From Candidatus Rifleibacterium amylolyticum (GTDB taxonomy: Bacteria; Muiribacteriota; Ozemobacteria; Ozemobacterales; Ozemobacteraceae): 64,000 bases of DNA. The stretch lies in assembly GCA_009917695.1 (NCBI GenBank), contig JAACJG010000001.1, forward strand, positions 455,219 through 519,218, written 5' to 3'. Below are positions 1-64,000 of the stretch, one piece after another (position 1 is the stretch's first letter; each line of letters starts with the position of its first letter). The position numbers and the translations under genes were made by a program. A model generated the notes under the pieces. That model had not been told where the DNA came from. It did not search any database and saw only the letters and a program-made list of their open reading frames with translations.

Positions 1-857
1 AAAATGCGGCAAATCTTGCTTCTATCCGTCTGAATAGCGGCGAAAGCAGCGATAAGGTATTTGCTGCCAGTGACATGGCGGTTTTTCCGCCGGCAGTCCG
101 CTATATACTTGCTGCGCCCATGCAGGATCAGATTCGTGGCATGTTGATCGCAGATCTTCAGCAGCGTCCAGCTGGTGATTTTAACTTTGAGGCAACACTG
201 TTTTACCCGGTTATGAGCATGGGCGTCGGCATGTTGACTCTGCTGTCTCTTTATATGTTCGTGCTGCCCCAGATGCGTGAAATATTTCTTGGTCTGCGAA
301 TCAAAAGCAGTCCGTTTATTGCCATGGTTTTTGACCTTTGTGGCGAAGGTTCGCTGCTTTTTATCATCTTTTTTGTTTCGATCTTTGCTGGTTTTCTTTA
401 TCTTGCCTTTGTTCTGGCACGCCGCATGACTGATTTTTCCAGGAAAAGAGATGAGATGAATCTTTTGCGGATGCTGGCTGCCGTGCCGGCTGAAAGACGC
501 CTTACCGTAACCGACCTGATGGCGGTCAAACATAATTTCCCGTCACAGCATGCCAATTTCAGGCAACTTGCCCGAGGTATAGCCGATGGCATGGATGTTG
601 CCGCTGCCAGTCGGGCAGCTGGAATCAGCGATGGGCTCGCCTGGTTTTTCGCACTTGCCGTTCACGACTGTGGAACTGAGTCGCGGCTTTTGATGCAGGC
701 TTACGAGTATTATCATGCCAGTATCAAAAATTCTAACGAGAAAACTGTGACCATGATCGAGGTTACCAGCACATTGTTGCTTTCGACTACATTCGGGGCG
801 TTCGCTTATGCTCTGGTAGAGATGATGAACGCCATCTGCATCGGGACGATCCAATGA
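1..857 (+). CDS. Type II secretion/type IV pilus inner-membrane platform protein (GspF/PilC-like), 5' partial
   Basis: The reading frame is open from the first bases of the window (frame 3), so the gene begins upstream; the ATG at 75 is probably internal. The visible 285 codons show two helical halves with long hydrophobic segments (the VMSMGVGMLTLLSLYMFVLP region and LLFIIFFVSIFAGFLYLAFV) and a final segment near VTSTLLLSTTFGAFAYALV, the pattern of a T2SF domain. GspF/PilC proteins form the membrane platform on which the assembly ATPase acts. Its stop overlaps the start of the next gene by 4 bases (ATGA), and the next gene is a second GspF-like protein. The family call rests on topology and neighbours; sequence divergence is high. 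Confidence 0.7.
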   Translation, partial: NAANLASIRLNSGESSDKVFAASDMAVFPPAVRYILAAPMQDQIRGMLIADLQQRPAGDFNFEATLFYPVMSMGVGMLTLLSLYMFVLPQMREIFLGLRIKSSPFIAMVFDLCGEGSLLFIIFFVSIFAGFLYLAFVLARRMTDFSRKRDEMNLLRMLAAVPAERRLTVTDLMAVKHNFPSQHANFRQLARGIADGMDVAAASRAAGISDGLAWFFALAVHDCGTESRLLMQAYEYYHASIKNSNEKTVTMIEVTSTLLLSTTFGAFAYALVEMMNAICIGTIQ

Positions 858-1867
858 CAGTAAAAGCCGCCAACCAGGAAATAATCATGTTCTGCCAGAT
901 GCTGTCGCTGGCTCTCAAAACCGGCCGCCCTTTGCCTGAATCTCTGGCTAAACTCTCGGGACAAAGGCCCGACAACAAGGCTTCGCAATGGTGTCGTGAA
1001 ATTGCTGAGAAAATGGCGTCGGGGTATTCGGTTCAGGAGGTCTGTAGTAGTCTCGCCGATTTCGACCCTGTACTGGCCAGGCTGTTGCCGCTGCTGGGAG
1101 ATAACCGCCTGATCAGGGTTCTCGATTTTTACACGCGCTGTCTGATCAATTTCGAAATGGTGCGCGACCGCATGAAAACAGCTCTGTTTTATCCTCTTAT
1201 GATACTGGCTTTCGTGCTGGCAAACCTTTGTTATCTTAATCTGAACCTTTTTCCACAGGTCATGGTATCGCTGGCTGAATCAGAGAGGTCACTGCCGATA
1301 ATGGTGCGCCTGCTGCATTTTACCGAAGCCAGTCTCTGGCCGATATCTCTGATTGTGCCAGTTCTGATTGCTGCCGTATTCTTGGTGACGATCAAGGCCG
1401 TTGCCGGCATGGTCGATAAAGACTCGCTGATAACCAGACTGTATGGCTTTGCCGATGCTGCCAGACTGCAGGAGACCGCGAGATTGCAGAGTATGGTCAG
1501 CCTTTATCTGCAGGCCGGATTGTCGCTGGAAAAGGCTGTCGACAACTGCGCTCAGATGGCGGGAAAAAGCGATGCCGCCGACCTGCTGAGTATCGGCCGC
1601 GTGCTGTCACAGGGGCGCCCGGCCGAAGAAGCTTTTTGTTACAGCGATGTGTTTATGGAAATAGCCCACGCCGATCTTACTCCCGACCTCTACGCTGAAA
1701 AGCTCGAATATGCTTCCGAGAGCAACTTTCGTCGTTCATGCGCCAGTATCAGAACGAGTTCGCAGATGATGGCGATAACTGCTCTGCTGGCAGCCGGGCT
1801 CTTTGTTGCGTTGATTACTTCTGGCATATTCGATACATATTACTGGTTGATCTGGATGTTTTCATGA
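854..1867 (+). CDS. Second GspF/PilC-like platform protein
   Basis: 337 residues. Two T2SF-like halves can be seen: a cytoplasmic helical part at about 1-110, then hydrophobic segments around residues 115-135 (FYPLMILAFVLANLCYLNL) and 155-180. A second helical part (QSMVSLYLQAGLSLEKAVDNCA) resembles the repeated T2SF motif, and a last membrane segment ends the protein (MAITALLAAGLFVALITSG). Start overlaps the preceding stop by 4 bases, implying translational coupling. Having two adjacent GspF-like genes is unusual; they may act as a heteromeric platform. It is followed at once by prepilin-like genes. Confidence 0.75.
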   Translation: MTVKAANQEIIMFCQMLSLALKTGRPLPESLAKLSGQRPDNKASQWCREIAEKMASGYSVQEVCSSLADFDPVLARLLPLLGDNRLIRVLDFYTRCLINFEMVRDRMKTALFYPLMILAFVLANLCYLNLNLFPQVMVSLAESERSLPIMVRLLHFTEASLWPISLIVPVLIAAVFLVTIKAVAGMVDKDSLITRLYGFADAARLQETARLQSMVSLYLQAGLSLEKAVDNCAQMAGKSDAADLLSIGRVLSQGRPAEEAFCYSDVFMEIAHADLTPDLYAEKLEYASESNFRRSCASIRTSSQMMAITALLAAGLFVALITSGIFDTYYWLIWMFS

Positions 1868-2235
1868 AACGACGACATGGCTTGACTCTTCTCGAAACCT
1901 GCCTGACCATGACTCTGGCTTCGATTCTGCTGACCACCCTGTTTTTTTTGACAAACAACCATCGCAACATGTTAAGGCGTCTGGATAATAACACTTCGGC
2001 ACTCTACATGCTGGAGAGCATGCGAAATTTTGCAAAGTTCCAGCTGGAAAATGGAGTTCCGCTGGCTTCGGTGACCAGTCGCGACCTGCTGGAATTTGTC
2101 GAATGCAGCCATGAATGGCGAGTTCTGGTTAAAGTGACCAGCGAAGCCGGGGTCGACAAACTCGTGATCAGTCTTGCCAGAATCGACGGCAAAACTCCTG
2201 ATTGCGTATATACAACCGAGGTGACCTCGAGATGA
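1864..2235 (+). CDS. Prepilin-like protein (type II/IV pseudopilin)
   Basis: 123 residues. The ATG at 1864 overlaps the preceding stop; an upstream in-frame start at 1738 would lie inside the previous gene. After a short basic leader (MKRRHG) comes LTLLETCLTMTLASILLTTL, a class III signal peptide with Gly at -1 and Glu at +5 of the mature protein, then a hydrophobic helix. The remainder (about 90 residues) is a soluble domain I cannot assign. Probably a minor pseudopilin processed by a prepilin peptidase not encoded in this window. Confidence 0.8.
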   Translation: MKRRHGLTLLETCLTMTLASILLTTLFFLTNNHRNMLRRLDNNTSALYMLESMRNFAKFQLENGVPLASVTSRDLLEFVECSHEWRVLVKVTSEAGVDKLVISLARIDGKTPDCVYTTEVTSR

Positions 2236-2651
2236 GAAAAAAGGCTTTTACTCTGATCGAGCTGATGATTGTCGTAGCGATAATCAGCATTGCCACTGCC
2301 GGCTTCTATGCCGGGTTCCCACCTCTTTTTGATGATCTTGACAGATACCAGACGCTGATTGAAGAAAACAGAAGTTTGACTCTCGTATATGGAAAAATTC
2401 GCGATTGTCTTAAAAAATGCCGCAGCATTGCTGTCGTAAAAGAGGGCCGCATACTGTTTGATAATGACAATGTAATTGCAGTTGAGAATTTTGGGCAGGA
2501 TATCCGGGTGAACGGCCGTGTGGTCAAGCTGCAAGGGCGTGCCAGTATTTCTGAGATCGAGCAAATCAGCGACACCATGTTCATAACCCGGGTGACGACC
2601 GGGCGCGAAACCTTGCGAATACTCTGGAGAACAGGAGCTGCGAATGACTAA
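2232..2651 (+). CDS. Prepilin-like protein (pseudopilin)
   Basis: 139 residues, starting at the ATG at 2232 that overlaps the previous stop by 4 bases. The N-terminus MRKKAFTLIELMIVVAIISI is a textbook type IV prepilin leader with cleavage expected between Ala5 and Phe6 (Ala instead of the usual Gly at -1), Glu at mature position 5 and a hydrophobic alpha-1 helix. The C-terminal domain is beta-rich and predicted exported. Likely a minor pseudopilin (GspH/FimT-like) of the same pilus or secretion machine. Confidence 0.85.
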   Translation: MRKKAFTLIELMIVVAIISIATAGFYAGFPPLFDDLDRYQTLIEENRSLTLVYGKIRDCLKKCRSIAVVKEGRILFDNDNVIAVENFGQDIRVNGRVVKLQGRASISEIEQISDTMFITRVTTGRETLRILWRTGAAND

Positions 2652-2871
2652 CCGGACAAGCTCCAGTGTTGTGGGGAGGCGGCGTGGTTTTACGCTGTAT
2701 CTGATGTTTCTGCTGTTGTTCTTGATGATTTTCAGCGGCTTTCTGACTCAGAGTATCGAAATTTTGGCGCTGGCGGGAATGCAGTCGGATTATCTAAGCA
2801 AAGAAAGCAAAGTAAAGTCTGGTTCAACCTGGTATCTCGAAAATCTTCTGGGCCCGGCCGAACTCGAATAA
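2644..2871 (+). CDS. Short pseudopilin-like protein lacking the conserved Glu5
   Basis: 75 residues; start overlaps the preceding gene by 8 bases. The sequence RRRGFTLYLMFLLLFLMIFSGF resembles a prepilin leader (Gly then FTL) but mature position 5 is Leu, not Glu. Loss of Glu5 is known in GspK-type minor pseudopilins, which cap the filament tip; here the soluble domain is only about 40 residues, far shorter than GspK or PilX. It could also be a degraded minor pilin or a small membrane protein. It is the last gene of this cluster. Confidence 0.6.
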   Translation: MTNRTSSSVVGRRRGFTLYLMFLLLFLMIFSGFLTQSIEILALAGMQSDYLSKESKVKSGSTWYLENLLGPAELE

Positions 2872-2880
2872 TTTTGCGTA

Positions 2881-2909
2881 TTGCGTAAATGCCGGTTTTT
2901 TATTAGAAT
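2881..2909 (+). promoter_or_regulatory. Putative sigma-70 promoter for the ATP-grasp gene
   Basis: TTGCGT at 2881-2886 and TAGAAT at 2904-2909 are separated by 17 bp, about 85 bp before the ATG at 2994. Fits a housekeeping promoter with an imperfect -35; its position after the pilin cluster suggests a new transcription unit. Confidence 0.45.
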
Positions 2910-2993
2910 CTATGCGGGTTGCATCGGCCAATGCAATTTGTGATGAGCTTTCGCAAAGAATGACATCGCTATTTCAGGCTCAGGAAGCTGTAA

Positions 2994-4157
2994 ATGAACT
3001 TTATTTATCTATCCCCACACTTCCCTCCAAATTTCTGTGACTTTGTTGTCGGGCTTGCCAGCCGTGGCATACGGGTTCTTGGGATTGGCGACGAAGACTA
3101 TCACCATCTGCCTCCGGCACTGCATGGCGCCCTTACTGATTATTTCAAGGTCGATTCTCTTGACGATTACGAACAGGCATACCGTGCCGCCGCCTTTCTG
3201 ATTTACCGGCATGGCCGGGTGAGTCGGGTTGAATCGCACAACGAACACTGGATGATGCATGAAGCCAGATTACGGGAAGATTTCAATATTCCCGGACCTG
3301 GCATTGCACAGACTGTAAAAATCAAGCGCAAGTCTGAAATGAAAAAGATTTTCAGAGCATGTGATGCGCCGATTGTAGACGGAGAGTTGATAAGCGGGCG
3401 GGATTCGCTCGACCTCTTCGTTAAAAAGCATGGTTTCCCTGTTTTCGCCAAGCCAGATACTGGCGTTGGCGCCATCGCCGCCTACAAAATCGAACGCCAG
3501 GCTGATATCGATAATTTCTGGCGGACAAAACCGCCGGTAGATTACTTTGTTGAGCCTTTCATCGATGGCGAGCTTATGACATTCGACGGCATCTGTGATC
3601 AGAACGGCGAAATCGTGTTTTATTCTTCCTTGCGTTCAGTTAACGGTGCTTTTGATCTGGTTGCCTATAATGAGGACCTCAGTTTCTATCTGGTGCGCGA
3701 TATTCCGGCTGAGGCCGAAAAAATCGGCAGAAAAATCGTCAGGGAATTCGATATTCGCGCCAAATTTTTTCATCTGGAATTTTTGCGACGGAAGAGCGAT
3801 GGCAAACTTTTTGTTCTGGAAATGAACTGTCGCCCGCCAGGTGGCTATACTGTCGATCTGATGAACTTCAGTGCCGATATCAACGTGTATCAGGAATGGG
3901 CTAACATAATCGCCGAAAACCGTTTCTCGGCACAGGTTGAGCGCAAATATTTCGCTGCCCATATCGCGCGTAAATTCGGTAAAACCTACAGGAATTCAAT
4001 TGCAGAAATCTTTGACCGTTATGGCGACAAAATCGCCATGCACACACAAGTTCCATTGGTGTTTTCGGAAGTCATGGGCAATGAGGCCTTTATTGTGCGC
4101 TCACCCGACGAAAACGACATTTTTTCGATGATCGAGTTCATTCAGCAGAAAGCCTGA
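2994..4157 (+). CDS. ATP-grasp domain protein (carboxylate-amine ligase type)
   Basis: 387 residues, ATG preceded by AGGAAG at a suitable distance. The central part carries ATP-grasp features: FPVFAKPDTGVGAIAAYKI (nucleotide-binding glycine loop, residues about 145-165), VDYFVEPFIDGELMTFDG, and the metal-binding C-terminal strand FVLEMNCRPPGGYTVD (about 275-292). N-terminal residues 1-90 form a Rossmann-like pre-ATP-grasp part. Such enzymes join a carboxylate to an amine or thiol via an acyl phosphate; the substrate cannot be read from sequence or from neighbours. It stands alone between its own promoter and a strong terminator-like palindrome. Confidence 0.75.
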   Translation: MNFIYLSPHFPPNFCDFVVGLASRGIRVLGIGDEDYHHLPPALHGALTDYFKVDSLDDYEQAYRAAAFLIYRHGRVSRVESHNEHWMMHEARLREDFNIPGPGIAQTVKIKRKSEMKKIFRACDAPIVDGELISGRDSLDLFVKKHGFPVFAKPDTGVGAIAAYKIERQADIDNFWRTKPPVDYFVEPFIDGELMTFDGICDQNGEIVFYSSLRSVNGAFDLVAYNEDLSFYLVRDIPAEAEKIGRKIVREFDIRAKFFHLEFLRRKSDGKLFVLEMNCRPPGGYTVDLMNFSADINVYQEWANIIAENRFSAQVERKYFAAHIARKFGKTYRNSIAEIFDRYGDKIAMHTQVPLVFSEVMGNEAFIVRSPDENDIFSMIEFIQQKA

Positions 4158-4182
4158 AAACCGGCTGAGTCCAGCAAAATTA

Positions 4183-4218
4183 CAGAGCGGCTTAAGACCT
4201 GGGTCTTAAGCCGCTCTG
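4183..4218. terminator. Bidirectional terminator: 17-bp perfect inverted repeat
   Basis: CAGAGCGGCTTAAGACC (4183-4199) and its exact reverse complement (4202-4218) are separated by only 2 bases, between convergent genes ending at 4157 (+) and 4241 (-). Read on the minus strand the stem is followed by TAATTTT, a modest U-tract; on the plus strand by GTTATT. Best explained as a shared terminator. Confidence 0.7.
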
Positions 4219-4240
4219 GTTATTGCGTGACTACTGGAGA

Positions 4241-5800
4241 TCAGCTGGCTTCTTTGGCTTTGGCTGATTCCTGAGCGGTGATGGTTTTGTAGAAGTTGAG
4301 AACATCAGACTTGGTGACTGTGAAGTCGGTCGAAAAAACAGCATCTTTTTTGTGATCGACAACTTTTATGCTCATCCGATCGCCCGGGTTGGCCGCTGCG
4401 ATTCCAGATTTGGTCGAGGCGTTGAGCACGAAATTGATCTGCGAATCATTTTCAGGGTTTATATAGCCAATGGCTTCGAGTGAGTTGCTTTCGTTACGGA
4501 GGTGGGCCTTGTAGCCACCGGAACCATTGGTAGCAAGCAGATCGGCTAACTTTTTCGAATCGAGATGCACCAGGAAATACTTGGTCAGATGTTCGACCAG
4601 CCCGTCAGATTCCTGATTGAGGTCGAAGTCGAGATCAACGTCGCAGCGCCCGGCAAGGATTTCGTCTTTTTCGAGGTAATGCGGAGCGAATCTTATGACA
4701 TTGCCACTTTTGACTTCGGCAATCTGGAACAGAAGGATGTCCTGGGTAGCCAGCAGACCAAGAGGCGACAGGTCAAGCTCAGCGCTTCCGGCTTCGAGCT
4801 GGGTCGCATTCAGAGCTTTCTGTATCGTTTTGGAGGTTCCGACGTTCTTGATGTGCAGAACTGCTTCTTCAGGGAATCTAGTATTGTCGTCGCCGCTGAT
4901 AAAGTTTATAACAGCTTTCAACGAGCGGGTAGAAGCGGTAACATCAGAGGAGTCTCCTTCAAGATGCTGCTTGGCCAGGCGCCAGATAGAATCTTTCTGC
5001 AGAGCATCAAGCTTGAGCTTGGCTTCTTTGTAGTTGGGGTTGATCGCCAGGGCTTTCTTGAACTGGGTCATTGCCAGTTCTGATTTGCCGGCGAGATGGT
5101 AGAAGTTGGCCAGCTTGGTATGCAGGTCGGGAAACTTGGGGCTGGTGTTGACGAACTTCTCATGCAGGTCAATAACAGTGTCGAGTTTTCTGAGATAGCC
5201 GGTCAGTTCGAACAGTTTGGGTCTGAGGCCGGGATAGCTCGGATAGAGCGTTGAAGCCTTGTTATATGATTTGTAAGCGAGGTAGAGACGGCCAGACTGA
5301 TAGAAGATTTCGCCGAGCGTATAGAACAGTCGGGGATTTTTGTTTTCAACACCGAGCAGCATTTCGATGGCGTCTTCGCTTTTGCCCACTTTTGCCAGGC
5401 AGATTGCGAGATTAAGTTTAGCCTCAAGGTAATTCGGGTTGGCTTTGAGGGCTTTCTTGAACTGAATTGCAGCTTCTTCGTGGTGCTCGTTGATCATCAG
5501 AATCTTGCCATAGTCGTTGATCAGATCGAGATGGTTCGGATTCGCGGCAATCTTTGCTTCAACTGCGGCAATTGCACGGTCGAAGCTCTCTTTGCTGCCT
5601 GATAGATGTGAAAGATAGCCGAGTGCGACATGCTGATTTTCATCGAGAGATATCGCTTTCTGGAACGCTTCTAGTGCTTCTGAAAGCTTATCTTCGACCA
5701 GGAATATTTCACCGAGCAATTCGCAGAGCGGTGCCGATGACTGCGAATATTCCATAAAGGAAAGCAGGTTGCTTTTAGCTTCTTCTATGTAGCCGAACAA
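4241..5800 (-). CDS. TPR-repeat protein; likely C-terminal part of a frameshifted fusion with the ATPase at 5805-7157
   Basis: 519 residues when started at the TTG at 5800, the first usable start codon. Residues about 1-265 contain at least six TPR-type helical pairs (for example LSEALEAFQKAISLDENQ, HHEEAAIQFKKALKANPN, SELAMTQFKKALAINPN); the C-terminal 240 residues are not recognised. The frame stays open upstream of the TTG to 5896 and reads sensibly (NPRDVRSQVKYVRYNLLFGY), with no ATG/GTG and no clear ribosome-binding site. It overlaps the end of the upstream gene in another frame. This suggests one original gene broken by an extra C in the C7 run at 5873-5879. Role: protein-protein scaffold, possibly tied to the ATPase. 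Confidence 0.75.
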   Translation of the reverse strand: MFGYIEEAKSNLLSFMEYSQSSAPLCELLGEIFLVEDKLSEALEAFQKAISLDENQHVALGYLSHLSGSKESFDRAIAAVEAKIAANPNHLDLINDYGKILMINEHHEEAAIQFKKALKANPNYLEAKLNLAICLAKVGKSEDAIEMLLGVENKNPRLFYTLGEIFYQSGRLYLAYKSYNKASTLYPSYPGLRPKLFELTGYLRKLDTVIDLHEKFVNTSPKFPDLHTKLANFYHLAGKSELAMTQFKKALAINPNYKEAKLKLDALQKDSIWRLAKQHLEGDSSDVTASTRSLKAVINFISGDDNTRFPEEAVLHIKNVGTSKTIQKALNATQLEAGSAELDLSPLGLLATQDILLFQIAEVKSGNVIRFAPHYLEKDEILAGRCDVDLDFDLNQESDGLVEHLTKYFLVHLDSKKLADLLATNGSGGYKAHLRNESNSLEAIGYINPENDSQINFVLNASTKSGIAAANPGDRMSIKVVDHKKDAVFSTDFTVTKSDVLNFYKTITAQESAKAKEAS

Positions 5801-5804
5801 CAGG

Positions 5805-7157
5805 TTATAGCGAACATACTTGACCTGTGAACGAACGTCGCGCGGGTTGATGATCGGTGAAAAGCTGCTGCCGGGGGGGCGGGTTGAGCTGGCTCAGCTG
5901 CAGGTTGATAACCTGCTCGGGATCTTTCTCGCCGAACAGCATCGAAAAAATATTGCCCTTGGTCTGAGGCTTCTTGAGGTTTACTTCTTTTAAAACGTTG
6001 CGCACCAGCAATCGCAATACTTCACAGTATGGACTGGTGGGGTTAAGATCGTATGCTGGTTTGCCGAACTGCGGTTCGAAGTCGGGAATGCGCGGCAATC
6101 CGCCGATGACCGGGTATGGGAAAACCCGGCTGGTTTTACTGGTTGTGAAGTCCGGTCCAATGTTGTTACCCAGCAGTATCAAGCGTTCACGCGGATAGCT
6201 CAGCTTGGATATGCCATGGAAGAATCTGACATTGTCGGTGATAGTAGACAGACTGGCAAAATTGATAATGAAGAATACGAAGTCTGAGGTATCTAATACA
6301 GTGTACAGGTTCTCATCGAAGATTGAGCCGGTGTCAGTAATGACGTAATCATAATGCTTTTTCGCTTCTTTGAGCAGCTTGATGATGTCGGTGGCATGAA
6401 TCTGTTCGGCTTCGAGAAAGCTGCGCGGAGCCGGTATCGTGAACAGATTTTCACTTAGTCTTATGCTTTCGCTGAGAAGGTTGAACTTCTGTTCATCGGC
6501 GCGATATCTGTTGGTGATATCGACGATAGAGCGCGGCGAGTGTACTCCGAGAAGATGGGTGCCGCCGCCAAAATACAGATCGAGGTCAAGAAAGAGGACC
6601 TTCTTATTAAGTTCGGTAGAGAGGATGCGGGCGAGACTTGTGGCAAAAGTGGTTTTGCCATAGCCATCTTTGGCCGAGGCTACCGTTATCATCTGGCATT
6701 CTTTTTTGGCCGTGGATGTTGTAACAGCTGTATTTGGCCCGGTGATGATAAGTTTGTTGGTATCGCGAAGTCGTTGCGAGAGTGTAGCTAGAAGCTTTAA
6801 GCTGATGGAAGGGTAGTTATGAATAAGTTTTTCAAAATCAGGCCCTTCGATCACTATAAGCGAAGTAGTCTGGAGTGTGCGGGCAGAAGCTGAGCGTGTT
6901 GCGGCCTTTTCAAAAAAAGCCATTTCGCCAAAATAATCACCATTCTTCATTACGGCCATGGATTGCTCGCCGTTGAGAGGCGTTCGCTTGTAAATCTCTA
7001 CCTGACCGGTCTCAACGATATAGATGTTTTTTTCAAAGTCACCCTCGTTGAACACCGATTCTCCCCGGGTAAGGTGTAGCCTGCGGGCGATACTGTTGAT
7101 CTGGGCGATTTCGGTCGGGTTAAGCGAAGAAAAGAGCTCTATTTTTTGTAAATCCAT
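5805..7157 (-). CDS. Cyclic-nucleotide-binding domain plus MinD/CpaE-like P-loop ATPase
   Basis: 450 residues. Residues 1-140 form a CRP-type cNMP-binding beta-roll (ELFSSLNPTEIAQI, VFNEGDFEKNIYIVETGQVEIY, NGDYFGEMAFFEKAATRSASA). From about 155 comes a deviant Walker A motif, AKDGYGKTTFATSLA, with the signature lysine of the MinD/ParA class, followed by FLDLDLYFGGG (A' region). This is the domain order of CpaE-like localisation or regulatory ATPases, but with cNMP binding in place of a receiver domain. The last 26 residues, after LNPPP, lie in a frame that ends just past a C7 homopolymer and look non-native. ATG at 7157 has AGGA upstream and a good promoter. Confidence 0.85.
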   Translation of the reverse strand: MDLQKIELFSSLNPTEIAQINSIARRLHLTRGESVFNEGDFEKNIYIVETGQVEIYKRTPLNGEQSMAVMKNGDYFGEMAFFEKAATRSASARTLQTTSLIVIEGPDFEKLIHNYPSISLKLLATLSQRLRDTNKLIITGPNTAVTTSTAKKECQMITVASAKDGYGKTTFATSLARILSTELNKKVLFLDLDLYFGGGTHLLGVHSPRSIVDITNRYRADEQKFNLLSESIRLSENLFTIPAPRSFLEAEQIHATDIIKLLKEAKKHYDYVITDTGSIFDENLYTVLDTSDFVFFIINFASLSTITDNVRFFHGISKLSYPRERLILLGNNIGPDFTTSKTSRVFPYPVIGGLPRIPDFEPQFGKPAYDLNPTSPYCEVLRLLVRNVLKEVNLKKPQTKGNIFSMLFGEKDPEQVINLQLSQLNPPPRQQLFTDHQPARRSFTGQVCSL

Positions 7158-7195
7158 AGTAATCCTGTCACTCTCATAGATTTTAGCACCTAAGA

Positions 7196-7225
7196 ATTAT
7201 ATGCCACGATTTTGTCGCAAGTCAA
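7196..7225 (-). promoter_or_regulatory. Sigma-70 promoter for the cNMP/ATPase gene
   Basis: On the minus strand TTGACT (7225-7220) and a perfect TATAAT (7201-7196) are 18 bp apart, about 40 bp before the ATG at 7157. Confidence 0.7.
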
Positions 7226-7234
7226 CCGAAATGC

Positions 7235-7264
7235 TTGATTAAACAATTAAAATAATTGTATGCT
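7235..7264 (+). promoter_or_regulatory. Putative sigma-70 promoter, divergent from the preceding one
   Basis: TTGATT (7235-7240) and TATGCT (7259-7264) with 18-bp spacing in an A+T-rich stretch, 25 bp before the ATG at 7289. It would start the gene run that continues into comEC. Confidence 0.45.
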
Positions 7265-7288
7265 GAAAAAAACTCCCGGGGGTACATG

Positions 7289-8071
7289 ATGTCTGAACAA
7301 GCAGCAAATTCACTGAACCAGAAGTTTGAACTCAGATCTTATGCGGTTTATTTCGATATTGCCGACAGTCTTGCCGCCGAAGAGATGCTTGACAGCCTGG
7401 ATCGAGCAACGCCTGTTTTCAAACAGGTCTTCAATTTTCAGGAAGACCCGCCTGGTAACTTCTTTATCATGAAGAATGAGGCAGAAATGGAGCAGTCAAC
7501 GGGTTCTCCTGTCAAAGTTGGCGAGTGCTTGAGGGTCTTATACCAGAACAACGCTATCTTCCTTCTGCCTGATAAGCTTGAGACCGGTATTGGCGAGGTC
7601 GCGACACGCGAGCTCGGGCATCTGTTCTTCAATAATCGAGTAAACGAGAGAGAACTGGCCTTGCGCCAGTGGCGAACTCCATCCTGGTTGCGCGAAGGCT
7701 TCGCTCTGCAGGCGGCTTACAAGATACGTCCCGACAGTCGTGAGTGGTTGCAGGCCGGCTGGATCAGACTTCAGGACGCTCAGAAGAGCGGACAACTCAT
7801 CAAGCCAGCAATTCTTTCGAAAGATATTAATCTTATTCCTGATCCGGGACGGCGGCAGCTGGCTCTATATCAGGCTTTTTACATGGTCAGGCTGCTTCTC
7901 GGCATCTATTGTGACAGCTTTTTTACCAAATATTCAACGCTTATGGGCGCACTCGAAGACATGGAAGCAGAGACCTGTTTCAGACAGATTACCAGTTTCG
8001 ATTTTGAAAAGTTCTTTTCATTGTTCAGTGACTGGGTGCAAAAGACTAACGCCTGGTCAGCAATGGAATAA
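7289..8071 (+). CDS. Peptidase-MA-like protein with a broken HExxH motif
   Basis: 260 residues from the ATG at 7289 (GGGGGT five bases upstream; the adjacent ATG at 7286 is possible). The layout recalls gluzincin peptidases of the MA clan: a segment T-R-E-L-G-H-L-F at about 106-113 followed some 25 residues later by WLREGFALQAA. In active members the first would read HExxH and the second supplies the downstream glutamate. Here the first histidine is Arg107, so zinc binding should be lost or altered. No signal peptide is seen. Probably a non-catalytic relative. Upstream of the competence genes, with a 55-codon gene between. Confidence 0.55.
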   Translation: MSEQAANSLNQKFELRSYAVYFDIADSLAAEEMLDSLDRATPVFKQVFNFQEDPPGNFFIMKNEAEMEQSTGSPVKVGECLRVLYQNNAIFLLPDKLETGIGEVATRELGHLFFNNRVNERELALRQWRTPSWLREGFALQAAYKIRPDSREWLQAGWIRLQDAQKSGQLIKPAILSKDINLIPDPGRRQLALYQAFYMVRLLLGIYCDSFFTKYSTLMGALEDMEAETCFRQITSFDFEKFFSLFSDWVQKTNAWSAME

Positions 8072-8083
8072 CAGGATTATCTG

Positions 8084-8251
8084 ATGCAGGAATCTAATGA
8101 TGCCACCCGCTTTCTCATCGTTCTGCTTGTCGTTACATTAATGACGGGTGCGCTGGTGCTGGTTGTCAAGTCGGACTTTCGCATCAGAGACAATGTGTTG
8201 TCGAACCTCGACTATTACCCACATATAAAGATAGATAAGGGACAGGACTGA
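8084..8251 (+). CDS. Small single-pass membrane protein (55 aa)
   Basis: Too short for most gene callers. ATG at 8084 follows AGGA at a 7-base spacing and lies 12 bases after the previous stop; its TGA ends 2 bases before the comEC start, whose ribosome-binding site lies inside its last codons. Translation gives a short polar start, one hydrophobic helix (FLIVLLVVTLMTGALVLVV) and a 27-residue polar tail ending KIDKGQD. The tight packing argues that it is real and co-translated with comEC. Function unknown; could be a membrane anchor or partner for DNA uptake. Confidence 0.65.
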   Translation: MQESNDATRFLIVLLVVTLMTGALVLVVKSDFRIRDNVLSNLDYYPHIKIDKGQD

Positions 8252-8253
8252 CC

Positions 8254-11187
8254 TTGCTGACCTTCATACTTCTCTCACTCGCTTTTATCGGTGGAATGGG
8301 CGTTGCCGTGATTACCGGTATCATGGCGAGTGGTCTGCTGCTGGTGTTGACCTGCGTTTTTCTTCTCTGTGCCATTATTCCTCTGGTTTTCAAACATGGC
8401 AATATTCTTAGCCCCGGCTTTTACAGGTCATTACGTGAAGACGAAGAAGCAATACCTGTATTGAGCATGATTTTTTTCATGCTAACTATGGTCATGTTCG
8501 GCTCTTATCGGTATGTTTCAGAACTGCGCAACGATTATGCTACGCATTTCAAGACGATCTGCGAGAAACATGACGAGGCGACGAACTGGCGAATACGCGG
8601 CCGCATAATCGAAGAACCCAAGCTGCGCGGTGATTATCTCGAAGTTCTGATTCAGCCGGAAACCATGCGTAAGGTAGAGCGCCGCCGTGTGCGGGTTAAC
8701 AACGAAACTGGTTCGCGTAAGGGTGGGGGGACCTACGAAAACGTTGAGCACAGCTCAGATCAGCTGACAGTTAGCGGCGGCCTGCTGATGGCACAGGTTT
8801 TTGAAGATAATGAAGTTTTTCGCGAAGTGGATTTTAACCAGACCGTAGAGATCGAAGGTCAGCTCAGCGAAGCTTCTGAACGGCGTAATCCCGGCGCCAT
8901 GGATTATCGCCTGCATTTGCGAAACCGCGGCATTTACCGGACAGTTAGAATTACGCCACGCCGGGCGGTTATGAGGATTGTCGATCAGCAGGATTCAGGC
9001 GCTATCTGGTACCGCTTTGCACTTTATGTTAAGAACGAAGTGCTCAAGGTTATCAAGCAGACTATGCCTTACCCTGAATCCAGTTTCCTCGGCGGGGTTC
9101 TGCTCGGCCTCAAAGGCGGTCTGCCGCCCAAGGTTTCGCAGGAATTCAGAATGACCGGAGTTTCACACGTTCTGGCGGTCTCAGGCCTGCATGTAACTAT
9201 TATCGCCGGACTGCTTTACGGAATATTTGCGATGTTTCGCATTCCGCTGCGCATTTTTGCTCCACTCATCGTGTTTTCGCTGTTTACCTTCGCCATGATC
9301 GTTGGCTGGCCCAGTTCTGCGGTTCGCGCTGCCTTGATGAACAGTCTGTTTATATTGTCGATGGCCTATCTCAAGGATTATGGATTCAAGATGTCGGTGC
9401 TTTTCTCGCTGTGCGTAGCGTGCGACTACATTCTTTTCATGAGCCCGCTGCAACTTACCGAACCCAGTTTTGTTCTCTCGGTAATGGCGATATATGCCCT
9501 GGCGATGTTTTCTGACCCGTCAGCGAAAATTCTCAGGCGAATGTTGCGCGGGCCTGGCCTCGCCTTTGCCTTTCTTGCCACCATGGCCTTTTTTGTCGCG
9601 GTCGTACTGAAAAAAGATCTGGTACTGCATCCCTATTTTTTCCCGGCGACTTTTGTCTATATAATTTTTGTCTGCTATGTCTCGATGCGTCTGTCAGATC
9701 GCTCTACCTTTCAAAGCTTTGCATTTGAAATGCTGCCGGGCTGGCTGCAGGGTTTTCTGGCTGCCCAGATAGCCATTCTTGTCGCTATGATGTTGCCGCT
9801 TTCGGCATTTTACTTCGGACAGATGTCACTGGCAGCCCCCGTTGCCAACCTGATCGCTATTCCTCTCATCGGTCTGATCGTTCAGATTGGCCTTATTGCC
9901 GGTCTTATCGGGGCATTCATTCCAGGGATCGGCATCTATCTGGCTCTATTACTCAATGCCGCCAACTGGCTGGCGGTTAAATTCTTTCTCGGTATGGCTT
10001 CGTTCTTCGCTGCGCTGATTCCCTTTCCGCGCATTTCTCAGCCCAGCTTCAGTGAGCTGGTAATCTATTATCTGTTGCTGCATGTGGTTTACTTCCACAG
10101 TCAGATCAAGACATGGGTACTCGCCATTTATGGCGCCGTCAGCGAAGTCTGGAATGAACCTGAGTATCGCAACTCGCTGTCAATCTTTGCCATTTTCGTC
10201 GTCATAGTCGTTGTTGCCGGGTCGGTCGCCTTTTTGAGCAGTATCGAGCGTCAGCCCGATCTGCGCCTGACCATGCTCGATGTCGGCTTTGGCTCGTCGC
10301 TTATGATCGAGGGCGATGGCCGGGTGGCGCTGGTCGATTCAGCTCTTAATGACACTCTCGGCGGCATGGATCGCGGCGAACGTGTAATTCAGCCGGCGCT
10401 TTCCGGCAAACAGGTCAGAGAAATCGATGCGGTGATTCTCAGTTCGGCATTGCCTGAGCGCATTTCTGGCTTGAGTTCGGTTTTCTCTTCATACAGAGTC
10501 AACCGTATTTATACGCCATTCCCTCTCGCTACCGATGGCGTTCGCGTCGATTTCGAGCAGTATGTCAGACTTTTTGCCTTCGGTGACATAAAGCTGGAAA
10601 GGCGACTGAAAGCCGGTCAGAATGCAGGTATTCCGCCTGGCTATTTCTGGGAGCTTGCTTACGAATCTTATAACCGGTTGATTGAAGATGTCCATCGTTA
10701 CAAGATTCCGGTCAAACATATTAAAGCTGGCGATAAGTTCACCGAAGCCGGCGTGACCATCGAAGTATTACATCCAGCCTCTACCAGAGACAGTTTTCAG
10801 CAGTATTACGATGGATTGATTCTAAAGCTGAGCCGCGGTGCGCATAATTTTGCTTATATTTCAGGCAACGCGCATCCGCTTGAGAGCGATATCAGCTTTA
10901 AAGCCGATTTTGTCTTTGTCGCAGACATGCCTTATCCTTACGAAGCATTCGAAAACTATGTCAAGAGTTCTAACCCAGAGGGCGTAGCGATAAGTTACCG
11001 CTTTCCATCGGCCTGGTTAATGGAAAATTACCATCTTTCCGGCGCGATAACATCGCGTAGTCGCAGTTATATGCCAAGATTCAGGCAACTTCCCTTTCCA
11101 GTTTATCTGACCTCAGAAAACGGGGCGATTCAGGTGGACCAGCTTCGTGGCAGCCTGAACACCCGGGTATTTGTTAAGGAAGAGTAG
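8254..11187 (+). CDS. comEC: ComEC/Rec2 DNA-uptake channel with degenerate C-terminal metallo-beta-lactamase domain
   Basis: 977 residues from a TTG start supported by AGGA 6 bases upstream and the overlapping neighbour. N-terminal membrane helices (1-85), a DUF4131/OB-like region (about 100-240), the Competence domain with many helices (about 260-620; MTGVSHVLAVSGLHVTIIAGL is the family hallmark) and a C-terminal MBL fold (about 665-960). ComEC carries single-stranded DNA across the inner membrane during transformation. The MBL part is odd: the usual DVGQGD reads DVGFGSS, the HxHxDH metal site reads SSALPERISGL, and the later TGD motif reads SGNAH, so the nuclease domain should be dead. An intact MBL protein lies two genes downstream. 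Confidence 0.92.
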   Translation: MLTFILLSLAFIGGMGVAVITGIMASGLLLVLTCVFLLCAIIPLVFKHGNILSPGFYRSLREDEEAIPVLSMIFFMLTMVMFGSYRYVSELRNDYATHFKTICEKHDEATNWRIRGRIIEEPKLRGDYLEVLIQPETMRKVERRRVRVNNETGSRKGGGTYENVEHSSDQLTVSGGLLMAQVFEDNEVFREVDFNQTVEIEGQLSEASERRNPGAMDYRLHLRNRGIYRTVRITPRRAVMRIVDQQDSGAIWYRFALYVKNEVLKVIKQTMPYPESSFLGGVLLGLKGGLPPKVSQEFRMTGVSHVLAVSGLHVTIIAGLLYGIFAMFRIPLRIFAPLIVFSLFTFAMIVGWPSSAVRAALMNSLFILSMAYLKDYGFKMSVLFSLCVACDYILFMSPLQLTEPSFVLSVMAIYALAMFSDPSAKILRRMLRGPGLAFAFLATMAFFVAVVLKKDLVLHPYFFPATFVYIIFVCYVSMRLSDRSTFQSFAFEMLPGWLQGFLAAQIAILVAMMLPLSAFYFGQMSLAAPVANLIAIPLIGLIVQIGLIAGLIGAFIPGIGIYLALLLNAANWLAVKFFLGMASFFAALIPFPRISQPSFSELVIYYLLLHVVYFHSQIKTWVLAIYGAVSEVWNEPEYRNSLSIFAIFVVIVVVAGSVAFLSSIERQPDLRLTMLDVGFGSSLMIEGDGRVALVDSALNDTLGGMDRGERVIQPALSGKQVREIDAVILSSALPERISGLSSVFSSYRVNRIYTPFPLATDGVRVDFEQYVRLFAFGDIKLERRLKAGQNAGIPPGYFWELAYESYNRLIEDVHRYKIPVKHIKAGDKFTEAGVTIEVLHPASTRDSFQQYYDGLILKLSRGAHNFAYISGNAHPLESDISFKADFVFVADMPYPYEAFENYVKSSNPEGVAISYRFPSAWLMENYHLSGAITSRSRSYMPRFRQLPFPVYLTSENGAIQVDQLRGSLNTRVFVKEE

Positions 11188-11190
11188 ATC

Positions 11191-11808
11191 ATGGTTCTCA
11201 CCAGACTAGAAAAAATAGCCTTTGCCGGACTGGTTCTGCTGTTGTGTCTCGGTATTCTATTGTTAATCGGCAAGGTCAGTGTCGTTCGCAGCAAAAACCG
11301 GCAACTCGCCGTGCAGATTCAGGATATCGCCGTGTTGACCGATCAGACTGTTCTGGTAAAGGGTGACTATTATGACGAAGAAGAGAACGCCGGCAAGCTC
11401 AATCTCAACCGCACCGACATCAACAGCATCAAGGCGTTGCCCGGGATGACGCCGACTCTTGCCCGGCGCATTCATGAATTCGTTCAGCAACGTGGCCAGG
11501 TTAAAGAGATGAACGAACTGCTGGGCGTGCAGGGTCTCACCAAAAGACGTCTGCGCGAACTCGAAAAATACGCGACAGTTGTTGGCGGCCACTCAGGTCA
11601 GGCCGCCTGGGGTGACAAACTCAATCTCAATTTTGCCAGTTTCGAAGAAATCAATGCCCTGCCTGGCGTTGGCAAGAAGCTGGCTGAGAAAATCATCGAG
11701 TTTCGCAATAATAACGGCGGGTTTTTCTCGCTCGAAGATCTTAAAGAAGTTCCAGGGCTGACTGAAAAGACCATCAAAAAGTTCATCGACCGGGTAGAGG
11801 TGAAATAG
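11191..11808 (+). CDS. comEA: ComEA-like DNA-binding protein with two helix-hairpin-helix domains
   Basis: 205 residues, starting 3 bases after comEC. One N-terminal membrane helix (FAGLVLLLCLGILLLIGKV) anchors a periplasmic part with two ComEA-type HhH units: LNLNRTDINSIKALPGMTPT at about 69-88 and LNLNFASFEEINALPGVGKK at about 145-164, the second ending in VPGLTEKTIKKF. ComEA is the receptor that binds incoming double-stranded DNA. Tandem HhH units are seen in some long ComEA proteins. Its place between comEC and an MBL protein supports a competence operon. Confidence 0.88.
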   Translation: MVLTRLEKIAFAGLVLLLCLGILLLIGKVSVVRSKNRQLAVQIQDIAVLTDQTVLVKGDYYDEEENAGKLNLNRTDINSIKALPGMTPTLARRIHEFVQQRGQVKEMNELLGVQGLTKRRLRELEKYATVVGGHSGQAAWGDKLNLNFASFEEINALPGVGKKLAEKIIEFRNNNGGFFSLEDLKEVPGLTEKTIKKFIDRVEVK

Positions 11809-11811
11809 AGC

Positions 11812-12759
11812 ATGACCAGATTCGGTTACGAACAAAAATCATTTCAGTCGAAGAAAACCAATTTTGTTTTTGCTGTCATGCTGATTCTTGTCTTTTTTGT
11901 CTGGGCGCTACTGCTCAGCCCTGATCACGGCGGACTGGTAACGATAAACATCACTCCCGAGCTGCGTGTTGATTTCATCAACGTTGGGCAGGGCGATGCC
12001 ATTCTGATCCGCACTCCGATGGGCAAGAACTACCTTATCGACGGCGGCGCCAACATTCCGGTGACCGAGGCGCGCCGCGAAGGCCGCGAGCTGACGCATA
12101 ACTATCTGCGCAGCATCGGCGTGAGCCGCCTCGATGGCGTGGTGATCACTCACTGGCACAACGACCATCTCGGCGGTCTGCTGCCCGTGCTCAGGCTTTA
12201 TGAGGTAGACGCTGTTTATGAGCCGCCAGGAAAGTTTGAAACCGAAGCCTATAAGGATTTTGAAGCGATCTGCAGCAAGCAGCATATAAAAAGGATTACC
12301 ACCAAAGCCGGCGATGTGCTTGAGTGGGGTAACGAGCTGTTCGTTCAGGTGCTTCACCCGGAAAAGCCTCTCAGCAGCAAAGAATATTCTGATGTAAATA
12401 ACCTTTCTATTGTTCTTCTGCTTCGTTACGGCAAGGTGCAGATGCTTTTAGCCGGCGACATCGAAGAAGATGCCGAGCGCGAAGTTATGAAATATGGCGA
12501 AGCCATTAAAAGTCAGATATTGAAAGTTCCACACCATGGGGCTGATACCAGCGATTATTTCAGGTTCCTCCAGATGGTTGCGCCCGAGGTTGGTGTGATC
12601 ATGGTGGGCGCCAACAATGCCTTCAAACACCCGTCGCCAAGAACTCTCAGCGGTTACGAGAGAGTCGGCACCAAAATCTATCGCACCGACCGCCACGGCA
12701 ATATCCGTCTGCTGGTCGGCGGAAAAACTCAGCAGGATTACAGCTTCAAACTCGATTAG
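11812..12759 (+). CDS. Stand-alone ComEC-type metallo-beta-lactamase-fold hydrolase
   Basis: 315 residues with an N-terminal membrane helix (FVFAVMLILVFFVWALLL), so the catalytic domain is likely outside the inner membrane. All MBL motifs missing from the neighbouring ComEC are present: VDFINVGQGDAILIRTP (about 50-66), VVITHWHNDHLGGL (HxHxDH, about 111-124), LLLAGDIEEDAE (about 210), VPHHGADTSD (about 236-245) and a final FKHPSP. The family degrades the non-transported strand in ComEC-type systems. Co-directional with comEC and comEA with a 3-base gap, so a trans-acting nuclease for uptake is the natural inference. Confidence 0.85.
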   Translation: MTRFGYEQKSFQSKKTNFVFAVMLILVFFVWALLLSPDHGGLVTINITPELRVDFINVGQGDAILIRTPMGKNYLIDGGANIPVTEARREGRELTHNYLRSIGVSRLDGVVITHWHNDHLGGLLPVLRLYEVDAVYEPPGKFETEAYKDFEAICSKQHIKRITTKAGDVLEWGNELFVQVLHPEKPLSSKEYSDVNNLSIVLLLRYGKVQMLLAGDIEEDAEREVMKYGEAIKSQILKVPHHGADTSDYFRFLQMVAPEVGVIMVGANNAFKHPSPRTLSGYERVGTKIYRTDRHGNIRLLVGGKTQQDYSFKLD

Positions 12760-12790
12760 TGCTGACAGTTGCATTTCGGCAGCAGCACCC

Positions 12791-12837
12791 GTTGGCCATT
12801 TCCGCATCACCCGGTTTTCGGCCAACTAAGTCTTTTT
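12791..12837 (+). terminator. Rho-independent terminator of the competence operon
   Basis: GTTGGCC (12791-12797) and GGCCAAC (12820-12826) can pair around a 22-base loop, followed by TAAGTCTTTTT. Modest stem, but placed correctly after the operon and before the next promoter. Confidence 0.45.
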
Positions 12838-12842
12838 AGTTG

Positions 12843-12872
12843 TTGACCTGAGACTTTAAGCCCAACTATACT
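12843..12872 (+). promoter_or_regulatory. Sigma-70 promoter of the DHH/Clp1 operon
   Basis: TTGACC (12843-12848) and TATACT (12867-12872) are 18 bp apart, about 33 bp before the ATG at 12906, which has GAAAGGA as ribosome-binding site. Confidence 0.65.
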
Positions 12873-12905
12873 GCATGGGTAAAGAAATAACTGAAAGGAT
12901 GTATT

Positions 12906-14330
12906 ATGCAGGAAGCAGTCATTTTGCAACAACAGTTCAAGGATGTAGAGGGCTATCAGGCTCAGTGGAATCGCCTGAAAGAAGGCAGCACAGGTCTTCA
13001 GAAGATTCTTCAGGTGATAGAAGAGCCTTCTACCGCTCTGATTTTCAGCCATGACGACCCGGATGGAATTACCAGTGGCCTGATTTTCAGGCGCACACTC
13101 GAAAAGAAAGGCTGGAAAGTAACGCACAAGCTGCCGGAAGGATTCATGCTGCAGCCGGATCAGCTGGAAAAGGCCATGCAGGAATGTCCTGGCGCCAAAG
13201 CTATTTTTCTGCTCGACAAGGGCACGCTTGCCCCTTATGACAAGTATGCTGAGAAAATGCCGGTTTATATTATCGACCATCACCCGGCACCGGCATTGCC
13301 TGGTAAATGTGTATACTTCAACCCGAGTGTTCCGGCCTATACCTGGTGCTCGACTTCGATTCTTGCCCACGGAATAGCTACTCTCAGCGGCACTCGCGAT
13401 AACTACGACGATTTTCTCTGCCTGATGGGCCTTAAGGGCGACTGGGCGATCGAACCAGTAATAGGCATGCTGTCAGACTTCGCCAAGCCATTTTTTGTCG
13501 AGCACGCCCAGCAGTTCAAAAATCTGCTGACTCTTGTAAAAGAGCGCCCGACTCAGTTCGACGCCGAACAGAGAGACTTCACCTCACTGTTGTCTCGCGT
13601 GACCGAATTCGTGCATGCTACCGGTGGCGGCGGCTTTTCGTATTTTTATCATGATCGCGAAGATAGCCTCAAGAACGTTGACCATGCCGAATGCATTGCA
13701 ACCGCTCTTGCTGCAATAGCAGACAAGGCTGAGCAGTTGACCAGAATCAAGAGTCTCGATGAGTTTGTAAGCCTGCTGCCACAGCCACAGAAGGGTCTGC
13801 TCGAAAAGATATTCAATTACTTTCTGCAGGACTGGGAAAGTGCCAGCAGCATGCTCAATTCATCAACGCGTGCTTTGCAGCTCGGCGACACCGCCATCTA
13901 TCTGTTTGTTGGCCCCAGAGTGCCTCTGCTGCCGATGATTGGCTCGATCAAGCTGTTTGATCTCAGACAGAAGGCTGGCGATAAACTTGCGCAGATCATC
14001 ATGGTCAGCTCAGTCAGTTCTGATTACACTCATGTATCAGTGCGTGGTTCTGGTGACCGTGTCCATTCCGGCAAGATCTGCGGTGAACTCCAGGATTCAA
14101 TGCAGGCTCGCTATGCTGATTACAAAGACAAAATCAGCGGTGGCGGCCATCCCAAAGCAGCAGAATGCACAGTCAAAACCGACAAGGTTCCGTTCATGAA
14201 CGTGCTTACCCGGGTAACCGAAGTCTTGAGCGAAATGCAGACACTCGATGCCCAGGCCAGAAGCGGCGGCCTCAACGACACTCAGAAGGCCCGTGCCGAC
14301 AAGCTTGGGCTCGAATATCTCAAAAACTGA
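12906..14330 (+). CDS. DHH/DHHA1 phosphoesterase (RecJ-like)
   Basis: 474 residues. DHH-superfamily motifs are intact: I, IFSHDDPDGITSGL (about 47-60); II, IFLLDKGTL; III, YIIDHHPAP (about 120-128). A C-terminal DHHA1-type motif reads GGGHPKAAECTV (about 412-423). The family comprises Mn-dependent nucleases and phosphodiesterases, including RecJ exonucleases and archaeal RecJ/GAN-like proteins. It lacks the long OB domain of bacterial RecJ, so it is closer in size to the short archaeal type. First gene of a three-gene unit ending in a Clp1-like polynucleotide kinase, which hints at nucleic-acid end processing. Confidence 0.85.
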   Translation: MQEAVILQQQFKDVEGYQAQWNRLKEGSTGLQKILQVIEEPSTALIFSHDDPDGITSGLIFRRTLEKKGWKVTHKLPEGFMLQPDQLEKAMQECPGAKAIFLLDKGTLAPYDKYAEKMPVYIIDHHPAPALPGKCVYFNPSVPAYTWCSTSILAHGIATLSGTRDNYDDFLCLMGLKGDWAIEPVIGMLSDFAKPFFVEHAQQFKNLLTLVKERPTQFDAEQRDFTSLLSRVTEFVHATGGGGFSYFYHDREDSLKNVDHAECIATALAAIADKAEQLTRIKSLDEFVSLLPQPQKGLLEKIFNYFLQDWESASSMLNSSTRALQLGDTAIYLFVGPRVPLLPMIGSIKLFDLRQKAGDKLAQIIMVSSVSSDYTHVSVRGSGDRVHSGKICGELQDSMQARYADYKDKISGGGHPKAAECTVKTDKVPFMNVLTRVTEVLSEMQTLDAQARSGGLNDTQKARADKLGLEYLKN

Positions 14331-14341
14331 AGGAATTGCTG

Positions 14342-14758
14342 ATGTCATTCAAAGAAACTGATTTCCCTGCTCTGATAAAGTATCTTAAAAAAATCGTCGA
14401 AGAAGAACGAGATCCCATGCTGGTTAAAGAGCTGGTAACTCAGCTCGTTAAAATGTACGAAGATGTTCCCCTCTATCCTGGTATTGTCAATATGTGCATT
14501 TTTGGTGTGGCCAAAACGGTCAAGCCAGAAGAAGTGCAGGTTGGCCAGCGGGTTTTTATAAGAAACCACGATGACTGCTACTGCGGCACCATTGACAGCA
14601 AAGACGGCGATGGCATCGTGCTCAAAGGCGTCAAGTCCGTTACCAGCGAAGATGAACTCGATCTCGGATATCGCGAAATGCAAAAAGTGACTGTCATCAA
14701 CAACGATGCTCTTAAAGAAATGTGGCCGTCACTGGTCTTCGACAAGGAGCAGAAATAA
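14342..14758 (+). CDS. Unknown 138-aa protein between DHH and Clp1-like genes
   Basis: Starts at the ATG at 14342 with AAGGA 7 bases upstream; longer in-frame starts would lie inside the DHH gene. The N-terminal 60 residues look helical (LIKYLKKIVEEERDPMLVKELVTQLVKMYED); residues about 65-115 alternate like a small beta-barrel (VQVGQRVFIRNHDDCYCGTI, DGIVLKGVKSV). No signal peptide or membrane segment. The stop overlaps the next start by one base. I do not recognise the family; the barrel could bind RNA or protein, but this is only a guess from pattern and context. Confidence 0.75.
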   Translation: MSFKETDFPALIKYLKKIVEEERDPMLVKELVTQLVKMYEDVPLYPGIVNMCIFGVAKTVKPEEVQVGQRVFIRNHDDCYCGTIDSKDGDGIVLKGVKSVTSEDELDLGYREMQKVTVINNDALKEMWPSLVFDKEQK

Positions 14759-16011
14759 TGCAGTTGAATATCAAAAAAACCGAGTTCTTTCTGTTGAATG
14801 GTTCTGCTACCGTTAAGGTCGATTCCGGCGCCATCGAGATAATCGGTGCCCGTGTAGCTTCCGGCGAACAGGTAAAGGTTCCGGTCGGCAAGAAAATTCC
14901 GCTGCTTGGCATCGAAGACGCAGTTTTGACTATCGAAGCTCCCGAAGAAGCTCTGACAAAAATGGAAGCCAGCTCGATCCCGGTAGAATGGGATGAACTC
15001 GCGGACAAAATCGCCGCAGAAAAAAAAGCCGGCAGTCTCTACAAGATTCTCGTGCTTGGCGAAGTAGATACCGGCAAAACTTTTTTCAGCACTTATCTGG
15101 CAAATCGTCTGTTGGCCAAAGTCGGCAAGACTGCCATTCTCGATTGCGACACCGGTCAGTCTGACATCGGTTGCCCAGGCACGTTTGGCATGCTTCTGCT
15201 GGCAAAACCGGCCATATTTCTGACTGAGCTCGAACCAACGCACATGTATCTGCTTGGCGCTCATTCTCCTGGCCTGCACTTCGTCCCGGCTCTTACCGGT
15301 CTGGTCGAAATGCTGCACAAGGCTGAAAAAGAAGCCGATGCTCTGATCATCGACACAACCGGCTGGGTTCAGGGTGATGGCGGTCGTGCCATCAAAAAGG
15401 CCAAACTCGACATGGTTCAGCCCGACAAGGTGATACTCATGCAGCGCGGCACCGAACTCGAGCATCTGGTAAAACATCTGCCGGCCGAAAAGATCGTTCG
15501 TCTGCCAGTGTCAAAAAAGGCGTCAGCGACAAGTCAGATGGATCGCAAGGAACTGCGCGAACTCGTAAGCCGTCGATATTTTGCCGATGCCAGGGTTTTC
15601 GAAATACCTTTCCGTCAGGTGTACACCGATCGCTGTTACTTTCTGACCGGTACAAAAATCGAGCTCGAAGGCACGCTGCATGCCGAAAAACTCTCCGGCT
15701 GGGAAGGTACACTGGTTGTTACTTCCGGGCCATTGATGCCTGAACTCACCAAAAGCTGGCCGAAAGACACCGGTATGATTCGCAATTTCATCGCCGGTAA
15801 TGAAAAGGGACTGATGGTGGCTCTTCTTGATGAACATCAGAATATGCTGGCCGTTGCCCGTCTTGAAGAGATGGACTTCCTTAACAATAACTTCCGGCTG
15901 CGCTCAAATTACAAGGGCGATATCGGCAAGGTTAAAGGAATTCAGTTCGGTTCTCTCAAAATCACTGAAGCCGGTAACGAAGCAGGTTTTATCGAACCAG
16001 GCTCGTTCTGA
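14758..16011 (+). CDS. Clp1/Grc3-family polynucleotide 5'-kinase-like protein
   Basis: 417 residues, ATG overlapping the previous TAA. An N-terminal beta domain (1-85) is followed by a P-loop kinase core: Walker A LVLGEVDTGKTFFSTYLANR (about 98-117), TAILDCDTGQSDIGCPG (about 130-146) and Walker B ALIIDTTGW (about 200-208), then a C-terminal beta domain (about 290-417). The D-x-D-x-G-Q-x-D-x-x-x-P-G signature is that of the Clp1/Grc3/Nol9 group, which phosphorylates RNA or DNA 5'-hydroxyl ends and is best known in eukaryotes and archaea. Its operon with a DHH nuclease suggests repair or processing of nucleic-acid ends. Confidence 0.8.
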   Translation: MQLNIKKTEFFLLNGSATVKVDSGAIEIIGARVASGEQVKVPVGKKIPLLGIEDAVLTIEAPEEALTKMEASSIPVEWDELADKIAAEKKAGSLYKILVLGEVDTGKTFFSTYLANRLLAKVGKTAILDCDTGQSDIGCPGTFGMLLLAKPAIFLTELEPTHMYLLGAHSPGLHFVPALTGLVEMLHKAEKEADALIIDTTGWVQGDGGRAIKKAKLDMVQPDKVILMQRGTELEHLVKHLPAEKIVRLPVSKKASATSQMDRKELRELVSRRYFADARVFEIPFRQVYTDRCYFLTGTKIELEGTLHAEKLSGWEGTLVVTSGPLMPELTKSWPKDTGMIRNFIAGNEKGLMVALLDEHQNMLAVARLEEMDFLNNNFRLRSNYKGDIGKVKGIQFGSLKITEAGNEAGFIEPGSF

Positions 16012-16033
16012 TCATCTGTTTCAGCTCGTTTAT

Positions 16034-16064
16034 GACCGCTTCGGCGCTTCTGGCCGGAGCGGTC
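16034..16064 (+). terminator. Terminator of the DHH/Clp1 operon
   Basis: A 12-bp stem, GACCGCTTCGGC with GCCGGAGCGGTC (one G-T pair), a 7-base loop, then TTTCAT. It lies 22 bases after the stop at 16011; the U-tract is short. Confidence 0.6.
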
Positions 16065-16267
16065 TTTCATCAGCGCCCGAGTTACGCCATATTCATCAAT
16101 TTCATACACTCAACCATAGGTGTGATTTGTGCACGTTGCGTTGACCTTTGGCATGATGCAAGTCACCCGTCAGGGGTATGTTGTGATAGTGGTTAAAACA
16201 GGTTCAACGTGGCCATAGAGGCTGAAAAGCGCATTGTGATTGACTCGAAAATTTTTCTAAAAATGCT

Positions 16268-16297
16268 TTGACTTTGCAGGTTAAAATGTGGTTAAAT
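16268..16297 (+). promoter_or_regulatory. Putative promoter for nrdD-nrdG
   Basis: TTGACT (16268-16273) and TTAAAT (16292-16297), 18 bp apart. A TGTGG...CCACA dyad straddles the -10 and could be an operator. It implies a leader of about 165 nucleotides. Confidence 0.45.
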
Positions 16298-16472
16298 TTG
16301 ATCCACAACAAAACACAAGAGAGTTAAAGTTTGCTATCGAAAAAATTTATTATTTAACAAACTTTAGTCGCTCTTAGTCGCAATAAAAGAATTCCAGAGA
16401 GATTTTTCCCATACACATCTTCGTGTACATATTTTGGCGTGCATTTTTAACATCTATAAGCAGGGAGCAGTC

Positions 16473-18665
16473 ATGAAGCAGGGTCGCGAATTGCAGTTCA
16501 TCGAGAATCGTCAGGGCAACATAGTACCATTCAACCCGGAAAAAATCCGTTCAGCTATCGAGAGAGCCGGCAGGGCAACCGGTGAATTCGGTATGGTTGA
16601 TTCGATGCGAATGGCCAGCCAGGTCGTAAACATTCTGGCGCATCGCCATCAGTCAGGAACTCCAAATGTTGAAGAAGTTCAGGACGTAGTCGAACATGTA
16701 CTGATTGCCAACAACTATTTCACGACCAATCGCTCTTACATTGTTTATCGTGAGCAGCACAAGCAGATGCGTGAAGGCCGCCGCTCGATGGTTGACAGCA
16801 TCAGCTCTATCAATGAATATCTCGGTCACCAGGACTGGCGCGTAAATGCCAATGCCAATCAGGGCTATTCGCTGGGTGGCCTCATACTCAATGTTGCTGG
16901 CAAGGTAACTGCAAACTACTGGCTGTCACATGTTTACAATCCTGAAATCGGCGATGCTCACCGCGAAGGCGACCTGCATATTCACGATCTCGATATGCTT
17001 TCCGGTTACTGTGCCGGATGGTCTCTGCGAACCCTGCTGCAGGAAGGCTTCAACGGCGTGCCGGGCAAGGTCGAAGCAGGCCCGCCCAAGCACTTTTCGA
17101 GTGCACTCGGTCAGATGGTCAACTTCCTCGGTACTCTCCAGAATGAGTGGGCTGGTGCACAGGCTTTTTCTTCTTTCGATACCTACCTTGCGCCCTACGT
17201 AAGGCTTGATGGTATCGGCTACGACCAGGTATTTCAGGGTATACAGGAATTCGTTTACAATCTCAACGTGCCTTCTCGCTGGGGTACCCAGACTCCATTC
17301 ACCAACCTGACCCTCGACTGGAACTGCCCGGAAGACCTCAAGACCCAGCATCCACTGGTTGGCGGCAAACATGTCGATTTCACCTACGGTGACCTGCAGA
17401 CCGAAATGGATCTGATCAACCGCGCCTTCATCGATGTAATGAGCGTTGGCGACAATCGTGGTCGTGCTTTTACTTTCCCGATTCCTACCTATAACATTAC
17501 CAAAGACTTCGACTGGAACCATCCCAATTGCCAGCCGCTGTTCGAAATGACCGCCAAATACGGTCTGCCGTATTTTCAGAACTTTATCAATTCAGATCTT
17601 GAGCCGAATATGGTGCGCTCGATGTGCTGCCGTCTCCAGCTCGACCTGCGCGAACTGCTCAAGCGCGGCAACGGTCTTTTCGGCTCAGCTGAGCAGACTG
17701 GTTCGATCGGCGTCGTCACCCTCAACCTGGCCCGTCTCGGCTACATGTTCAAGGGCAACTATGAAGCATTGACCACCAGACTCGAGCACCTGATGGATCT
17801 TTCAAAGAAGAGCCTCGAAGTCAAACGCAAGGTAATTCAGGCGCGAATCGACAGCGGTCTGTTCCCTTACACCCGCCGCTATCTTGGCACTCTGCGCAAC
17901 CATTTCTCAACCATCGGTATCAACGGCATGAATGAATGCATTCGCAATTTTTCAGAAAATGCCTATGACATTTCTCATCCCCAGGGTGTCGAACTGGCGC
18001 AGAGAATTCTTGATTTCATGCGCGAAAAGATCGTGGAGTTTCAGGTCGAAACCAGCCATCTCTACAATCTGGAAGCGACTCCGGCCGAAGGTGCAACCCA
18101 TCGTTTTGCCCGCGAAGACCGCAAGCGTTTCCCCGAAATCATTCAGGCCGGTACTCCGCAGGCCGCTTATTACACCAATTCGAGCCAGTTGCCGGTTGAT
18201 TACCAGGGCGATCTGTTCGATGTAATGCGTCATCAGGAAAAGCTTCAGACCAAATACACAGGCGGCACCGTTCTGCATCTGTATGTTGGCGAGCGCATTC
18301 CCGATGCTGAATCCTGCAAACGTCTGGTTCAGAAGACTCTCACTCAGTTCAGACTGCCTTATATCACTATTACCCCGACTTTCAGCATCTGCCCGAAGCA
18401 TGGCTACATAGCCGGGGAACATCAGTATTGCCCGACCTGCGATGCAATCGAAACGAAAAAAGCGGTTGCCATTGCCCAGGCCGAAGGTCAGGAACTGGCA
18501 CCAGAGAACGTTATTCTCACCGACGAAAATCGTCAGGTCTGCGAAGTCTGGACACGCGTAATGGGCTATTTCCGCCCGGTTTCGCAGTTCAACGCCGGCA
18601 AAAAGAGTGAATACAGCGACCGCGTTCTCATGCGCCCAAGTGAACTGGTAAGAGAAGTCGTCTGA
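16473..18665 (+). CDS. nrdD: Anaerobic (class III) ribonucleoside-triphosphate reductase
   Basis: 730 residues from the ATG at 16473 (AGGGAG upstream; the in-frame start at 16434 lacks a site). An N-terminal ATP-cone (IENRQGNIVPFNPEKIRSAI) precedes the ten-stranded barrel; SMCCRLQLDL contains the likely catalytic cysteine, a zinc site is seen at CPKHGY...CPTCD (about 639-656), and the glycyl-radical loop RVMGYF has Gly near 698. The enzyme makes deoxynucleotides from NTPs without oxygen. The activase gene follows 4 bases later. Strong marker of anaerobic growth. Confidence 0.97.
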   Translation: MKQGRELQFIENRQGNIVPFNPEKIRSAIERAGRATGEFGMVDSMRMASQVVNILAHRHQSGTPNVEEVQDVVEHVLIANNYFTTNRSYIVYREQHKQMREGRRSMVDSISSINEYLGHQDWRVNANANQGYSLGGLILNVAGKVTANYWLSHVYNPEIGDAHREGDLHIHDLDMLSGYCAGWSLRTLLQEGFNGVPGKVEAGPPKHFSSALGQMVNFLGTLQNEWAGAQAFSSFDTYLAPYVRLDGIGYDQVFQGIQEFVYNLNVPSRWGTQTPFTNLTLDWNCPEDLKTQHPLVGGKHVDFTYGDLQTEMDLINRAFIDVMSVGDNRGRAFTFPIPTYNITKDFDWNHPNCQPLFEMTAKYGLPYFQNFINSDLEPNMVRSMCCRLQLDLRELLKRGNGLFGSAEQTGSIGVVTLNLARLGYMFKGNYEALTTRLEHLMDLSKKSLEVKRKVIQARIDSGLFPYTRRYLGTLRNHFSTIGINGMNECIRNFSENAYDISHPQGVELAQRILDFMREKIVEFQVETSHLYNLEATPAEGATHRFAREDRKRFPEIIQAGTPQAAYYTNSSQLPVDYQGDLFDVMRHQEKLQTKYTGGTVLHLYVGERIPDAESCKRLVQKTLTQFRLPYITITPTFSICPKHGYIAGEHQYCPTCDAIETKKAVAIAQAEGQELAPENVILTDENRQVCEVWTRVMGYFRPVSQFNAGKKSEYSDRVLMRPSELVREVV

Positions 18666-18669
18666 TTCA

Positions 18670-19416
18670 ATGAAAAAAGGTTCTGATAAAATTCTGGTCG
18701 GGGGCTTGCAGCCCCTGACCATGATAGATTTCCCCGGTCGGCTGGCCAGCGTCGTCTTTACGCAGGGCTGTAACCTGCGTTGTCGGTTCTGTTATAACCG
18801 GACTCTGCTGGGTGAAAAGGCTGCTGATCCGCTCTCCTGGGAATCTGTCATCGATTTCCTGCGAGACCGCCAGGGATTCATCGAAGGCGTTGTTTTCAGC
18901 GGCGGCGAACCCTGCCTGCAACCAGGTTTGCTTGACGCTCTGCGCGAAGTGCGGGAACTTGGTTTCGATGCTGCTCTGCATACCAATGGCTTTTTTCCTG
19001 ATATAGTTGAAGCGGCCCTGGCTGAGCGACTATTGCAGTTCATTGCGGTCGATTTCAAGGCGCCCTTTGAAAAATACCAGTCGATCACCCGTCAGCCGGT
19101 TGATCGCGTGGCATATGGCCGGGTTGCTGATATAATAGTTGCTGCCGGCATCAAACATGAATACCGCACAACCGTTCACCCCGGTCTGCTTTCGGACTCT
19201 GATATAATGCTGATGGCAGACTGGCTTGAAGAGAAGAAAATCAGCAACTATGCCATTCAGAAATTTAAATACGGTGAGGCGCTAGATCAGTCTTTGCCGC
19301 CGGTAAATGCTTCGTTTCTTCAGGCTGCGACGCTTTTTAAACTGCGCGCGCGCTTTACCGGGTTTACTTTGCGCTCGGACGACGTCAGTGTCGACAGTCT
19401 CAAACAAGCCGCCTGA
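18670..19416 (+). CDS. nrdG: Anaerobic ribonucleotide reductase activating protein (radical SAM)
   Basis: 248 residues. The 4Fe-4S binding motif is C34-N-L-R-C38-R-F-C41, followed by VFSGGEPCLQPGL (SAM-binding GGE motif) and HTNGFFPD. The protein generates the glycyl radical on NrdD using SAM. Its length and the N-terminal GGLQPLTMIDFPG signature match the NrdG2-type activases. It begins 4 bases after nrdD and ends 13 bases from a convergent glycosyltransferase gene without an obvious terminator. Confidence 0.94.
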   Translation: MKKGSDKILVGGLQPLTMIDFPGRLASVVFTQGCNLRCRFCYNRTLLGEKAADPLSWESVIDFLRDRQGFIEGVVFSGGEPCLQPGLLDALREVRELGFDAALHTNGFFPDIVEAALAERLLQFIAVDFKAPFEKYQSITRQPVDRVAYGRVADIIVAAGIKHEYRTTVHPGLLSDSDIMLMADWLEEKKISNYAIQKFKYGEALDQSLPPVNASFLQAATLFKLRARFTGFTLRSDDVSVDSLKQAA

Positions 19417-19429
19417 AAGCCTTTTAAAA

Positions 19430-20497
19430 TCAACCGCGGAGAATAGACTTGTAGACCTGAATGTGCAGGTAAAGCTCTTTTTCGACGGTATGGCTTTGCG
19501 CAACGATTCTGGCGGCTCTCTGCCCGACTTCGGCTGCATGTTCCGGATTGTCGAGCATATAACGCAGTTTGGCGATAAAGTCGTCACCATCGTGAATTCG
19601 ACCAAAGCTGGATGGGCCGGGAGAGGTGAAATAAAGCCAGCCATTGCCCATCTGTGGAAAGGTCTCCTCATTTTTGATGAAGGCGTGGTTGCCGTAAACG
19701 TCGGCGGCCAGCACCGGTCGACCAGTCTGCATGGCGCTCAGCAAAAATGAATTGTAACCCTCAGCATGTGAAACATTGATGAATATCTCGGCCTGGCGGT
19801 GCAAAAATGGCAGCAGACCTTCTTCGGGGCGGTCTATCATTCTTATCCATGATCTGCCCGCTGTCTCAGTCTCCACCTGTCTCTGGTAGTCACTGTCAAA
19901 AGGTGTGTTGAAGATTACCAGTCGCACTTCAGGGTAATCAGCAACGATCTTGTCTATCTGATGTATGGCAAAGATAACGTTCTTTGCCGGCAGCAGCCCG
20001 CCTTCGAGCATGATCAGCCGCTCGCCCGGAATAAATCCGAAATGTTCGCGCGGAAAATCGAACTCAGCATTGAATGGGGCGACCCCGGGTGGGATAACTT
20101 CGATTTCGGTATTGATCATCAGCCGAGACTTGATGAACTTGCCCATCTGCGGGTAGGGCACGATTACTTTGCGGGCGACTTCGAGCACTTCCTGAAGCTG
20201 AGGCTTGAGGACGCTGTTATACATGTCGATATAGGCGTCGAGACCGGTGCAGGTAACTATCAGCGGCAGACGTGATTTTTCTGCAAGCTTCTGGCATGGC
20301 AGACCGGCTTTTGCTGCATGAAAAGCATGAATCAGTGATGGCGTGCCCTTGACCGCATCGAAGGGATAAGGATCGTCGGTGGTGAACTCACGAGTGTGAC
20401 AGGGTAGAGTAGTCAGAGAGCCGACGAGCCGCTTTGATATTTCTCGCTCTTCAATGTTACTCGCATCTCCAGAAGGAACGCCGAAATAAATATTCAA
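19430..20497 (-). CDS. Glycosyltransferase, GT4-type
   Basis: 355 residues from a TTG start; no better start is visible. GT-B fold signs: an N-terminal Rossmann half with SLIHAFHAAKAGLPCQ, the linker EVIPPGVAPFNAEFD (typical xPxGVD region, about 135-150), LIMLEGGLLPAKNVIFAI (cf. GRLxxxKN) and the donor-binding segment IFINVSHAEGYNSFLLSAMQTGRPVLA (about 235-262), where the usual EGFG...EAMA reads EGYNSFLLSAMQ. It probably transfers a sugar to an envelope polymer or lipid; acceptor unknown. Monocistronic, convergent with nrdG. Confidence 0.8.
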   Translation of the reverse strand: MNIYFGVPSGDASNIEEREISKRLVGSLTTLPCHTREFTTDDPYPFDAVKGTPSLIHAFHAAKAGLPCQKLAEKSRLPLIVTCTGLDAYIDMYNSVLKPQLQEVLEVARKVIVPYPQMGKFIKSRLMINTEIEVIPPGVAPFNAEFDFPREHFGFIPGERLIMLEGGLLPAKNVIFAIHQIDKIVADYPEVRLVIFNTPFDSDYQRQVETETAGRSWIRMIDRPEEGLLPFLHRQAEIFINVSHAEGYNSFLLSAMQTGRPVLAADVYGNHAFIKNEETFPQMGNGWLYFTSPGPSSFGRIHDGDDFIAKLRYMLDNPEHAAEVGQRAARIVAQSHTVEKELYLHIQVYKSILRG

Positions 20498-20522
20498 TCT
20501 AGATCTCGCTTTCGCTGGTTTC

Positions 20523-20551
20523 TTGACTTTACCAATACAGATCTATATAAA
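20523..20551 (+). promoter_or_regulatory. Sigma-70 promoter for pfkA
   Basis: TTGACT (20523-20528) and TATAAA (20546-20551) with 17-bp spacing, about 60 bp before the ATG at 20612 (GAAAGG ribosome-binding site). Confidence 0.65.
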
Positions 20552-20611
20552 CTACAGATTACTATACCAAAGTCAACCTGCTTTGAAAACATCAAATTTG
20601 AAAGGCTCGAT

Positions 20612-21946
20612 ATGGAACTGAAGCATGCAGACCTGTTGATTCAGACTCTCGGCAAACCAACGATAGATTCGCCACTGAAGCTGTCAAAAATTGACGGCGA
20701 CTTTTTGACCAACTATGTCGAAGATCATGAGCGTATTCTGTTCAATAACAGCCTGTGTGCGGTAAAAGCCGAAATCGCGGGCGGGCAGGAGCCTTTATCA
20801 TTCGAAAAAGCTGGCCCGCGTGACAAGATCTTCTTCGACCCATCACGCACGCGTGCCGGTATCGTTACCTGTGGCGGTTTGTGTCCGGGCATCAACGACG
20901 TAATCCGCGGCCTTGTCATGCAGATGCACTTCTGGTATGGCGTAAAGAATATTTATGGCTTTCGTTACGGTTATCTTGGCATGGTCAAAGAATCTGGCCT
21001 GCAGCCGATGGTGCTCGATCCTGACGTCGTTTCAGAAATTCACGAAAAAGGCGGCACTATTCTCGGTTCGTCGCGCGGCCCGCAGGACGTTGGTCTGATG
21101 GTAGACCGACTTATGGATTACAATATCAATATCCTCTTCTGCATCGGCGGTGACGGCACTTTACGCGGTGCCCAGGAAATATATGAAGAAATCACCAGAC
21201 GCGGCCTCGCCATCTCGGTGATCGGTATTCCCAAGACTATCGACAACGATATCGGCTTCATCGAGAAGACGTTCGGTTTCGAAACCGCCTTTACCCACGC
21301 TGTTGACTCGATCAGAACAGCGCATGTTGAAGCTCGCGGTTACCAGAACGGAGTTGGTCTGGTCAAGCTCATGGGCCGCCAGTCCGGCTATATCACAGCC
21401 AACGCTTCGATCGCCTCACAGGACGTTAACTTCTGTCTGATTCCTGAGATTCCTATCGATCTTGACGGTGAGAATGGATTTTACAAGCACCTTCTCGATC
21501 GTATTCAGCGGAAAAACCATGCGGTTATTGTCGTCGCCGAGGGGCTTGGCGACCGTTTCTGCGCTATGGATGAAAAAGATGTTTCCGGAAACCGAAAGTC
21601 GGGTGACATCGGAGTATTTCTGCGAGAAGGCATTGCCAGATATTTCAAGGAACGCAAAGTTCCGGTTTCATTGAAATATATCGATCCCAGCTACATAATT
21701 CGCAGCTCGTGTGCGATTCCATCTGACAGCATTTTCTGCAACCAGCTGGCGCAGAATGCGGTACATGCCGGAATGGCCGGTAAAACAGGTGTGCTGGTGG
21801 GCCTCTGGAACTACTCTTTTACGCATGTGCCAATCGATATTGCCATTCGCAACCGCAAATTCATCGACCCCGAGAGCATGTTCTGGCTCAACGTTCTCGA
21901 GAGCACCGGACAGCCGCGCTGGATGCAGAACACCCCGCGCGTCTAA
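20612..21946 (+). CDS. pfkA: 6-phosphofructokinase (long, plant/spirochaete-like clade; probably ATP-dependent)
   Basis: 444 residues, longer than the roughly 320 of the E. coli-type enzyme. Motifs: VTCGGLCPGINDVIRGL (phosphate-binding loop, about 90-106), GGTILGSSRGPQD, FCIGGDGTLRGAQ (about 178-190), GIPKTIDNDI (catalytic Asp), GRQSGYITANAS. The GGDG sequence predicts ATP rather than pyrophosphate use, where GGDD is usual; the PKTIDND loop is shared by plant, trypanosome and spirochaete long PFKs and also PPi enzymes, so the donor should be tested. It phosphorylates fructose 6-phosphate in glycolysis. Alone behind its promoter. Confidence 0.92.
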   Translation: MELKHADLLIQTLGKPTIDSPLKLSKIDGDFLTNYVEDHERILFNNSLCAVKAEIAGGQEPLSFEKAGPRDKIFFDPSRTRAGIVTCGGLCPGINDVIRGLVMQMHFWYGVKNIYGFRYGYLGMVKESGLQPMVLDPDVVSEIHEKGGTILGSSRGPQDVGLMVDRLMDYNINILFCIGGDGTLRGAQEIYEEITRRGLAISVIGIPKTIDNDIGFIEKTFGFETAFTHAVDSIRTAHVEARGYQNGVGLVKLMGRQSGYITANASIASQDVNFCLIPEIPIDLDGENGFYKHLLDRIQRKNHAVIVVAEGLGDRFCAMDEKDVSGNRKSGDIGVFLREGIARYFKERKVPVSLKYIDPSYIIRSSCAIPSDSIFCNQLAQNAVHAGMAGKTGVLVGLWNYSFTHVPIDIAIRNRKFIDPESMFWLNVLESTGQPRWMQNTPRV

Positions 21947-22190
21947 CTCTCTGTCACAAGGTAATTGTATGATTGATTGGCGAGGGATTCGCACTTGTAA
22001 AAAAATCATACAAGGGCGCAGGCGGGTTTCTCAGGCGTGGAAACTTCGAGCCAGGCAATTTTGACGCAGAGCCATAGCTATTAAACAATACTCTCGTCTG
22101 GTGAGAGTTGTAGCGAATGAGATTCCACCGAGAGCCCGAATAAACAGAATAAGCATAAATTGAATTCGTGAACTCCTATGCAGCAGAGGG

Positions 22191-22988
22191 TCAGGCTGCT
22201 GTCGAGCTGTTTTCAGTCAGCAGTCTGATGCATTCTGCATGCAGAATGCTGTTGGTTGCCAGCAGTTCATAGCTGTCAAGCTGCATCTGGCTGCCATCAT
22301 ACCTTGTCACTCTGCCGCCCGCCTCGCTGACGAGCAGGCTGCCGGCCGCGATATCCCAGGGTTTGAGGTTGGTTTCCCAGTAGATTGAAAATATGCCACG
22401 GGCTATATAGCAGAGGTCGAGGGCGGCTGAACCGAGTCGACGCACGCATTGCACATGCTGCAGCATGGTGCGCAGGTGTCTGAGCAGTTCGTCGAGACAT
22501 TCGCGACGATTGTAAGGGTAGCCGGTTACCGCCAGCGCTTCGTTGAGGTTTTCTACCTTGCTGACGCAGATGCGATTGCCGTTCAGCCAGGCGCCGCCAC
22601 CCTGCCAGGCTCGATATATTTCGCCGCTCATCGGGTTGACGATGGCGCCGGCAACCGGGTTGCCATCGTGGCAGAGCGCAATTGAAACACTGAAGTGCGG
22701 CAGGCGGTTGGCAAAATTGGTCGTGCCATCGAGTGGGTCGACCACCCAGACCTGGCCCTGGCGCCAGTCTTCGCCACCGTCTTCCTCGCCATGAAAACGG
22801 ATTGTGGGAAATTGATCGAGAAGAAGCCTTTTGATCAGACGTTCAGATGCGATATCAACCTCGGTAACCAGGTCAACAGTGCCTTTGAAGGTGATCTGAT
22901 GTGCGTCGTCAAAATGTTTTCTGATAAGATCGGCGGCAGCTACAGCGGCTTCTGCCGCTCCATTACTGAGATTTTCGAGATCATGCAT
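22191..22988 (-). CDS. Inositol-monophosphatase-family sugar phosphatase
   Basis: 265 residues, close to SuhB length. Metal-binding motifs are intact: FHGEEDGG (about 68-75), VWVVDPLDGTTNFANRLPHF (about 80-99) and the C-terminal KPWDIAAGSLLVSEAGG (about 197-213). The family dephosphorylates inositol phosphates and related substrates with magnesium; specificity cannot be read from sequence. The 244-bp gap before the convergent pfkA shows only a small hairpin near 22090 (ACTCTC/GAGAGT). Divergent from the gene at 23107. Confidence 0.88.
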   Translation of the reverse strand: MHDLENLSNGAAEAAVAAADLIRKHFDDAHQITFKGTVDLVTEVDIASERLIKRLLLDQFPTIRFHGEEDGGEDWRQGQVWVVDPLDGTTNFANRLPHFSVSIALCHDGNPVAGAIVNPMSGEIYRAWQGGGAWLNGNRICVSKVENLNEALAVTGYPYNRRECLDELLRHLRTMLQHVQCVRRLGSAALDLCYIARGIFSIYWETNLKPWDIAAGSLLVSEAGGRVTRYDGSQMQLDSYELLATNSILHAECIRLLTENSSTAA

Positions 22989-23106
22989 GGGGTGATTGCC
23001 CTTCGTTGTTTGATTGCAGCGATTATATCACCGCCCCCGTGCCGATGTCATTACACTGATGTTGAGTCTTTCGGTTCCCGGCAAAAAGTGGTATATTAGC
23101 CAGGCC

Positions 23107-24018
23107 ATGAAAACTGACAGAGCTGACAAAATCATTCGCATAATCGGTGTTTTCTGCCTTCTTGCCGCATTCTGGCTGACAGAAACGGTTTGTTTCGCCC
23201 AGGCCGGTCGGGCCAAAACCACTGAAGAACTGATTGCTGAAGTTGAGGCAGAGTCTAAAAAAGCTGCTTCGGTATCGGATTCCCTTAATGAAGGGGTGAA
23301 GGTGAAGAGCGCCGCTGAGATACTGGCAGAGATCGAGGCTCTCTCAACACCTGCCAGCGCGAAAACAGATCCAGACGAAACAGAAGAAGATCAGGAAAAT
23401 GTTGTCGATGAAGTCGCCAGCGCTGTCGAAGAACTGCCAGTCGAGACTGGCCCTTTGCCTGACGAAGTAATAGGCGAATACACAGTTGATGAAGACGAAG
23501 AAGATGATGATGTCGCAATCGAACTGGAGAGCGAGGATACTGCAGATATTGCTTCGGCAGCTCTGCCAGCCCCGGAAGAAACTGCATCTGAAACCTTATA
23601 CGAAAAAGCAGAAGCTCTCGAACCTCAGCTCATGCTTGCCGGAACTCCCGTTGAAGAAGGCGATGACGCTCAGCAGAGCGAAAAAATCAGCGGCAGAATC
23701 ATTCCCGAAAAAAAGCCGATCACCCGCCGGCGCTACATCAACCGCTGGGTTCTGAAAACAAAAGACGGCCGTCGAATACCGCTCAAGTCCAATATTAAGC
23801 TCCTGCAGGAAGTCCGCCGCGACGATATTCTCGACAGCGAAGTGTCTCTGACCGGGCGCTACATTCGTTCCGGCCTGAACGAAAAACTGCGATATTTTGT
23901 GGTTGAAGCGGTTGTCGTGCTTGAAGATGAGTCTGACGCTGCGAAAAGCAACGATAAAGACAAGAAGAAGGCAGCAGCTGCAAAAGATAAAAACGTGGCG
24001 GCAAAGATTAAGAAATAG
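23107..24018 (+). CDS. Secreted acidic/basic low-complexity protein, unknown
   Basis: 303 residues from the ATG at 23107. A signal peptide (IIRIIGVFCLLAAFWLTETVCFAQA) is followed by a strongly acidic stretch (Glu/Asp-rich, about residues 55-195, with runs such as DEDEEDDD) and then a basic domain from about 200 (TRRRYINRWVLKTKDGRRIP) that looks beta-rich, ending in a Lys/Ala-rich tail. No family recognised. A TATATT lies 10 bases before the start, so the message may have almost no leader. Next gene is uvrC, 56 bases away, probably unrelated in function. Confidence 0.75.
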   Translation: MKTDRADKIIRIIGVFCLLAAFWLTETVCFAQAGRAKTTEELIAEVEAESKKAASVSDSLNEGVKVKSAAEILAEIEALSTPASAKTDPDETEEDQENVVDEVASAVEELPVETGPLPDEVIGEYTVDEDEEDDDVAIELESEDTADIASAALPAPEETASETLYEKAEALEPQLMLAGTPVEEGDDAQQSEKISGRIIPEKKPITRRRYINRWVLKTKDGRRIPLKSNIKLLQEVRRDDILDSEVSLTGRYIRSGLNEKLRYFVVEAVVVLEDESDAAKSNDKDKKKAAAAKDKNVAAKIKK

Positions 24019-24074
24019 CCGGTGCTGTCTCGATCGCAGGAAAATTCGGAAGTCCTGGCAGCAGATAACAGCGA

Positions 24075-25889
24075 ATGCAGAACGAAAAGCTCGAAAAAAT
24101 ACTGGCATTGATGCCTCCCAATCCCGGCGTCTATCTTATGAAGAACCGGGTTGGCGAGATCATTTATATCGGCAAGTCGCGCTCGCTCAAAAAACGCGTT
24201 CGCTCATATTTCAATCGTCAGCACGACAGCCTTAAGACTTCGGTGCTTGTTTCGGCAATAGAAGATATCGAGTTTATCGTGACCGGCAACGAGGTCGAAG
24301 CGCTCATTCTTGAGAACAATCTGATAAAGAAGCACAAACCCCGTTATAACGTTCTTCTCAAAGACAGCAAAACCCACCCATATATCAGAGTGACCCTTAA
24401 CGAAAGGTTTCCGCGCCTCGAAAAAGTGCGCAAGGTTTCTTTTCGCGATGGCAACCTCTATTTTGGGCCGTTCCCCAACGAGTATGATCTCGCCCGTATT
24501 GTTGATCTGCTGTCGCGCAACTTCCGGCTTTGCACGGTTAAACGCAAGATAATGCCAAAACAGGGTGTGCGCCCCTGTCTGAAGTATCATCTCGGCATCT
24601 GTCAGGGAGTCTGTCAGGGAGAAGTAAAGCCCGAAGAATATGCGGTCTCAGTAAACAAAGCAATAGACGTTCTTTCTGGTCGTGTCGATCCTGATTTTAC
24701 CGGGCTTGAGCGTCAGCTCAAGGAACTGGTCAACCAGTATCGCTACGAAGAAGCTGCGGAAGTGCGCGATACGCTGACTGCTCTGGTGCGTTTTTTTGCG
24801 AGCCAGAAGGTCGAGTTCGTCAAGCCGGTTAACCTTGATTTCTGGGGATTCAGCGAAGCCAATGATCGCGTCGTGTTTTCAGTGTTCTTTGTCAGAGGCG
24901 GCAAGATGCTGGGCAACCGTATAATCGATGCCGATCTTTCGCCGGGATTCGCCATTGGCGAGCTCCTTTCTGAGGTTATGACGCGCTTTTATGATGCCAA
25001 TCTCATTCCTTCGTCTATCTACTGCCGGCAGGAACCCGATGCCTGCGATTCGCTGCTCGAAGTCTTGAGCGGCCAGGTCGGACGCCGTGTTTCGTTTCAT
25101 TGTCCCCGTCGTGGCCAATTTTTAAAACTGCTCGAAATGGCTGATGCCAACGCTCTTGAAGTCATGCGTAATATCAAATCACAGGGCAATGAACGCGTCG
25201 ATGAAGCGGTGATCGATCTACAGAAACAGCTTAATCTAAGGCAGCCGCCGCTACGCATAGAATGCGTCGATATTTCGCACATTCAGGGAACCGACCCGGT
25301 GGCTTCTCTGGTGGTATTCAAAAACGCGCGTCCGCATAAGGGCGAATATCGTCTATATCACATTAAAAGTGCAAAAGGTGGAGATGATCCGGCTTCTATC
25401 GGCGAAGTCACCCGTCGCCGTTTTACCCGTCTGCTGCGCGAACAGTCTGGCCTGCCCGATCTTTACATAGTCGATGGTGGCATTACTCAGGTTCGATCAG
25501 CGTTGCGCGAACTTGAGCAACTCGCAGTCGATATCGAAATTTTTGGGCTGGCCAAGCGCGAAGAGATTCTGGTAAAGCCCGACGGCAGTGAGTTTAAACT
25601 GCCATTCACCAGTGCCGGCATGAAAATGATTGTTAAACTGCGTAATGAAGCACACCGCTTTGCTAACACTTTTCAGAAAAAAGCTCACGGTAAGCGGGTG
25701 CTAAAATCGGCTTTGCTCAATCTTCCAGGTGTTGGCCCGGCGACAATTCGCAAGGCCCTTTGGGAGTTTGGTTCGACAGCCAATCTGGCGCGCACCAGTG
25801 CAGAAGAGCTGCGACAACGCTGTCAGATTCCGCTCAAGACCGCAGAACTGATTATCAACTCGCTGAAGGAAAACAGTGATGAAGAATAG
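24075..25889 (+). CDS. uvrC: UvrABC excinuclease subunit C
   Basis: 604 residues, normal UvrC length. An N-terminal GIY-YIG nuclease (PGVYLMKNRVGEIIYIGKS, about 16-34), a UVR motif (about 200-235), the RNase H-like nuclease with IECVDISHIQGTDPVASLVV (about 395-414; catalytic Asp) and VDGGITQ, and C-terminal helix-hairpin-helix DNA-binding motifs (LLNLPGVGPATIRKAL). It makes both incisions at damaged DNA in nucleotide excision repair together with UvrAB. Its stop overlaps the region of the next start. Confidence 0.96.
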   Translation: MQNEKLEKILALMPPNPGVYLMKNRVGEIIYIGKSRSLKKRVRSYFNRQHDSLKTSVLVSAIEDIEFIVTGNEVEALILENNLIKKHKPRYNVLLKDSKTHPYIRVTLNERFPRLEKVRKVSFRDGNLYFGPFPNEYDLARIVDLLSRNFRLCTVKRKIMPKQGVRPCLKYHLGICQGVCQGEVKPEEYAVSVNKAIDVLSGRVDPDFTGLERQLKELVNQYRYEEAAEVRDTLTALVRFFASQKVEFVKPVNLDFWGFSEANDRVVFSVFFVRGGKMLGNRIIDADLSPGFAIGELLSEVMTRFYDANLIPSSIYCRQEPDACDSLLEVLSGQVGRRVSFHCPRRGQFLKLLEMADANALEVMRNIKSQGNERVDEAVIDLQKQLNLRQPPLRIECVDISHIQGTDPVASLVVFKNARPHKGEYRLYHIKSAKGGDDPASIGEVTRRRFTRLLREQSGLPDLYIVDGGITQVRSALRELEQLAVDIEIFGLAKREEILVKPDGSEFKLPFTSAGMKMIVKLRNEAHRFANTFQKKAHGKRVLKSALLNLPGVGPATIRKALWEFGSTANLARTSAEELRQRCQIPLKTAELIINSLKENSDEE

Positions 25890-26676
25890 ATTTGTAAGTC
25901 TGGCGCTGCCAGTAGTATTCCTGCTGCTGATGCTGCCCGCTGCTCGGGCTGATATAGCTTCTGCGAGCATGCAGCAGAATCTGGAAACGGCTTTTATGCG
26001 CGCTTTGAGTGATCCGGCCGAGTTTCGCAATACTGGCGTTTTTCAGCTGCTTGGCTACAGCGCTGACGAAATCGCCCAGATTGGCCGCATAACTCCACGG
26101 CCGGCAGCCATAACAGTGCGGGCTGAAAGCAGCTCAGAAGCAGGAACATACGATAATATCAGGGTCGAGTGTACAAAGGTGTCCTATTACAATCTGACTA
26201 TCGACCGCGTTATCTTTGATTTTCCCAGATGCCGGATTTGTCTTGATGAGCTGGCACAGAGCCGTCTGCGCTTTCTCGGCTCTGATCTGATCAAGCTCAA
26301 GACCGAGGTTTCGGCTGCTGATATTGCCAGGGTTTTCGAACTGGTCGCGCGTGCCCGCAATCTTACCAGTCTTCGCATAAAGCTTGAAGAGGAAATGGCA
26401 CGAATAAGCGGTCGTGTCAAGCGTGGACTCTTTGTTGTAGACTTTAACATTACCGGCGATACAGAATTGATCGACGCCAAGACTGTAGCTTTTCGCTGTG
26501 ATCGTATGTTGCTCAACCGGGCTGTTGTGCCAAGAAATACGGTTAATGCGGTTTTTAGAACGATAAACCCGGTTTTCGATGCCAGAAAAACCTGGCTCAA
26601 TCTCAATATTGCAAAGATTAACATCAGGCGCGGAATGGTAGAGACCATCGCCACCATAGAACGGAGAAAAAGTTAA
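25879..26676 (+). CDS. Exported LmeA/DUF2993-like protein
   Basis: 265 residues from the ATG at 25879, with AAGGA 8 bases upstream inside the end of uvrC. A cleavable signal peptide (LALPVVFLLLMLPAARA) is followed by a region resembling DUF2993/LmeA proteins, with amphipathic strands such as VECTKVSYYNLTIDRVIFDF, and a cysteine pair (CRIC) near residue 113. LmeA-like proteins bind phospholipid and act in envelope maturation; here the match is by general pattern only. Followed 1 base later by a TrmH-family gene. Confidence 0.6.
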   Translation: MKNRFVSLALPVVFLLLMLPAARADIASASMQQNLETAFMRALSDPAEFRNTGVFQLLGYSADEIAQIGRITPRPAAITVRAESSSEAGTYDNIRVECTKVSYYNLTIDRVIFDFPRCRICLDELAQSRLRFLGSDLIKLKTEVSAADIARVFELVARARNLTSLRIKLEEEMARISGRVKRGLFVVDFNITGDTELIDAKTVAFRCDRMLLNRAVVPRNTVNAVFRTINPVFDARKTWLNLNIAKINIRRGMVETIATIERRKS

Positions 26677-26677
26677 G

Positions 26678-27364
26678 ATGCCAACCGCTAGAAGGTTTTA
26701 CCGCATAGCTAAAGCAATTCATCAGAGACAGCTCGATATAATAGTCGCTCTCGATGGTGTACACGATCAGCACAACCTCTCGGCTGTGCTGCGTTCGGCC
26801 GATGCAACCGGCATCAATCAGGTCGTGTGGTATCCGGATATTAAAAAGCCGGAAAAACTCAACCCGGAAGTCTCAAAGGGTTCGGAACGCTGGGTCAAAC
26901 TCGAAACCGTCGATTCTCTCACGCCAAGGCTGCTCGAGCTTAAGCAGCGAGGGTACAAGATCGCTGCCACACACATGGCGCATGAAGCGGTCGATTTCAG
27001 GCACATTGACTGGACAGTTCCCTGGGTGATTGTTTTCGGCAACGAGCAGAGCGGCTGTTCAGAAGAAACTGTCAAGGCTGCTGATGCCAACATCTTTTTG
27101 CCAATGATGGGATTTGTACAGAGCCTCAATATTTCGGTGGCCGCAGCGGTAACCTTTTATGAGGTTCAGCGTCAGCGCGAGAATGCCGGACTGTACAGTC
27201 GCAAGGCTTCTGAAAAACAGATTCGCGAACTGTACAACCAGTGGAACCTTATCGACGAGCAGTTTAACATCGATCAACTTATGGTGCCGCCGGCAGGCGA
27301 TATGCCAACTCTCGATCACCCTCACAGTGACGGGCGGTCGGTTCGCAAGTTCCCTAAAGTATAA
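26678..27364 (+). CDS. trmH: tRNA/rRNA 2'-O-methyltransferase, TrmH (SpoU) family
   Basis: 228 residues. SPOUT-fold motifs: 1, DQHNLSAVLRSADATGI (about 30-46); 2, WVIVFGNEQSGCSEE (about 116-130); 3, MGFVQSLNISVAAAVTFYEV (about 144-163). The overall length and C-terminal extension match TrmH, which methylates the 2'-OH of G18 in tRNA using SAM; close rRNA enzymes share these motifs. Starts one base after the previous stop, so probably co-transcribed with uvrC. Confidence 0.88.
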   Translation: MPTARRFYRIAKAIHQRQLDIIVALDGVHDQHNLSAVLRSADATGINQVVWYPDIKKPEKLNPEVSKGSERWVKLETVDSLTPRLLELKQRGYKIAATHMAHEAVDFRHIDWTVPWVIVFGNEQSGCSEETVKAADANIFLPMMGFVQSLNISVAAAVTFYEVQRQRENAGLYSRKASEKQIRELYNQWNLIDEQFNIDQLMVPPAGDMPTLDHPHSDGRSVRKFPKV

Positions 27365-27541
27365 GTCCCCAGGCTGATAACAGAGCGGTTTTTGTTTGGC
27401 GGGTACAGCGGGTGTTGCCCAAAGTGGCCGGCTCAGGGCAGGGGATTGTACAAAAAAAATATTAAAAATAGTTAAGAATCGCGCGAACCTTTCCGAATAA
27501 GGCCATAACATCAAAAAAATGACCGAAAATGGAGTTGGTCG

Positions 27542-28069
27542 ATGCAGAAACTCAAACAGGGATTAAGGGACTGGACAAAGGATTTCGTAAGGGCGCTCGT
27601 GTTTTTTCTGGTTTTGCAGACTTATGTTGTACAGGGGTTCGTGATCGAAGGAGCCTGTATGGAGCCGGAACTGCACTCTCGGGAAAAGATAATTGTCAAT
27701 AAGATGATTTATAATATCCAGGAGCCCGAAGTCGGGGAAGTAGTAGTTTTTTCTTACCCGCTCGAGCCCGAAAAGGATTTTATCAAGCGTGTTGTCGGAG
27801 TAGCCGGCGATGTAATCGAAATCAAAGACGGCTATCTCTATCGAAATGGTAAAATGATGAAGGAACCTTTTGTAAAAGAATACGTGTTTGGCTCCTATGG
27901 TCCGCAGAAGATTCCGACGGGAAAAATCTGCGTAATGGGTGACAATCGCAATAACTCACACGACAGCCGATCCTGGGGTTTGCTTGATCGCGAAATGATC
28001 AAGGGCAGAGCCGAAGTAAAGTTCTGGCCCCCTTCAGCTGCCGGACGAATAGCGGCGCTCAAAGAGTAA
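27542..28069 (+). CDS. lepB: Signal peptidase I with Cys at the nucleophile position
   Basis: 175 residues. One N-terminal membrane helix (VRALVFFLVLQTYVVQGF), box B FVIEGACMEPEL (33-44), box C VVVFSYPLEP, box D DFIKRVVGVAGD with general-base Lys82, and box E CVMGDNRNNSHDSR. Type I signal peptidases cleave Sec signal peptides outside the inner membrane with a Ser/Lys dyad. Here the expected Ser of the S-M-x-P motif is Cys39 (codon TGT at 27656-27658). Everything else is intact, so it may be a thiol/Lys variant. Whether another, normal copy exists elsewhere in the genome is unknown. Confidence 0.88.
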   Translation: MQKLKQGLRDWTKDFVRALVFFLVLQTYVVQGFVIEGACMEPELHSREKIIVNKMIYNIQEPEVGEVVVFSYPLEPEKDFIKRVVGVAGDVIEIKDGYLYRNGKMMKEPFVKEYVFGSYGPQKIPTGKICVMGDNRNNSHDSRSWGLLDREMIKGRAEVKFWPPSAAGRIAALKE

Positions 28070-28076
28070 CTCAGAT

Positions 28077-28105
28077 TTGACAACCCCAGGACTTATGGAT
28101 ATATT
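28077..28105 (+). promoter_or_regulatory. Sigma-70 promoter for the DUF2225 gene
   Basis: Consensus TTGACA (28077-28082) and TATATT (28100-28105), 17 bp apart, 26 bp before the TTG start at 28131. Confidence 0.7.
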
Positions 28106-28130
28106 CTGACCACAGTCAGGAGAAGGTACA

Positions 28131-28784
28131 TTGGTAACCTCTTTCAAAATTAGTGGATTTACTTGCCCGGCCTGCGGCACGGTTTTCGATGCCAGAACGG
28201 TAACATCGATAACGCACCAGGGCCAGGACTCAGATTTCCTCCCGCACTATCTGGGAGAGAATCCTCTGCCGTATTTTCTTGTACAATGCCCTGAGTGCAG
28301 CTTTTGCGCGTATCCAGAAGATTATAATGATGCAGGGGCTTTTCAGAATAAACTTTCTGTGCCGACGATCAGGAAAATACTCAGTTTGCCGATATGTCGA
28401 AAAATTCCTGAAGAAGCCTTGAAGTTTTTTATTGCCGGCAAGATATACGAAGAAACCAGCCGAAATCCTTATCACATTGGCAATCTCTACCTGCGCGGTT
28501 CTTGGTGTTGTCGTATCAGTGATAATCGTAAGGCTGAGATCGAAATGCAGCAGATGGCGGTTAAATTTCTGCGCATTGCCGTCGAAAAATCGACGATCAA
28601 TAACCCCGACAATCTGCCGGTGGTGACCTATCTGATCGGGGAGCTTTATCGCAGGCTTGAAGATCGCAAATCAGCCCGCGAGTGGTTCAGTGCCGTAGAA
28701 GAAGTATTAATAGACCAGGAACAACAGTGGATTCTCGAATTAACACAAAAACAGGCTGAATTGAATGAGCATTTCATCAACTGA
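28131..28784 (+). CDS. DUF2225 protein with two zinc-ribbon-like CxxC pairs
   Basis: 217 residues from TTG, chosen because AGGAGAAGG lies 4 bases upstream. N-terminal CPACGTVF (residues about 11-18) and CPECSFCAYPEDY (about 54-66) are the hallmark cysteine pairs of DUF2225; the rest is helical and TPR-like (LPVVTYLIGELYRRLEDRKSAREWFSAVEEVL). The family occurs in clostridia, spirochaetes and other anaerobes; its role is not known to me. No signal peptide, so cytoplasmic. Confidence 0.85.
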   Translation: MVTSFKISGFTCPACGTVFDARTVTSITHQGQDSDFLPHYLGENPLPYFLVQCPECSFCAYPEDYNDAGAFQNKLSVPTIRKILSLPICRKIPEEALKFFIAGKIYEETSRNPYHIGNLYLRGSWCCRISDNRKAEIEMQQMAVKFLRIAVEKSTINNPDNLPVVTYLIGELYRRLEDRKSAREWFSAVEEVLIDQEQQWILELTQKQAELNEHFIN

Positions 28785-28826
28785 AAGCTCACATTGAAAG
28801 GGAGTAAGGGTTCTCTGTTGTCTTGA

Positions 28827-28906
28827 GCGATCCTGAAATTTCCTGATAAAAGTTTGTGATTTCTGGTAAAATCACATAAACTCTTAAATGGAAATTTTGG
28901 GATCGC
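28827..28906 (+). promoter_or_regulatory. Long nested stem-loop upstream of pilC
   Basis: Outer arms 28827-28843 and 28890-28906 pair over 17 positions (7 bp, two G-U wobbles, 8 bp). Inside lies a perfect 8-bp hairpin TGTGATTT/AAATCACA (28855-28862 and 28869-28876). A weak promoter, TTGTGA (28854) and TAAACT (28877) with 17-bp spacing, overlaps the inner dyad. It ends 7 bases before the pilC ribosome-binding site, so it could act as an operator, an RNA regulator or both. Confidence 0.55.
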
Positions 28907-28925
28907 TTTATTCAGGGGAGTGTCG

Positions 28926-30143
28926 ATGCATAGAATCAAAGTCAGATATGCTGATGAACAGGGGCGCACCCGCGAAGAAGTATTTGAAACCCGTTCTTTG
29001 AGCGAGCTACGCGCGGCCTTTAACAGCAAGGGTTATTACATTCTTTCTGAGGCCGTTGAAAAAGGCAGTTTCAGCGAACAGTTGCGCGAGGCTCTCACTT
29101 TCAAGGCAAGTGTGTCGATCAAAGAGCTTAATGAATTTACCAAACTTTTGCGTACCCTTCTTAAGTCCGGCATGGCCATTACTGATGCCTTTGAAGTGCT
29201 GCTCGATGATGCTGAAGATACCCAGTTGAATATGGCTTTGCGCCAGGTCAACAGTGACATAAAAGAAGGCGTGTCGCTCAGCGCAGCTCTGGGCAGGCAT
29301 TCAGATGTTTTTCCCGATATCTATATAAAAACAATTGTCGCCGGCGAAAAGGCCGGCGCTCTCGAGAATATTCTCAAACGCCTCTCTGAGTATTTTACCA
29401 GTTCAATAGCAGTCAGGCGCAAAGTCGTGGCCGCGCTGATCTACCCGGCAATATTGCTTGCTGTTTCAAGCCTGGCTGTTACCTACATGATAGTCGCAGT
29501 AGTTCCTGAATTTGCCGGGCTTTTCAATAGTCTTGGCGCGCCACTGCCGATGATTACTTCTTTGCTTCTCTCAGTTTCTGCATGGCTTGGGCAGTGGTTC
29601 TGGCTGCTGATTTTCGGCCTGATGCTCGCGGTAGCCGGTGTCATCAGCTTCTCACGCTCGCCTGACGGCCGTCAGAAAATAGATGCCTTTAAACTAAAAG
29701 TGCCGCTATTGCGCGATCTCGAAATGAATTTCGCTTACAGTCAGTTCGCCCGCACCATGGCGACCATGGTCGAAGGCGGTATTCCGATTCTCGACAGTCT
29801 GGCGGTAGTAATTGACAGTATGGAAAACCGGGTTATTGCCATGCGTTACTCGGTTCTTCCTGAGCTGCTGGAAAAGGGACTCGGATTTGGCAAGGCCCTG
29901 AAAAGCATTCCGGAAACTCCCAAAATGATGGTCAGGGTTATTCAGGTCGGCGAAGAATCAGGTAATCTTGGCGAAATGCTCGAGAATATGGCTGACCATT
30001 ATGACGAAGAGATAACCGAACTGACCGACATGATAACATCGCTTATTGAACCTATACTCTTTCTGGCGATGGCTCTGGTCGTAGGCACACTGGTTGTTGC
30101 CCTGCTTTATCCTGTTCTCACGGCCGCCTCGCAAATCAACTAG
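28926..30143 (+). CDS. pilC: Type IV pilus inner-membrane platform protein PilC
   Basis: 405 residues from the ATG at 28926 (AGGGGAG upstream). Two T2SF domains are visible: residues about 60-185 (FTKLLRTLLKSGMAITDAFEVL...ALIYPAILLAVSSLAVTYMIV) and about 265-395 (FARTMATMVEGGIPILDSLAVV...LIEPILFLAMALVVGTLVVALL), with three membrane helices. PilC links the assembly ATPase to the pilus base. Unlike the divergent GspF-like pair at the window start it is canonical. First gene of an eight-gene pilus operon. Confidence 0.94.
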   Translation: MHRIKVRYADEQGRTREEVFETRSLSELRAAFNSKGYYILSEAVEKGSFSEQLREALTFKASVSIKELNEFTKLLRTLLKSGMAITDAFEVLLDDAEDTQLNMALRQVNSDIKEGVSLSAALGRHSDVFPDIYIKTIVAGEKAGALENILKRLSEYFTSSIAVRRKVVAALIYPAILLAVSSLAVTYMIVAVVPEFAGLFNSLGAPLPMITSLLLSVSAWLGQWFWLLIFGLMLAVAGVISFSRSPDGRQKIDAFKLKVPLLRDLEMNFAYSQFARTMATMVEGGIPILDSLAVVIDSMENRVIAMRYSVLPELLEKGLGFGKALKSIPETPKMMVRVIQVGEESGNLGEMLENMADHYDEEITELTDMITSLIEPILFLAMALVVGTLVVALLYPVLTAASQIN

Positions 30144-30157
30144 GATGGATTTCAGAA

Positions 30158-32047
30158 ATGGAAAGCTTCAAGGAATTTTTAATCAAGAAAAGAATCGTTG
30201 ACAGCAGCAAGGCCGAAAAGCTGGCAAAAGAATCAGGCGGGCAGATCGATCTGGTTTTGCAGCGCCTGGCCGGCGACGGCGAGGTTTCTGATGCAAACCT
30301 GGTTAAAGCTTTTGCCGCAACCTTTCGTAAGAAGACTCTCTGCGAAATTCTGGTTGAAGAAGGTTTTATCACACTCGAATTCATTCAGCAGCTGATTGGA
30401 GAGTTTGGTGCGATTCCCGGCAACATCGGTCAGATTCTGATCGAGCGCAAGGTGATCGGCGAAGAAGAATTTGCCCGCGCCGTAGCCATGGAACTGGGCA
30501 TAGAATATGTCGATCTCTCTCATTACGAGGTCGATGACGAACTTTTCAACAGCATCGATGTCGCTCTGATGCGGCGCTATTGTTTTGTGCCGCATCAGCG
30601 CAGTGCCCGCGACATCTATCTGATCATGCATGATCCCGGCAATGTCGACGCCATAGAAGAGCTTGAAGTGCAGCTCGGCCTGCCGATAATGCCGATGGTC
30701 GCTTCGAGAATGGCTATTCAGAAACTGCTCAGTCTGATGATCGAAACCAGCCTTGATTCAAAGGTCGTATTCGGCGATTTAGAGAATTTTCCACCACTTG
30801 AAGTGGTTATCGAGGAAGATGAAGAAGAGACACCTGCGGCCGGTGTTGCCAAAACTGCCGGATTCGCCAGTGAAACGCCGGTTATCAGAATGGTCGATGC
30901 CATAATTCTCAAGGGTGTTCGCAAACGTTCGAGCGACATACACTTTGAGGTCTATGAGTCTCAGCTAAAGGTTAAATATCGTATCGACGGCGTGCTGTTC
31001 GAGGTCTTGTCGGATGTTGAACCACGATTGCGCGGCCCGATCATTTCGCGCCTCAAAGTCATGGCACAGCTCGACATCGCCGAAAAGCGCGTTCCTCAGG
31101 ATGGCCGCTTCAAACTGCGCATCGATGATCGATTCGTCGATTTCCGCGTCTCAGTATTGCCTTCGATCTATGGCGAGACCGTGGTTTTGCGCATTCTCGA
31201 CAAGTCAGCTCTCGGCCTGGATCTGCAACGTATCGGTCTCGATGGCGAAGATCTGTTGCAGTTCAAACGCAATGTAAAAAAGCCTTATGGCATGGTTCTC
31301 GTCGCTGGCCCGACCGGATCGGGCAAAACCACGACACTTTACTCTGCCATCAAGTTCGTTCATACCAACAAAGACAAGTTCATAACGATCGAAGACCCCG
31401 TCGAATATCAGCTGCCAGACATAGTTCAGATTGCGGTCAACGAGAAAAAAGGTCTGACTTTCAGTTCGGGTCTGCGTTCTATCGTGCGCCAGGATCCTGA
31501 CAAAATAATGGTCGGCGAGATTCGCGACCCCGAAACAGCCAAAATAGCGATCAATGCGGCTCTTACCGGTCATCTCGTCTTCAGTTCGATACATGCCAAC
31601 AATGTCATCGATGCAATTTCCCGCCTTGAGAACATGGAAATCGACCCATACGAGTTTGTCAGTTCATTCAACCTGATCATGTCACAGCGCCTGCTGCGCC
31701 TTAACTGCAAGAACTGCATCACCGATGACGACAGTATCACCGAAGAGATGAAGCGGTTGACCATCGATTTCAAACAGTATGAAAATGTTGCATTCAAGCG
31801 TGGCAAAGGTTGTCGCTTCTGTCATGATACCGGCTATCAGGGTCGTTCCGGCATTTTCGAGGTTCTCGAAATGTCACCTTCGATCAAACAGATGATTCTG
31901 ACCCGCCAGTCGCCACTCGAAATAAGAAAGGCGGCGATGGAGCAGGGTATGGTGCCGTTACGCCGCGCCGGCTGGCAGAAGGTCGAAAAGGGGCTCACCA
32001 CTTTTGAAGAAATGAACCGCGTAACCTTTGAAGAAGGGGTGCTCTAA
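30158..32047 (+). CDS. pilB: Type IV pilus assembly ATPase PilB (GspE family)
   Basis: 629 residues. MshEN-like N-terminal domains (1-190), then the secretion ATPase core: VLVAGPTGSGKTTTLYSAIK (Walker A, about 380-399), TIEDPVEYQLP (Asp box), SGLRSIVRQDPDKIMVGEIRDPETA (Walker B region) and LTGHLVFSSIHAN (His box). A tetracysteine zinc site reads CKNC...CRFC (about 516-555), as in PilB rather than PilT. It powers pilus extension. Followed by pilM with a one-base overlap. Confidence 0.95.
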   Translation: MESFKEFLIKKRIVDSSKAEKLAKESGGQIDLVLQRLAGDGEVSDANLVKAFAATFRKKTLCEILVEEGFITLEFIQQLIGEFGAIPGNIGQILIERKVIGEEEFARAVAMELGIEYVDLSHYEVDDELFNSIDVALMRRYCFVPHQRSARDIYLIMHDPGNVDAIEELEVQLGLPIMPMVASRMAIQKLLSLMIETSLDSKVVFGDLENFPPLEVVIEEDEEETPAAGVAKTAGFASETPVIRMVDAIILKGVRKRSSDIHFEVYESQLKVKYRIDGVLFEVLSDVEPRLRGPIISRLKVMAQLDIAEKRVPQDGRFKLRIDDRFVDFRVSVLPSIYGETVVLRILDKSALGLDLQRIGLDGEDLLQFKRNVKKPYGMVLVAGPTGSGKTTTLYSAIKFVHTNKDKFITIEDPVEYQLPDIVQIAVNEKKGLTFSSGLRSIVRQDPDKIMVGEIRDPETAKIAINAALTGHLVFSSIHANNVIDAISRLENMEIDPYEFVSSFNLIMSQRLLRLNCKNCITDDDSITEEMKRLTIDFKQYENVAFKRGKGCRFCHDTGYQGRSGIFEVLEMSPSIKQMILTRQSPLEIRKAAMEQGMVPLRRAGWQKVEKGLTTFEEMNRVTFEEGVL

Positions 32048-33126
32048 TGAATCTTTATACCGAACTCATCGCCCTTGATATCGGCACCAGTTTTATCAAG
32101 CTGGTTTCTATCGATTACGGCCCCGGCAAACAGGGTTATATAGTCAAGAATCTCGAAATGAAAGAACTGCCACCCGGGCTTATTGGTGGCGATTTTACCA
32201 ACCCTTTCATCAGTGACATGCCGGTATTCAAAGATCTTCTCGCCGCCATGATCAAACGGGTTAAGCACAGCCGCCAGGGCTATGTCATTGGCCTGCCAGA
32301 CCGCTGGGTCAAGCTGCATCTCAACAATATGCAGCTGACTGAAAATGAGCGCAAGTCGCCAGAGTTCCTTTCCTGGCGCCTGCAAAAGAATCTGCCGATT
32401 CCTGACGGTATGCGGGTTATGGTTGACTTTCAGATTCTGCGCAATCTTCCGGGCGAACAGCCCGACACTTACCAGGTGCTGGCCGCAGCGGTAAAAGCCG
32501 ATATTATCGATATTCTGTCGCGAATCACAACTGATCTCGAAATGGAAGTGATGGCTTTTGACACTTCTTCGCTCGGCATATTCAACCTTTTCGAAGAGGT
32601 TTACCCCGAAAAGATTACCGAGCAGATCGTCGTAAATCTGCATGTTGGGCATGAGACAACCGTTATCAAGGCCTATTCGAATGGCTCCCTGCTTTATGAA
32701 CGCGTTATAGAAGTTGCCGGCGAGGAATTCGCCAAGATTATCAGCGAAATAGATGCGGTGAATCTCGAAAACGCGATGCGCGCCAAGGAAACTGAGAAGT
32801 TTTTCCCGGTTACCCGCGAAGACATTCAGACGTTGGTTGGAAAAAGGCAGCGTATCGATCGCATTTTCGGTAACTGGCTGCGCGAACTCAACGTGACTTT
32901 CCGCTTCTTTCAGGAAAAATTCAATGTCTCGCGGCTGCCAACCATATTCATGACTGGTGGCAGCACGTTGTTTCCAGGTCTCGAAAACTTTCTCAGCGAA
33001 TATTTCGAAACCAACTGCTTTTTGTTCAATCCTCTCAATGAGATTCCACTGGCAAAGAAGATCGACGCCAAGATGCTGGCCAAAGGCCCGGCTTTCGCAG
33101 CTTGCGTCGGCCTGCTGGCCAAATAG
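32047..33126 (+). CDS. pilM: Type IV pilus assembly protein PilM
   Basis: 359 residues, ATG overlapping the pilB stop. Actin-like fold: phosphate-1 loop LIALDIGTSFIKLVSIDYG at the N-terminus, EVMAFDTSSLGIFNLFEE, QIVVNLHVGHETTVIKAYSNG and the adenosine loop IFMTGGSTLFPGLENFL (about 298-314). PilM is a cytoplasmic ATP-binding protein that recruits PilN and joins the ATPase to the alignment complex. Confidence 0.92.
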   Translation: MNLYTELIALDIGTSFIKLVSIDYGPGKQGYIVKNLEMKELPPGLIGGDFTNPFISDMPVFKDLLAAMIKRVKHSRQGYVIGLPDRWVKLHLNNMQLTENERKSPEFLSWRLQKNLPIPDGMRVMVDFQILRNLPGEQPDTYQVLAAAVKADIIDILSRITTDLEMEVMAFDTSSLGIFNLFEEVYPEKITEQIVVNLHVGHETTVIKAYSNGSLLYERVIEVAGEEFAKIISEIDAVNLENAMRAKETEKFFPVTREDIQTLVGKRQRIDRIFGNWLRELNVTFRFFQEKFNVSRLPTIFMTGGSTLFPGLENFLSEYFETNCFLFNPLNEIPLAKKIDAKMLAKGPAFAACVGLLAK

Positions 33127-33135
33127 GGGGCGGCA

Positions 33136-33714
33136 ATGAAACACTATCTTAATTTCAAACCCTCGATACTGTTCAGAAAAGGCAGCAGCTTCATGCTCAA
33201 GACCTCACTGATCATTCTTTACGCAGTTCCGGTGAGTCTGGCAGTATTCTGGCTCTACAAATACTACGCAACTTCAGCGGTGAACTCATTTTACCGGGAG
33301 AACGTAGCTCAGCTCGACTCAAGAATCAGCGAGACTACCGGCGCGGTTAAAAAGATGTGCCCTTCGCCAGAAGATATTGACAGCAGCGAAAAGCTTTACT
33401 CTGATTACCGCAAAGTTTCAGCCGTCGGCCAGACATCATGGACAACACTGTTCAGTCGCCTGGAAAGACTGGCTCCTGCCGAGATGCGTTTCAAGCGGAT
33501 CAGTATCAAACCAGATAAGCTGGTTAAGGTAAGTATTGAAGGTGAAACAGTGCGTTTACAGCATTTAACCGGTTTTTTACAGGATCTGTTTTCAGAAAAG
33601 GTTTTTTCATCACCCAATCTTAAAAGCCATAACCGCAGCAAATCGGAAGGGGCCGATGTGATAGCGTTCAGTCTCGAAGTCGATTATGCCGGAGAAAAGG
33701 GGGAGCTGCCCTGA
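33136..33714 (+). CDS. pilN: PilN-like pilus alignment protein
   Basis: 192 residues: a short cytoplasmic N-terminus (MKHYLNFKPSILF; PilN family uses an INLLP-like segment to contact PilM), one membrane helix (LIILYAVPVSLAVFWLYKYY), a coiled region and a ferredoxin-like periplasmic domain with LAPAEMRFKRISIKPDKLVKVSIEGET. Divergent in sequence, but position and topology fit PilN. The stop overlaps the next ATG by one base. Confidence 0.8.
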   Translation: MKHYLNFKPSILFRKGSSFMLKTSLIILYAVPVSLAVFWLYKYYATSAVNSFYRENVAQLDSRISETTGAVKKMCPSPEDIDSSEKLYSDYRKVSAVGQTSWTTLFSRLERLAPAEMRFKRISIKPDKLVKVSIEGETVRLQHLTGFLQDLFSEKVFSSPNLKSHNRSKSEGADVIAFSLEVDYAGEKGELP

Positions 33715-34241
33715 TGAATCCGAACGAACTGGCAAAACTCAAAGAAAAAGCACCGGTTCCTCTTCTTCTGCTGTTGATTCTTTTCCTGTTGCCGGGCTTT
33801 CTGCTTGCTCCTGAAACAGAAGCTCTCAAACAATCAGCTAAAATTTATGACACCAGCCTCAAAAAGGCACGCGATCTGCGGCGCTTGCGCGAAAAGTATA
33901 CGATGCAGCAAACGCGTCTCGATAAGCTTGCACAGATCAAGAGTGATCTGCTGGCGGTGATCCCTCAGGAATCAGCTTTGCCTGAGATGATCGACCGTCT
34001 GCATGCCACTGCGGCTTCATGTTCGGTAATGGTCGATAATGTGCGTTATTCATTCAGTCCTGAATACGAAAAGCTGGCCGTGCCGGGTTATGATATAAAC
34101 ATGCATCTCAGTTCGAGCTATGACGGTATGAGAGCAATGCTGGCAGAACTCGAATCCATGCCGACCCCTGTTCTGATCAAAGAAATTTTGATGAACGAAT
34201 CAAGTCATTATGTTTTATCGATGAGGTTACTGGTAAAATGA
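33714..34241 (+). CDS. pilO: PilO-like pilus alignment protein
   Basis: 175 residues with one N-terminal membrane helix (PVPLLLLLILFLLPGFLL), a coiled-coil (residues 35-85) and a PilO-type periplasmic domain with IPQESALPEMIDRLHATAASCSV (compare IPxxxxxPxLLxxL in PilO). PilN and PilO form a heterodimer in the periplasm. ATGA overlap with the next gene. Confidence 0.8.
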   Translation: MNPNELAKLKEKAPVPLLLLLILFLLPGFLLAPETEALKQSAKIYDTSLKKARDLRRLREKYTMQQTRLDKLAQIKSDLLAVIPQESALPEMIDRLHATAASCSVMVDNVRYSFSPEYEKLAVPGYDINMHLSSSYDGMRAMLAELESMPTPVLIKEILMNESSHYVLSMRLLVK

Positions 34242-34837
34242 AAGAAACCAAACCCGTAGTAGAAATAGCCAGAAAGCATCGTGAAGATGTAATCGATACT
34301 TTGCAGCTCAGAAATAAAGAGCGAAGAGTGCTCTATACTCTTCTGCTGATTTTACTGGTAACTCTGGCCTATGAAAACAGCGCGTTTCTTTATGACCGGC
34401 TGATCGGCGCTGCCCACCCTCTACCCGAACTCGGCCAGCGTAAAAAGGCCCAGCTTAAGCAGGATATGATCAAGCCTCTTGAAAAAGCTCTTGTAGACGC
34501 TTCAGAAGACTATCCACAATACTGGGCGAGATTTTCGCAGAATCAGAAGCGCCTGACTGATGCTGCTGCCATGCTGGTCGAAGATGGCATGGCCGAAGAT
34601 GCGCTTGAGCTGGTAAAACTGGTCGTGGCCAGCATGAATGAGTTCTCAGCACATCCTGTTATCAAGGCGACAAAAAAGCTTGAGCGTCTTAACACAGAAA
34701 TGGCAACAATCCAGAGAATTCTCAAATTCAAGGCTGATTTAGAGGGCGTTGCACCCAAGCCTCTTGTTTTTACCCGCGATGCATCTGTCGCTGATGATCA
34801 GAGCCGTCGCAACCTTTTTGAATATTCTCTGAGGTAG
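34238..34837 (+). CDS. Unknown membrane protein in the PilP position
   Basis: 199 residues with one membrane segment (VLYTLLLILLVTLAYENSAFLY) and a helical periplasmic region. It sits where pilP usually follows pilO but shows neither a lipobox nor the PilP beta domain, so I do not call it PilP. Strict translational coupling (ATGA) with pilO argues for a part in the same machine, perhaps replacing PilP as the link to the outer membrane. Confidence 0.75.
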   Translation: MKETKPVVEIARKHREDVIDTLQLRNKERRVLYTLLLILLVTLAYENSAFLYDRLIGAAHPLPELGQRKKAQLKQDMIKPLEKALVDASEDYPQYWARFSQNQKRLTDAAAMLVEDGMAEDALELVKLVVASMNEFSAHPVIKATKKLERLNTEMATIQRILKFKADLEGVAPKPLVFTRDASVADDQSRRNLFEYSLR

Positions 34838-34839
34838 AG

Positions 34840-35232
34840 ATGCATAAGATTTCAGGAAAACGCAAAAGCGGCTTTACTCTTATCGAGATGCTGGTCGTGC
34901 TATCGGTACTCGGTATTCTGGTGTCGCTTGCCGGTCATCATCATACCCGCGTTCTGAAAAAGTCGCAGGATGCTTCGCTAATGCTTGAATTAAACAGTAT
35001 TCGCAACGCGGTACACCAGTTTGCGCTCGACAACAACGGACGTTTTCCGCAAACCCTTGAAGAACTCAAACCTCTGCATCTGAAGAATCTGCCAACGCTT
35101 TGGCGCGGCAGCTCAGGATCAGGTCGCTACCATTACGACCCGGTTGCCGGCAGAGTAGACCTTTATGATGAAACCGGCAGCAGTCCTGCCGGTCAGACCG
35201 ACCATGGCGGCAGAAATTATGCAGACTACTAG
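34840..35232 (+). CDS. Pseudopilin (type II/IV prepilin)
   Basis: 130 residues with a class III leader: KSGFTLIEMLVVLSVLGILVS, Gly at -1 and Glu at +5. The mature part has an alpha-helix (SLMLELNSIRNAVHQFALDNNGRFPQTLEEL) and the short C-terminal domain typical of GspG/ComGC-like major pseudopilins. The next gene starts inside its 3' end. Confidence 0.88.
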   Translation: MHKISGKRKSGFTLIEMLVVLSVLGILVSLAGHHHTRVLKKSQDASLMLELNSIRNAVHQFALDNNGRFPQTLEELKPLHLKNLPTLWRGSSGSGRYHYDPVAGRVDLYDETGSSPAGQTDHGGRNYADY

Positions 35233-35641
35233 ACGCGCTATGACGCTGCTTGAGCTGATCGTTTGTACCGTCATAATCGGTATTCTGTCGGCGACTGCGC
35301 TGCCAGTTGCTAAAAACTTCGTGCGCCGGCAAAAAGAAAATCTTTTGCGCGAAAATCTCAAAGAAATGCGCAAGGCGATCGATCGCTTTTACGAGAAGAA
35401 GTCGATGGCCACGCCAGGCCTTGCAGACGCGCAGTATTACCCGGCCAGTCTCGATGAACTCGTCGAAAATCGGTTTTTACGAAGAATTCCTGTCGATCCT
35501 TTTACCGAAAAGGCCGACTGGCAGACACGATCGTCGACTGACGAGCCCGGAAGTGCTATCTCGAACCGCCAGAACCTGTTCGATGTCTACTCAGCGACCA
35601 CCGAGAGCGATTCCAGGGGGCAACTTTACGCCAGCTGGTGA
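35219..35641 (+). CDS. Pseudopilin, GspG-like
   Basis: 140 residues from the ATG at 35219, which overlaps the previous gene by 14 bases; an earlier in-frame ATG at 35204 is possible. Leader MQTTRRAMTLLELIVCTVII has Ala rather than Gly at -1 but keeps Glu at +5. The segment YPASLDELVENRFLRRIPVDPFTEKADW matches the GspG pattern in which a conserved PxDPxxxxxW region binds calcium in many members. Last gene of the pilus operon; a weak GCGC stem and T7 run near 35664-35692 may terminate it. Confidence 0.85.
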   Translation: MQTTRRAMTLLELIVCTVIIGILSATALPVAKNFVRRQKENLLRENLKEMRKAIDRFYEKKSMATPGLADAQYYPASLDELVENRFLRRIPVDPFTEKADWQTRSSTDEPGSAISNRQNLFDVYSATTESDSRGQLYASW

Positions 35642-35819
35642 TTGCTCATTTATGATGCATTTCGCGCAAAGTTTGAGCGCCCGGTTTTTTTCAGGAGTTC
35701 AACTTGAATCGTTATTTAATAGCGTTTTTAGCTGCTAATTGTCTTAAAAAGCCTTTGTTTAAAGATGATAAATGGGTTGCTTGCTGTGAAAATTCTCATT
35801 TTAAGCGGCTCGTGAAATG

Positions 35820-35836
35820 TTGGCATGATAATTGCT
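35820..35836 (+). promoter_or_regulatory. Sigma-54 promoter
   Basis: TTGGCATGATAATTGCT matches the YTGGCACGrNNNTTGCW consensus at all fixed positions but one (T for C). GG at 35822-35823 and GC at 35834-35835 have the canonical 10-base spacing. The expected transcription start (about 35847) precedes the GGAGGA ribosome-binding site of the gene at 35873. Needs RpoN and an enhancer-binding activator. Confidence 0.75.
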
Positions 35837-35872
35837 TTAATGCCTGCGGAATTATTTCCGGAGGAATTAAAG

Positions 35873-36427
35873 ATGAACAGTTGTTACAAAATTATGTTGC
35901 TGGTACTGGTTGCAGTGCTGTTCGCTGTCGGACAGGCAGGTGCTCAGATGCATGATCTTGAAATCGTTCATACCGAGACAAAAGAGATCAAGGATAAGAA
36001 CGGTACAATCAGTCTGAGAATGGACTGGTTCAACCGCCCGGGCGAAATGGCTCTGACTGTGACTTATTATGGTTACCTGACCCAGGAGGGCATGGTTAAC
36101 TTTTACCTTAGTATCAATGGCGAACAGCGCGAATTCATCACAATGAAACAGGAACTCAAGAACCGGGCGCAGCGTATCCGCATGATCTCGTTTCATCCTA
36201 CTGTAAAGCATAAAAAGGTTAACAAGCTGGCCGAGATACCTTCTGATACTGTCGTCGATCATCTGTTGTTTCGCAATGCTCCTTATTACAAGCAGTTCGG
36301 CAGCTGCAATATCGAATTTATCTTCTTTGCTCATGGCCGCTGGCATGGCGACAGCAGCAACAACAATGAAAATTTTCGTGTAAGTTTTGAAAGTCCACTT
36401 ACCGACTTTCCCCAAGATCATTTTTGA
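35873..36427 (+). CDS. Secreted protein of unknown function, sigma-54 controlled
   Basis: 184 residues from the ATG at 35873, preceded by CCGGAGGAATTAAAG. A cleavable signal peptide (MLLVLVAVLFAVGQAGAQ) leads a single domain of alternating strands (ISLRMDWFNRPGEMALTVTYYG, MVNFYLSINGEQREFI) that looks like a periplasmic beta-sandwich. No family recognised. Its own sigma-54 promoter and a strong terminator make it a one-gene unit, next to the pilus operon; sigma-54 often controls pilus or surface genes. Confidence 0.8.
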   Translation: MNSCYKIMLLVLVAVLFAVGQAGAQMHDLEIVHTETKEIKDKNGTISLRMDWFNRPGEMALTVTYYGYLTQEGMVNFYLSINGEQREFITMKQELKNRAQRIRMISFHPTVKHKKVNKLAEIPSDTVVDHLLFRNAPYYKQFGSCNIEFIFFAHGRWHGDSSNNNENFRVSFESPLTDFPQDHF

Positions 36428-36448
36428 ATGCCCCGCAATGCACGTTTT

Positions 36449-36471
36449 ACCGGCCTTTTGGCCGGTTTTTT
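36449..36471 (+). terminator. Rho-independent terminator
   Basis: ACCGGCC, loop TTTT, GGCCGGT, then TTTTT: a perfect 7-bp G+C-rich stem 22 bases after the stop at 36427. Confidence 0.9.
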
Positions 36472-36565
36472 GTTTGCGTTTGTTTAAATTTGTGTACAAA
36501 AAATTAGGCAAAAATTCGATTTCTGGGTATGATTATTTAGGTAAGTATTTCAAGGAGGAATTACT

Positions 36566-37087
36566 ATGCTGAAAAAAGGAATTTTGCTGTCAGTAATCTT
36601 GATGCTTCTGATCTGTTCAGGTGCTGAAGCCAGAAGGCGCAACGTGGTTGTACCTACCTGGTATGGTTACGGTGTGGTCAGCCCTTATATTACCGGCTAT
36701 CACCCCTACGCCTGGGGCGCCTACGGATATTACCCCGCCACGCCCGTAACTACCTACAGCTATGGCGCCGGTGTACCTGCCTGGAACGGCTCATACTGGT
36801 ATTACAATGCCGGCAGTCTTGCCGTTGTTGCCAATAACCTCAATGTCCGCTCTGATCCATGGGTTTCTGGCAAAAAGAGCCAGTCTAATGTCATAGGTTC
36901 GCTAAACACCGGAGAGCAGGTCTATGTCATTTCGCGACACGGCAACTGGTATCTGATTCAGTCTGCCTATCTGCCGCTGCGTTATGGCTATGTTTACGGT
37001 AGCTACCTGCGCTTCTATCAAGGTGGTTGGCCGGCGGCTCACTATACCGCATTTTATCCGTCTTCTCTGGCTTATGCTCGCTGGTAA
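36566..37087 (+). CDS. Secreted Tyr/Gly-rich protein with bacterial SH3 domain
   Basis: 173 residues, ATG with the near-perfect site AAGGAGG. Signal peptide (ILLSVILMLLICSGAEA), then a Tyr/Gly/Pro-rich stretch (about 30-85, WYGYGVVSPYITGYHPYAWG) and an SH3b-like domain (about 88-150: VVANNLNVRSDPWVSG, IGSLNTGEQVYVISRHGNWYLI). SH3b domains bind cell-wall or envelope glycans. The aromatic-rich stretch resembles surface-adhesive low-complexity regions. A TATGAT at about 36524 could be its -10. Confidence 0.82.
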   Translation: MLKKGILLSVILMLLICSGAEARRRNVVVPTWYGYGVVSPYITGYHPYAWGAYGYYPATPVTTYSYGAGVPAWNGSYWYYNAGSLAVVANNLNVRSDPWVSGKKSQSNVIGSLNTGEQVYVISRHGNWYLIQSAYLPLRYGYVYGSYLRFYQGGWPAAHYTAFYPSSLAYARW

Positions 37088-37093
37088 AGTTGA

Positions 37094-39241
37094 TTAATCG
37101 GCACCAAACAGATAGCTAAGAACCAGCACGGCCATTGATCCGCCCCAGACAATCGCGACAAGCACCCAGACAATAATGGTCAGCTTGGCGCGTTTTGCCT
37201 TTGGGTCGGAACTGCTGGTTGTCATTATGTCCTGAATACTTACTTCACCCTGTTCGTCACCAGCAATCGGGTTGAATTCAAGAGATTTCTTCAGCGCGGT
37301 CTGCTTGGCCTCTTCCTGTTTAGCCGCTTTAAGGGCTTTTTGCTCAATTTCATAAGCACTGGCAGCATCTTTTAACAGTTCTTCTGCAGTAGAGATGTGG
37401 TTGAGTGCTATTGCCAGGTTGTCTGCAAGCTTTTGCACCACGCTTTGGTGATCCATGATCAGTGAAGACCTGCAGTTCTGGGCCGTAGAATAGACGGCGT
37501 TGAGCAGCTCTCGATCAGGGTTGGCAGAAAGAACCAGTCCGATCTTTTCGACCATTTCGACCGATGTTTCGCGCACCAGAGCATCGAGAAGTGGCTGGCG
37601 CACTATGTTAAAATCGACCAGCATCGACATCGAGACACCCAGCAGGCGCTGCTTTACATTCGAAGAGGCCAGCAGACCGGTGAGCAGCCCTTTTATTCTG
37701 TCTCTGTCAATACTTACAAAAACACGGGTTGCGGTCATTCTGATCTTGCCGTTCTTTTCCTGCATGAATTGAGGCAGATACAGGCAGAGATATTCAGTAT
37801 CGAGTGTGCTCAATGCCTTTATGCAGGCACAGATAATGTCAGGATTATCGCTTTTAACGTAACTTTTTATTCTGGCAGCATCGTCATAAGTGCCAAATTT
37901 GCCGTAAAGATTGATCAGCGCTGCCAGTTCGCGCCCCTGCGCATCATTGAACAGGCTGTTGAGTCGCGGCTTGTACTCTTTGAAAAAATTGGCGTTGGCA
38001 CGGGCAAGCAGCTGTACTCTTTCCTGTTCGCCGAGATTGCTGTAATTGTCAAACTCTACCTCAGGCGCTTTGATCGGCGGCGGTGGTTTAGGCATCGCCC
38101 GGGCAGGAGCTGCCGGCTCGGGGATTGGCTTGTCCTCGCTGGCTGAAGTTTGGTCTGAAGGCGGTGCCGGTAGCGGTTCTGGCTCGGCCGGCGTCTCATC
38201 AATTTCAGGTAGTATTGCTTCTTCAGCCTCTTCGTTGCTGACTTTGCAGGTGGCCTTGAGCAGGCGCATTTCTTCCTGTTTTACGCGATTCTTCAGTTCA
38301 TTGAGATATTCCTGAACCGAAACACTTATCTGCCCGCTGTCGGCGAGAGCTCTGACTACTCCAAGAATGATGCCTTTGACCAGGCTCTGATGTTGTCCTG
38401 ATAAAGAGCGGTTAACCCAGAAAATTCTGAATGGCAGTTCAGGATTGGCGTTCGCTTTGAACAACTGAGTGATTCGCATCAGAATTGATGGGGTGGTTGT
38501 CTGCGTGAGCAGCCTGATAAGATATGGCTCTATTTCAAGATAGGGGAAGTATGCCGCATGATGCAGCGCCAGTATTACTTCCTGTTCGTTGCTTGAATAA
38601 AGCAGTTTCAGCAGATGTTTTAGTGCTTCAGCGCGATTCCAGCGATAGAAGGCCTGAATCGCCTGCGCTTTGACTTCGTTCTGCGGCGAATCGAGAAGCG
38701 GTATGATTATGCCCTGCAGATTGCCCGGGTCGAGGGTCTCCAAAGCTGTCAGAGCTGCGGTAATGACGTTTGCGTCGTGGTGACGTGTGAGATCCTGTAA
38801 GACCGGCGAATCGGCGATATTGCCATGTTTTCTGAAAAAATTGCAGAAGCTCACCAGAATCTGCGGTGGAAAGTCCTGCCAGCTGGCATTTCTGAAGTAA
38901 TCGGCGGCAAGAAATGCTTCGGCCGGTTCGACAGTGGCGATGCCGAGGGCAAGATCGTCGAGGCGGTTATGGTCCTCAAGCAGCTTTTCGAGGCCTTCAA
39001 GTGAGACCTTGAACTGGGTCTTTTTGAGCTTGAATACTGCCAGCCGTAGAGATTTTTTTATCTGAAAGGCCAGAACCGGGTTTTTAACACTGTCGAGAGC
39101 TTGTTTCAGTATCTCGGCTTCAGCTCGTGTCGGCTCGCGCTGATCGATTTCATCGAGTCGACTGAGGGTAATGGTTCCGTTTTCGCTGATCAGCGCAGAC
39201 AGCAGTTCCTGGGCACCCAGTTGTGAATTCGATATCGCCAA
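37094..39241 (-). CDS. HEAT-repeat protein with Pro-rich linker and C-terminal membrane anchor
   Basis: 715 residues from TTG (AGAGG 7 bases upstream). Two helical-repeat blocks (about 60-330 and 420-620; for example DLTRHHDANVITAALTALETL, LLDSPQNEVKAQAIQAFYRW) are separated by a 60-residue Pro/Glu/Ala-rich linker (about 340-400). A Lys/Ala-rich coiled stretch follows, and one C-terminal hydrophobic helix (LTIIVWVLVAIVWGGSMAVLVLSYLF) anchors the protein with most of it in the cytoplasm. Tail-anchored HEAT scaffolds have no obvious assigned role. Promoter visible upstream. Confidence 0.82.
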   Translation of the reverse strand: MAISNSQLGAQELLSALISENGTITLSRLDEIDQREPTRAEAEILKQALDSVKNPVLAFQIKKSLRLAVFKLKKTQFKVSLEGLEKLLEDHNRLDDLALGIATVEPAEAFLAADYFRNASWQDFPPQILVSFCNFFRKHGNIADSPVLQDLTRHHDANVITAALTALETLDPGNLQGIIIPLLDSPQNEVKAQAIQAFYRWNRAEALKHLLKLLYSSNEQEVILALHHAAYFPYLEIEPYLIRLLTQTTTPSILMRITQLFKANANPELPFRIFWVNRSLSGQHQSLVKGIILGVVRALADSGQISVSVQEYLNELKNRVKQEEMRLLKATCKVSNEEAEEAILPEIDETPAEPEPLPAPPSDQTSASEDKPIPEPAAPARAMPKPPPPIKAPEVEFDNYSNLGEQERVQLLARANANFFKEYKPRLNSLFNDAQGRELAALINLYGKFGTYDDAARIKSYVKSDNPDIICACIKALSTLDTEYLCLYLPQFMQEKNGKIRMTATRVFVSIDRDRIKGLLTGLLASSNVKQRLLGVSMSMLVDFNIVRQPLLDALVRETSVEMVEKIGLVLSANPDRELLNAVYSTAQNCRSSLIMDHQSVVQKLADNLAIALNHISTAEELLKDAASAYEIEQKALKAAKQEEAKQTALKKSLEFNPIAGDEQGEVSIQDIMTTSSSDPKAKRAKLTIIVWVLVAIVWGGSMAVLVLSYLFGAD

Positions 39242-39295
39242 GGGTCAAACCTCTACTGAAGTATTTCTCAATCAAATCTATGCTATGTCTGCGCT

Positions 39296-39325
39296 ATTAT
39301 ATCAAGTATTGCCAGCCAAGTTCAA
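39296..39325 (-). promoter_or_regulatory. Sigma-70 promoter for the HEAT-repeat gene
   Basis: On the minus strand TTGAAC (39325-39320) and perfect TATAAT (39301-39296), 18-bp spacing, about 55 bp before the TTG at 39241. Confidence 0.7.
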
Positions 39326-39342
39326 TGTCATTTATCGTTCCG

Positions 39343-39384
39343 CTCGTGCTCGTGCTCGTGCTCGTAATCGTAATCGTCCTCGAG
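39343..39384. repeat. Seven-unit hexamer tandem repeat (CTCGTG and variants)
   Basis: Three perfect CTCGTG units followed by CTCGTA, ATCGTA, ATCGTC and CTCGAG, period 6 with no gaps. It lies in the 293-bp gap between two minus-strand genes, just upstream of the promoter at 39296. After it comes CCGCAGATTACACAGAT (39416-39432), related to CCGCAGATTGC elements near 42358 and 42542. Nothing else is seen in this gap. Confidence 0.85.
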
Positions 39385-39534
39385 ATTATTCTCTTACCTC
39401 GGATCCAGGATTAACCGCAGATTACACAGATATCGCTGATTATTTCTGCAGTCTGAGAGGCAGAAGAATGCATGTGAAACAGAAATCTGCTTAAATTGGC
39501 GAGATCGGCGGTTGCTGCCAGGATGAACACAAGC

Positions 39535-40458
39535 TTAGAAGCCGATGTTACCGCCGACGACGAGCACTGGTTCTTCTTCGGTCAGGTTGAGGCCCATGAC
39601 TTCGAGCTGAAAAGCGTCGCTGCCGAAGCGCATGCCGGCGTGAACTCGGTAGCGCACCGACTCGTCGATGAAGATGTCGCGGTAGTTTCCGAAGCGGCAC
39701 TCACCGAAGAATGAGGCATAGCTGCCAAACTGGTAATCGAGGCCAAAAGCGCCGACAAATATGTCCTTGCGATCCATTTTTCGGGTGATACCGTTGCCGA
39801 AGTCTATCGTCTGTTTTTTGGTAAAGGCTGAAGTCAGGTTCATGAACCCGGTGAGATTGTCGCTGATTTTCTCAGAAACAGTCAGATAGATATTGCGAAG
39901 GCTTTCGATCTGCTCGATGTCGGCGAGATTGAGCTCTTCTGCCGTCATCGGCGTGAAGGTGAAGCCCATGCACATCTGCTTGTCTTCGAACGGCGCCGAG
40001 TATTTCATGCCGAAACTGTAGTGGTCTTCCGAAAAATTCAGTCCGGTCATCATCGGGCTGGAAGTGCGATCATAGCTGAGGTGACCTGCAGACAGTTCAA
40101 TGTGCTGATTGACTTTGCCCCTGATGCCGATGAACTCTTCGTCTTTTTCGAGATCGACATTGGTTCCAGCGGCAAATATGCTGCTCTTCGAAGTGTTGCC
40201 CTTGTAAGAAACATGCACGCCCTTTTCGGCATAGTCCGGCGCCGGAATCGAAACCAGCCCCGAAGTGCCCGACATGGTGGTGCCCAGCATATTATTCATC
40301 TCGATCGCCGGCACCGCCTCTTCAATGGCATCCGCCCGCCGCTTAACCTCCGGCACCGCCTCCAGCACCTGCGCACGAGCACTATTGAGCGCTAGAATAG
40401 AAAAGATCGTTATAAGGATTATAATTCGTTTTGTATTAATGCTTGCCACAATTTTCAC
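39535..40458 (-). CDS. Outer-membrane beta-barrel-like protein
   Basis: 307 residues from a GTG start that overlaps the preceding stop (GTGA). Signal peptide (IIILITIFSILALNSARAQ), a short helical stretch, then repeated amphipathic strands (GVHVSYKGNTSKSSIFAAG, DHYSFGMKYSAPFEDKQMCMGFTF, YASFFGECRFGNYRDIFI, SVRYRVHAGMRFGSDAFQLEV) ending in Phe, the classic outer-membrane insertion signal. It could be a porin-like barrel of about 12 strands. Translational coupling to the lipoprotein upstream suggests they work together at the outer membrane. Confidence 0.7.
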   Translation of the reverse strand: MKIVASINTKRIIILITIFSILALNSARAQVLEAVPEVKRRADAIEEAVPAIEMNNMLGTTMSGTSGLVSIPAPDYAEKGVHVSYKGNTSKSSIFAAGTNVDLEKDEEFIGIRGKVNQHIELSAGHLSYDRTSSPMMTGLNFSEDHYSFGMKYSAPFEDKQMCMGFTFTPMTAEELNLADIEQIESLRNIYLTVSEKISDNLTGFMNLTSAFTKKQTIDFGNGITRKMDRKDIFVGAFGLDYQFGSYASFFGECRFGNYRDIFIDESVRYRVHAGMRFGSDAFQLEVMGLNLTEEEPVLVVGGNIGF

Positions 40459-42263
40459 CAGCCATCTACTTGTCTATCGGCCTGCTCATAATTTGTCCAA
40501 TAAGTTGTCTTGCCAGATTCAATTTTCAGACCAGTCAATTGCGGGTATGATTTGGGGAGCAGATCAGGAGCAATTTCTTTCCAGTTTACTGTAATTTCGC
40601 TGCCATCACTTAAATCGTAATATGCTACTCTGGGTTGTAGAAAATACGATGGCGGCGTGGCTTGATCGCTAAAGTGAGCCACATAATAGCCAGGTTCAAG
40701 ATGAGTCATTTTGAAAGCGCCAATAAAATTGGGTATTACGGCTTCAGCCAGATTGGATGTTTTCGTTGTAAGCACTGCATCAGGTAACACTTCCCAATCC
40801 GTAACCTGCCGCACTTCATGTCTTGTGCTTCCATCGCTGTTGCGAAGTATTACCGTGAAGTTTTGAGTTCGCTGAACCCATTTGAAAAGGTGTATGTATG
40901 TGTTTGCTAATCCAGAACCTGTTACCAAATCTACATATCTTCCCGCAAATGATCCGTAATCTGAGCGCATGCTATGCAGTAAGGGAAATGTTAGCGACGC
41001 GGGTGTTTGCTTTTTATCAACATCTATTTGAAATCCACTGGTTACAGTGTCATAGCCAAATTTTGAAATGATCAGCTTGTAGTTTGCCGGAGCTGCCAGA
41101 TTAGAAATTGTGAACAGACCGTTTTTGTCAGATACAGTCGTTACAGCATTAGAATCTTCCCCCAGTTTTATTGAAGCATATTCAATAGCTCCCCCTGTAA
41201 AAGCATCAAAAACCTGCCCTTTAACAACAATGTCAGAAGCCTCTTTCAAGGGTAATAGCACTTCAACAACTGCCGGCGAAGTTGTACCATCTGGTCTTAT
41301 GACTACAGGGAACACGTCAGACTTTGTGGTTTCCATCTCGACCTGAATGTAATACATCTTTGATACATCAAGATCTTCAAAGAAGAATTTGCCTTCTCCT
41401 GTCGTTCGTGTGTGAGCGGTAATACTTGAGCCTGCAGGGTCATTGCAGAGATTGACTTTAAGGTTAGTCACGGAATCGTTACTTGTTGACTTTACCAAAC
41501 CACTTATTGATGCTTTTTCAATTGCCTTTGCAGCCAGAGAAATAATGGTGTACCGAGGCGAAACTACTCCATCGTTCCTCACTTCTACAATCTTGGTATC
41601 TGTTGTGTAATTAGAAGAGCCACTTGTATCAATCTTATAAGACCCTTCGCCCAGATTAGTAAAGGAAAATTGCCCTTGAGTTCCGGTTAATGTGGTTGAA
41701 ATAAGAGTATCGCCCAGTTTAAGTTCAACATTGATGTTTGCAAGTTTTTCGCCAGTGCCTGTTAGAATCACTTCACCTTCAATTTTGGCTTGAACTTTTA
41801 TCTGTGCTGGGTTGAGAGCGATCATTTTTACTTCAGGGTCTGCTGGTGCTGTGGTTCCATCTTCGAGAACGCGGATGATGTAGGTGGTTGAAGCGTAGGT
41901 ATTGTCTGGCGAAGCAAAAGCCAGATCAAAGAGACCGGCCGGCACTTTGGCGAAGTAGAACTGGCCATCTGAGGTGGTCTTGGTGGTTGCGGCCAGCTGG
42001 TTCTCGTATATAAGGCTTACAGTGATGTTTGCCAGCTTTTCACCGGTGTTCTGTGATACCACCGTTCCAACAATGTTGTGCTTGGCAACATCTTCTCCGA
42101 GTGTCGTCAGGTCTACCGTTGCCTGCGTCATATCAAGGCCGGTCAACAATGTTGAGACGGGGGATTTGTTGGTGCCTTCCTGGCAGCCTGAAAGGAACAG
42201 GCCGATGACGAAGATTTTGATTACTAACAGCATTACCAGATTACGTTTTCCAAAAAGAGGCAT
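40455..42263 (-). CDS. Multidomain lipoprotein with carboxypeptidase-regulatory-like repeats
   Basis: 602 residues. Lipobox VIGLFLSGC (Cys about 27) predicts lipidation. Four to five CarboxypepD_reg-type beta-sandwich repeats follow, each with a G-x-V...G..L.N..V.L pattern and TT(S)DGQFYF-like turn (about 62-150, 160-240, 250-340, 345-430), then an unknown C-terminal domain. Such repeats act as spacer or adhesion modules on cell surfaces. The gene is visibly richer in A+T and uses AAA, TTT and ATT codons more than neighbours, so it may be laterally acquired or fast evolving. Ribosome-binding site GGGGGAT. Confidence 0.8.
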   Translation of the reverse strand: MPLFGKRNLVMLLVIKIFVIGLFLSGCQEGTNKSPVSTLLTGLDMTQATVDLTTLGEDVAKHNIVGTVVSQNTGEKLANITVSLIYENQLAATTKTTSDGQFYFAKVPAGLFDLAFASPDNTYASTTYIIRVLEDGTTAPADPEVKMIALNPAQIKVQAKIEGEVILTGTGEKLANINVELKLGDTLISTTLTGTQGQFSFTNLGEGSYKIDTSGSSNYTTDTKIVEVRNDGVVSPRYTIISLAAKAIEKASISGLVKSTSNDSVTNLKVNLCNDPAGSSITAHTRTTGEGKFFFEDLDVSKMYYIQVEMETTKSDVFPVVIRPDGTTSPAVVEVLLPLKEASDIVVKGQVFDAFTGGAIEYASIKLGEDSNAVTTVSDKNGLFTISNLAAPANYKLIISKFGYDTVTSGFQIDVDKKQTPASLTFPLLHSMRSDYGSFAGRYVDLVTGSGLANTYIHLFKWVQRTQNFTVILRNSDGSTRHEVRQVTDWEVLPDAVLTTKTSNLAEAVIPNFIGAFKMTHLEPGYYVAHFSDQATPPSYFLQPRVAYYDLSDGSEITVNWKEIAPDLLPKSYPQLTGLKIESGKTTYWTNYEQADRQVDGW

Positions 42264-42403
42264 GGTTCATCCCCCGAAAGTAAAATATTTGTGAACATTA
42301 TCGGCAGACTCGGAAGAAAAACTTAGCTTAGATGTAAGCGTTGCAGAGAAAAGAGATCCGCAGATTGCACCGATGCCGCAGATGAGAGATCGAGCTTGCA
42401 GAT

Positions 42404-42433
42404 GGATCCTGCGACTTCGCGCAGGATGACGAA
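42404..42433. repeat. REP-like palindromic element, copy 1
   Basis: GGATCCTGCGACTTCGCGCAGGATGACGAA: ATCCTGC and GCAGGAT pair around a short loop, followed by GACGAA. Same architecture as the copy at 43334. Confidence 0.7.
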
Positions 42434-42443
42434 GAGAGGTGAA

Positions 42444-42470
42444 TTTTGCGACTATGCGCAGGATGAAGAA
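42444..42470. repeat. REP-like palindromic element, copy 2 (degenerate)
   Basis: TTTTGCGACTATGCGCAGGATGAAGAA shares GCGACT.TGCGCAGGATGA.GAA with copy 1, but its left arm is eroded so the stem is poor. Confidence 0.55.
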
Positions 42471-42600
42471 GTGCGTTCTCGTCGCCTGAGCAGGTTCTCA
42501 AAAAATCAGTTGATCTGAGTAATCGGTGGATCGTTTTTGTTCGCAGATTGCGCCGATTGGCTCAATGATGGGCGTATCACAGCCTGATTCAGGGTAGAGA

Positions 42601-43245
42601 TCAGTCTTTTTTGGGGCGGAAGTCTTTGAGGGCGGTGTCGAGCGCCTCTGTCACCTTGCGAATGCGTTTGATATTCTGTAAACGCTCTTTATTGGTCTGC
42701 AGGCCAACTTTCTTCATGAATTCGTCTGCCTCTTTGTTCTCTTTGGGAGGTTCTTTCTGAATAGCGAGTTCAGAGACCCAGCCTTCGAACGGAATGCCGT
42801 CGGTGCCGGTGGCGACTATTTTTATCCAATTGATGCCTTCGACTACACTGTGACCCTCGACTTCGGCGAGCGACAGGGGCTGTTTTTCAGTCATTTTTCT
42901 GTCGCCAGATTTATTGATTTCTGCCGGTACTCTCTCAGCTATCAGTTCCTGGTTTACATATACCAGATAGCCAACGGCCGCCAGCAGTAGCAGCTGCATG
43001 ACCGGAAAACTTGCCTGGCGCGGACTGCGTTCTGGCGGTTGTTCGGGGAAATAGACAGGCTCATGTGACGGCGTCTGGCTGGTTGCCGATTGATGCACTT
43101 TGAGAGTTACATTTGAGCAGCTGCCGACTTCTTTGATCGAAACCTGACCAACGTCTTCGCTGGGTGGCCCGAGCATTTTGTAAAGAAATACGGCAGCGAT
43201 AAGCAGAGCAGCAACAATGATTATGGGTATAATAAAGCTGGCCAT
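42601..43245 (-). CDS. Membrane protein with two helices and an SH3-like C-terminal domain
   Basis: 214 residues from the ATG at 43245, which has GAGAGG 4 bases upstream; the longer open frame to 43590 runs through repeat DNA and is rejected. One membrane helix at the N-terminus (FIIPIIIVAALLIAAVFLYKML), a Pro-rich stretch, a second helix (FPVMQLLLLAAVGYLVYVN, about 82-100) and an SH3b-like module (INWIKIVATGTDGIPFEGWVSELAI). A basic helical tail closes the protein. Function unknown; SH3b-like modules usually face the cell wall. Confidence 0.72.
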   Translation of the reverse strand: MASFIIPIIIVAALLIAAVFLYKMLGPPSEDVGQVSIKEVGSCSNVTLKVHQSATSQTPSHEPVYFPEQPPERSPRQASFPVMQLLLLAAVGYLVYVNQELIAERVPAEINKSGDRKMTEKQPLSLAEVEGHSVVEGINWIKIVATGTDGIPFEGWVSELAIQKEPPKENKEADEFMKKVGLQTNKERLQNIKRIRKVTEALDTALKDFRPKKD

Positions 43246-43333
43246 AGAACCTCTCACGAATACAGGGTTGTTCTTACAACTTTCAAAAATTATCTTACAA
43301 CTTTGAACCTCGGGTTGCAAATTTTTGCTCTGT

Positions 43334-43363
43334 GGATTCTGCAACTTCGCGCAGAATGACGAA
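43334..43363. repeat. REP-like palindromic element, copy 3
   Basis: GGATTCTGCAACTTCGCGCAGAATGACGAA: ATTCTGC pairs with GCAGAAT. The arms differ from copy 1 in a compensatory way (CC/GG to TT/AA), so pairing is kept although sequence changed. Confidence 0.7.
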
Positions 43364-43370
43364 TTAGAGC

Positions 43371-43404
43371 GGATTCTGCGACTTTCTTCTTCGCGAAGCG
43401 AATA
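43371..43404. repeat. REP-like element, copy 4 (rearranged)
   Basis: Starts with GGATTCTGCGACTT as the other copies, then diverges into TCTTCTTCGCGAAGCGAATA, in which CTTCGCGAAG forms its own palindrome. Confidence 0.45.
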
Positions 43405-43654
43405 GCTGGAGCACCCGGCAGCATCTATCCTGATGTTGCCAAGTATCGCTGACCTCATGTTTGCAAAAAAACAACGCGACTGAAGGCAGCAGCTTCGGAT
43501 AGAGACCGAGCGCTGAATGTCTAATATGCGAGTCGGCGTGTACATCTCTACTCTATGGGGTGTAAGGGCGCTTGTGAATAGGGGGTACATTTTAGGCGAA
43601 AGAAAAAAACCTTTGTTAAAGGCGATAAGAAGATAAAAAAAATTAAAAAGGGTA

Positions 43655-43684
43655 TTGACAATAGTTTGCAGACGTCATTATAAT
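43655..43684 (+). promoter_or_regulatory. Consensus sigma-70 promoter of hup
   Basis: Perfect TTGACA (43655-43660) and perfect TATAAT (43679-43684), 18 bp apart, 39 bp before the ATG at 43723. Fits strong expression of an abundant nucleoid protein. Confidence 0.85.
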
Positions 43685-43722
43685 CAGCCTATCAAATTTC
43701 CAATCACGAAGGAGTGCTCCAG

Positions 43723-44004
43723 ATGAATAAAGCGGATCTCGTAAAAGTAATCGCCCAGAAGGCAACCCTCAATCAGGCAACTGCTCAGAAAGCTCTCGAA
43801 TCAATGCTCGAAACTTTCAAAGACAGCCTCAAGAAGGGCGACAAAATCCAGCTGATCGGTTTTGGTTCTTTCGAAGTTGCCAAGCGCGCAGCTCGCAAGG
43901 GTGTTAACCCCCAGACCAAAAAAGCCATCAGCATCCCGGCTAAAAAAGTTGTTAAATTTAAACCCGGCAAAGATCTCAAAGACCTTATCGCCAAAGGCAA
44001 GTAA
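43723..44004 (+). CDS. hup: HU-family nucleoid DNA-binding protein
   Basis: 93 residues from the ATG at 43723 (GAAGGAG site; the upstream in-frame start at 43714 would lie in that site). Typical HU layout: helical dimerisation part (MNKADLVKVIAQKATLNQATAQKALESML), LIGFGSFEVAKRAARKGVNPQTKKAISIPA (arm region with the RxGxNPxT signature) and VVKFKPGKDLKDLIA. Binds and bends DNA as a dimer. A strong promoter and terminator frame it as a single-gene unit. Confidence 0.96.
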   Translation: MNKADLVKVIAQKATLNQATAQKALESMLETFKDSLKKGDKIQLIGFGSFEVAKRAARKGVNPQTKKAISIPAKKVVKFKPGKDLKDLIAKGK

Positions 44005-44015
44005 TTTGCAATAAA

Positions 44016-44049
44016 GAGGCCTGCCCCATGTGGGCAGGTCTTTTTTTTT
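44016..44049 (+). terminator. Rho-independent terminator of hup
   Basis: CCTGCCC (44020-44026) pairs with GGGCAGG (44032-44038) around CATGT, followed by a nine-T run. Confidence 0.92.
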
Positions 44050-44067
44050 CGCAAATTGCCGCAGCTC

Positions 44068-44087
44068 AAACCGGCTGCCGGTTTTTT
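44068..44087 (+). terminator. Second terminator-like hairpin
   Basis: AAACCGG, loop CTG, CCGGTTT then further T residues, 30 bp after the hup terminator. May insulate the next gene. Confidence 0.5.
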
Positions 44088-44116
44088 CGCTCAGTATTGA
44101 GACCGGCAATGTCGAT

Positions 44117-44145
44117 TTGATATTGAGAGCCGGCTGTGGTACAAT
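44117..44145 (+). promoter_or_regulatory. Sigma-70 promoter for the TamB-like gene
   Basis: TTGATA (44117-44122) and TACAAT (44140-44145), 17 bp apart, about 70 bp before the start at 44214. Confidence 0.55.
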
Positions 44146-44213
44146 TCCTCCGCCCTGGCTCTCTCAAATAGCCCACACTCAAGCTTGATCAGGCCTCTGG
44201 GCCTTGTCTTATT

Positions 44214-47200
44214 TTGAAAAAAAAGATACGAAAACTCTTCTACGGTGGCCTGGCAGCACTGATTACGCTGGCGGCCATTCTGTATTTTGCCTGGCAATAC
44301 ACCTACGATCTGCCGGATTCTGTTGTTTCGGGCATCAAAGACTATACCAGAAGCTTTCATAACATAGATTTCGATGCCGACGCCCTTCGCCTGAACCTGC
44401 CAGATCAAAAGATTCGCGCCCGCAACCTCAGACTGCGTATTCCTGGCAGCAAAGACTTTGCTGTTATCGACGAAGCAAGGGTTTTTCTTGCTTCAGGAAC
44501 CGGCCCTCTCGATCTGTATTTCAATCAGGTCGCCATTGAACGCGTAGAGATAGATGGATTGAGGGTTGATCTTACCGCCTCTTTACCAGAACGGCTGGAA
44601 AAAGACAGCAAGCCTTTCGATATACCGGCGTCACAGGTTCGGGTGAAGGGTTTGAGTCTGAATACTTCAGTGACTGTTCTGAATGTACCGGATTATCTAT
44701 TCTCATTGGTACGAAGTGATACTGCTGCCAATGTCGAGATGAGTTTTGCCAAAGGACCTTTTGGCGGTATGGGCAAACTGGCCGGCATGCTCGATCTCAA
44801 CAGCGGCGATGCCAGCGCCAGGTTTATCTGGCAGCAGAATGATTTTTCCGGCTTTCTTCCACTGATTTATCTCTGGCATCTTTACGGTCTTAACGTTGTC
44901 AGTGGCAGCGCCTCAATCGATCTGAACTGGCAGGGTAACCTGTATTCTCGTATAAAAAATCCGGGCAGCGATATTTCTGGGTTTTTTAACCGTGAACTGA
45001 CAGGGCAGATCGATCTTAATGAATGCCGTTTCGTTCTTGGCAGCACTCAGGGGCAGCTCGATCTGGCGGCGGCCAGAGTAGCGAGCCTGCCATGGTCTCT
45101 CAGCTTTCAGGCTGACGACGGTACTGGCAGCGTCAGACTCGATGCCGAATACAAGGGCCGAGAAGGCAGTCTGACCGACTTTTCCGCCGAAATTGCCGGT
45201 GAGCGTTTTGTTTTGCCACAGGCATTATTGACTGCTGTTGGCGTGCAATTCAAAGATACAATCGTCGGAGAAACCGACTTTGTCGGGAAGTTTGCTGGAG
45301 ATATCAACCAGATAACCGGTTACGGAAGTGCGGCCACGCGCAAATGGAAGTATCAGAACAAGCTTATCAAAGATGCGGCCGTAAACTGGAGCCTGGATAA
45401 GGACATGCGCTTTGTCGTCAATGGCAATCTGAGCAGCGAAATCGGCAATCTTCAGGCCAGCGCGTCAATTTTTCTGGGTGGAGAAAATCACCGTCGTGGC
45501 GAAATTTCAGGCCAGCTCGATGAAGTCAATCTGCAGTCGTTGCGACCATTCATCGAGACACCGGTGCATGGGCTGTGCTCAGGGCCTTTTAAAGTGATTT
45601 TCGATTTGAATGCGCCCGACAAAACTTCTTACGACCTCGATCTTTTCATGCATGACGGCAGATTCTACAGTTTTCAACCTGAATTGCTCAACGTCAGAGT
45701 TTTTGGCACCGGAACGGCCTGGAATCTCGCCAATCCGCACGTTCTCTTCGACAACGGCGGCGAAATCAAAGTAGATGGACTGATCAATGCCGCCAGCATA
45801 TCGGTTAAAGTCGATATCGCCAACGTTAATCTGCAGAATTTCGAAGTCAAACCAGAGATTGCCTCTGGATGCGCGTCTTTGCAGGCCGAGGTGAAAGGTG
45901 CGCTTCTTGCTCCCGAAGTGCAGGGGCAGTTGTGGGCCCAGAACGTAAATATAATGCAGATCCCCTGCGAGTCGGTTCGAGCTCAGCTCAACTTCAAAGA
46001 AAGCGTTCTGACTCTCGCGCCACTGGTAATCGCGCTCGAAAATGATGCTTCGGTAGATGGTTATCTTACACTCAATCTTCTTGACGGCAAACTCAAGGGT
46101 TTTAAACTTAATTTTCAGAAATTTGACGTTTCGCTTCTACGAGGACTTCTGCCAGAAAGTATTGCAGACAGTACAGTTACCGGTTTGATTGCTGGCAGCG
46201 TGCTGTATGACGGCACCAGAGAGCACACTTTCTGGGACTTTCTTGTTGATGGCAGACGCCTCAATATAAGTGGTAACGAAATCGACAGCCTTTATTATGA
46301 AGGCAGCATTTTTGGCGCACAAAGCGAGATTAGAAGTCTGTTTATGCGTGCCTTCGGTGGCACGCTGACGGTATCAGGCCAGGTCAGTGACAGGGAAAGG
46401 TTTTCTGGTGCTGTCGAGGCCGACTCTTTGCGCTTTGCCAATATTCCGGCAATGAGGGCATTTTTGCCGGACCTCAAGGGGGAAGTAAGCTTTCAGGGCG
46501 ATGTCGAGTGGTCAACCGAAAAAAAAGTCGGCAACTTTACGATGTTTGCGCGCGATCTTAAAACGCAGGAGCGCGATCTGGGCAACTTCGGCGGTGAGGT
46601 TGTCATCGATGACTCCGGCATGCGAGTCAACAGCGGAGAATTCGACAAGCTTGGCATAAGTATCGACGGCGAAGTTTCATGGTCAGGGGTTCGACCCTAC
46701 AAAGCCGAGCTGCTTCTTAACAACGTTGACTTTTCGTTCATCCCGGAATCGCATGGAATTAAAACCTTTGATTACGGCGGTCTTCTGGTCTCAGGCGCCT
46801 GCAGCCTTCAGGGCGATCTGCAGACTGGCATGCCCGACATGGTCAACATGCAGCTCGAGTCGATAAGAATACAGAAAGATAACGATGTAATAGTGTCAAA
46901 CCGGCCTATGCAGGTGGTTTATCAAAACGGCGGGATTGAAATCCGTTCGCTTGAACTCAAGTATCGACTGGGCATTCTCGGTGTCGAGGGCGTAATCGTG
47001 CCTAAAAAATCACTGGCCTTGATGGTCAATGGTCAGGATTTTTCGCTCAAAGCGCTTGGCCGTTTGTTTGACCTGCCAAACTGGAATTACCAGGGCAATC
47101 TGTCGTTGAGTGCACGTCTTTTTGGCGACATGAATGATCTTAAACTCAAGGCAAATGCCGAAATCAATGATCTGGAAGTTGCCGGTCGCAAGATACCCGG

Positions 47201-48587
47201 CGTCAAGGGCAAGGTAGAAGGCGACAAAGCGCGAATTTCCATAGAAGAAGCCAGCATTACACTGCAAAACAGCTCTTTAAATGTCAAAGGTAATATCGAT
47301 CTGGCAGAAGGCTATCGCCCGGTCAATCTCAGTATGCATCTTTTCGTTCCTCATGGCCCTCTCAGCGATCTGCCAGAATATCTGCCCGATGTTTTCCGTG
47401 AAGCCAGCGGCACAATTCAGGCCGACATCGGCCTCAGTGGCAAGCCTTCAAACCCTCAGATAACCGGAGACCTGCATTTAAAAGCCGATACTCTGGCTTT
47501 CAGCAATATGCGCAAGCCGCTGACCGGCGTTGATTTTTCCATGTCCACTGAGGACAGAATTATAAAGATAGACAAACTCGAAGCTCATCTTGGCCGCGGC
47601 AAACTTTCAGGACAGGGACAGGTTGATTTTCGCAACAGCCTGGGCTCGATAACTGCCAATATCAGCGGTGAAAAGCTCGACCTTTCATTCATGAACCTCG
47701 AAGTGAATGGTGCCAGCGCCAGCGTCGATATTGGCGGTGACCTCTATAATCCGGTGATCAGAGGGAAAGTGCTGGTTCCCCGTGGCAGGTTCAATCTTTC
47801 GACAGATATTTTCAAGCGCCGGCGCAAGTTCGATCTGTTTTTCGATTCATTGGATTACCATTTTGACATCGAGGTTCCCCGCAATTTCTGGGTGCGCAGT
47901 TCGTTCTTGAACGCCGAAATGCGCGGAAAGTTTTCGATTGCCGGTGATCTTGAAGACGTCAAGCTCGATGGTGGCGTGAGCTGCGTGCAGGGGAACCTGT
48001 TCTTTCAGCAGCGCCGCTTCAGAATAGATACGGGTGAGATCAGATTTGGCGGTGTCGAAGACAGCTTCGATCCCCACATTTTTGTTAAGTCAGAAGGGCA
48101 GATTCAGAGCACGAGAATTTTTCTGACCTTGCAGGGCCGCGTGTCGTCGTTTACGCCGCGCATATATTCGAGTCCGCCGATGGCAGAAGGAGACCTGCTG
48201 GCAATGCTGGCGCTGGGCCGCGACATGTCTTCGGCGATGCAGAGTGACAGCAAAGAGCTGTTTGAGACCGAGGTTCTCGAGGGGCTTAAAAATTCTTACA
48301 TTTCTGCTCTGATTGGTAATACAATATCGACGGCACTGAATCTGGATGAGCTGTTTCTCAGTTCGCTGTTCGACCGCTCATCGGGTAAGACAAAGTCGTT
48401 CATCAGGGTAGGCAAATACATAGGTCGCAACTTTTTCATGGCTTACGAGGGCACCATGCAGGAAGACGAACAGGAAACCTATATCTTCGAATACCGTCTG
48501 CCCAAAGGGTTTGTCGTAAACCTTGAGTTCAGGGAGCCCGAACAAGATCAGCGCATAAACGTGCGCTACGACTGGAATTTCTGGTAA
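44214..48587 (+). CDS. tamB: TamB/AsmA-type envelope protein (DUF490)
   Basis: 1457 residues from a TTG at 44214, the first start before the basic leader MKKKIRK; the ribosome-binding site is not clear. One N-terminal membrane helix (LFYGGLAALITLAAILYFAW) precedes a very long stretch of short beta strands, the AsmA-like taco fold. The C-terminal 300 residues carry the TamB hallmark (GVSCVQGNLFFQQRRFRIDTGEIRF, PPMAEGDLLAMLALG, and strands ending DWNFW). TamB bridges the two membranes and is thought to move phospholipid or help assemble outer-membrane proteins. Strong evidence for a diderm envelope. Confidence 0.9.
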   Translation: MKKKIRKLFYGGLAALITLAAILYFAWQYTYDLPDSVVSGIKDYTRSFHNIDFDADALRLNLPDQKIRARNLRLRIPGSKDFAVIDEARVFLASGTGPLDLYFNQVAIERVEIDGLRVDLTASLPERLEKDSKPFDIPASQVRVKGLSLNTSVTVLNVPDYLFSLVRSDTAANVEMSFAKGPFGGMGKLAGMLDLNSGDASARFIWQQNDFSGFLPLIYLWHLYGLNVVSGSASIDLNWQGNLYSRIKNPGSDISGFFNRELTGQIDLNECRFVLGSTQGQLDLAAARVASLPWSLSFQADDGTGSVRLDAEYKGREGSLTDFSAEIAGERFVLPQALLTAVGVQFKDTIVGETDFVGKFAGDINQITGYGSAATRKWKYQNKLIKDAAVNWSLDKDMRFVVNGNLSSEIGNLQASASIFLGGENHRRGEISGQLDEVNLQSLRPFIETPVHGLCSGPFKVIFDLNAPDKTSYDLDLFMHDGRFYSFQPELLNVRVFGTGTAWNLANPHVLFDNGGEIKVDGLINAASISVKVDIANVNLQNFEVKPEIASGCASLQAEVKGALLAPEVQGQLWAQNVNIMQIPCESVRAQLNFKESVLTLAPLVIALENDASVDGYLTLNLLDGKLKGFKLNFQKFDVSLLRGLLPESIADSTVTGLIAGSVLYDGTREHTFWDFLVDGRRLNISGNEIDSLYYEGSIFGAQSEIRSLFMRAFGGTLTVSGQVSDRERFSGAVEADSLRFANIPAMRAFLPDLKGEVSFQGDVEWSTEKKVGNFTMFARDLKTQERDLGNFGGEVVIDDSGMRVNSGEFDKLGISIDGEVSWSGVRPYKAELLLNNVDFSFIPESHGIKTFDYGGLLVSGACSLQGDLQTGMPDMVNMQLESIRIQKDNDVIVSNRPMQVVYQNGGIEIRSLELKYRLGILGVEGVIVPKKSLALMVNGQDFSLKALGRLFDLPNWNYQGNLSLSARLFGDMNDLKLKANAEINDLEVAGRKIPGVKGKVEGDKARISIEEASITLQNSSLNVKGNIDLAEGYRPVNLSMHLFVPHGPLSDLPEYLPDVFREASGTIQADIGLSGKPSNPQITGDLHLKADTLAFSNMRKPLTGVDFSMSTEDRIIKIDKLEAHLGRGKLSGQGQVDFRNSLGSITANISGEKLDLSFMNLEVNGASASVDIGGDLYNPVIRGKVLVPRGRFNLSTDIFKRRRKFDLFFDSLDYHFDIEVPRNFWVRSSFLNAEMRGKFSIAGDLEDVKLDGGVSCVQGNLFFQQRRFRIDTGEIRFGGVEDSFDPHIFVKSEGQIQSTRIFLTLQGRVSSFTPRIYSSPPMAEGDLLAMLALGRDMSSAMQSDSKELFETEVLEGLKNSYISALIGNTISTALNLDELFLSSLFDRSSGKTKSFIRVGKYIGRNFFMAYEGTMQEDEQETYIFEYRLPKGFVVNLEFREPEQDQRINVRYDWNFW

Positions 48588-48596
48588 AAATTAGAA

Positions 48597-51392
48597 ATGT
48601 TGCTCAACAAACTTGAATCGATGCTGAACATCAGACCGGGCGAATGGCGCGAAACCGGCTTTTTCTGGTTTTTCACATTTTTCTGCTGGTTCTCGATTGC
48701 CCTCGGCGATTCAATCTCGGACACTCTGTTCATCAAAAGAGCCGGAGTAGAAAATCTGCCGTTGATGTTCATTCTCTGTGCGCTGGTGGCAATTCCACTG
48801 AGTCTTATGCTGGCCGTTCTGCAGGGCAAGGTGGAAAAGCGCCAGCTCACCGCTGCAGTTGGCATGATTTCTGCGCTGGCAGTGCTTGGCGTCGTGCAGT
48901 TCTCGGGGATCGAGGACAACAGTTCAGTCGTTGGTCCCTATGTTTTATACTTTGTCACCAACCTGATGATGTTCGTTCTGCCAGTTGTTCTCTCGGTTCT
49001 GCTGGGCACTCAGTTCAACTCGCTCAAGGCCAAACGCCTCGTTCCGATAGTTTTTACCGGCGTTATAGCAGGCCGCGTTACCGCCGGCGCCACGCTCAGC
49101 TATCTGGCTCTGCATTATCCGGTGCCTTCGATTCTCTGGTTCTGGGTAATCATTCATTCAACCGCATTTGTCTTTTTCTTTCTGGGGAGCGGCAATTTTG
49201 TCAAACCGCAGATACAAAACTTTTTTCAGCGTCCAGGAGAGCAGAGGCAGGCAAAGTTCTTCGACCGACTGCGCAATTTTATGCGTTCACTGACCGAGTC
49301 GCGTCTTGTGCTGTTTCTTGTGCTGTCTGCTGTCTGCGCCAATTTTTCCTATTATTTTGCCGAGTTTCAGAGTGCTTCTATCTTCAACAGCCATTTCACC
49401 AGCGAGAACGATCTCGCCATGTTTTATGGCTGGTTCACTATTTTTGCGAGTCTGCTGGCATTTCTCTTTCAGGCCTTTATTACCGGCAACCTGATACATC
49501 GCCTCGGCATCAGCAATACTAATCTTATCTATCCGGCCCTGGCTTTGTCAGCATTTGCTGCGACCTTTGTGTCATTTTCGCTGTGGCCTGGCGTCTGGCT
49601 TAAATTCGTGCAGTTTGGTCTTTTGACGGCTCTTTTTCAACCTGTCAGCAATCTCTTTTACAACGCCCTGCCACCCCGCGAAAAAGCAAGAATAATAACG
49701 GTCAGCGAAGGCGTGTTACAGCCTCTTGGCACGGTGGTTACCGGTTTGATTCTTTATTACGCCGGCCAACACACTGATCTGGTAAGGCTTTTTCCGCTGC
49801 TGGCGATGCTTGCCTGGTTTGGTATAGCAATTCTGATGCGGGCTCCTTATCGCGACAGCCTGCTCAAGCTCCTGCGCAGTTCGAGTCTCGATTTTTTCAA
49901 CAAAGGTGATCTCCAGAAGCTCAATCTCGATCGCAATACCTTCAATATGTTGCTCGGCCATCTGGAGAGTTCGGACGAAGAAACTTCAGTGCTGATCGTG
50001 CAGCTGATTGTAAGCAACTGTGATCGCAGCGGCCGCGAGCAGATGATGCAGCGTCTTGGCAAGTTCCCAGACGAGCGCAAAATCGAACTGCTCAGGCAGG
50101 TAAGTCTTCCGGTCGATCATTTTACCGCCGAATTCCTTTACAGCTGCCTTGACAGCAGCAGTATCGATTTGCAGCATCAGGCTCTCAAGGCGATAAGCAT
50201 TTTCCCTTCTTCCCCGCGTCTGAGGCAGAGAGTTACCAGGTTTATCACCAGTGATTCAGAACATCTGAGATGCATCGCCGCAGCTATTCTCGTGCGTATT
50301 GGTGACCTTGATCAGATGATGCGCTCACTCGAAATCATTCAGGGTTACATTCTTGCTGGCGACAATGCAAGTGTGCTCAAAGGCATCGAAATCATCGGTC
50401 ATACCGGCGACGAACGGTTCTGGGTGAATCTGCGCCCTTTCTTTTCTTCAAGTGATGTTAAAATAAGACTGGCTGCGGCTCAGGCTTTCGAAAAAATTCT
50501 CGCCAGCGGCGAAACCGATGAACACTATGAGATTATCGGCCGGCTGATCAAAGATGACCTGCGCGAAATAAGGCATCTGGCGCTGAAAATTCTTTCGCGG
50601 CTGACCGAGCCAAAATGGTTTTATCATGTGATCGAGGGCTTGTCTGATTCCAGTCCGCGCAATCGCAAGGTTGCCGAGGAGATTCTTATTGCGCATTATG
50701 ATGATAAATTCAGTGATCTGATCATGGTGCTCGAGAGCAGCGAAGCTTCGCTTTACGCCAAGGCTGCGGTGGCCGGTATTCTGGCAACATCGCAGGACAA
50801 CAGCGTCAGAGAATATCTGCATCTGTTTGGCAAACGTGTGATTCAGCAGCTTTATGAATACAAGCTCGAAGAGTATGTTATCACCCGCGATACGGCGGCA
50901 GAAAGCTCTATTTACATGCGCATGTTGCTGCGAGAACGCGCCTGGTCGCTGACCCGGCTGATTGTTTGCCTTATTGCACCCGAGCAGAACCGGGAGGCGC
51001 GCGACCTGTTCAAGAGTCTTTATTCAACAAATGAAGAGCTGGTGAGCAACGCTGTCGAGGTTTTGCAGAACATGGGTGAGCGTCAGCTTGTTTATCACAT
51101 CATTCCGGTTCTAGAGAACATTTCTCTCGAAAATATAGCGGCTTATGCCATGAAGGCTTTTGCCATGCGCGAAAAGGATCTGCGCATCATTCTCGGCAAG
51201 TATCTCAATTCGTCTGATAATGAGCTTAAAGAGGCGGCCATCCACACTGTCTGCATGTCTGAGATTCGCGATCTGATACCCGTTCTCAAGAAGATCGAAG
51301 CAGACACGTCAATTTCTGATTCCGTACTGTCGACCTGTCGCTGGGCAACCGATACTCTCAGGGCGCGTGGCATTACTATGCAATACCAATGA
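48597..51392 (+). CDS. Nucleotide-transporter/MFS-like membrane domain fused to HEAT repeats
   Basis: 931 residues. Residues 1-420 hold about 11-12 membrane helices, with the NTT (ATP/ADP translocase)-like or MFS-like pattern (FFWFFTFFCWFSIALGDSISDTLFIKRAG; FGLLTALFQPVSNLFYNALPPREKARIITVSEGVLQPLGTVV, which resembles the conserved NTT/MFS segment). Residues about 430-931 are cytoplasmic HEAT repeats (LDSSSIDLQHQALKAISIF, SSDVKIRLAAAQAFEKIL, LIKDDLREIRHLALKILSRL). Ten bases later a cNMP-binding protein begins. It probably senses or transports a solute with the HEAT part as regulator; transport itself is unproven. Confidence 0.8.
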   Translation: MLLNKLESMLNIRPGEWRETGFFWFFTFFCWFSIALGDSISDTLFIKRAGVENLPLMFILCALVAIPLSLMLAVLQGKVEKRQLTAAVGMISALAVLGVVQFSGIEDNSSVVGPYVLYFVTNLMMFVLPVVLSVLLGTQFNSLKAKRLVPIVFTGVIAGRVTAGATLSYLALHYPVPSILWFWVIIHSTAFVFFFLGSGNFVKPQIQNFFQRPGEQRQAKFFDRLRNFMRSLTESRLVLFLVLSAVCANFSYYFAEFQSASIFNSHFTSENDLAMFYGWFTIFASLLAFLFQAFITGNLIHRLGISNTNLIYPALALSAFAATFVSFSLWPGVWLKFVQFGLLTALFQPVSNLFYNALPPREKARIITVSEGVLQPLGTVVTGLILYYAGQHTDLVRLFPLLAMLAWFGIAILMRAPYRDSLLKLLRSSSLDFFNKGDLQKLNLDRNTFNMLLGHLESSDEETSVLIVQLIVSNCDRSGREQMMQRLGKFPDERKIELLRQVSLPVDHFTAEFLYSCLDSSSIDLQHQALKAISIFPSSPRLRQRVTRFITSDSEHLRCIAAAILVRIGDLDQMMRSLEIIQGYILAGDNASVLKGIEIIGHTGDERFWVNLRPFFSSSDVKIRLAAAQAFEKILASGETDEHYEIIGRLIKDDLREIRHLALKILSRLTEPKWFYHVIEGLSDSSPRNRKVAEEILIAHYDDKFSDLIMVLESSEASLYAKAAVAGILATSQDNSVREYLHLFGKRVIQQLYEYKLEEYVITRDTAAESSIYMRMLLRERAWSLTRLIVCLIAPEQNREARDLFKSLYSTNEELVSNAVEVLQNMGERQLVYHIIPVLENISLENIAAYAMKAFAMREKDLRIILGKYLNSSDNELKEAAIHTVCMSEIRDLIPVLKKIEADTSISDSVLSTCRWATDTLRARGITMQYQ

Positions 51393-51402
51393 GTGAAACA
51401 CC

Positions 51403-52302
51403 ATGATTATTATCGAAAGAATCCTTTTTCTCAAGCGCATTTCGATCTTCTCGAGCCTGTCGAGCTACGAACTGCGAAAAATAGCCGAAGTCGTCAGTGA
51501 AGAAGAAGCCGAATCAGGTGAAATCATCTTCTGGGAAGGCGATTTTGGTGACTGCATGTATCTTGTCGTCGAGGGCAAGATATCTATTTTTACCGGCAAG
51601 CAACCGGCGATAAAGGTGCTGGCCAGTTTCGAGAAAGCCGCGTTTTTCGGAGAAATGGGCCTCTACGACGACAAGCCACGCGCCGCCTCAGCCATGGCCG
51701 ATGTTCGTTCGCGTCTGCTGGTGCTGAGAAAAGGCGAGTTTTGTGATCTCATCAGCGAGTTCCCGATGGTGGCTCTTGGTATCATGAAGGAGCTGAACAA
51801 CAGAATCAGGGCTACCAATCAGAAACTCAACCTGATCGAGCGTAATCTGGTTGATAATTCCAGCCGCCTTTATTCACGAGATTACTTTGTCGATTGCATG
51901 AAAAACCTGATTAACCGTGCCAGAAACGAAAAAACCCAGGTCGGTTTTGTATTGATCAGGTTGAAAAAAATGCATTTTCAGGATGAAGGCGGTGATGATG
52001 AGGCTATCGGCAAATTCAGAACCGAATTGATTCGCGAACTGGGTATGCGCCTGGCCGCCTATATGCGGGAAAGCGACATGCTCTGCCGATTCGACGATAA
52101 CAGCATTCTGATCATGATCCCAGAAATCAATTCGCGAGGTGCTCTGAAGTTTCAGGCCCGCATAACTGATGATATCAATCGAGTGCTCATCGACTTCGAA
52201 TCAGCACGTAAACTTTATTCCGATGTCGAATTCAAGACTTTAACCTTTCCTGATGATGCCGATTCGGCTGATACAATCGTCAAGAACCTTGAGGCTCAGT
52301 AA
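51403..52302 (+). CDS. cNMP-binding domain fused to a degenerate GGDEF domain
   Basis: 299 residues. Residues 5-135 form a CRP-type cyclic-nucleotide-binding beta-roll (IFSSLSSYELRKIAEVV, IIFWEGDFGDCMYLVVEGKISIF, AAFFGEMGLYDDKPRAASAMA). The C-terminal half follows the GGDEF-domain path (RLYSRDYFVDCMKNLINRA, DMLCRFDDNSILIMIPE), but the GGDEF signature itself reads RFDDNS, so diguanylate cyclase activity is unlikely. No DNA-binding helix-turn-helix, so not a CRP-type regulator. Spacing of 10 bases to the HEAT transporter gene implies they act together. Confidence 0.83.
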   Translation: MIIIERILFLKRISIFSSLSSYELRKIAEVVSEEEAESGEIIFWEGDFGDCMYLVVEGKISIFTGKQPAIKVLASFEKAAFFGEMGLYDDKPRAASAMADVRSRLLVLRKGEFCDLISEFPMVALGIMKELNNRIRATNQKLNLIERNLVDNSSRLYSRDYFVDCMKNLINRARNEKTQVGFVLIRLKKMHFQDEGGDDEAIGKFRTELIRELGMRLAAYMRESDMLCRFDDNSILIMIPEINSRGALKFQARITDDINRVLIDFESARKLYSDVEFKTLTFPDDADSADTIVKNLEAQ

Positions 52303-52344
52303 AACCCGCGCATATCCTTTGGCGATGAGCGCTTGCCGGGTGAC

Positions 52345-52373
52345 TTGCAATAATGCGCCCGGCCGTCTATAAT
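52345..52373 (+). promoter_or_regulatory. Sigma-70 promoter for glyS
   Basis: TTGCAA (52345-52350) and perfect TATAAT (52368-52373), 17-bp spacing, 31 bp before the TTG start at 52405. Confidence 0.7.
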
Positions 52374-52404
52374 TCGAGCCTGCAAATACCACAGGGAGTT
52401 CAAT

Positions 52405-54375
52405 TTGCCGAAAACCTTGTTACTTGAAGCCGGCTTTCTCAGCCTGCCCGACAATCTCTTTGCCGCCAGTCAACCTGATCTGCGTGAGCCGATCGGCCAG
52501 GCTCTGCGTCAGGAAAAGTTTGAGTTTTCCCGCCTGCGCTGCTGGATATCGCAGCACCGTATCGGAGTGTTGATCGAAGGTCTGACTGATTCACGAACCA
52601 GCGCAACAAAAGAGGTGCGCGGACCAAAAGCCGTCGGAGCCTTTGATTACAATAATCTGCCTTCTCTTGCTGTTCAGGGGTTTGCCACTGCTCAGGGAGT
52701 ACAATACAAAGATCTGGTGACCAGAGAAATTGATGGCGAAAAATATCTGTTCGCCATACGTCCGGCTTCAGAACAACCCCTGGAAAAGAGCGTCGATAAA
52801 ATTAAAGATACCGTTTTTGGTGCACTGAATTTCAGTGCCAGGCCATGGAGCAACAGCAGCCGCTTTGTTCACCCGCCGGCCTATTTTACGGCAATGCTCG
52901 ACGACAAGGTTTGTGATATCGACCTTGATGGACTGAAGGCGAGCAATATCACCGCCAGTCATGACGGGTTGACCATCAAATATCATGTTTTATCCGGCGC
53001 CCAGTTTTATCCACAGGTGCTGCAGCAGATTGGCGTCGTCTGCGAAACGGCTGAACGTCGAAAGATTCTGGAGACCAGAATAAGATCGATATTGCCGGAG
53101 GGCTGTGTTCTTCGTTCAGAAGGCGCTCGCATCAGCCATCTGTGCTATTACAAAGAATCGCTGCAACCACTTCTGATCAAGTTCAAACCCGAGTATCTCG
53201 AAATCCCGGAAGCGGTGCTCCACGCGTACATGAAAAAACATTTTTCACTTCTGGCCTGCGAAAATAACCGCGGCAAAATAATGCCAGCTGCCATCGCCAT
53301 CTCAGAAAAAATCAACCCGCAGAGCCAGGAAGCTTCGCTTAGAGCGGCGGAGCTTGACGACCATTTTGCCCGCCTGCTTCAGGTCTGGCGCAACGATGTC
53401 GAAAAACTGCCAGAAAAGCTTATGCAGCTGGCCGGTCGCTTTGAAAAAGACAAGATTCTTGTCCCGGAATCAGGTAATCCCCTGGCGCGTTGTGCTTTGT
53501 GGCTGGTTCCCCGTCTTGGCCTAGAAAGTGCGTCATCAGACATCAATGTTCTGATTTCGCTCATTGCAGAAGGCGAGCGCACAAAGATTGCAGAACTGCT
53601 TCCTTCAACCGGCTTTTCGGTTGTAATCAGCCGGCTTGGCGAAATAGCAGCATTCAAGAAGATGGTTCCGATTCTTCAGGAGATCTGCGATTTCTTTTCC
53701 GGCCGTATTCACGCTCCGGGCGATGTTGTCGCACGCGTGCTCTGTCTTTCCCTGCTGATGCGCAATTACACATTAGGCGACAGCGGTGAGCTTTCAGATC
53801 CTTCCAGAATCATAAGCCTTCTGCGTGCCGCTGATTTCCGCATCGATATTTTTCAGGCGTTTTCAGACATTTTTCCAGATTACAACCTGGCAAGACGGTT
53901 CTGGATTCAGACACTTGTTGCTGATCTGCAACGAGAATCAGTTATAAAACTGGTGGGTGAAAACTTTCTGTCTTCTTATGAGCTCGATCCTGCCTCGTTC
54001 TATGATGCCGCCAGATCCTGGAAAGATCTTAGCGCTGCCGATTCAGAAGCACTTTCAACTCTGCATCAACGCATGCGCAGTAAAGTAGAAGGGGTTCATC
54101 CCGTCTATGAAGAGATTTCTGACTGCCAGATCGAGAAGGAAGTTGTTGAATCGCTCGTCAGACTTGAAAAAATGCCTGGCATCAACTATCGTGAGATTTT
54201 TGAATTCTTTGCCCGTGAAAGGGTTAATATCGAAGCCTGTTTGATGAATCTGCCGCCGTTGCTCGACGATATGAATCCAGAGCACCTCTCACGAATCAGT
54301 CTTTTGCAGAGACTGATACGCCAGCTGGGACGGCTGCCTTTTGTCACCAGAGAAAAAACAGGTGCAAAAAAATGA
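52405..54375 (+). CDS. glyS: Glycyl-tRNA synthetase beta subunit, divergent
   Basis: 656 residues from TTG, with AGGGAG upstream. N-terminal LLLEAGFLSLP, LIEGLTDSRTSATKEVRGPKAVGAFD and VQGFATAQGVQYKDLV match the opening of bacterial GlyS; SSRFVHPPAYFTAMLDDKV matches the following RFVRPxxWxxALLD region, and the tail (EACLMNLPPLLDDMNPEHLSRISLLQRLIRQLG) matches the end. The middle, where GlyS has its HD-like part, is poorly conserved. GlyS partners GlyQ to charge tRNA-Gly; no glyQ lies nearby, although the two are usually adjacent. Confidence 0.85.
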   Translation: MPKTLLLEAGFLSLPDNLFAASQPDLREPIGQALRQEKFEFSRLRCWISQHRIGVLIEGLTDSRTSATKEVRGPKAVGAFDYNNLPSLAVQGFATAQGVQYKDLVTREIDGEKYLFAIRPASEQPLEKSVDKIKDTVFGALNFSARPWSNSSRFVHPPAYFTAMLDDKVCDIDLDGLKASNITASHDGLTIKYHVLSGAQFYPQVLQQIGVVCETAERRKILETRIRSILPEGCVLRSEGARISHLCYYKESLQPLLIKFKPEYLEIPEAVLHAYMKKHFSLLACENNRGKIMPAAIAISEKINPQSQEASLRAAELDDHFARLLQVWRNDVEKLPEKLMQLAGRFEKDKILVPESGNPLARCALWLVPRLGLESASSDINVLISLIAEGERTKIAELLPSTGFSVVISRLGEIAAFKKMVPILQEICDFFSGRIHAPGDVVARVLCLSLLMRNYTLGDSGELSDPSRIISLLRAADFRIDIFQAFSDIFPDYNLARRFWIQTLVADLQRESVIKLVGENFLSSYELDPASFYDAARSWKDLSAADSEALSTLHQRMRSKVEGVHPVYEEISDCQIEKEVVESLVRLEKMPGINYREIFEFFARERVNIEACLMNLPPLLDDMNPEHLSRISLLQRLIRQLGRLPFVTREKTGAKK

Positions 54376-54394
54376 GAATGTTTAACTTTATGTT

Positions 54395-54403
54395 TGGTAT
54401 AAT
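54395..54403 (+). promoter_or_regulatory. Extended -10 promoter for lon
   Basis: TGG directly before a perfect TATAAT (54398-54403) gives an extended -10; no good -35 is seen. About 48 bp before the ATG at 54452, which has GGGGGA as its site. A heat-shock element such as CIRCE is not visible. Confidence 0.5.
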
Positions 54404-54451
54404 GCAATTTTGCAGTAGAATCGTGTCAATCTCAGTCGGGGGAATATAGTA

Positions 54452-56932
54452 ATGGCAATTGAAGATCGCAGCAATAATCCAGATAACATTGATGACAACG
54501 AGAATCCGGGTGCACCGGAGATATACCCTCTCCTGCCACTGAGGGATGTTGTCGTATTTCCCTACATGGTGGTGCCCCTCTTTGTCGGGCGCAAAAAGTC
54601 GATCAGAGCAATAGAAGAGGCGATGCTCAAAAATCGTCGTATCATTCTCTGCTCGCAGAAACAGGCGAAAACCGATGACCCGGAAGCAGATGAACTCTAC
54701 GAAACCGGAACTATTGCAGAGATTCTGCAACTGCTCAAACTGCCCGACGGCATTCTAAAAATCCTCGTCGAAGGCACCACCAGGGTTAAAATAAACCGCT
54801 TCACCAAACTTGATGAGTTTTTTGAGGTCGAGGGCGTTAAAATCCTGACCGAAGACAAAAAGACAATAGAGCAGCAGGCTCTGATGCGCAACGTCATCAG
54901 CCTGTTCGAGCAGTATGTCAAGCTCAACAAAAAGATTCCGCTCGAAGTGATCATGGTCGCCAACAACGTCGAAGAGCCCGGTCGCCTGGCTGACATCATC
55001 ACCGCTCATCTCAACCTCAAGGTCGAAGAAAAACAGGAAATTCTCGAAGCTTTCGTGCCACGAGAAAGGCTTGAAAAAATTGCCGGCATCCTTAACCGCG
55101 AGCTCGAGATCATGATGGTGGAAAAGAAGATTCGCGGCCAGGTGCGCAAGCAGATGGAGCAGATTCAGAAAGAATACTATCTGCGTGAGCAGATGAAGGC
55201 TATTCAGAAAGAACTTGGCGACACTGATGAGCGCACCGAAGAAATCGAAGAACTCAAAGAAGCGGTGGCTAAGGCCGGCATGCCGGATGAAGCCCGCGAA
55301 AAAGCAGAAAAGGAACTGTCCAAGCTGGGCAAGATGCCGCCAGGCTCTGCCGAAGCTACCGTTTCGCGCAACTATATCGACTGGCTGGTCGCCCTTCCCT
55401 GGAAGAAGCAGACCAGAGACCGCATCGATCTCGAAAAGTGCCAGAAGATTCTCGATGAAGATCACTTTGGTCTCGACAAGGTCAAAGAACGAATCCTTGA
55501 ATACCTTGCCGTCTGTCGCCTGAAAAAGTCGATCAAAGGCCCAATTCTCTGCCTGATCGGCCCTCCGGGCGTTGGCAAAACTTCGCTGGGCAAGTCGATT
55601 GCCCGCGCCCTCAATCGCAAGTTTGCCCGTATCTCTCTGGGTGGCATGCGTGATGAAGCTGAAATCAGAGGCCATCGCCGTACCTATATCGGTGCCATGC
55701 CTGGTCGAATCATACAGGCGTTGCGTGACACCGGTTCTCGAAATCCTGTAGTTCTGCTCGATGAAATCGATAAGATGGGCATGGATTTCAGGGGTGACCC
55801 AAGCTCTGCTCTACTCGAAGCTCTTGATCCAGAACAGAACCACTCTTTCTCCGATCACTATATTTCGACGCCTTTCGATCTTTCAAAGGTGCTGTTTCTG
55901 ACCACGGCCAACGTTCCGCATACTATTCCCGGGCCGTTGCGCGACCGTCTTGAAGTTGTTTACCTGCCTGGATACACCGAAGAAGAAAAGGTCCAGATTG
56001 CCAAAAAATATCTGATTCCGAAACAGCAGGATGCCAACGGTATCGTCAAAAAAGGCATCAAGATCGAAGAGTCGGCGGTTGTCGAAGTCATTCGCAAATA
56101 CACCCGTGAAGCTGGCGTGCGTAATCTCGAGCGCGAACTCGCCTCGATATGCAGAAAAATTGCGCGCGATCTCGTTTTCGGCAAAATCAAGCCGAATCCC
56201 GAGAAGAAGGACCAGCCGCTGTTGCAGGTTACCAATGCATCGATCGAGCAATATCTCGGCATTCCCAAGTATCATAACAGCAAGCGCGAAGACAAAGATG
56301 ACATCGGTCTGGTCAATGGTCTTGCCTGGACAGAAGTAGGCGGCACGACATTGCCAATCGAAGTTGTCGTTATGCCTGGTCGCGGCAAAATCATTCTCAC
56401 CGGCTCTCTCGGAGAAGTCATGAAAGAATCGGCACACGCTTCGCTTTCATATCTCCGCAGTCATTCCGATGAGATCAAAATGCGCCCGATCGATTACGAT
56501 GCAATCGATCTGCATATCCACTTCCCCGAAGGCGCAGTGCCCAAAGACGGGCCCTCAGCCGGTATTGCCATTGCAACCGCAATTTACTCGGCGCTCAACG
56601 AAGTGCCGGTACGCAGCGACTTTGCCATGACCGGTGAAATTACTCTGCGTGGTCGCGTGCTGCCGGTCGGTGGCATCAAAGAAAAGCTTCTGGCAGCACA
56701 TCGCCAGGAGATAACCAATATCATTCTGTCGAACGACAACGAAAAGGAACTCGAAGAAGTGCCGCCACAGATTCGCAAGAATTTGACGATCTACAAGGTC
56801 GCTTCTGCTGCTGAAGTGCTCAAATTGGCGCTTCGCGGCGAACCAAAGAGTACTCCGCTTGTGTTCAGCAGCCGCGCTCTCGGCACTGCGGCCAAGCGCA
56901 AGAAGACCTCGAAAAAGCGCGGAGCAGCTTAA
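54452..56932 (+). CDS. lon: ATP-dependent Lon protease
   Basis: 826 residues, normal length for LonA. N-terminal substrate-binding domain ([22 protein letters not shown]), a coiled region (about 190-270), AAA+ core with Walker [16 protein letters not shown] (about 367-381) and Walker [12 protein letters not shown], and the Ser/Lys protease domain with [13 protein letters not shown] (Ser near 702) and [13 protein letters not shown] (Lys near 745). A Lys-rich tail ends the protein. It degrades misfolded and regulatory proteins in the cytoplasm. TAATG overlap with engB. Confidence 0.97.
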
Positions 56933-57888
56933 TGACCATCAAGATTACTTCGGCTACATTCAGCGCCTGTGTTGTCGGCAAAGACGGCATTCCTGACGAC
57001 AATCTGCCGGTAATTGCTCTGGTTGGACGCAGTAACGTTGGCAAATCATCGTTGATCAACTGTATAACCGGGCGTAGAGAACTGGCGCGTACAAGTTCTC
57101 TGCCAGGTAAGACTCTCACCATCAACTATTATTGTATAAATGAGGAGTTTTATCTCGTAGATCTGCCGGGTTACGGTTACGCCAAAGCTTCAAAAGTTAC
57201 CAGACAACGCATACAGAACATGATGAACGAGTTTTTTGCCGAAAGCAAAAATCTCAAGGGCGTTATTCAGGTGCTCGATATCCGGCACAAGCCTTCGCCG
57301 CTCGACACTCAGATGCAAAGCTGGATACGCGATCAAAAGCTGAACAGTCTCGCTGTGCTCACCAAAGCAGACAAGCTCAGTCATCAGCAGGTAGTTAAGA
57401 TGCGCGCATCGATTGCAAAAGATCTGAAGCTCGGCTTCAGCATGGTCTTTTCGGCAAAAACTTCGACCGGAAAAGAAGACTTTCTCGATGCCGTAGAAAA
57501 AGTTATCGCCGGCCTCGAAATCAAGAGCAGTGAAAGCAAAGGCAGAAGGCCTCATCCACAACCCCGCCAGGGCGCTGAGCGATCGCAAAAGGCAGGCGAA
57601 AGCGGTTCACGCTCTGGTCGTGAAAGGCAGCCGGATAGAGAAAGAAAACCGGGCCGGGATCGCCCGGTGGACAAGCAGCCTGAAAAACAGCCTGACAAGC
57701 AGTCAGAAAAAATTCCGTCTCCAGATAAACCGGCTCCTAAACCCGACAACCAGTCTTCGCAGTCTTCGCCAAGACCTGAAAAAACCGAGCAGTCGACCGA
57801 ACAACGCCCCGGCCAGAGTCGCCGTCGGCGCTGGAAAAATCGCAAAAACCGTGGCGAGGGTGACAAGAAAAAACAGCCAGAAACATAA
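56932..57888 (+). CDS. engB: Ribosome-biogenesis GTPase EngB (YsxC/YihA) with long disordered tail
   Basis: 318 residues; typical EngB is about 195-210. Residues 1-200 are a complete TrmE-Era-EngA-like GTPase: G1 GRSNVGKS (32-39), G3 VDLPGYGYAKASK (about 76-88), G4 LTKADKLS (about 142-149), G5 FSAKTSTG. From about 203 a 115-residue tail rich in Pro, Gln, Lys, Arg and Glu follows (repeats such as KQPEKQPDKQSEK), with no hydrophobic core. EngB helps assemble the large ribosomal subunit; the tail may bind RNA. Coupled to lon. Confidence 0.93.
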   Translation: MTIKITSATFSACVVGKDGIPDDNLPVIALVGRSNVGKSSLINCITGRRELARTSSLPGKTLTINYYCINEEFYLVDLPGYGYAKASKVTRQRIQNMMNEFFAESKNLKGVIQVLDIRHKPSPLDTQMQSWIRDQKLNSLAVLTKADKLSHQQVVKMRASIAKDLKLGFSMVFSAKTSTGKEDFLDAVEKVIAGLEIKSSESKGRRPHPQPRQGAERSQKAGESGSRSGRERQPDRERKPGRDRPVDKQPEKQPDKQSEKIPSPDKPAPKPDNQSSQSSPRPEKTEQSTEQRPGQSRRRRWKNRKNRGEGDKKKQPET

Positions 57889-57911
57889 CTCTTTTTTGAG
57901 TGGAGGAAAAT

Positions 57912-59477
57912 ATGAAATTTGTGCGTATCGCTCTCTGTCTCGCTTTGCTGGTGACAACGGTCACCGCTGGTGCAGCTCCATCGCTGAACAGCATTCAAAA
58001 GAACATCAAAGCTGCCGGCAAACTCTGGTCAGGCGACCCGGTAAAAGCGCAGACCATGTTGCGCGAATCTTTTGCTTCGGCAATTGCCTGGACCAAGGAT
58101 GAATACAAACCTTCCGTCAGAGAACAGGGTTTTTATAACGCTATTACCTGCTTCAGCCCTGAACTTGTCGAAGAAGTCGCGCTGGCGGCCGAAACTTATG
58201 TAACTCTTTTCCCGACGGGTCGCTACCTCAAAAAGGTCAATCTCTATCGCGCTATGGCTGAATATTCACGCGGCAATTACGAATCAGTGTCGGCCGCTCT
58301 CGATGCCGCCGCCAGAGCCAAAGGTAAGTTCGCCTATCCGGAACAGACTCAGGCAATGTCAGGGTATGTCTTAACCGGCCATCATCGCAGTGCTGAACGC
58401 TTCATCGAAGGTCAGCGCCTGCAGAAACCGTCATCTGCTCTAACCAAGGATCTGCGCCGTTTTCATTCAGGCAATAGAATGATCGATGGTCTTCTCAAGC
58501 GCGTGTCAACCGGGCAGATCAGCGGTGGCCAGGCGGCTGAGCTTCTCGACTCAGCTCTAGATACAGCTTACTTTGCCAAGCGGGCTCCTGAAGCGGCCTT
58601 GACTTCGATAGCGCTTAAGGATTCGCAGGCGCCATATTATAACCCGGTAAGAACTGAATGGTTAAGCTTGAGCCGTGTGGTCAAACATGCGACTTCGCCA
58701 CAGATGCGATTGAAGAAGCTGACGGAATTCGTTAGCAACTTCCCGGAAGCATCCAGTGCCGAGCTCTATAAGGCATTGCTTGACCTGCGTTATCTCAATC
58801 TTCTTGAATTCCGCGACCAGACTGCCGCTGCCGAAATGCTGGTGCAGATGAAGTCGCTGCCTGGTTTCGAAAAGCTGGCAAGAATTGAAGAGATCGTATC
58901 CTCGATGAATCAGCGCAGCCTGATGACCCCCGAAGGTTACAAGTCTCTCCAGGAACTGCTTTCTCTCGGCCACCTGTTCCCTTACGACAACGGGCATCTG
59001 CCGGTTATTGGTCTCGACTACATTCATTTCCTTACTGTGATCGCTGATATGATACATGGGCAGAACAGCCAGATACGCAATGTCAATGCTGTTGGCTGGA
59101 ACAACCTGCCGGCTGACATCCTTTATCAGACGGCTGTGGGAGCCAAGGAGAAGGCCTATCAGTCATATCTTCAGATCAAAGATGGTTTGACTCCTCAGGT
59201 CAATCGCATGCTCGAAGATTTGATGTTTCCGCTTTATCTGCCGTCTGTAGCCAAAGATAGAATGTTTATGGCCGGATTGCTGGCTGTTCCGACGCTGCCG
59301 GACCTCGGCACTGATCTTCTGATCGCTGCTATCTCCGATCAGCCAAGAATGCGCAAGGCTGAACACGGCTTTGCAGTTCTTTCTGACGTTTACAACCGGC
59401 ACATGGCTTATTCTGAAGCTCAGGCTGTCTGGAAAATTCTGTCAGACAACTACCCTGATTCTGTCTGGCTTAAGTAA
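57912..59477 (+). CDS. Exported helical (TPR-like) protein, unknown
   Basis: 521 residues from the ATG at 57912 with GGAGG 6 bases upstream. Signal peptide (IALCLALLVTTVTAGAA), then helical-pair repeats over the whole length (VEEVALAAETYVTLFPTGRYL, KKVNLYRAMAEYSRGNYESVSAALDAAARA), like periplasmic TPR/SEL1-type scaffolds. No catalytic motif. Closed by a double-hairpin terminator. Family not recognised. Confidence 0.75.
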   Translation: MKFVRIALCLALLVTTVTAGAAPSLNSIQKNIKAAGKLWSGDPVKAQTMLRESFASAIAWTKDEYKPSVREQGFYNAITCFSPELVEEVALAAETYVTLFPTGRYLKKVNLYRAMAEYSRGNYESVSAALDAAARAKGKFAYPEQTQAMSGYVLTGHHRSAERFIEGQRLQKPSSALTKDLRRFHSGNRMIDGLLKRVSTGQISGGQAAELLDSALDTAYFAKRAPEAALTSIALKDSQAPYYNPVRTEWLSLSRVVKHATSPQMRLKKLTEFVSNFPEASSAELYKALLDLRYLNLLEFRDQTAAAEMLVQMKSLPGFEKLARIEEIVSSMNQRSLMTPEGYKSLQELLSLGHLFPYDNGHLPVIGLDYIHFLTVIADMIHGQNSQIRNVNAVGWNNLPADILYQTAVGAKEKAYQSYLQIKDGLTPQVNRMLEDLMFPLYLPSVAKDRMFMAGLLAVPTLPDLGTDLLIAAISDQPRMRKAEHGFAVLSDVYNRHMAYSEAQAVWKILSDNYPDSVWLK

Positions 59478-59487
59478 TTAAATTGAG

Positions 59488-59532
59488 AGGCGGCAGGACT
59501 TGCCAGACGGCAGGACTTGCCGCCTACTTTTT
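59488..59532 (+). terminator. Terminator with tandem GGCAGGACTTGCC hairpins
   Basis: AGGCGGCA (59488-59495) pairs with TGCCGCCT (59518-59525), followed by ACTTTTTT. Inside, GGCAGGACTTGCC occurs twice, each copy itself able to fold. Alternative structures are possible. Confidence 0.8.
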
Positions 59533-59560
59533 TGGTTTTTTGGGATTCTGGAGGTTTGCT

Positions 59561-61729
59561 ATGAAAAAACTTGCTGTTGTTGCACTTCTGACGATAATTA
59601 TAGTCGGAACCGCCTTTGCTGCGCGCCCGATTGATTACCGTGGCATATTCCCGGCCGATCGTGAAAGCGATGCCAGAATAACCAATTATATCCTGCTCAA
59701 AAAAGATACGCGAATCAGGTTCGAAATTGAAGAGCAGGGGCATGGCACAACAGACAGAGTAAAAGTCGAAAAAGTTCAGCTGACCTCAGCTCCTGATATC
59801 AGCTTTTCTGATTCAGCCGGCATAAGAGTTCTTGATGTCACAGAATCCGGCATCTACGAGGTTACACTTGTACCAACAGCCGTTTCTGGAGAAATACGAT
59901 TCGTGCTCAGGGTCGTCGAAATTGCCAGAGAGGCACCGGTTGAGCCTCCCGTGCCGGTGGCGACGGTTACAGATTCAGTTCCAGTTGCGAATACGACTGA
60001 CATATCGCAGGCGGTTATCGCTGATACTTTGCCGGCGGTATCGACTGCCGCAATTGCCGTGCCGGTCGCGGTTGAGCAGATGACAGCGACAGCCGCTCAG
60101 GTTGCAGACAAACCTGAGATTGCCTCATTTGTACCTTCCACCGTTGATGCAACCAGTTCAGTAACTCTCAAGGCGCCGGCTGAAGGCTATTTTATCAATC
60201 CCTTTGCCGGTTTCAAGTTTGTTGGTGAAGGGCTTAACCTTCTGTCTGATTCTGAGCGTCGCAAGCTGATCAAAGTTCTTAACCGCCTGGCAGACGGCTC
60301 TATGGCCGAAGTTGCCGGCAGCTTTTTCAGCCCGGAACCAGACGTTTTGATGTTTCTGCCAACTGCGGTGCTGCCTGGGGCGATTTACTATGTCGAAGTC
60401 TATGATAATGCCGGCAGTCGTTGTGCGGAATATCGTGTTGCTGCCATGCCTGAGGTTGCAATAGAATTTAAGAGAAATCTCAATGATGTGCTGGCAGGTG
60501 TCAGCTGGCAGCCTCAGCCGACGCTTATGCCCAACCCGGCCGGGCAGATGCTGGCTTTGCACAACTGTGATATTGCTGTGTTTTCAGGAACAGAGCTGTT
60601 GGTAAAATTAAGTGGCGAACAGGTCGCACAGCCTTTTGGCTCTCTTGGTCAGATCAACTGGCGGGCGCGCCCACACTCTCTTGACATCGAAATGCCTGCA
60701 GCTCTCATTGCGTCAGAATGTGTCGTCGAGGTTATGGCAGCGCTCGATGGTTCTGACACGAAAAACGTTGCGTATCGGGCGAGCTGGCAGAAAACGGATG
60801 ACCAGGTCGATTTCAGCGATGTTGAAGCCTCTGACGATCTGATTTATGACAAGCCTAAGGAAGAATTCAGCATTCAGGCATTCACGGCGCGCGAACAACT
60901 GGCAGAAACGGCTGCTTTTCAAATTGAGAAAAGTTTCAGCCTGGTTGATAATGAGGCTGACAAGATGGTCGCCTGGCCACAGGACGTGGTGTGGGATGAA
61001 AACGGCAGCCTCTGGGTGCTCGACAGTCAGTTGCGTCGAATTGCCAATTACAATGCCGCAGGTATGTTGCGCACCAGTTTTGGCGAGCGTGGTGACACGC
61101 CTGGCAGCCTTGGCCTGCCGGTTGCGCTGGCTCAGAAAAACTCAAGTCTCTTTGTGTCTGATACTTCCCGGCATGCTGTTCACAAATTTACTACTGAAGG
61201 TCTGTTTGTCGTATCGATTCTGTCTGAGCCTGGTTCGGGCATTAACATAGATCTGCCTGGCGGGGTATGCTTCAGAAAAGATGAAATGTGGGTTGCCGAT
61301 CGCGGCAATGCCAGAATTCTTTGTTTCAATCAGCAGGGTGGCTTTCTTGGCAGTTTCGGCTCGACAGCGGCAGCTCCGATTGAAGCCCCGGTGAGTGTCC
61401 GGGCCGATGCTGATTCATTGTTCATTCTCGAAAGAAGCGGTCTGGTCAAAAAGTTCAGCCCGATGGGCCAGTTTGATGCAACATTTCAGAGTGGCAGCAA
61501 CGAAGGCAGCGGACTCGATGTCGATCGCTGGGGTGGCGTCTGGGTTTGTGATGCTGGCAAATTCAAGGTTGTGCGTTTCTCAAAGAAGGGCGCTGCTTTG
61601 ACCGAGCTGGTAGCTCCTCCGGCGGCAAAGCCATGGCTGCCTACCGCGGTTGCTGTGCGCTCTGATGGTAAGGTTGCTGTTACCGACGCCGCCAACAAAA
61701 TGCTGCACATTTTTACTCTGGTAGAATAA
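59561..61729 (+). CDS. Secreted NHL beta-propeller protein
   Basis: 722 residues from the ATG at 59561 (TGGAGG site; an earlier in-frame start at 59483 lies in the terminator). Signal peptide (LAVVALLTIIIVGTAFAA), a beta domain (about 20-120), a Val/Ala/Pro/Thr-rich linker (about 125-205), an Ig-like middle part, and from about 460 four or five NHL repeats (VAWPQDVVWDENGSLWVLDSQLRRIANYN, LPGGVCFRKDEMWVADRGNARILCFN, GLDVDRWGGVWVCDAGKFKVVRFS). NHL propellers bind proteins, glycans or RNA. Overlaps the next gene by one base (TAATG). Confidence 0.85.
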   Translation: MKKLAVVALLTIIIVGTAFAARPIDYRGIFPADRESDARITNYILLKKDTRIRFEIEEQGHGTTDRVKVEKVQLTSAPDISFSDSAGIRVLDVTESGIYEVTLVPTAVSGEIRFVLRVVEIAREAPVEPPVPVATVTDSVPVANTTDISQAVIADTLPAVSTAAIAVPVAVEQMTATAAQVADKPEIASFVPSTVDATSSVTLKAPAEGYFINPFAGFKFVGEGLNLLSDSERRKLIKVLNRLADGSMAEVAGSFFSPEPDVLMFLPTAVLPGAIYYVEVYDNAGSRCAEYRVAAMPEVAIEFKRNLNDVLAGVSWQPQPTLMPNPAGQMLALHNCDIAVFSGTELLVKLSGEQVAQPFGSLGQINWRARPHSLDIEMPAALIASECVVEVMAALDGSDTKNVAYRASWQKTDDQVDFSDVEASDDLIYDKPKEEFSIQAFTAREQLAETAAFQIEKSFSLVDNEADKMVAWPQDVVWDENGSLWVLDSQLRRIANYNAAGMLRTSFGERGDTPGSLGLPVALAQKNSSLFVSDTSRHAVHKFTTEGLFVVSILSEPGSGINIDLPGGVCFRKDEMWVADRGNARILCFNQQGGFLGSFGSTAAAPIEAPVSVRADADSLFILERSGLVKKFSPMGQFDATFQSGSNEGSGLDVDRWGGVWVCDAGKFKVVRFSKKGAALTELVAPPAAKPWLPTAVAVRSDGKVAVTDAANKMLHIFTLVE

Positions 61730-62358
61730 TGAAGCTGCCGGAGACCAGAAAACATAAAGTTGGCAGCAGAGTGTTGCGGGTAGTGGTTTTGCTGCTGTTA
61801 ACCTGGTTGCCGTTACCTGTTATCTCGCAGAGCGAAATGCTCGAAGTAGAGCTTGCTTTTGTGCGTGGGCGCTCTTTCATCAACAGCCCGGAAAAGGAGC
61901 CCTATGAAGTGAAAGCCGGGCAACATCTGTTGCCATCTTCTACCAGCCTGATCACTTTTGTTGACGGTCAGTGTTTCTTGAAAGTCGGCGAAAGCGAAAT
62001 ACGTCTGAAGCAGGAAACAATTCTCGCTCTGTCGGGAAAACATAAATACGAGCTGCGGCAAGGTCTGGCAGGCTTTAAAACTGGCTCTGATACAATAATG
62101 CTGACGACCGCGCATCTCGCTGCCGAGTTTGCAGACGCTGTCGTAGTGGTCAAGGCCAACCCGGTAATGACCAGATTATGTGTGGTCAAGGGCGTGGTGA
62201 CGGTCATACAGGGACGGCAGTCGGCAACCGTGCCGGCCGGACAGGAAATCGCCGCGGCTCCGCAAAGATTGTCGAAATTATACCGACATTCCGATGAGCT
62301 GCGCTTCACCTGGTACTGGGTAGACCCATCCAAAGAGCCCGCACTGCAAAAAGACTGA
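61729..62358 (+). CDS. FecR-like exported protein
   Basis: 209 residues. A basic leader and hydrophobic segment (RVLRVVVLLLLTWLPLPVIS) export a FecR-type beta domain: LAFVRGRSFINS, VKAGQHLLPSSTSLITFVDGQCFLKVGES, RLKQETIL, and a second half with VVVVKANPVMTRLCVVKGVVTVIQ and TVPAGQEI. FecR domains elsewhere sense or bind surface polymers. No sigma factor partner is near. Coupled to the NHL gene, so the pair likely form an envelope unit. It ends 6 bases from the convergent lipoprotein gene. Confidence 0.8.
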   Translation: MKLPETRKHKVGSRVLRVVVLLLLTWLPLPVISQSEMLEVELAFVRGRSFINSPEKEPYEVKAGQHLLPSSTSLITFVDGQCFLKVGESEIRLKQETILALSGKHKYELRQGLAGFKTGSDTIMLTTAHLAAEFADAVVVVKANPVMTRLCVVKGVVTVIQGRQSATVPAGQEIAAAPQRLSKLYRHSDELRFTWYWVDPSKEPALQKD

Positions 62359-62364
62359 ACAGTT

Positions 62365-63045
62365 CTAATTATAGCTGTCTGCGTTGAAGAGATAGCGGGC
62401 AGTAGCAACTACCAGCCCATTTTCGATTACATCTGCGACCACCATTATACGATATTGGTCGCCACCCGCTGGCAGATATTCTGTTAACACTCCACCGGGC
62501 ACAGCTGATGACTCGCTGTATAGAAAATCTGATATGCCCGAATAGACGCGCAGATAATAGGAAGCTGTGCCAGAATTAACCGAAACCGGGCCGACAGATA
62601 TAATTCTATTGCTGCTGGTCGGAGCAGACGGAGCTGTCTGAAAACGTGGGAGGGCAGCACCCCAGCTGAGGTCTTTGGTTACTGAAAATGTTTCGGTGTT
62701 AACGGTGTAGTGTAGTGTGTATCTGCCGGGTGCGAGCGGGTAATCCGCGCTTGTCAAAGTAGCTTCCTGTGCGTTTGCCGCCGAAACGTATGAGAGATTG
62801 GCGATTTTTTTGCCATTCTGGTCTTCTACCCAGCCGGAAACTCCGCTGCCGGCACCTTTGACCGCAGCAAAAAGAATGTTTTGTTCACCCGAGCCTTCTT
62901 TGGTGATGGTGCCGGCGCACAGGGCCGGCACCATGCTTGCCGGATCGGTGTTGTTGCCACCGCCACCTCCACCACAGCCAACAAGCAGTGGCAAGAAAAC
63001 TATCGCTACAATCAGCAGCATGCACGCGCGTGAGAGATGATTCAT
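62365..63045 (-). CDS. Lipoprotein of unknown function
   Basis: 226 residues from the ATG at 63045 (GGAG 6 bases upstream; a second ATG at 63057 is less well placed). Lipobox FLPLLVGC (Cys about 24) is followed by GGGGGG, a flexible linker common in bacterial lipoproteins. The mature part seems to have two beta domains (APGRYTLHYTVNTETFSV; ASYYLRVYSGISDFLYS), perhaps Ig-like. No homologue recognised. Confidence 0.78.
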   Translation of the reverse strand: MNHLSRACMLLIVAIVFLPLLVGCGGGGGGNNTDPASMVPALCAGTITKEGSGEQNILFAAVKGAGSGVSGWVEDQNGKKIANLSYVSAANAQEATLTSADYPLAPGRYTLHYTVNTETFSVTKDLSWGAALPRFQTAPSAPTSSNRIISVGPVSVNSGTASYYLRVYSGISDFLYSESSAVPGGVLTEYLPAGGDQYRIMVVADVIENGLVVATARYLFNADSYN

Positions 63046-63176
63046 TTTATTCTCCATCAACAGGCGATTTGCCCGACAAAATATTCAGTGTAGTGTGCAC
63101 AAAATACTACCATTCTGCCACCACCAGGTCAAATTTTGGTAAGGCACTTTTCGTTCAGACTAATTTTTTATTGCTG

Positions 63177-63205
63177 TTGACACTTGTGGTGTACGGGCGT
63201 AGAAT
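63177..63205 (+). promoter_or_regulatory. Sigma-70 promoter for the M14 carboxypeptidase gene
   Basis: Perfect TTGACA (63177-63182) and TAGAAT (63200-63205), 17 bp apart, with AAGGAG just before the ATG at 63279. Confidence 0.75.
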
Positions 63206-63278
63206 TTATTTATCTCAAGCGAGTATTTTGAGTAGATAAGTTGTTATATGTCTGGTTGCCTTACAAGGAGATAAGAGT

Positions 63279-64000
63279 ATGAGGCGGTTTCTCACCACCA
63301 TTTTTTGTTGTATGTCGCTGCTTTCTGCTGCCCCGGCCTTTGCCGAACCGGCTAAATGCCTGGCCAAAGTATCGAAGCTGACTAATAAGCAGATTTTTTC
63401 GCTCGCCTCACAGGGTTATGATATCGCCCGCCGTGGTGTTGATTTCGTCGAAGTTGTAATTGAAAAGGACGAGATCAACTCATTCGTTTCGAAGGGACAT
63501 CCGGTCAAAGTCATTATTGAAGATCTTGACCAGTATGTTAAAAAGGTTAAGGCCGCCCAGAACAAGATTGACGCTTATTTTACCTATGCGACCATGGAAA
63601 AGCAGCTCAAGGCCTGGGCTGATCAGTATCCTGAAATCTGCATGCTCGAGTCGATTGGCAAAAGCCACGAAGATCGTGACATCTGGGCCCTTAAAATCAG
63701 TGATAACCCGAATAAGAACGAAGCAGAACCGGCCGCACTCATAATGGGCGCACATCATGCCCGCGAATGGCCTTCGATCGAAGTGCCGATGGCAGCTGCC
63801 AAGCTCCTTCTAACCGAATATGCCAGCAACGAAGAAATCAAAAAGCTGGTAGATAACCGTGAAGTCTGGATCGTTCCGATGGTTAATCCCGACGGCGTCG
63901 TGTATTCAATGGAAAAGAGCAGATACTGGCGCAAGAATCGCCGCAACAACGGTGGCTCATATGGCGTCGATCCCAACCGCAACTATGGCTACCAGTGGGG
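63279..64000 (+). CDS. Secreted M14 zinc carboxypeptidase, 3' partial
   Basis: About 240 codons are visible; the frame is open at the window end. Signal peptide (RRFLTTIFCCMSLLSAAPAFA), a propeptide-like region (about 25-105), then the peptidase: LIMGAHHAREWPSIEVP (H-x-x-E zinc ligands, about 150-160), WIVPMVNPDGVVYSMEKSRYWRKNRR (substrate-binding NPDG and RKNRR) and GVDPNRNYGYQWG (N-R substrate-binding pair). It trims C-terminal residues from peptides outside the cell or in the periplasm. The third zinc His and catalytic Glu would lie beyond the window. Confidence 0.93.
   Translation, partial: MRRFLTTIFCCMSLLSAAPAFAEPAKCLAKVSKLTNKQIFSLASQGYDIARRGVDFVEVVIEKDEINSFVSKGHPVKVIIEDLDQYVKKVKAAQNKIDAYFTYATMEKQLKAWADQYPEICMLESIGKSHEDRDIWALKISDNPNKNEAEPAALIMGAHHAREWPSIEVPMAAAKLLLTEYASNEEIKKLVDNREVWIVPMVNPDGVVYSMEKSRYWRKNRRNNGGSYGVDPNRNYGYQW

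Follow-up and report, generated by a model that had tools for sequence, protein, structure and literature searches.

A conserved bacterial gene trio joining a Clp1/Grc3-type kinase, a new small-protein family and a RecJ-like DHH phosphoesterase

The window analysed here is a 64,000-nucleotide stretch of the Candidatus Rifleibacterium amylolyticum genome, whose closest named relatives are metagenome-assembled genomes of Candidatus Riflebacteria / Ozemobacteraceae. Three forward-strand genes follow one another between positions 12906 and 16011. The first, DHH (12906..14330, 474 aa), encodes a DHH/DHHA1 phosphoesterase of a new subfamily, with the RecJ/RecJ2 fold in its structural model. The second, MID (14342..14758, 138 aa), belongs to a new family predicted to combine a helical N-terminal half with a five-strand, Sm/LSm-like small barrel, and the third, KIN (14758..16011, 417 aa), encodes a homologue of the Clp1/Grc3-family polynucleotide 5'-hydroxyl kinases. 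DHH and MID are 11 bases apart, and the ATG of KIN at 14758 overlaps the MID stop codon by one base (TAATG), as the original prediction had it. A longer, GTG-initiated KIN from the open reading frame list is not supported; the ATG at 14758 agrees with the starts in relatives.

The trio is probably its own transcription unit, apart from the genes on either side, because −35 and −10 elements are conserved between species and a hairpin lies 3' of KIN. The probable promoter (12843..12872, forward strand), already proposed at 12843, reads TTGACC-18 nt-TATACT. Alone, this match is at chance level (1 found vs 3.7 expected), but GTTGACCTGAGACTTTA(N)GCCCAACTATACT is identical in two congeners (G024 and G026) while the remaining spacer before DHH has diverged, and the −10 element is also retained in a third, more distant genome. 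The terminator proposed at 16034 corresponds to a stable hairpin (16034..16064, forward strand; −28.1 kcal/mol, z −2.9) whose T tract is weak in this genome; hairpins with clear T runs occur at the same place in three relatives (L022, L025, L027), in support of a probable terminator. Upstream lie forward-strand genes for ComEC, a helix-hairpin-helix (ComEA-like) protein and a metallo-beta-lactamase (MBL)-fold protein (8254..12759), a block that at Riflebacteria loci is linked to the trio as a rule, yet is separable. Downstream, in part of the Ozemobacteraceae-type family as in this genome, are the anaerobic ribonucleotide reductase gene nrdD, assigned by Pfam, and a probable nrdG activase gene, called only from its radical-SAM-type sequence and its position (together 16434..19416, forward strand). 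No Rfam families or tRNAs were found in the 64-kb window.

Known Clp1 enzymes phosphorylate 5'-OH ends. By sequence, KIN is a member of the Clp1/Grc3 family and appears to be a full-length kinase of this type. It matches CLP1_P (PF16575) with 122 bits against a cut-off of 26.6 (125 bits in the whole-genome search) and is the only CLP1_P gene of the source genome. A profile of KIN and its relatives matches human Clp1 (E=5e-27) as well as C. elegans clpf-1, NOL9 and GRC3. The motifs GEVDTGKT, DCDTGQSD, TTGWVQ and the R-x3-R lid are present and conserved, with Walker A, Walker B, the clasp and both lid arginines intact in KIN; the only kinases with changed motifs are that of G010 and the second copy in G040. 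The profile alignment spans the N-terminal domain of human Clp1, while the match to the C-terminal part, seen also for clpf-1 and NOL9, is weak; NOL9_N and CLP1_N score 17 and 15 bits, both under cut-off. The predicted assignment to Clp1/Grc3 thus stands, and a check on whether the kinase falls outside that clade, made on sequence, did not overturn it.

In a kinase tree, the kinases of all intact MID loci fall into one bacterial clade (starred; support 98/98) that is separate from archaeal and Bacillota Clp1 proteins, although long branches make the order unsure for the Bacillota row and for several of the archaeal ones. KIN shares with Clp1, Grc3 and NOL9 the P-loop kinase domain, Walker A and B motifs, the GWV clasp and the R-x3-R lid. 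It differs from them in its own bacterial clade, with the signatures GWVQxDGGRA and C-terminal QFGSL...EAGFxEPG, and in its partner, which is MID rather than Pcf11 or Las1. The family had been described as mainly eukaryotic and archaeal; the family assignment is right, but bacterial Clp1 kinases have already been reported, as rare and scattered proteins (Saito 2019, PMC6777427). One of these, Ts-Clp1 from Thermus, has a less conserved lid and is a proven RNA kinase that prefers RNA (PMC6777427); at about 27 kDa, it contrasts with the approximately 417 aa of KIN. We found no bacterial role for Clp1 kinases in the literature.

The DHH protein carries conserved HDDPDG, DHH and GGGHP motifs, so that both enzymes retain their catalytic motifs, as had been read from the sequence. 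The Pfam DHH domain is matched with 32 bits (cut-off 28.1), and DHHA1 scores 23.5, just below its cut-off of 25.9. The AlphaFold model (pLDDT 92.9) has its best fold matches in archaeal RecJ2, GAN and RecJ (top match 7ykv, E=1e-14), and the match to RecJ-type proteins extends across the protein. On this model, DHH is a RecJ/RecJ2-fold phosphoesterase, in agreement with the predicted DHH phosphoesterase, and forms a separate subfamily. It has the DHH and DHHA1 domains and catalytic motifs of RecJ, RecJ2, GAN and NrnA, but differs in its own helical insert and C-terminal tail and in scores far under the cut-offs of the NCBIfam RecJ equivalogs (47 of 360 and 41 of 397 bits); three orthologues from other loci (L061, L066, L067) likewise fall under these cut-offs. 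Alignment to RecJ with hhalign covered the DHH half alone and gave no residue-by-residue map of the 5'-phosphate pocket.

MID is a new protein family: no Pfam, NCBIfam, PHROG or PADLOC family scored over cut-off, and there was no Pfam Sm match. Profile matches in the PDB (designed helical repeats and uL24) were weak, probably compositional, and were set aside. The model (pLDDT 83.7) consists of about 56 helical residues followed by a five-strand barrel, and nearly all of the top 50 PDB fold matches from Foldseek are Sm/LSm proteins, with marginal scores (best E=2e-3, prob 1.0, over about 60 of 138 residues). The suggestion that the 138-residue protein may be the nucleic-acid-binding part is in keeping with a modelled fold plausibly of that type. 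The barrel, at marginal score, resembles Sm/LSm proteins; the N-terminal half, large and helical, does not, nor does the conserved WPxLxF at the C terminus. Conservation is strongest at Y45-P46-G47, C52, W128-P129-L131 and F133, all outside the barrel, and these YPG and WPxL residues may contact KIN.

Among 40 genomes of the source phylum, KIN is present in 20 and MID in 19; a DHH orthologue, scoring over 300 bits where other DHH proteins score 45 bits or less, is present in at most 19, with two contig-end fragments counted. All three are confined to one family and were found in 0 of 16 genomes of other families. Within this family the order DHH-MID-KIN is fixed, with three exceptions. In G010 and G011 the arrangement is MBL-MID-KIN and DHH is absent; the kinase motifs have decayed in G010, while KIN of G011 appears well preserved despite the absence of DHH. 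G006 has a frameshift in MID and has lost most of KIN, unless the locus is misassembled. Outside the source phylum, all intact bacterial relatives that were found have MID adjoining KIN, in genomes labelled Elusimicrobia, Endomicrobia, Caldiserica, Hydrogenedentes and other bacteria; KIN occurs in 6/6 genomes of one small phylum and 2/2 of another. DHH lies immediately upstream of MID-KIN at four of these loci (L055, L066, L067, L127) and a few genes upstream at five (L059, L061, L063, L070, L110), and in Endomicrobia it is elsewhere in the genome. Leaving out G010, G011 and loci cut by contig ends, every MID-KIN genome checked contains DHH, linked or not. The predicted three-gene order is therefore not due to chance, since it is shared by the family as a whole and by other phyla. 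As a unit, however, the trio is looser than was claimed: the invariant core is MID-KIN, and DHH is a nearly constant third partner that can be elsewhere or lost.

Additional evidence for an association came from 248 Elusimicrobiota-type genomes, of which 6 have MID, the same 6 have KIN, and 13, including those 6, have DHH (Fisher p=6e-9, kinship ignored). An unrelated P-loop family, n11, is found in 6/7 of the DHH genomes that lack KIN and in 0/6 of those that have it (p=0.005); the genomes are related, so that the p-values make the association look stronger than it is. In four KIN-less DHH genomes n11 follows an adenosine deaminase (ADA) gene, the slot that MID-KIN occupies in relatives. Its Pfam matches are only weak and of AAA_33/zeta type, and a PDB profile search gave no match. 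One of the six KIN genomes, G040, is probably a mixed bin because its trio is Riflebacteria-like.

The genomic setting outside the Riflebacteria is one of nucleoside metabolism. At five loci (L061, L063, L059, L070, L110) the trio lies inside long runs of nucleoside genes, each run combining members of a set made up of ADA, cytidine deaminase (CDA), MTAP/PNP, pyrimidine nucleoside phosphorylase (PyNP), a PfkB kinase, a dGTPase and one or two copies of a pair of TIM-barrel and P-loop genes; the dGTPase and CDA were assigned by reading the sequence rather than by profile. In Elusimicrobiota, RecJ and a phosphopentomutase-type metalloenzyme are found in such runs too. At several loci ADA or ADA-CDA immediately precedes MID-KIN. 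By tblastn, no salvage genes were found near the Riflebacteria trio, either in the window or at the family loci. The original prediction had suggested a repair system; operons for nucleoside salvage or catabolism speak against this, and we prefer nucleic-acid decay and recycling to DNA repair because the genes lie in salvage operons outside the Riflebacteria.

We propose that DHH-MID-KIN works as a decay module, which activates the ends of nucleic acids and degrades them for recycling, a reading that we rate at just short of an even chance. With MID holding it as an obligate partner, KIN would use ATP to phosphorylate the 5'-OH of short single-stranded RNA, and perhaps of DNA too. The DHH exonuclease should then grip the 5'-phosphate as its relatives do: RecJ has a 5'-phosphate pocket (PMC4846377), NrnA binding requires a 5'-phosphate (PMC9757072), and the RecJ2 protein MjaRecJ2 showed a 5' exonuclease activity on 5'-phosphorylated, not 5'-OH, strands (PMC5615345). 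Digestion of the primed strand would yield 5'-mononucleotides for recycling, which salvage enzymes would carry out in other phyla and perhaps ribonucleotide reductase in the Riflebacteria. The model is favoured because KIN keeps all Clp1 catalytic motifs while Ts-Clp1, with a lid that is less well conserved, is a proven RNA kinase; because DHH models as RecJ/RecJ2, with the 5'-phosphate findings cited above for its relatives; because the best structure matches of MID are Sm/LSm RNA-binding folds; and because of the co-occurrence of KIN, MID and DHH, the n11 pattern and the salvage operon partners.

The proposed hand-over would parallel that in eukaryotes from the kinase Grc3 to the 5'-phosphate-dependent exonuclease Rat1, with an unrelated nuclease and partner. 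As with Las1-Grc3 (RNase PNK) and Rat1/Xrn, a 5'-phosphate made by the kinase would be used by a 5'-phosphate-dependent exonuclease; the trio differs in having neither the HEPN nuclease Las1 nor Xrn, its nuclease being a DHH protein and its partner a small-barrel protein. According to the models, the HEPN fold is absent from both MID (helices and a barrel, with Sm/LSm top matches) and DHH (RecJ fold). Several observations count against the decay module. The resemblance of MID to Sm proteins is marginal by score, and the barrel does not contain its most conserved residues; G011 retains a good-looking KIN without DHH, and the salvage partners act on nucleosides rather than oligonucleotides and are not near the Riflebacteria trio. 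Moreover, the main activity of RecJ2 is 3'→5' and would need no 5' kinase.

The same operons, rich in nucleoside enzymes and with MID-KIN right behind ADA or CDA, would also fit a salvage kinase that converts nucleosides, or another small molecule, with nucleosides yielding 5'-monophosphates; DHH would then serve that pathway separately, as a nanoRNase or a nucleotide phosphatase. The filling of the slot by a different P-loop kinase family in KIN-less genomes is consistent with this. To our knowledge, however, every Clp1-family enzyme acts on polynucleotides, and KIN retains the clasp and lid; salvage genes do not adjoin the trio in the Riflebacteria, and from its RecJ-type fold DHH would be expected to act on oligo- or polynucleotides. 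We regard a nucleoside or small-molecule kinase as unlikely. If the trio instead processed or repaired DNA ends, perhaps with KIN and the RecJ-like nuclease trimming DNA imported through ComEC at its 5' ends, the RecJ fold, the comEC and ComEA-like neighbours at most Riflebacteria loci and the downstream nrdD in part of the family would find a place. Such a role is improbable: the conserved trio promoter separates the upstream comEC block, which is not beside the trio in G008 and G021 and was not seen beside it in other phyla, and RecJ, in some salvage operons, was the one repair gene seen in the vicinity of the bacterial loci.

The precedent of Clp1/Grc3 in tRNA and rRNA processing, together with the Sm-like MID, could suggest RNA maturation or repair, in which KIN would restore the 5'-phosphate where toxins or tRNA nucleases have left a 5'-OH, for sealing or maturation, and DHH would do the trimming. 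The operon genes examined include no RNA ligase, RtcB, archease or 3'-end phosphatase, and present a salvage context instead, making this explanation quite improbable. We give slightly less credence still to the view that the three genes are mere neighbours with separate jobs, co-inherited by descent. It is true that Endomicrobia have DHH away from MID-KIN and that 7 genomes have DHH but no MID-KIN, yet the same trio recurs in several candidate phyla, and beyond G010 and G011 DHH accompanies MID-KIN in every uncut genome checked, linked or not. An anti-phage defence system was considered and rejected, with no PADLOC match and with KIN and MID absent from IMG/VR contigs and plasmids.

Nothing was found in the literature searched on Grc3 with DHH/RecJ or on Clp1 with adenosine deaminase, an operon or DHH. 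Against that literature, what appears to be new is the family of MID, the obligate pair it forms with a single clade of full-length bacterial Clp1 kinases, the connection with DHH and the placement among salvage genes. The clade now comes with a new obligate partner, with a linked nuclease and with a genomic setting that is consistent, so that a bacterial Clp1 role becomes testable. Should the decay route prove true, it would explain the disposal, in some bacteria, of 5'-OH fragments on which 5'-phosphate-dependent nucleases cannot start, and the kinase-then-exonuclease hand-over, best known in eukaryotic rRNA processing, would have an independent bacterial form. More speculatively, the proteins may form a physical three-part machine, equivalent in bacteria to Grc3-to-Rat1, in which the Sm-like MID presents 5'-OH RNA to KIN and the phosphorylated strand passes to DHH. 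This would be a hitherto unrecognized 5'-OH-specific route of RNA decay and recycling in several candidate phyla, with Clp1 kinases and an unrelated P-loop family interchanging; we consider this full version possible but rather doubtful. Any replacement of KIN by n11 would be specific to the Elusimicrobiota-type phylum, because in the Riflebacteria the two coexist, at different places.

Among the Elusimicrobiota that carry the DHH phosphoesterase, the Clp1/Grc3-type kinase homologue (KIN) and n11, a family of ~395-aa proteins whose P-loop domain resembles that of kinases and gives weak AAA_33/zeta matches, are mutually exclusive. Genes for n11 lie at L118:13531-14727, L120:13716-14900 and L122:14519-15694, and in four DHH-bearing Elusimicrobiota n11 follows the adenosine deaminase gene (ADA). 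Riflebacteria have n11 and KIN in the same genome, at separate places; the n11 gene of the window genome is at G000:C17:132458-133630.

In G040, a degenerate second copy of KIN (L124:8156-9475, minus strand), whose P-loop reads GFSYTGKN, is located downstream of ADA and the cytidine deaminase gene, without the 138-aa middle protein (MID). In G006 (L039:9891-10451), MID is frameshifted and only the last 58 residues of KIN remain, with DHH intact, reflecting either recent loss or misassembly.

Other genes accompany the DHH subfamily. In L122, the DHH gene adjoins a gene for a 740-aa RecJ (5628-7847) with an RNase_T (DnaQ-type) exonuclease domain inserted between DHH and DHHA1. In L061, L063, L117, L118 and L120, a gene pair encoding a xylose-isomerase-like TIM barrel, weakly similar to CbiR/endonuclease IV, and a small P-loop kinase-like protein occurs twice per operon, flanking DHH and ADA (L061:2934-4541 and L061:6975-8560).

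Bathyarchaeal Clp1 genes follow a YqgF/DUF460-like gene (L071, L072, L074, L075, L076, L078) in a conserved neighbourhood that includes a RadB/Rad51-like ATPase; at some loci, an XPD-type helicase and endonuclease III are close by.

At 28920-35641 the window holds sequences that on visual inspection resemble type II/IV pilus assembly genes (PilC-, PilB- and pilin-like), together with comEC and a ComEA-like gene (within 8254-12759), a gene content suggesting that the bacterium may be naturally competent.
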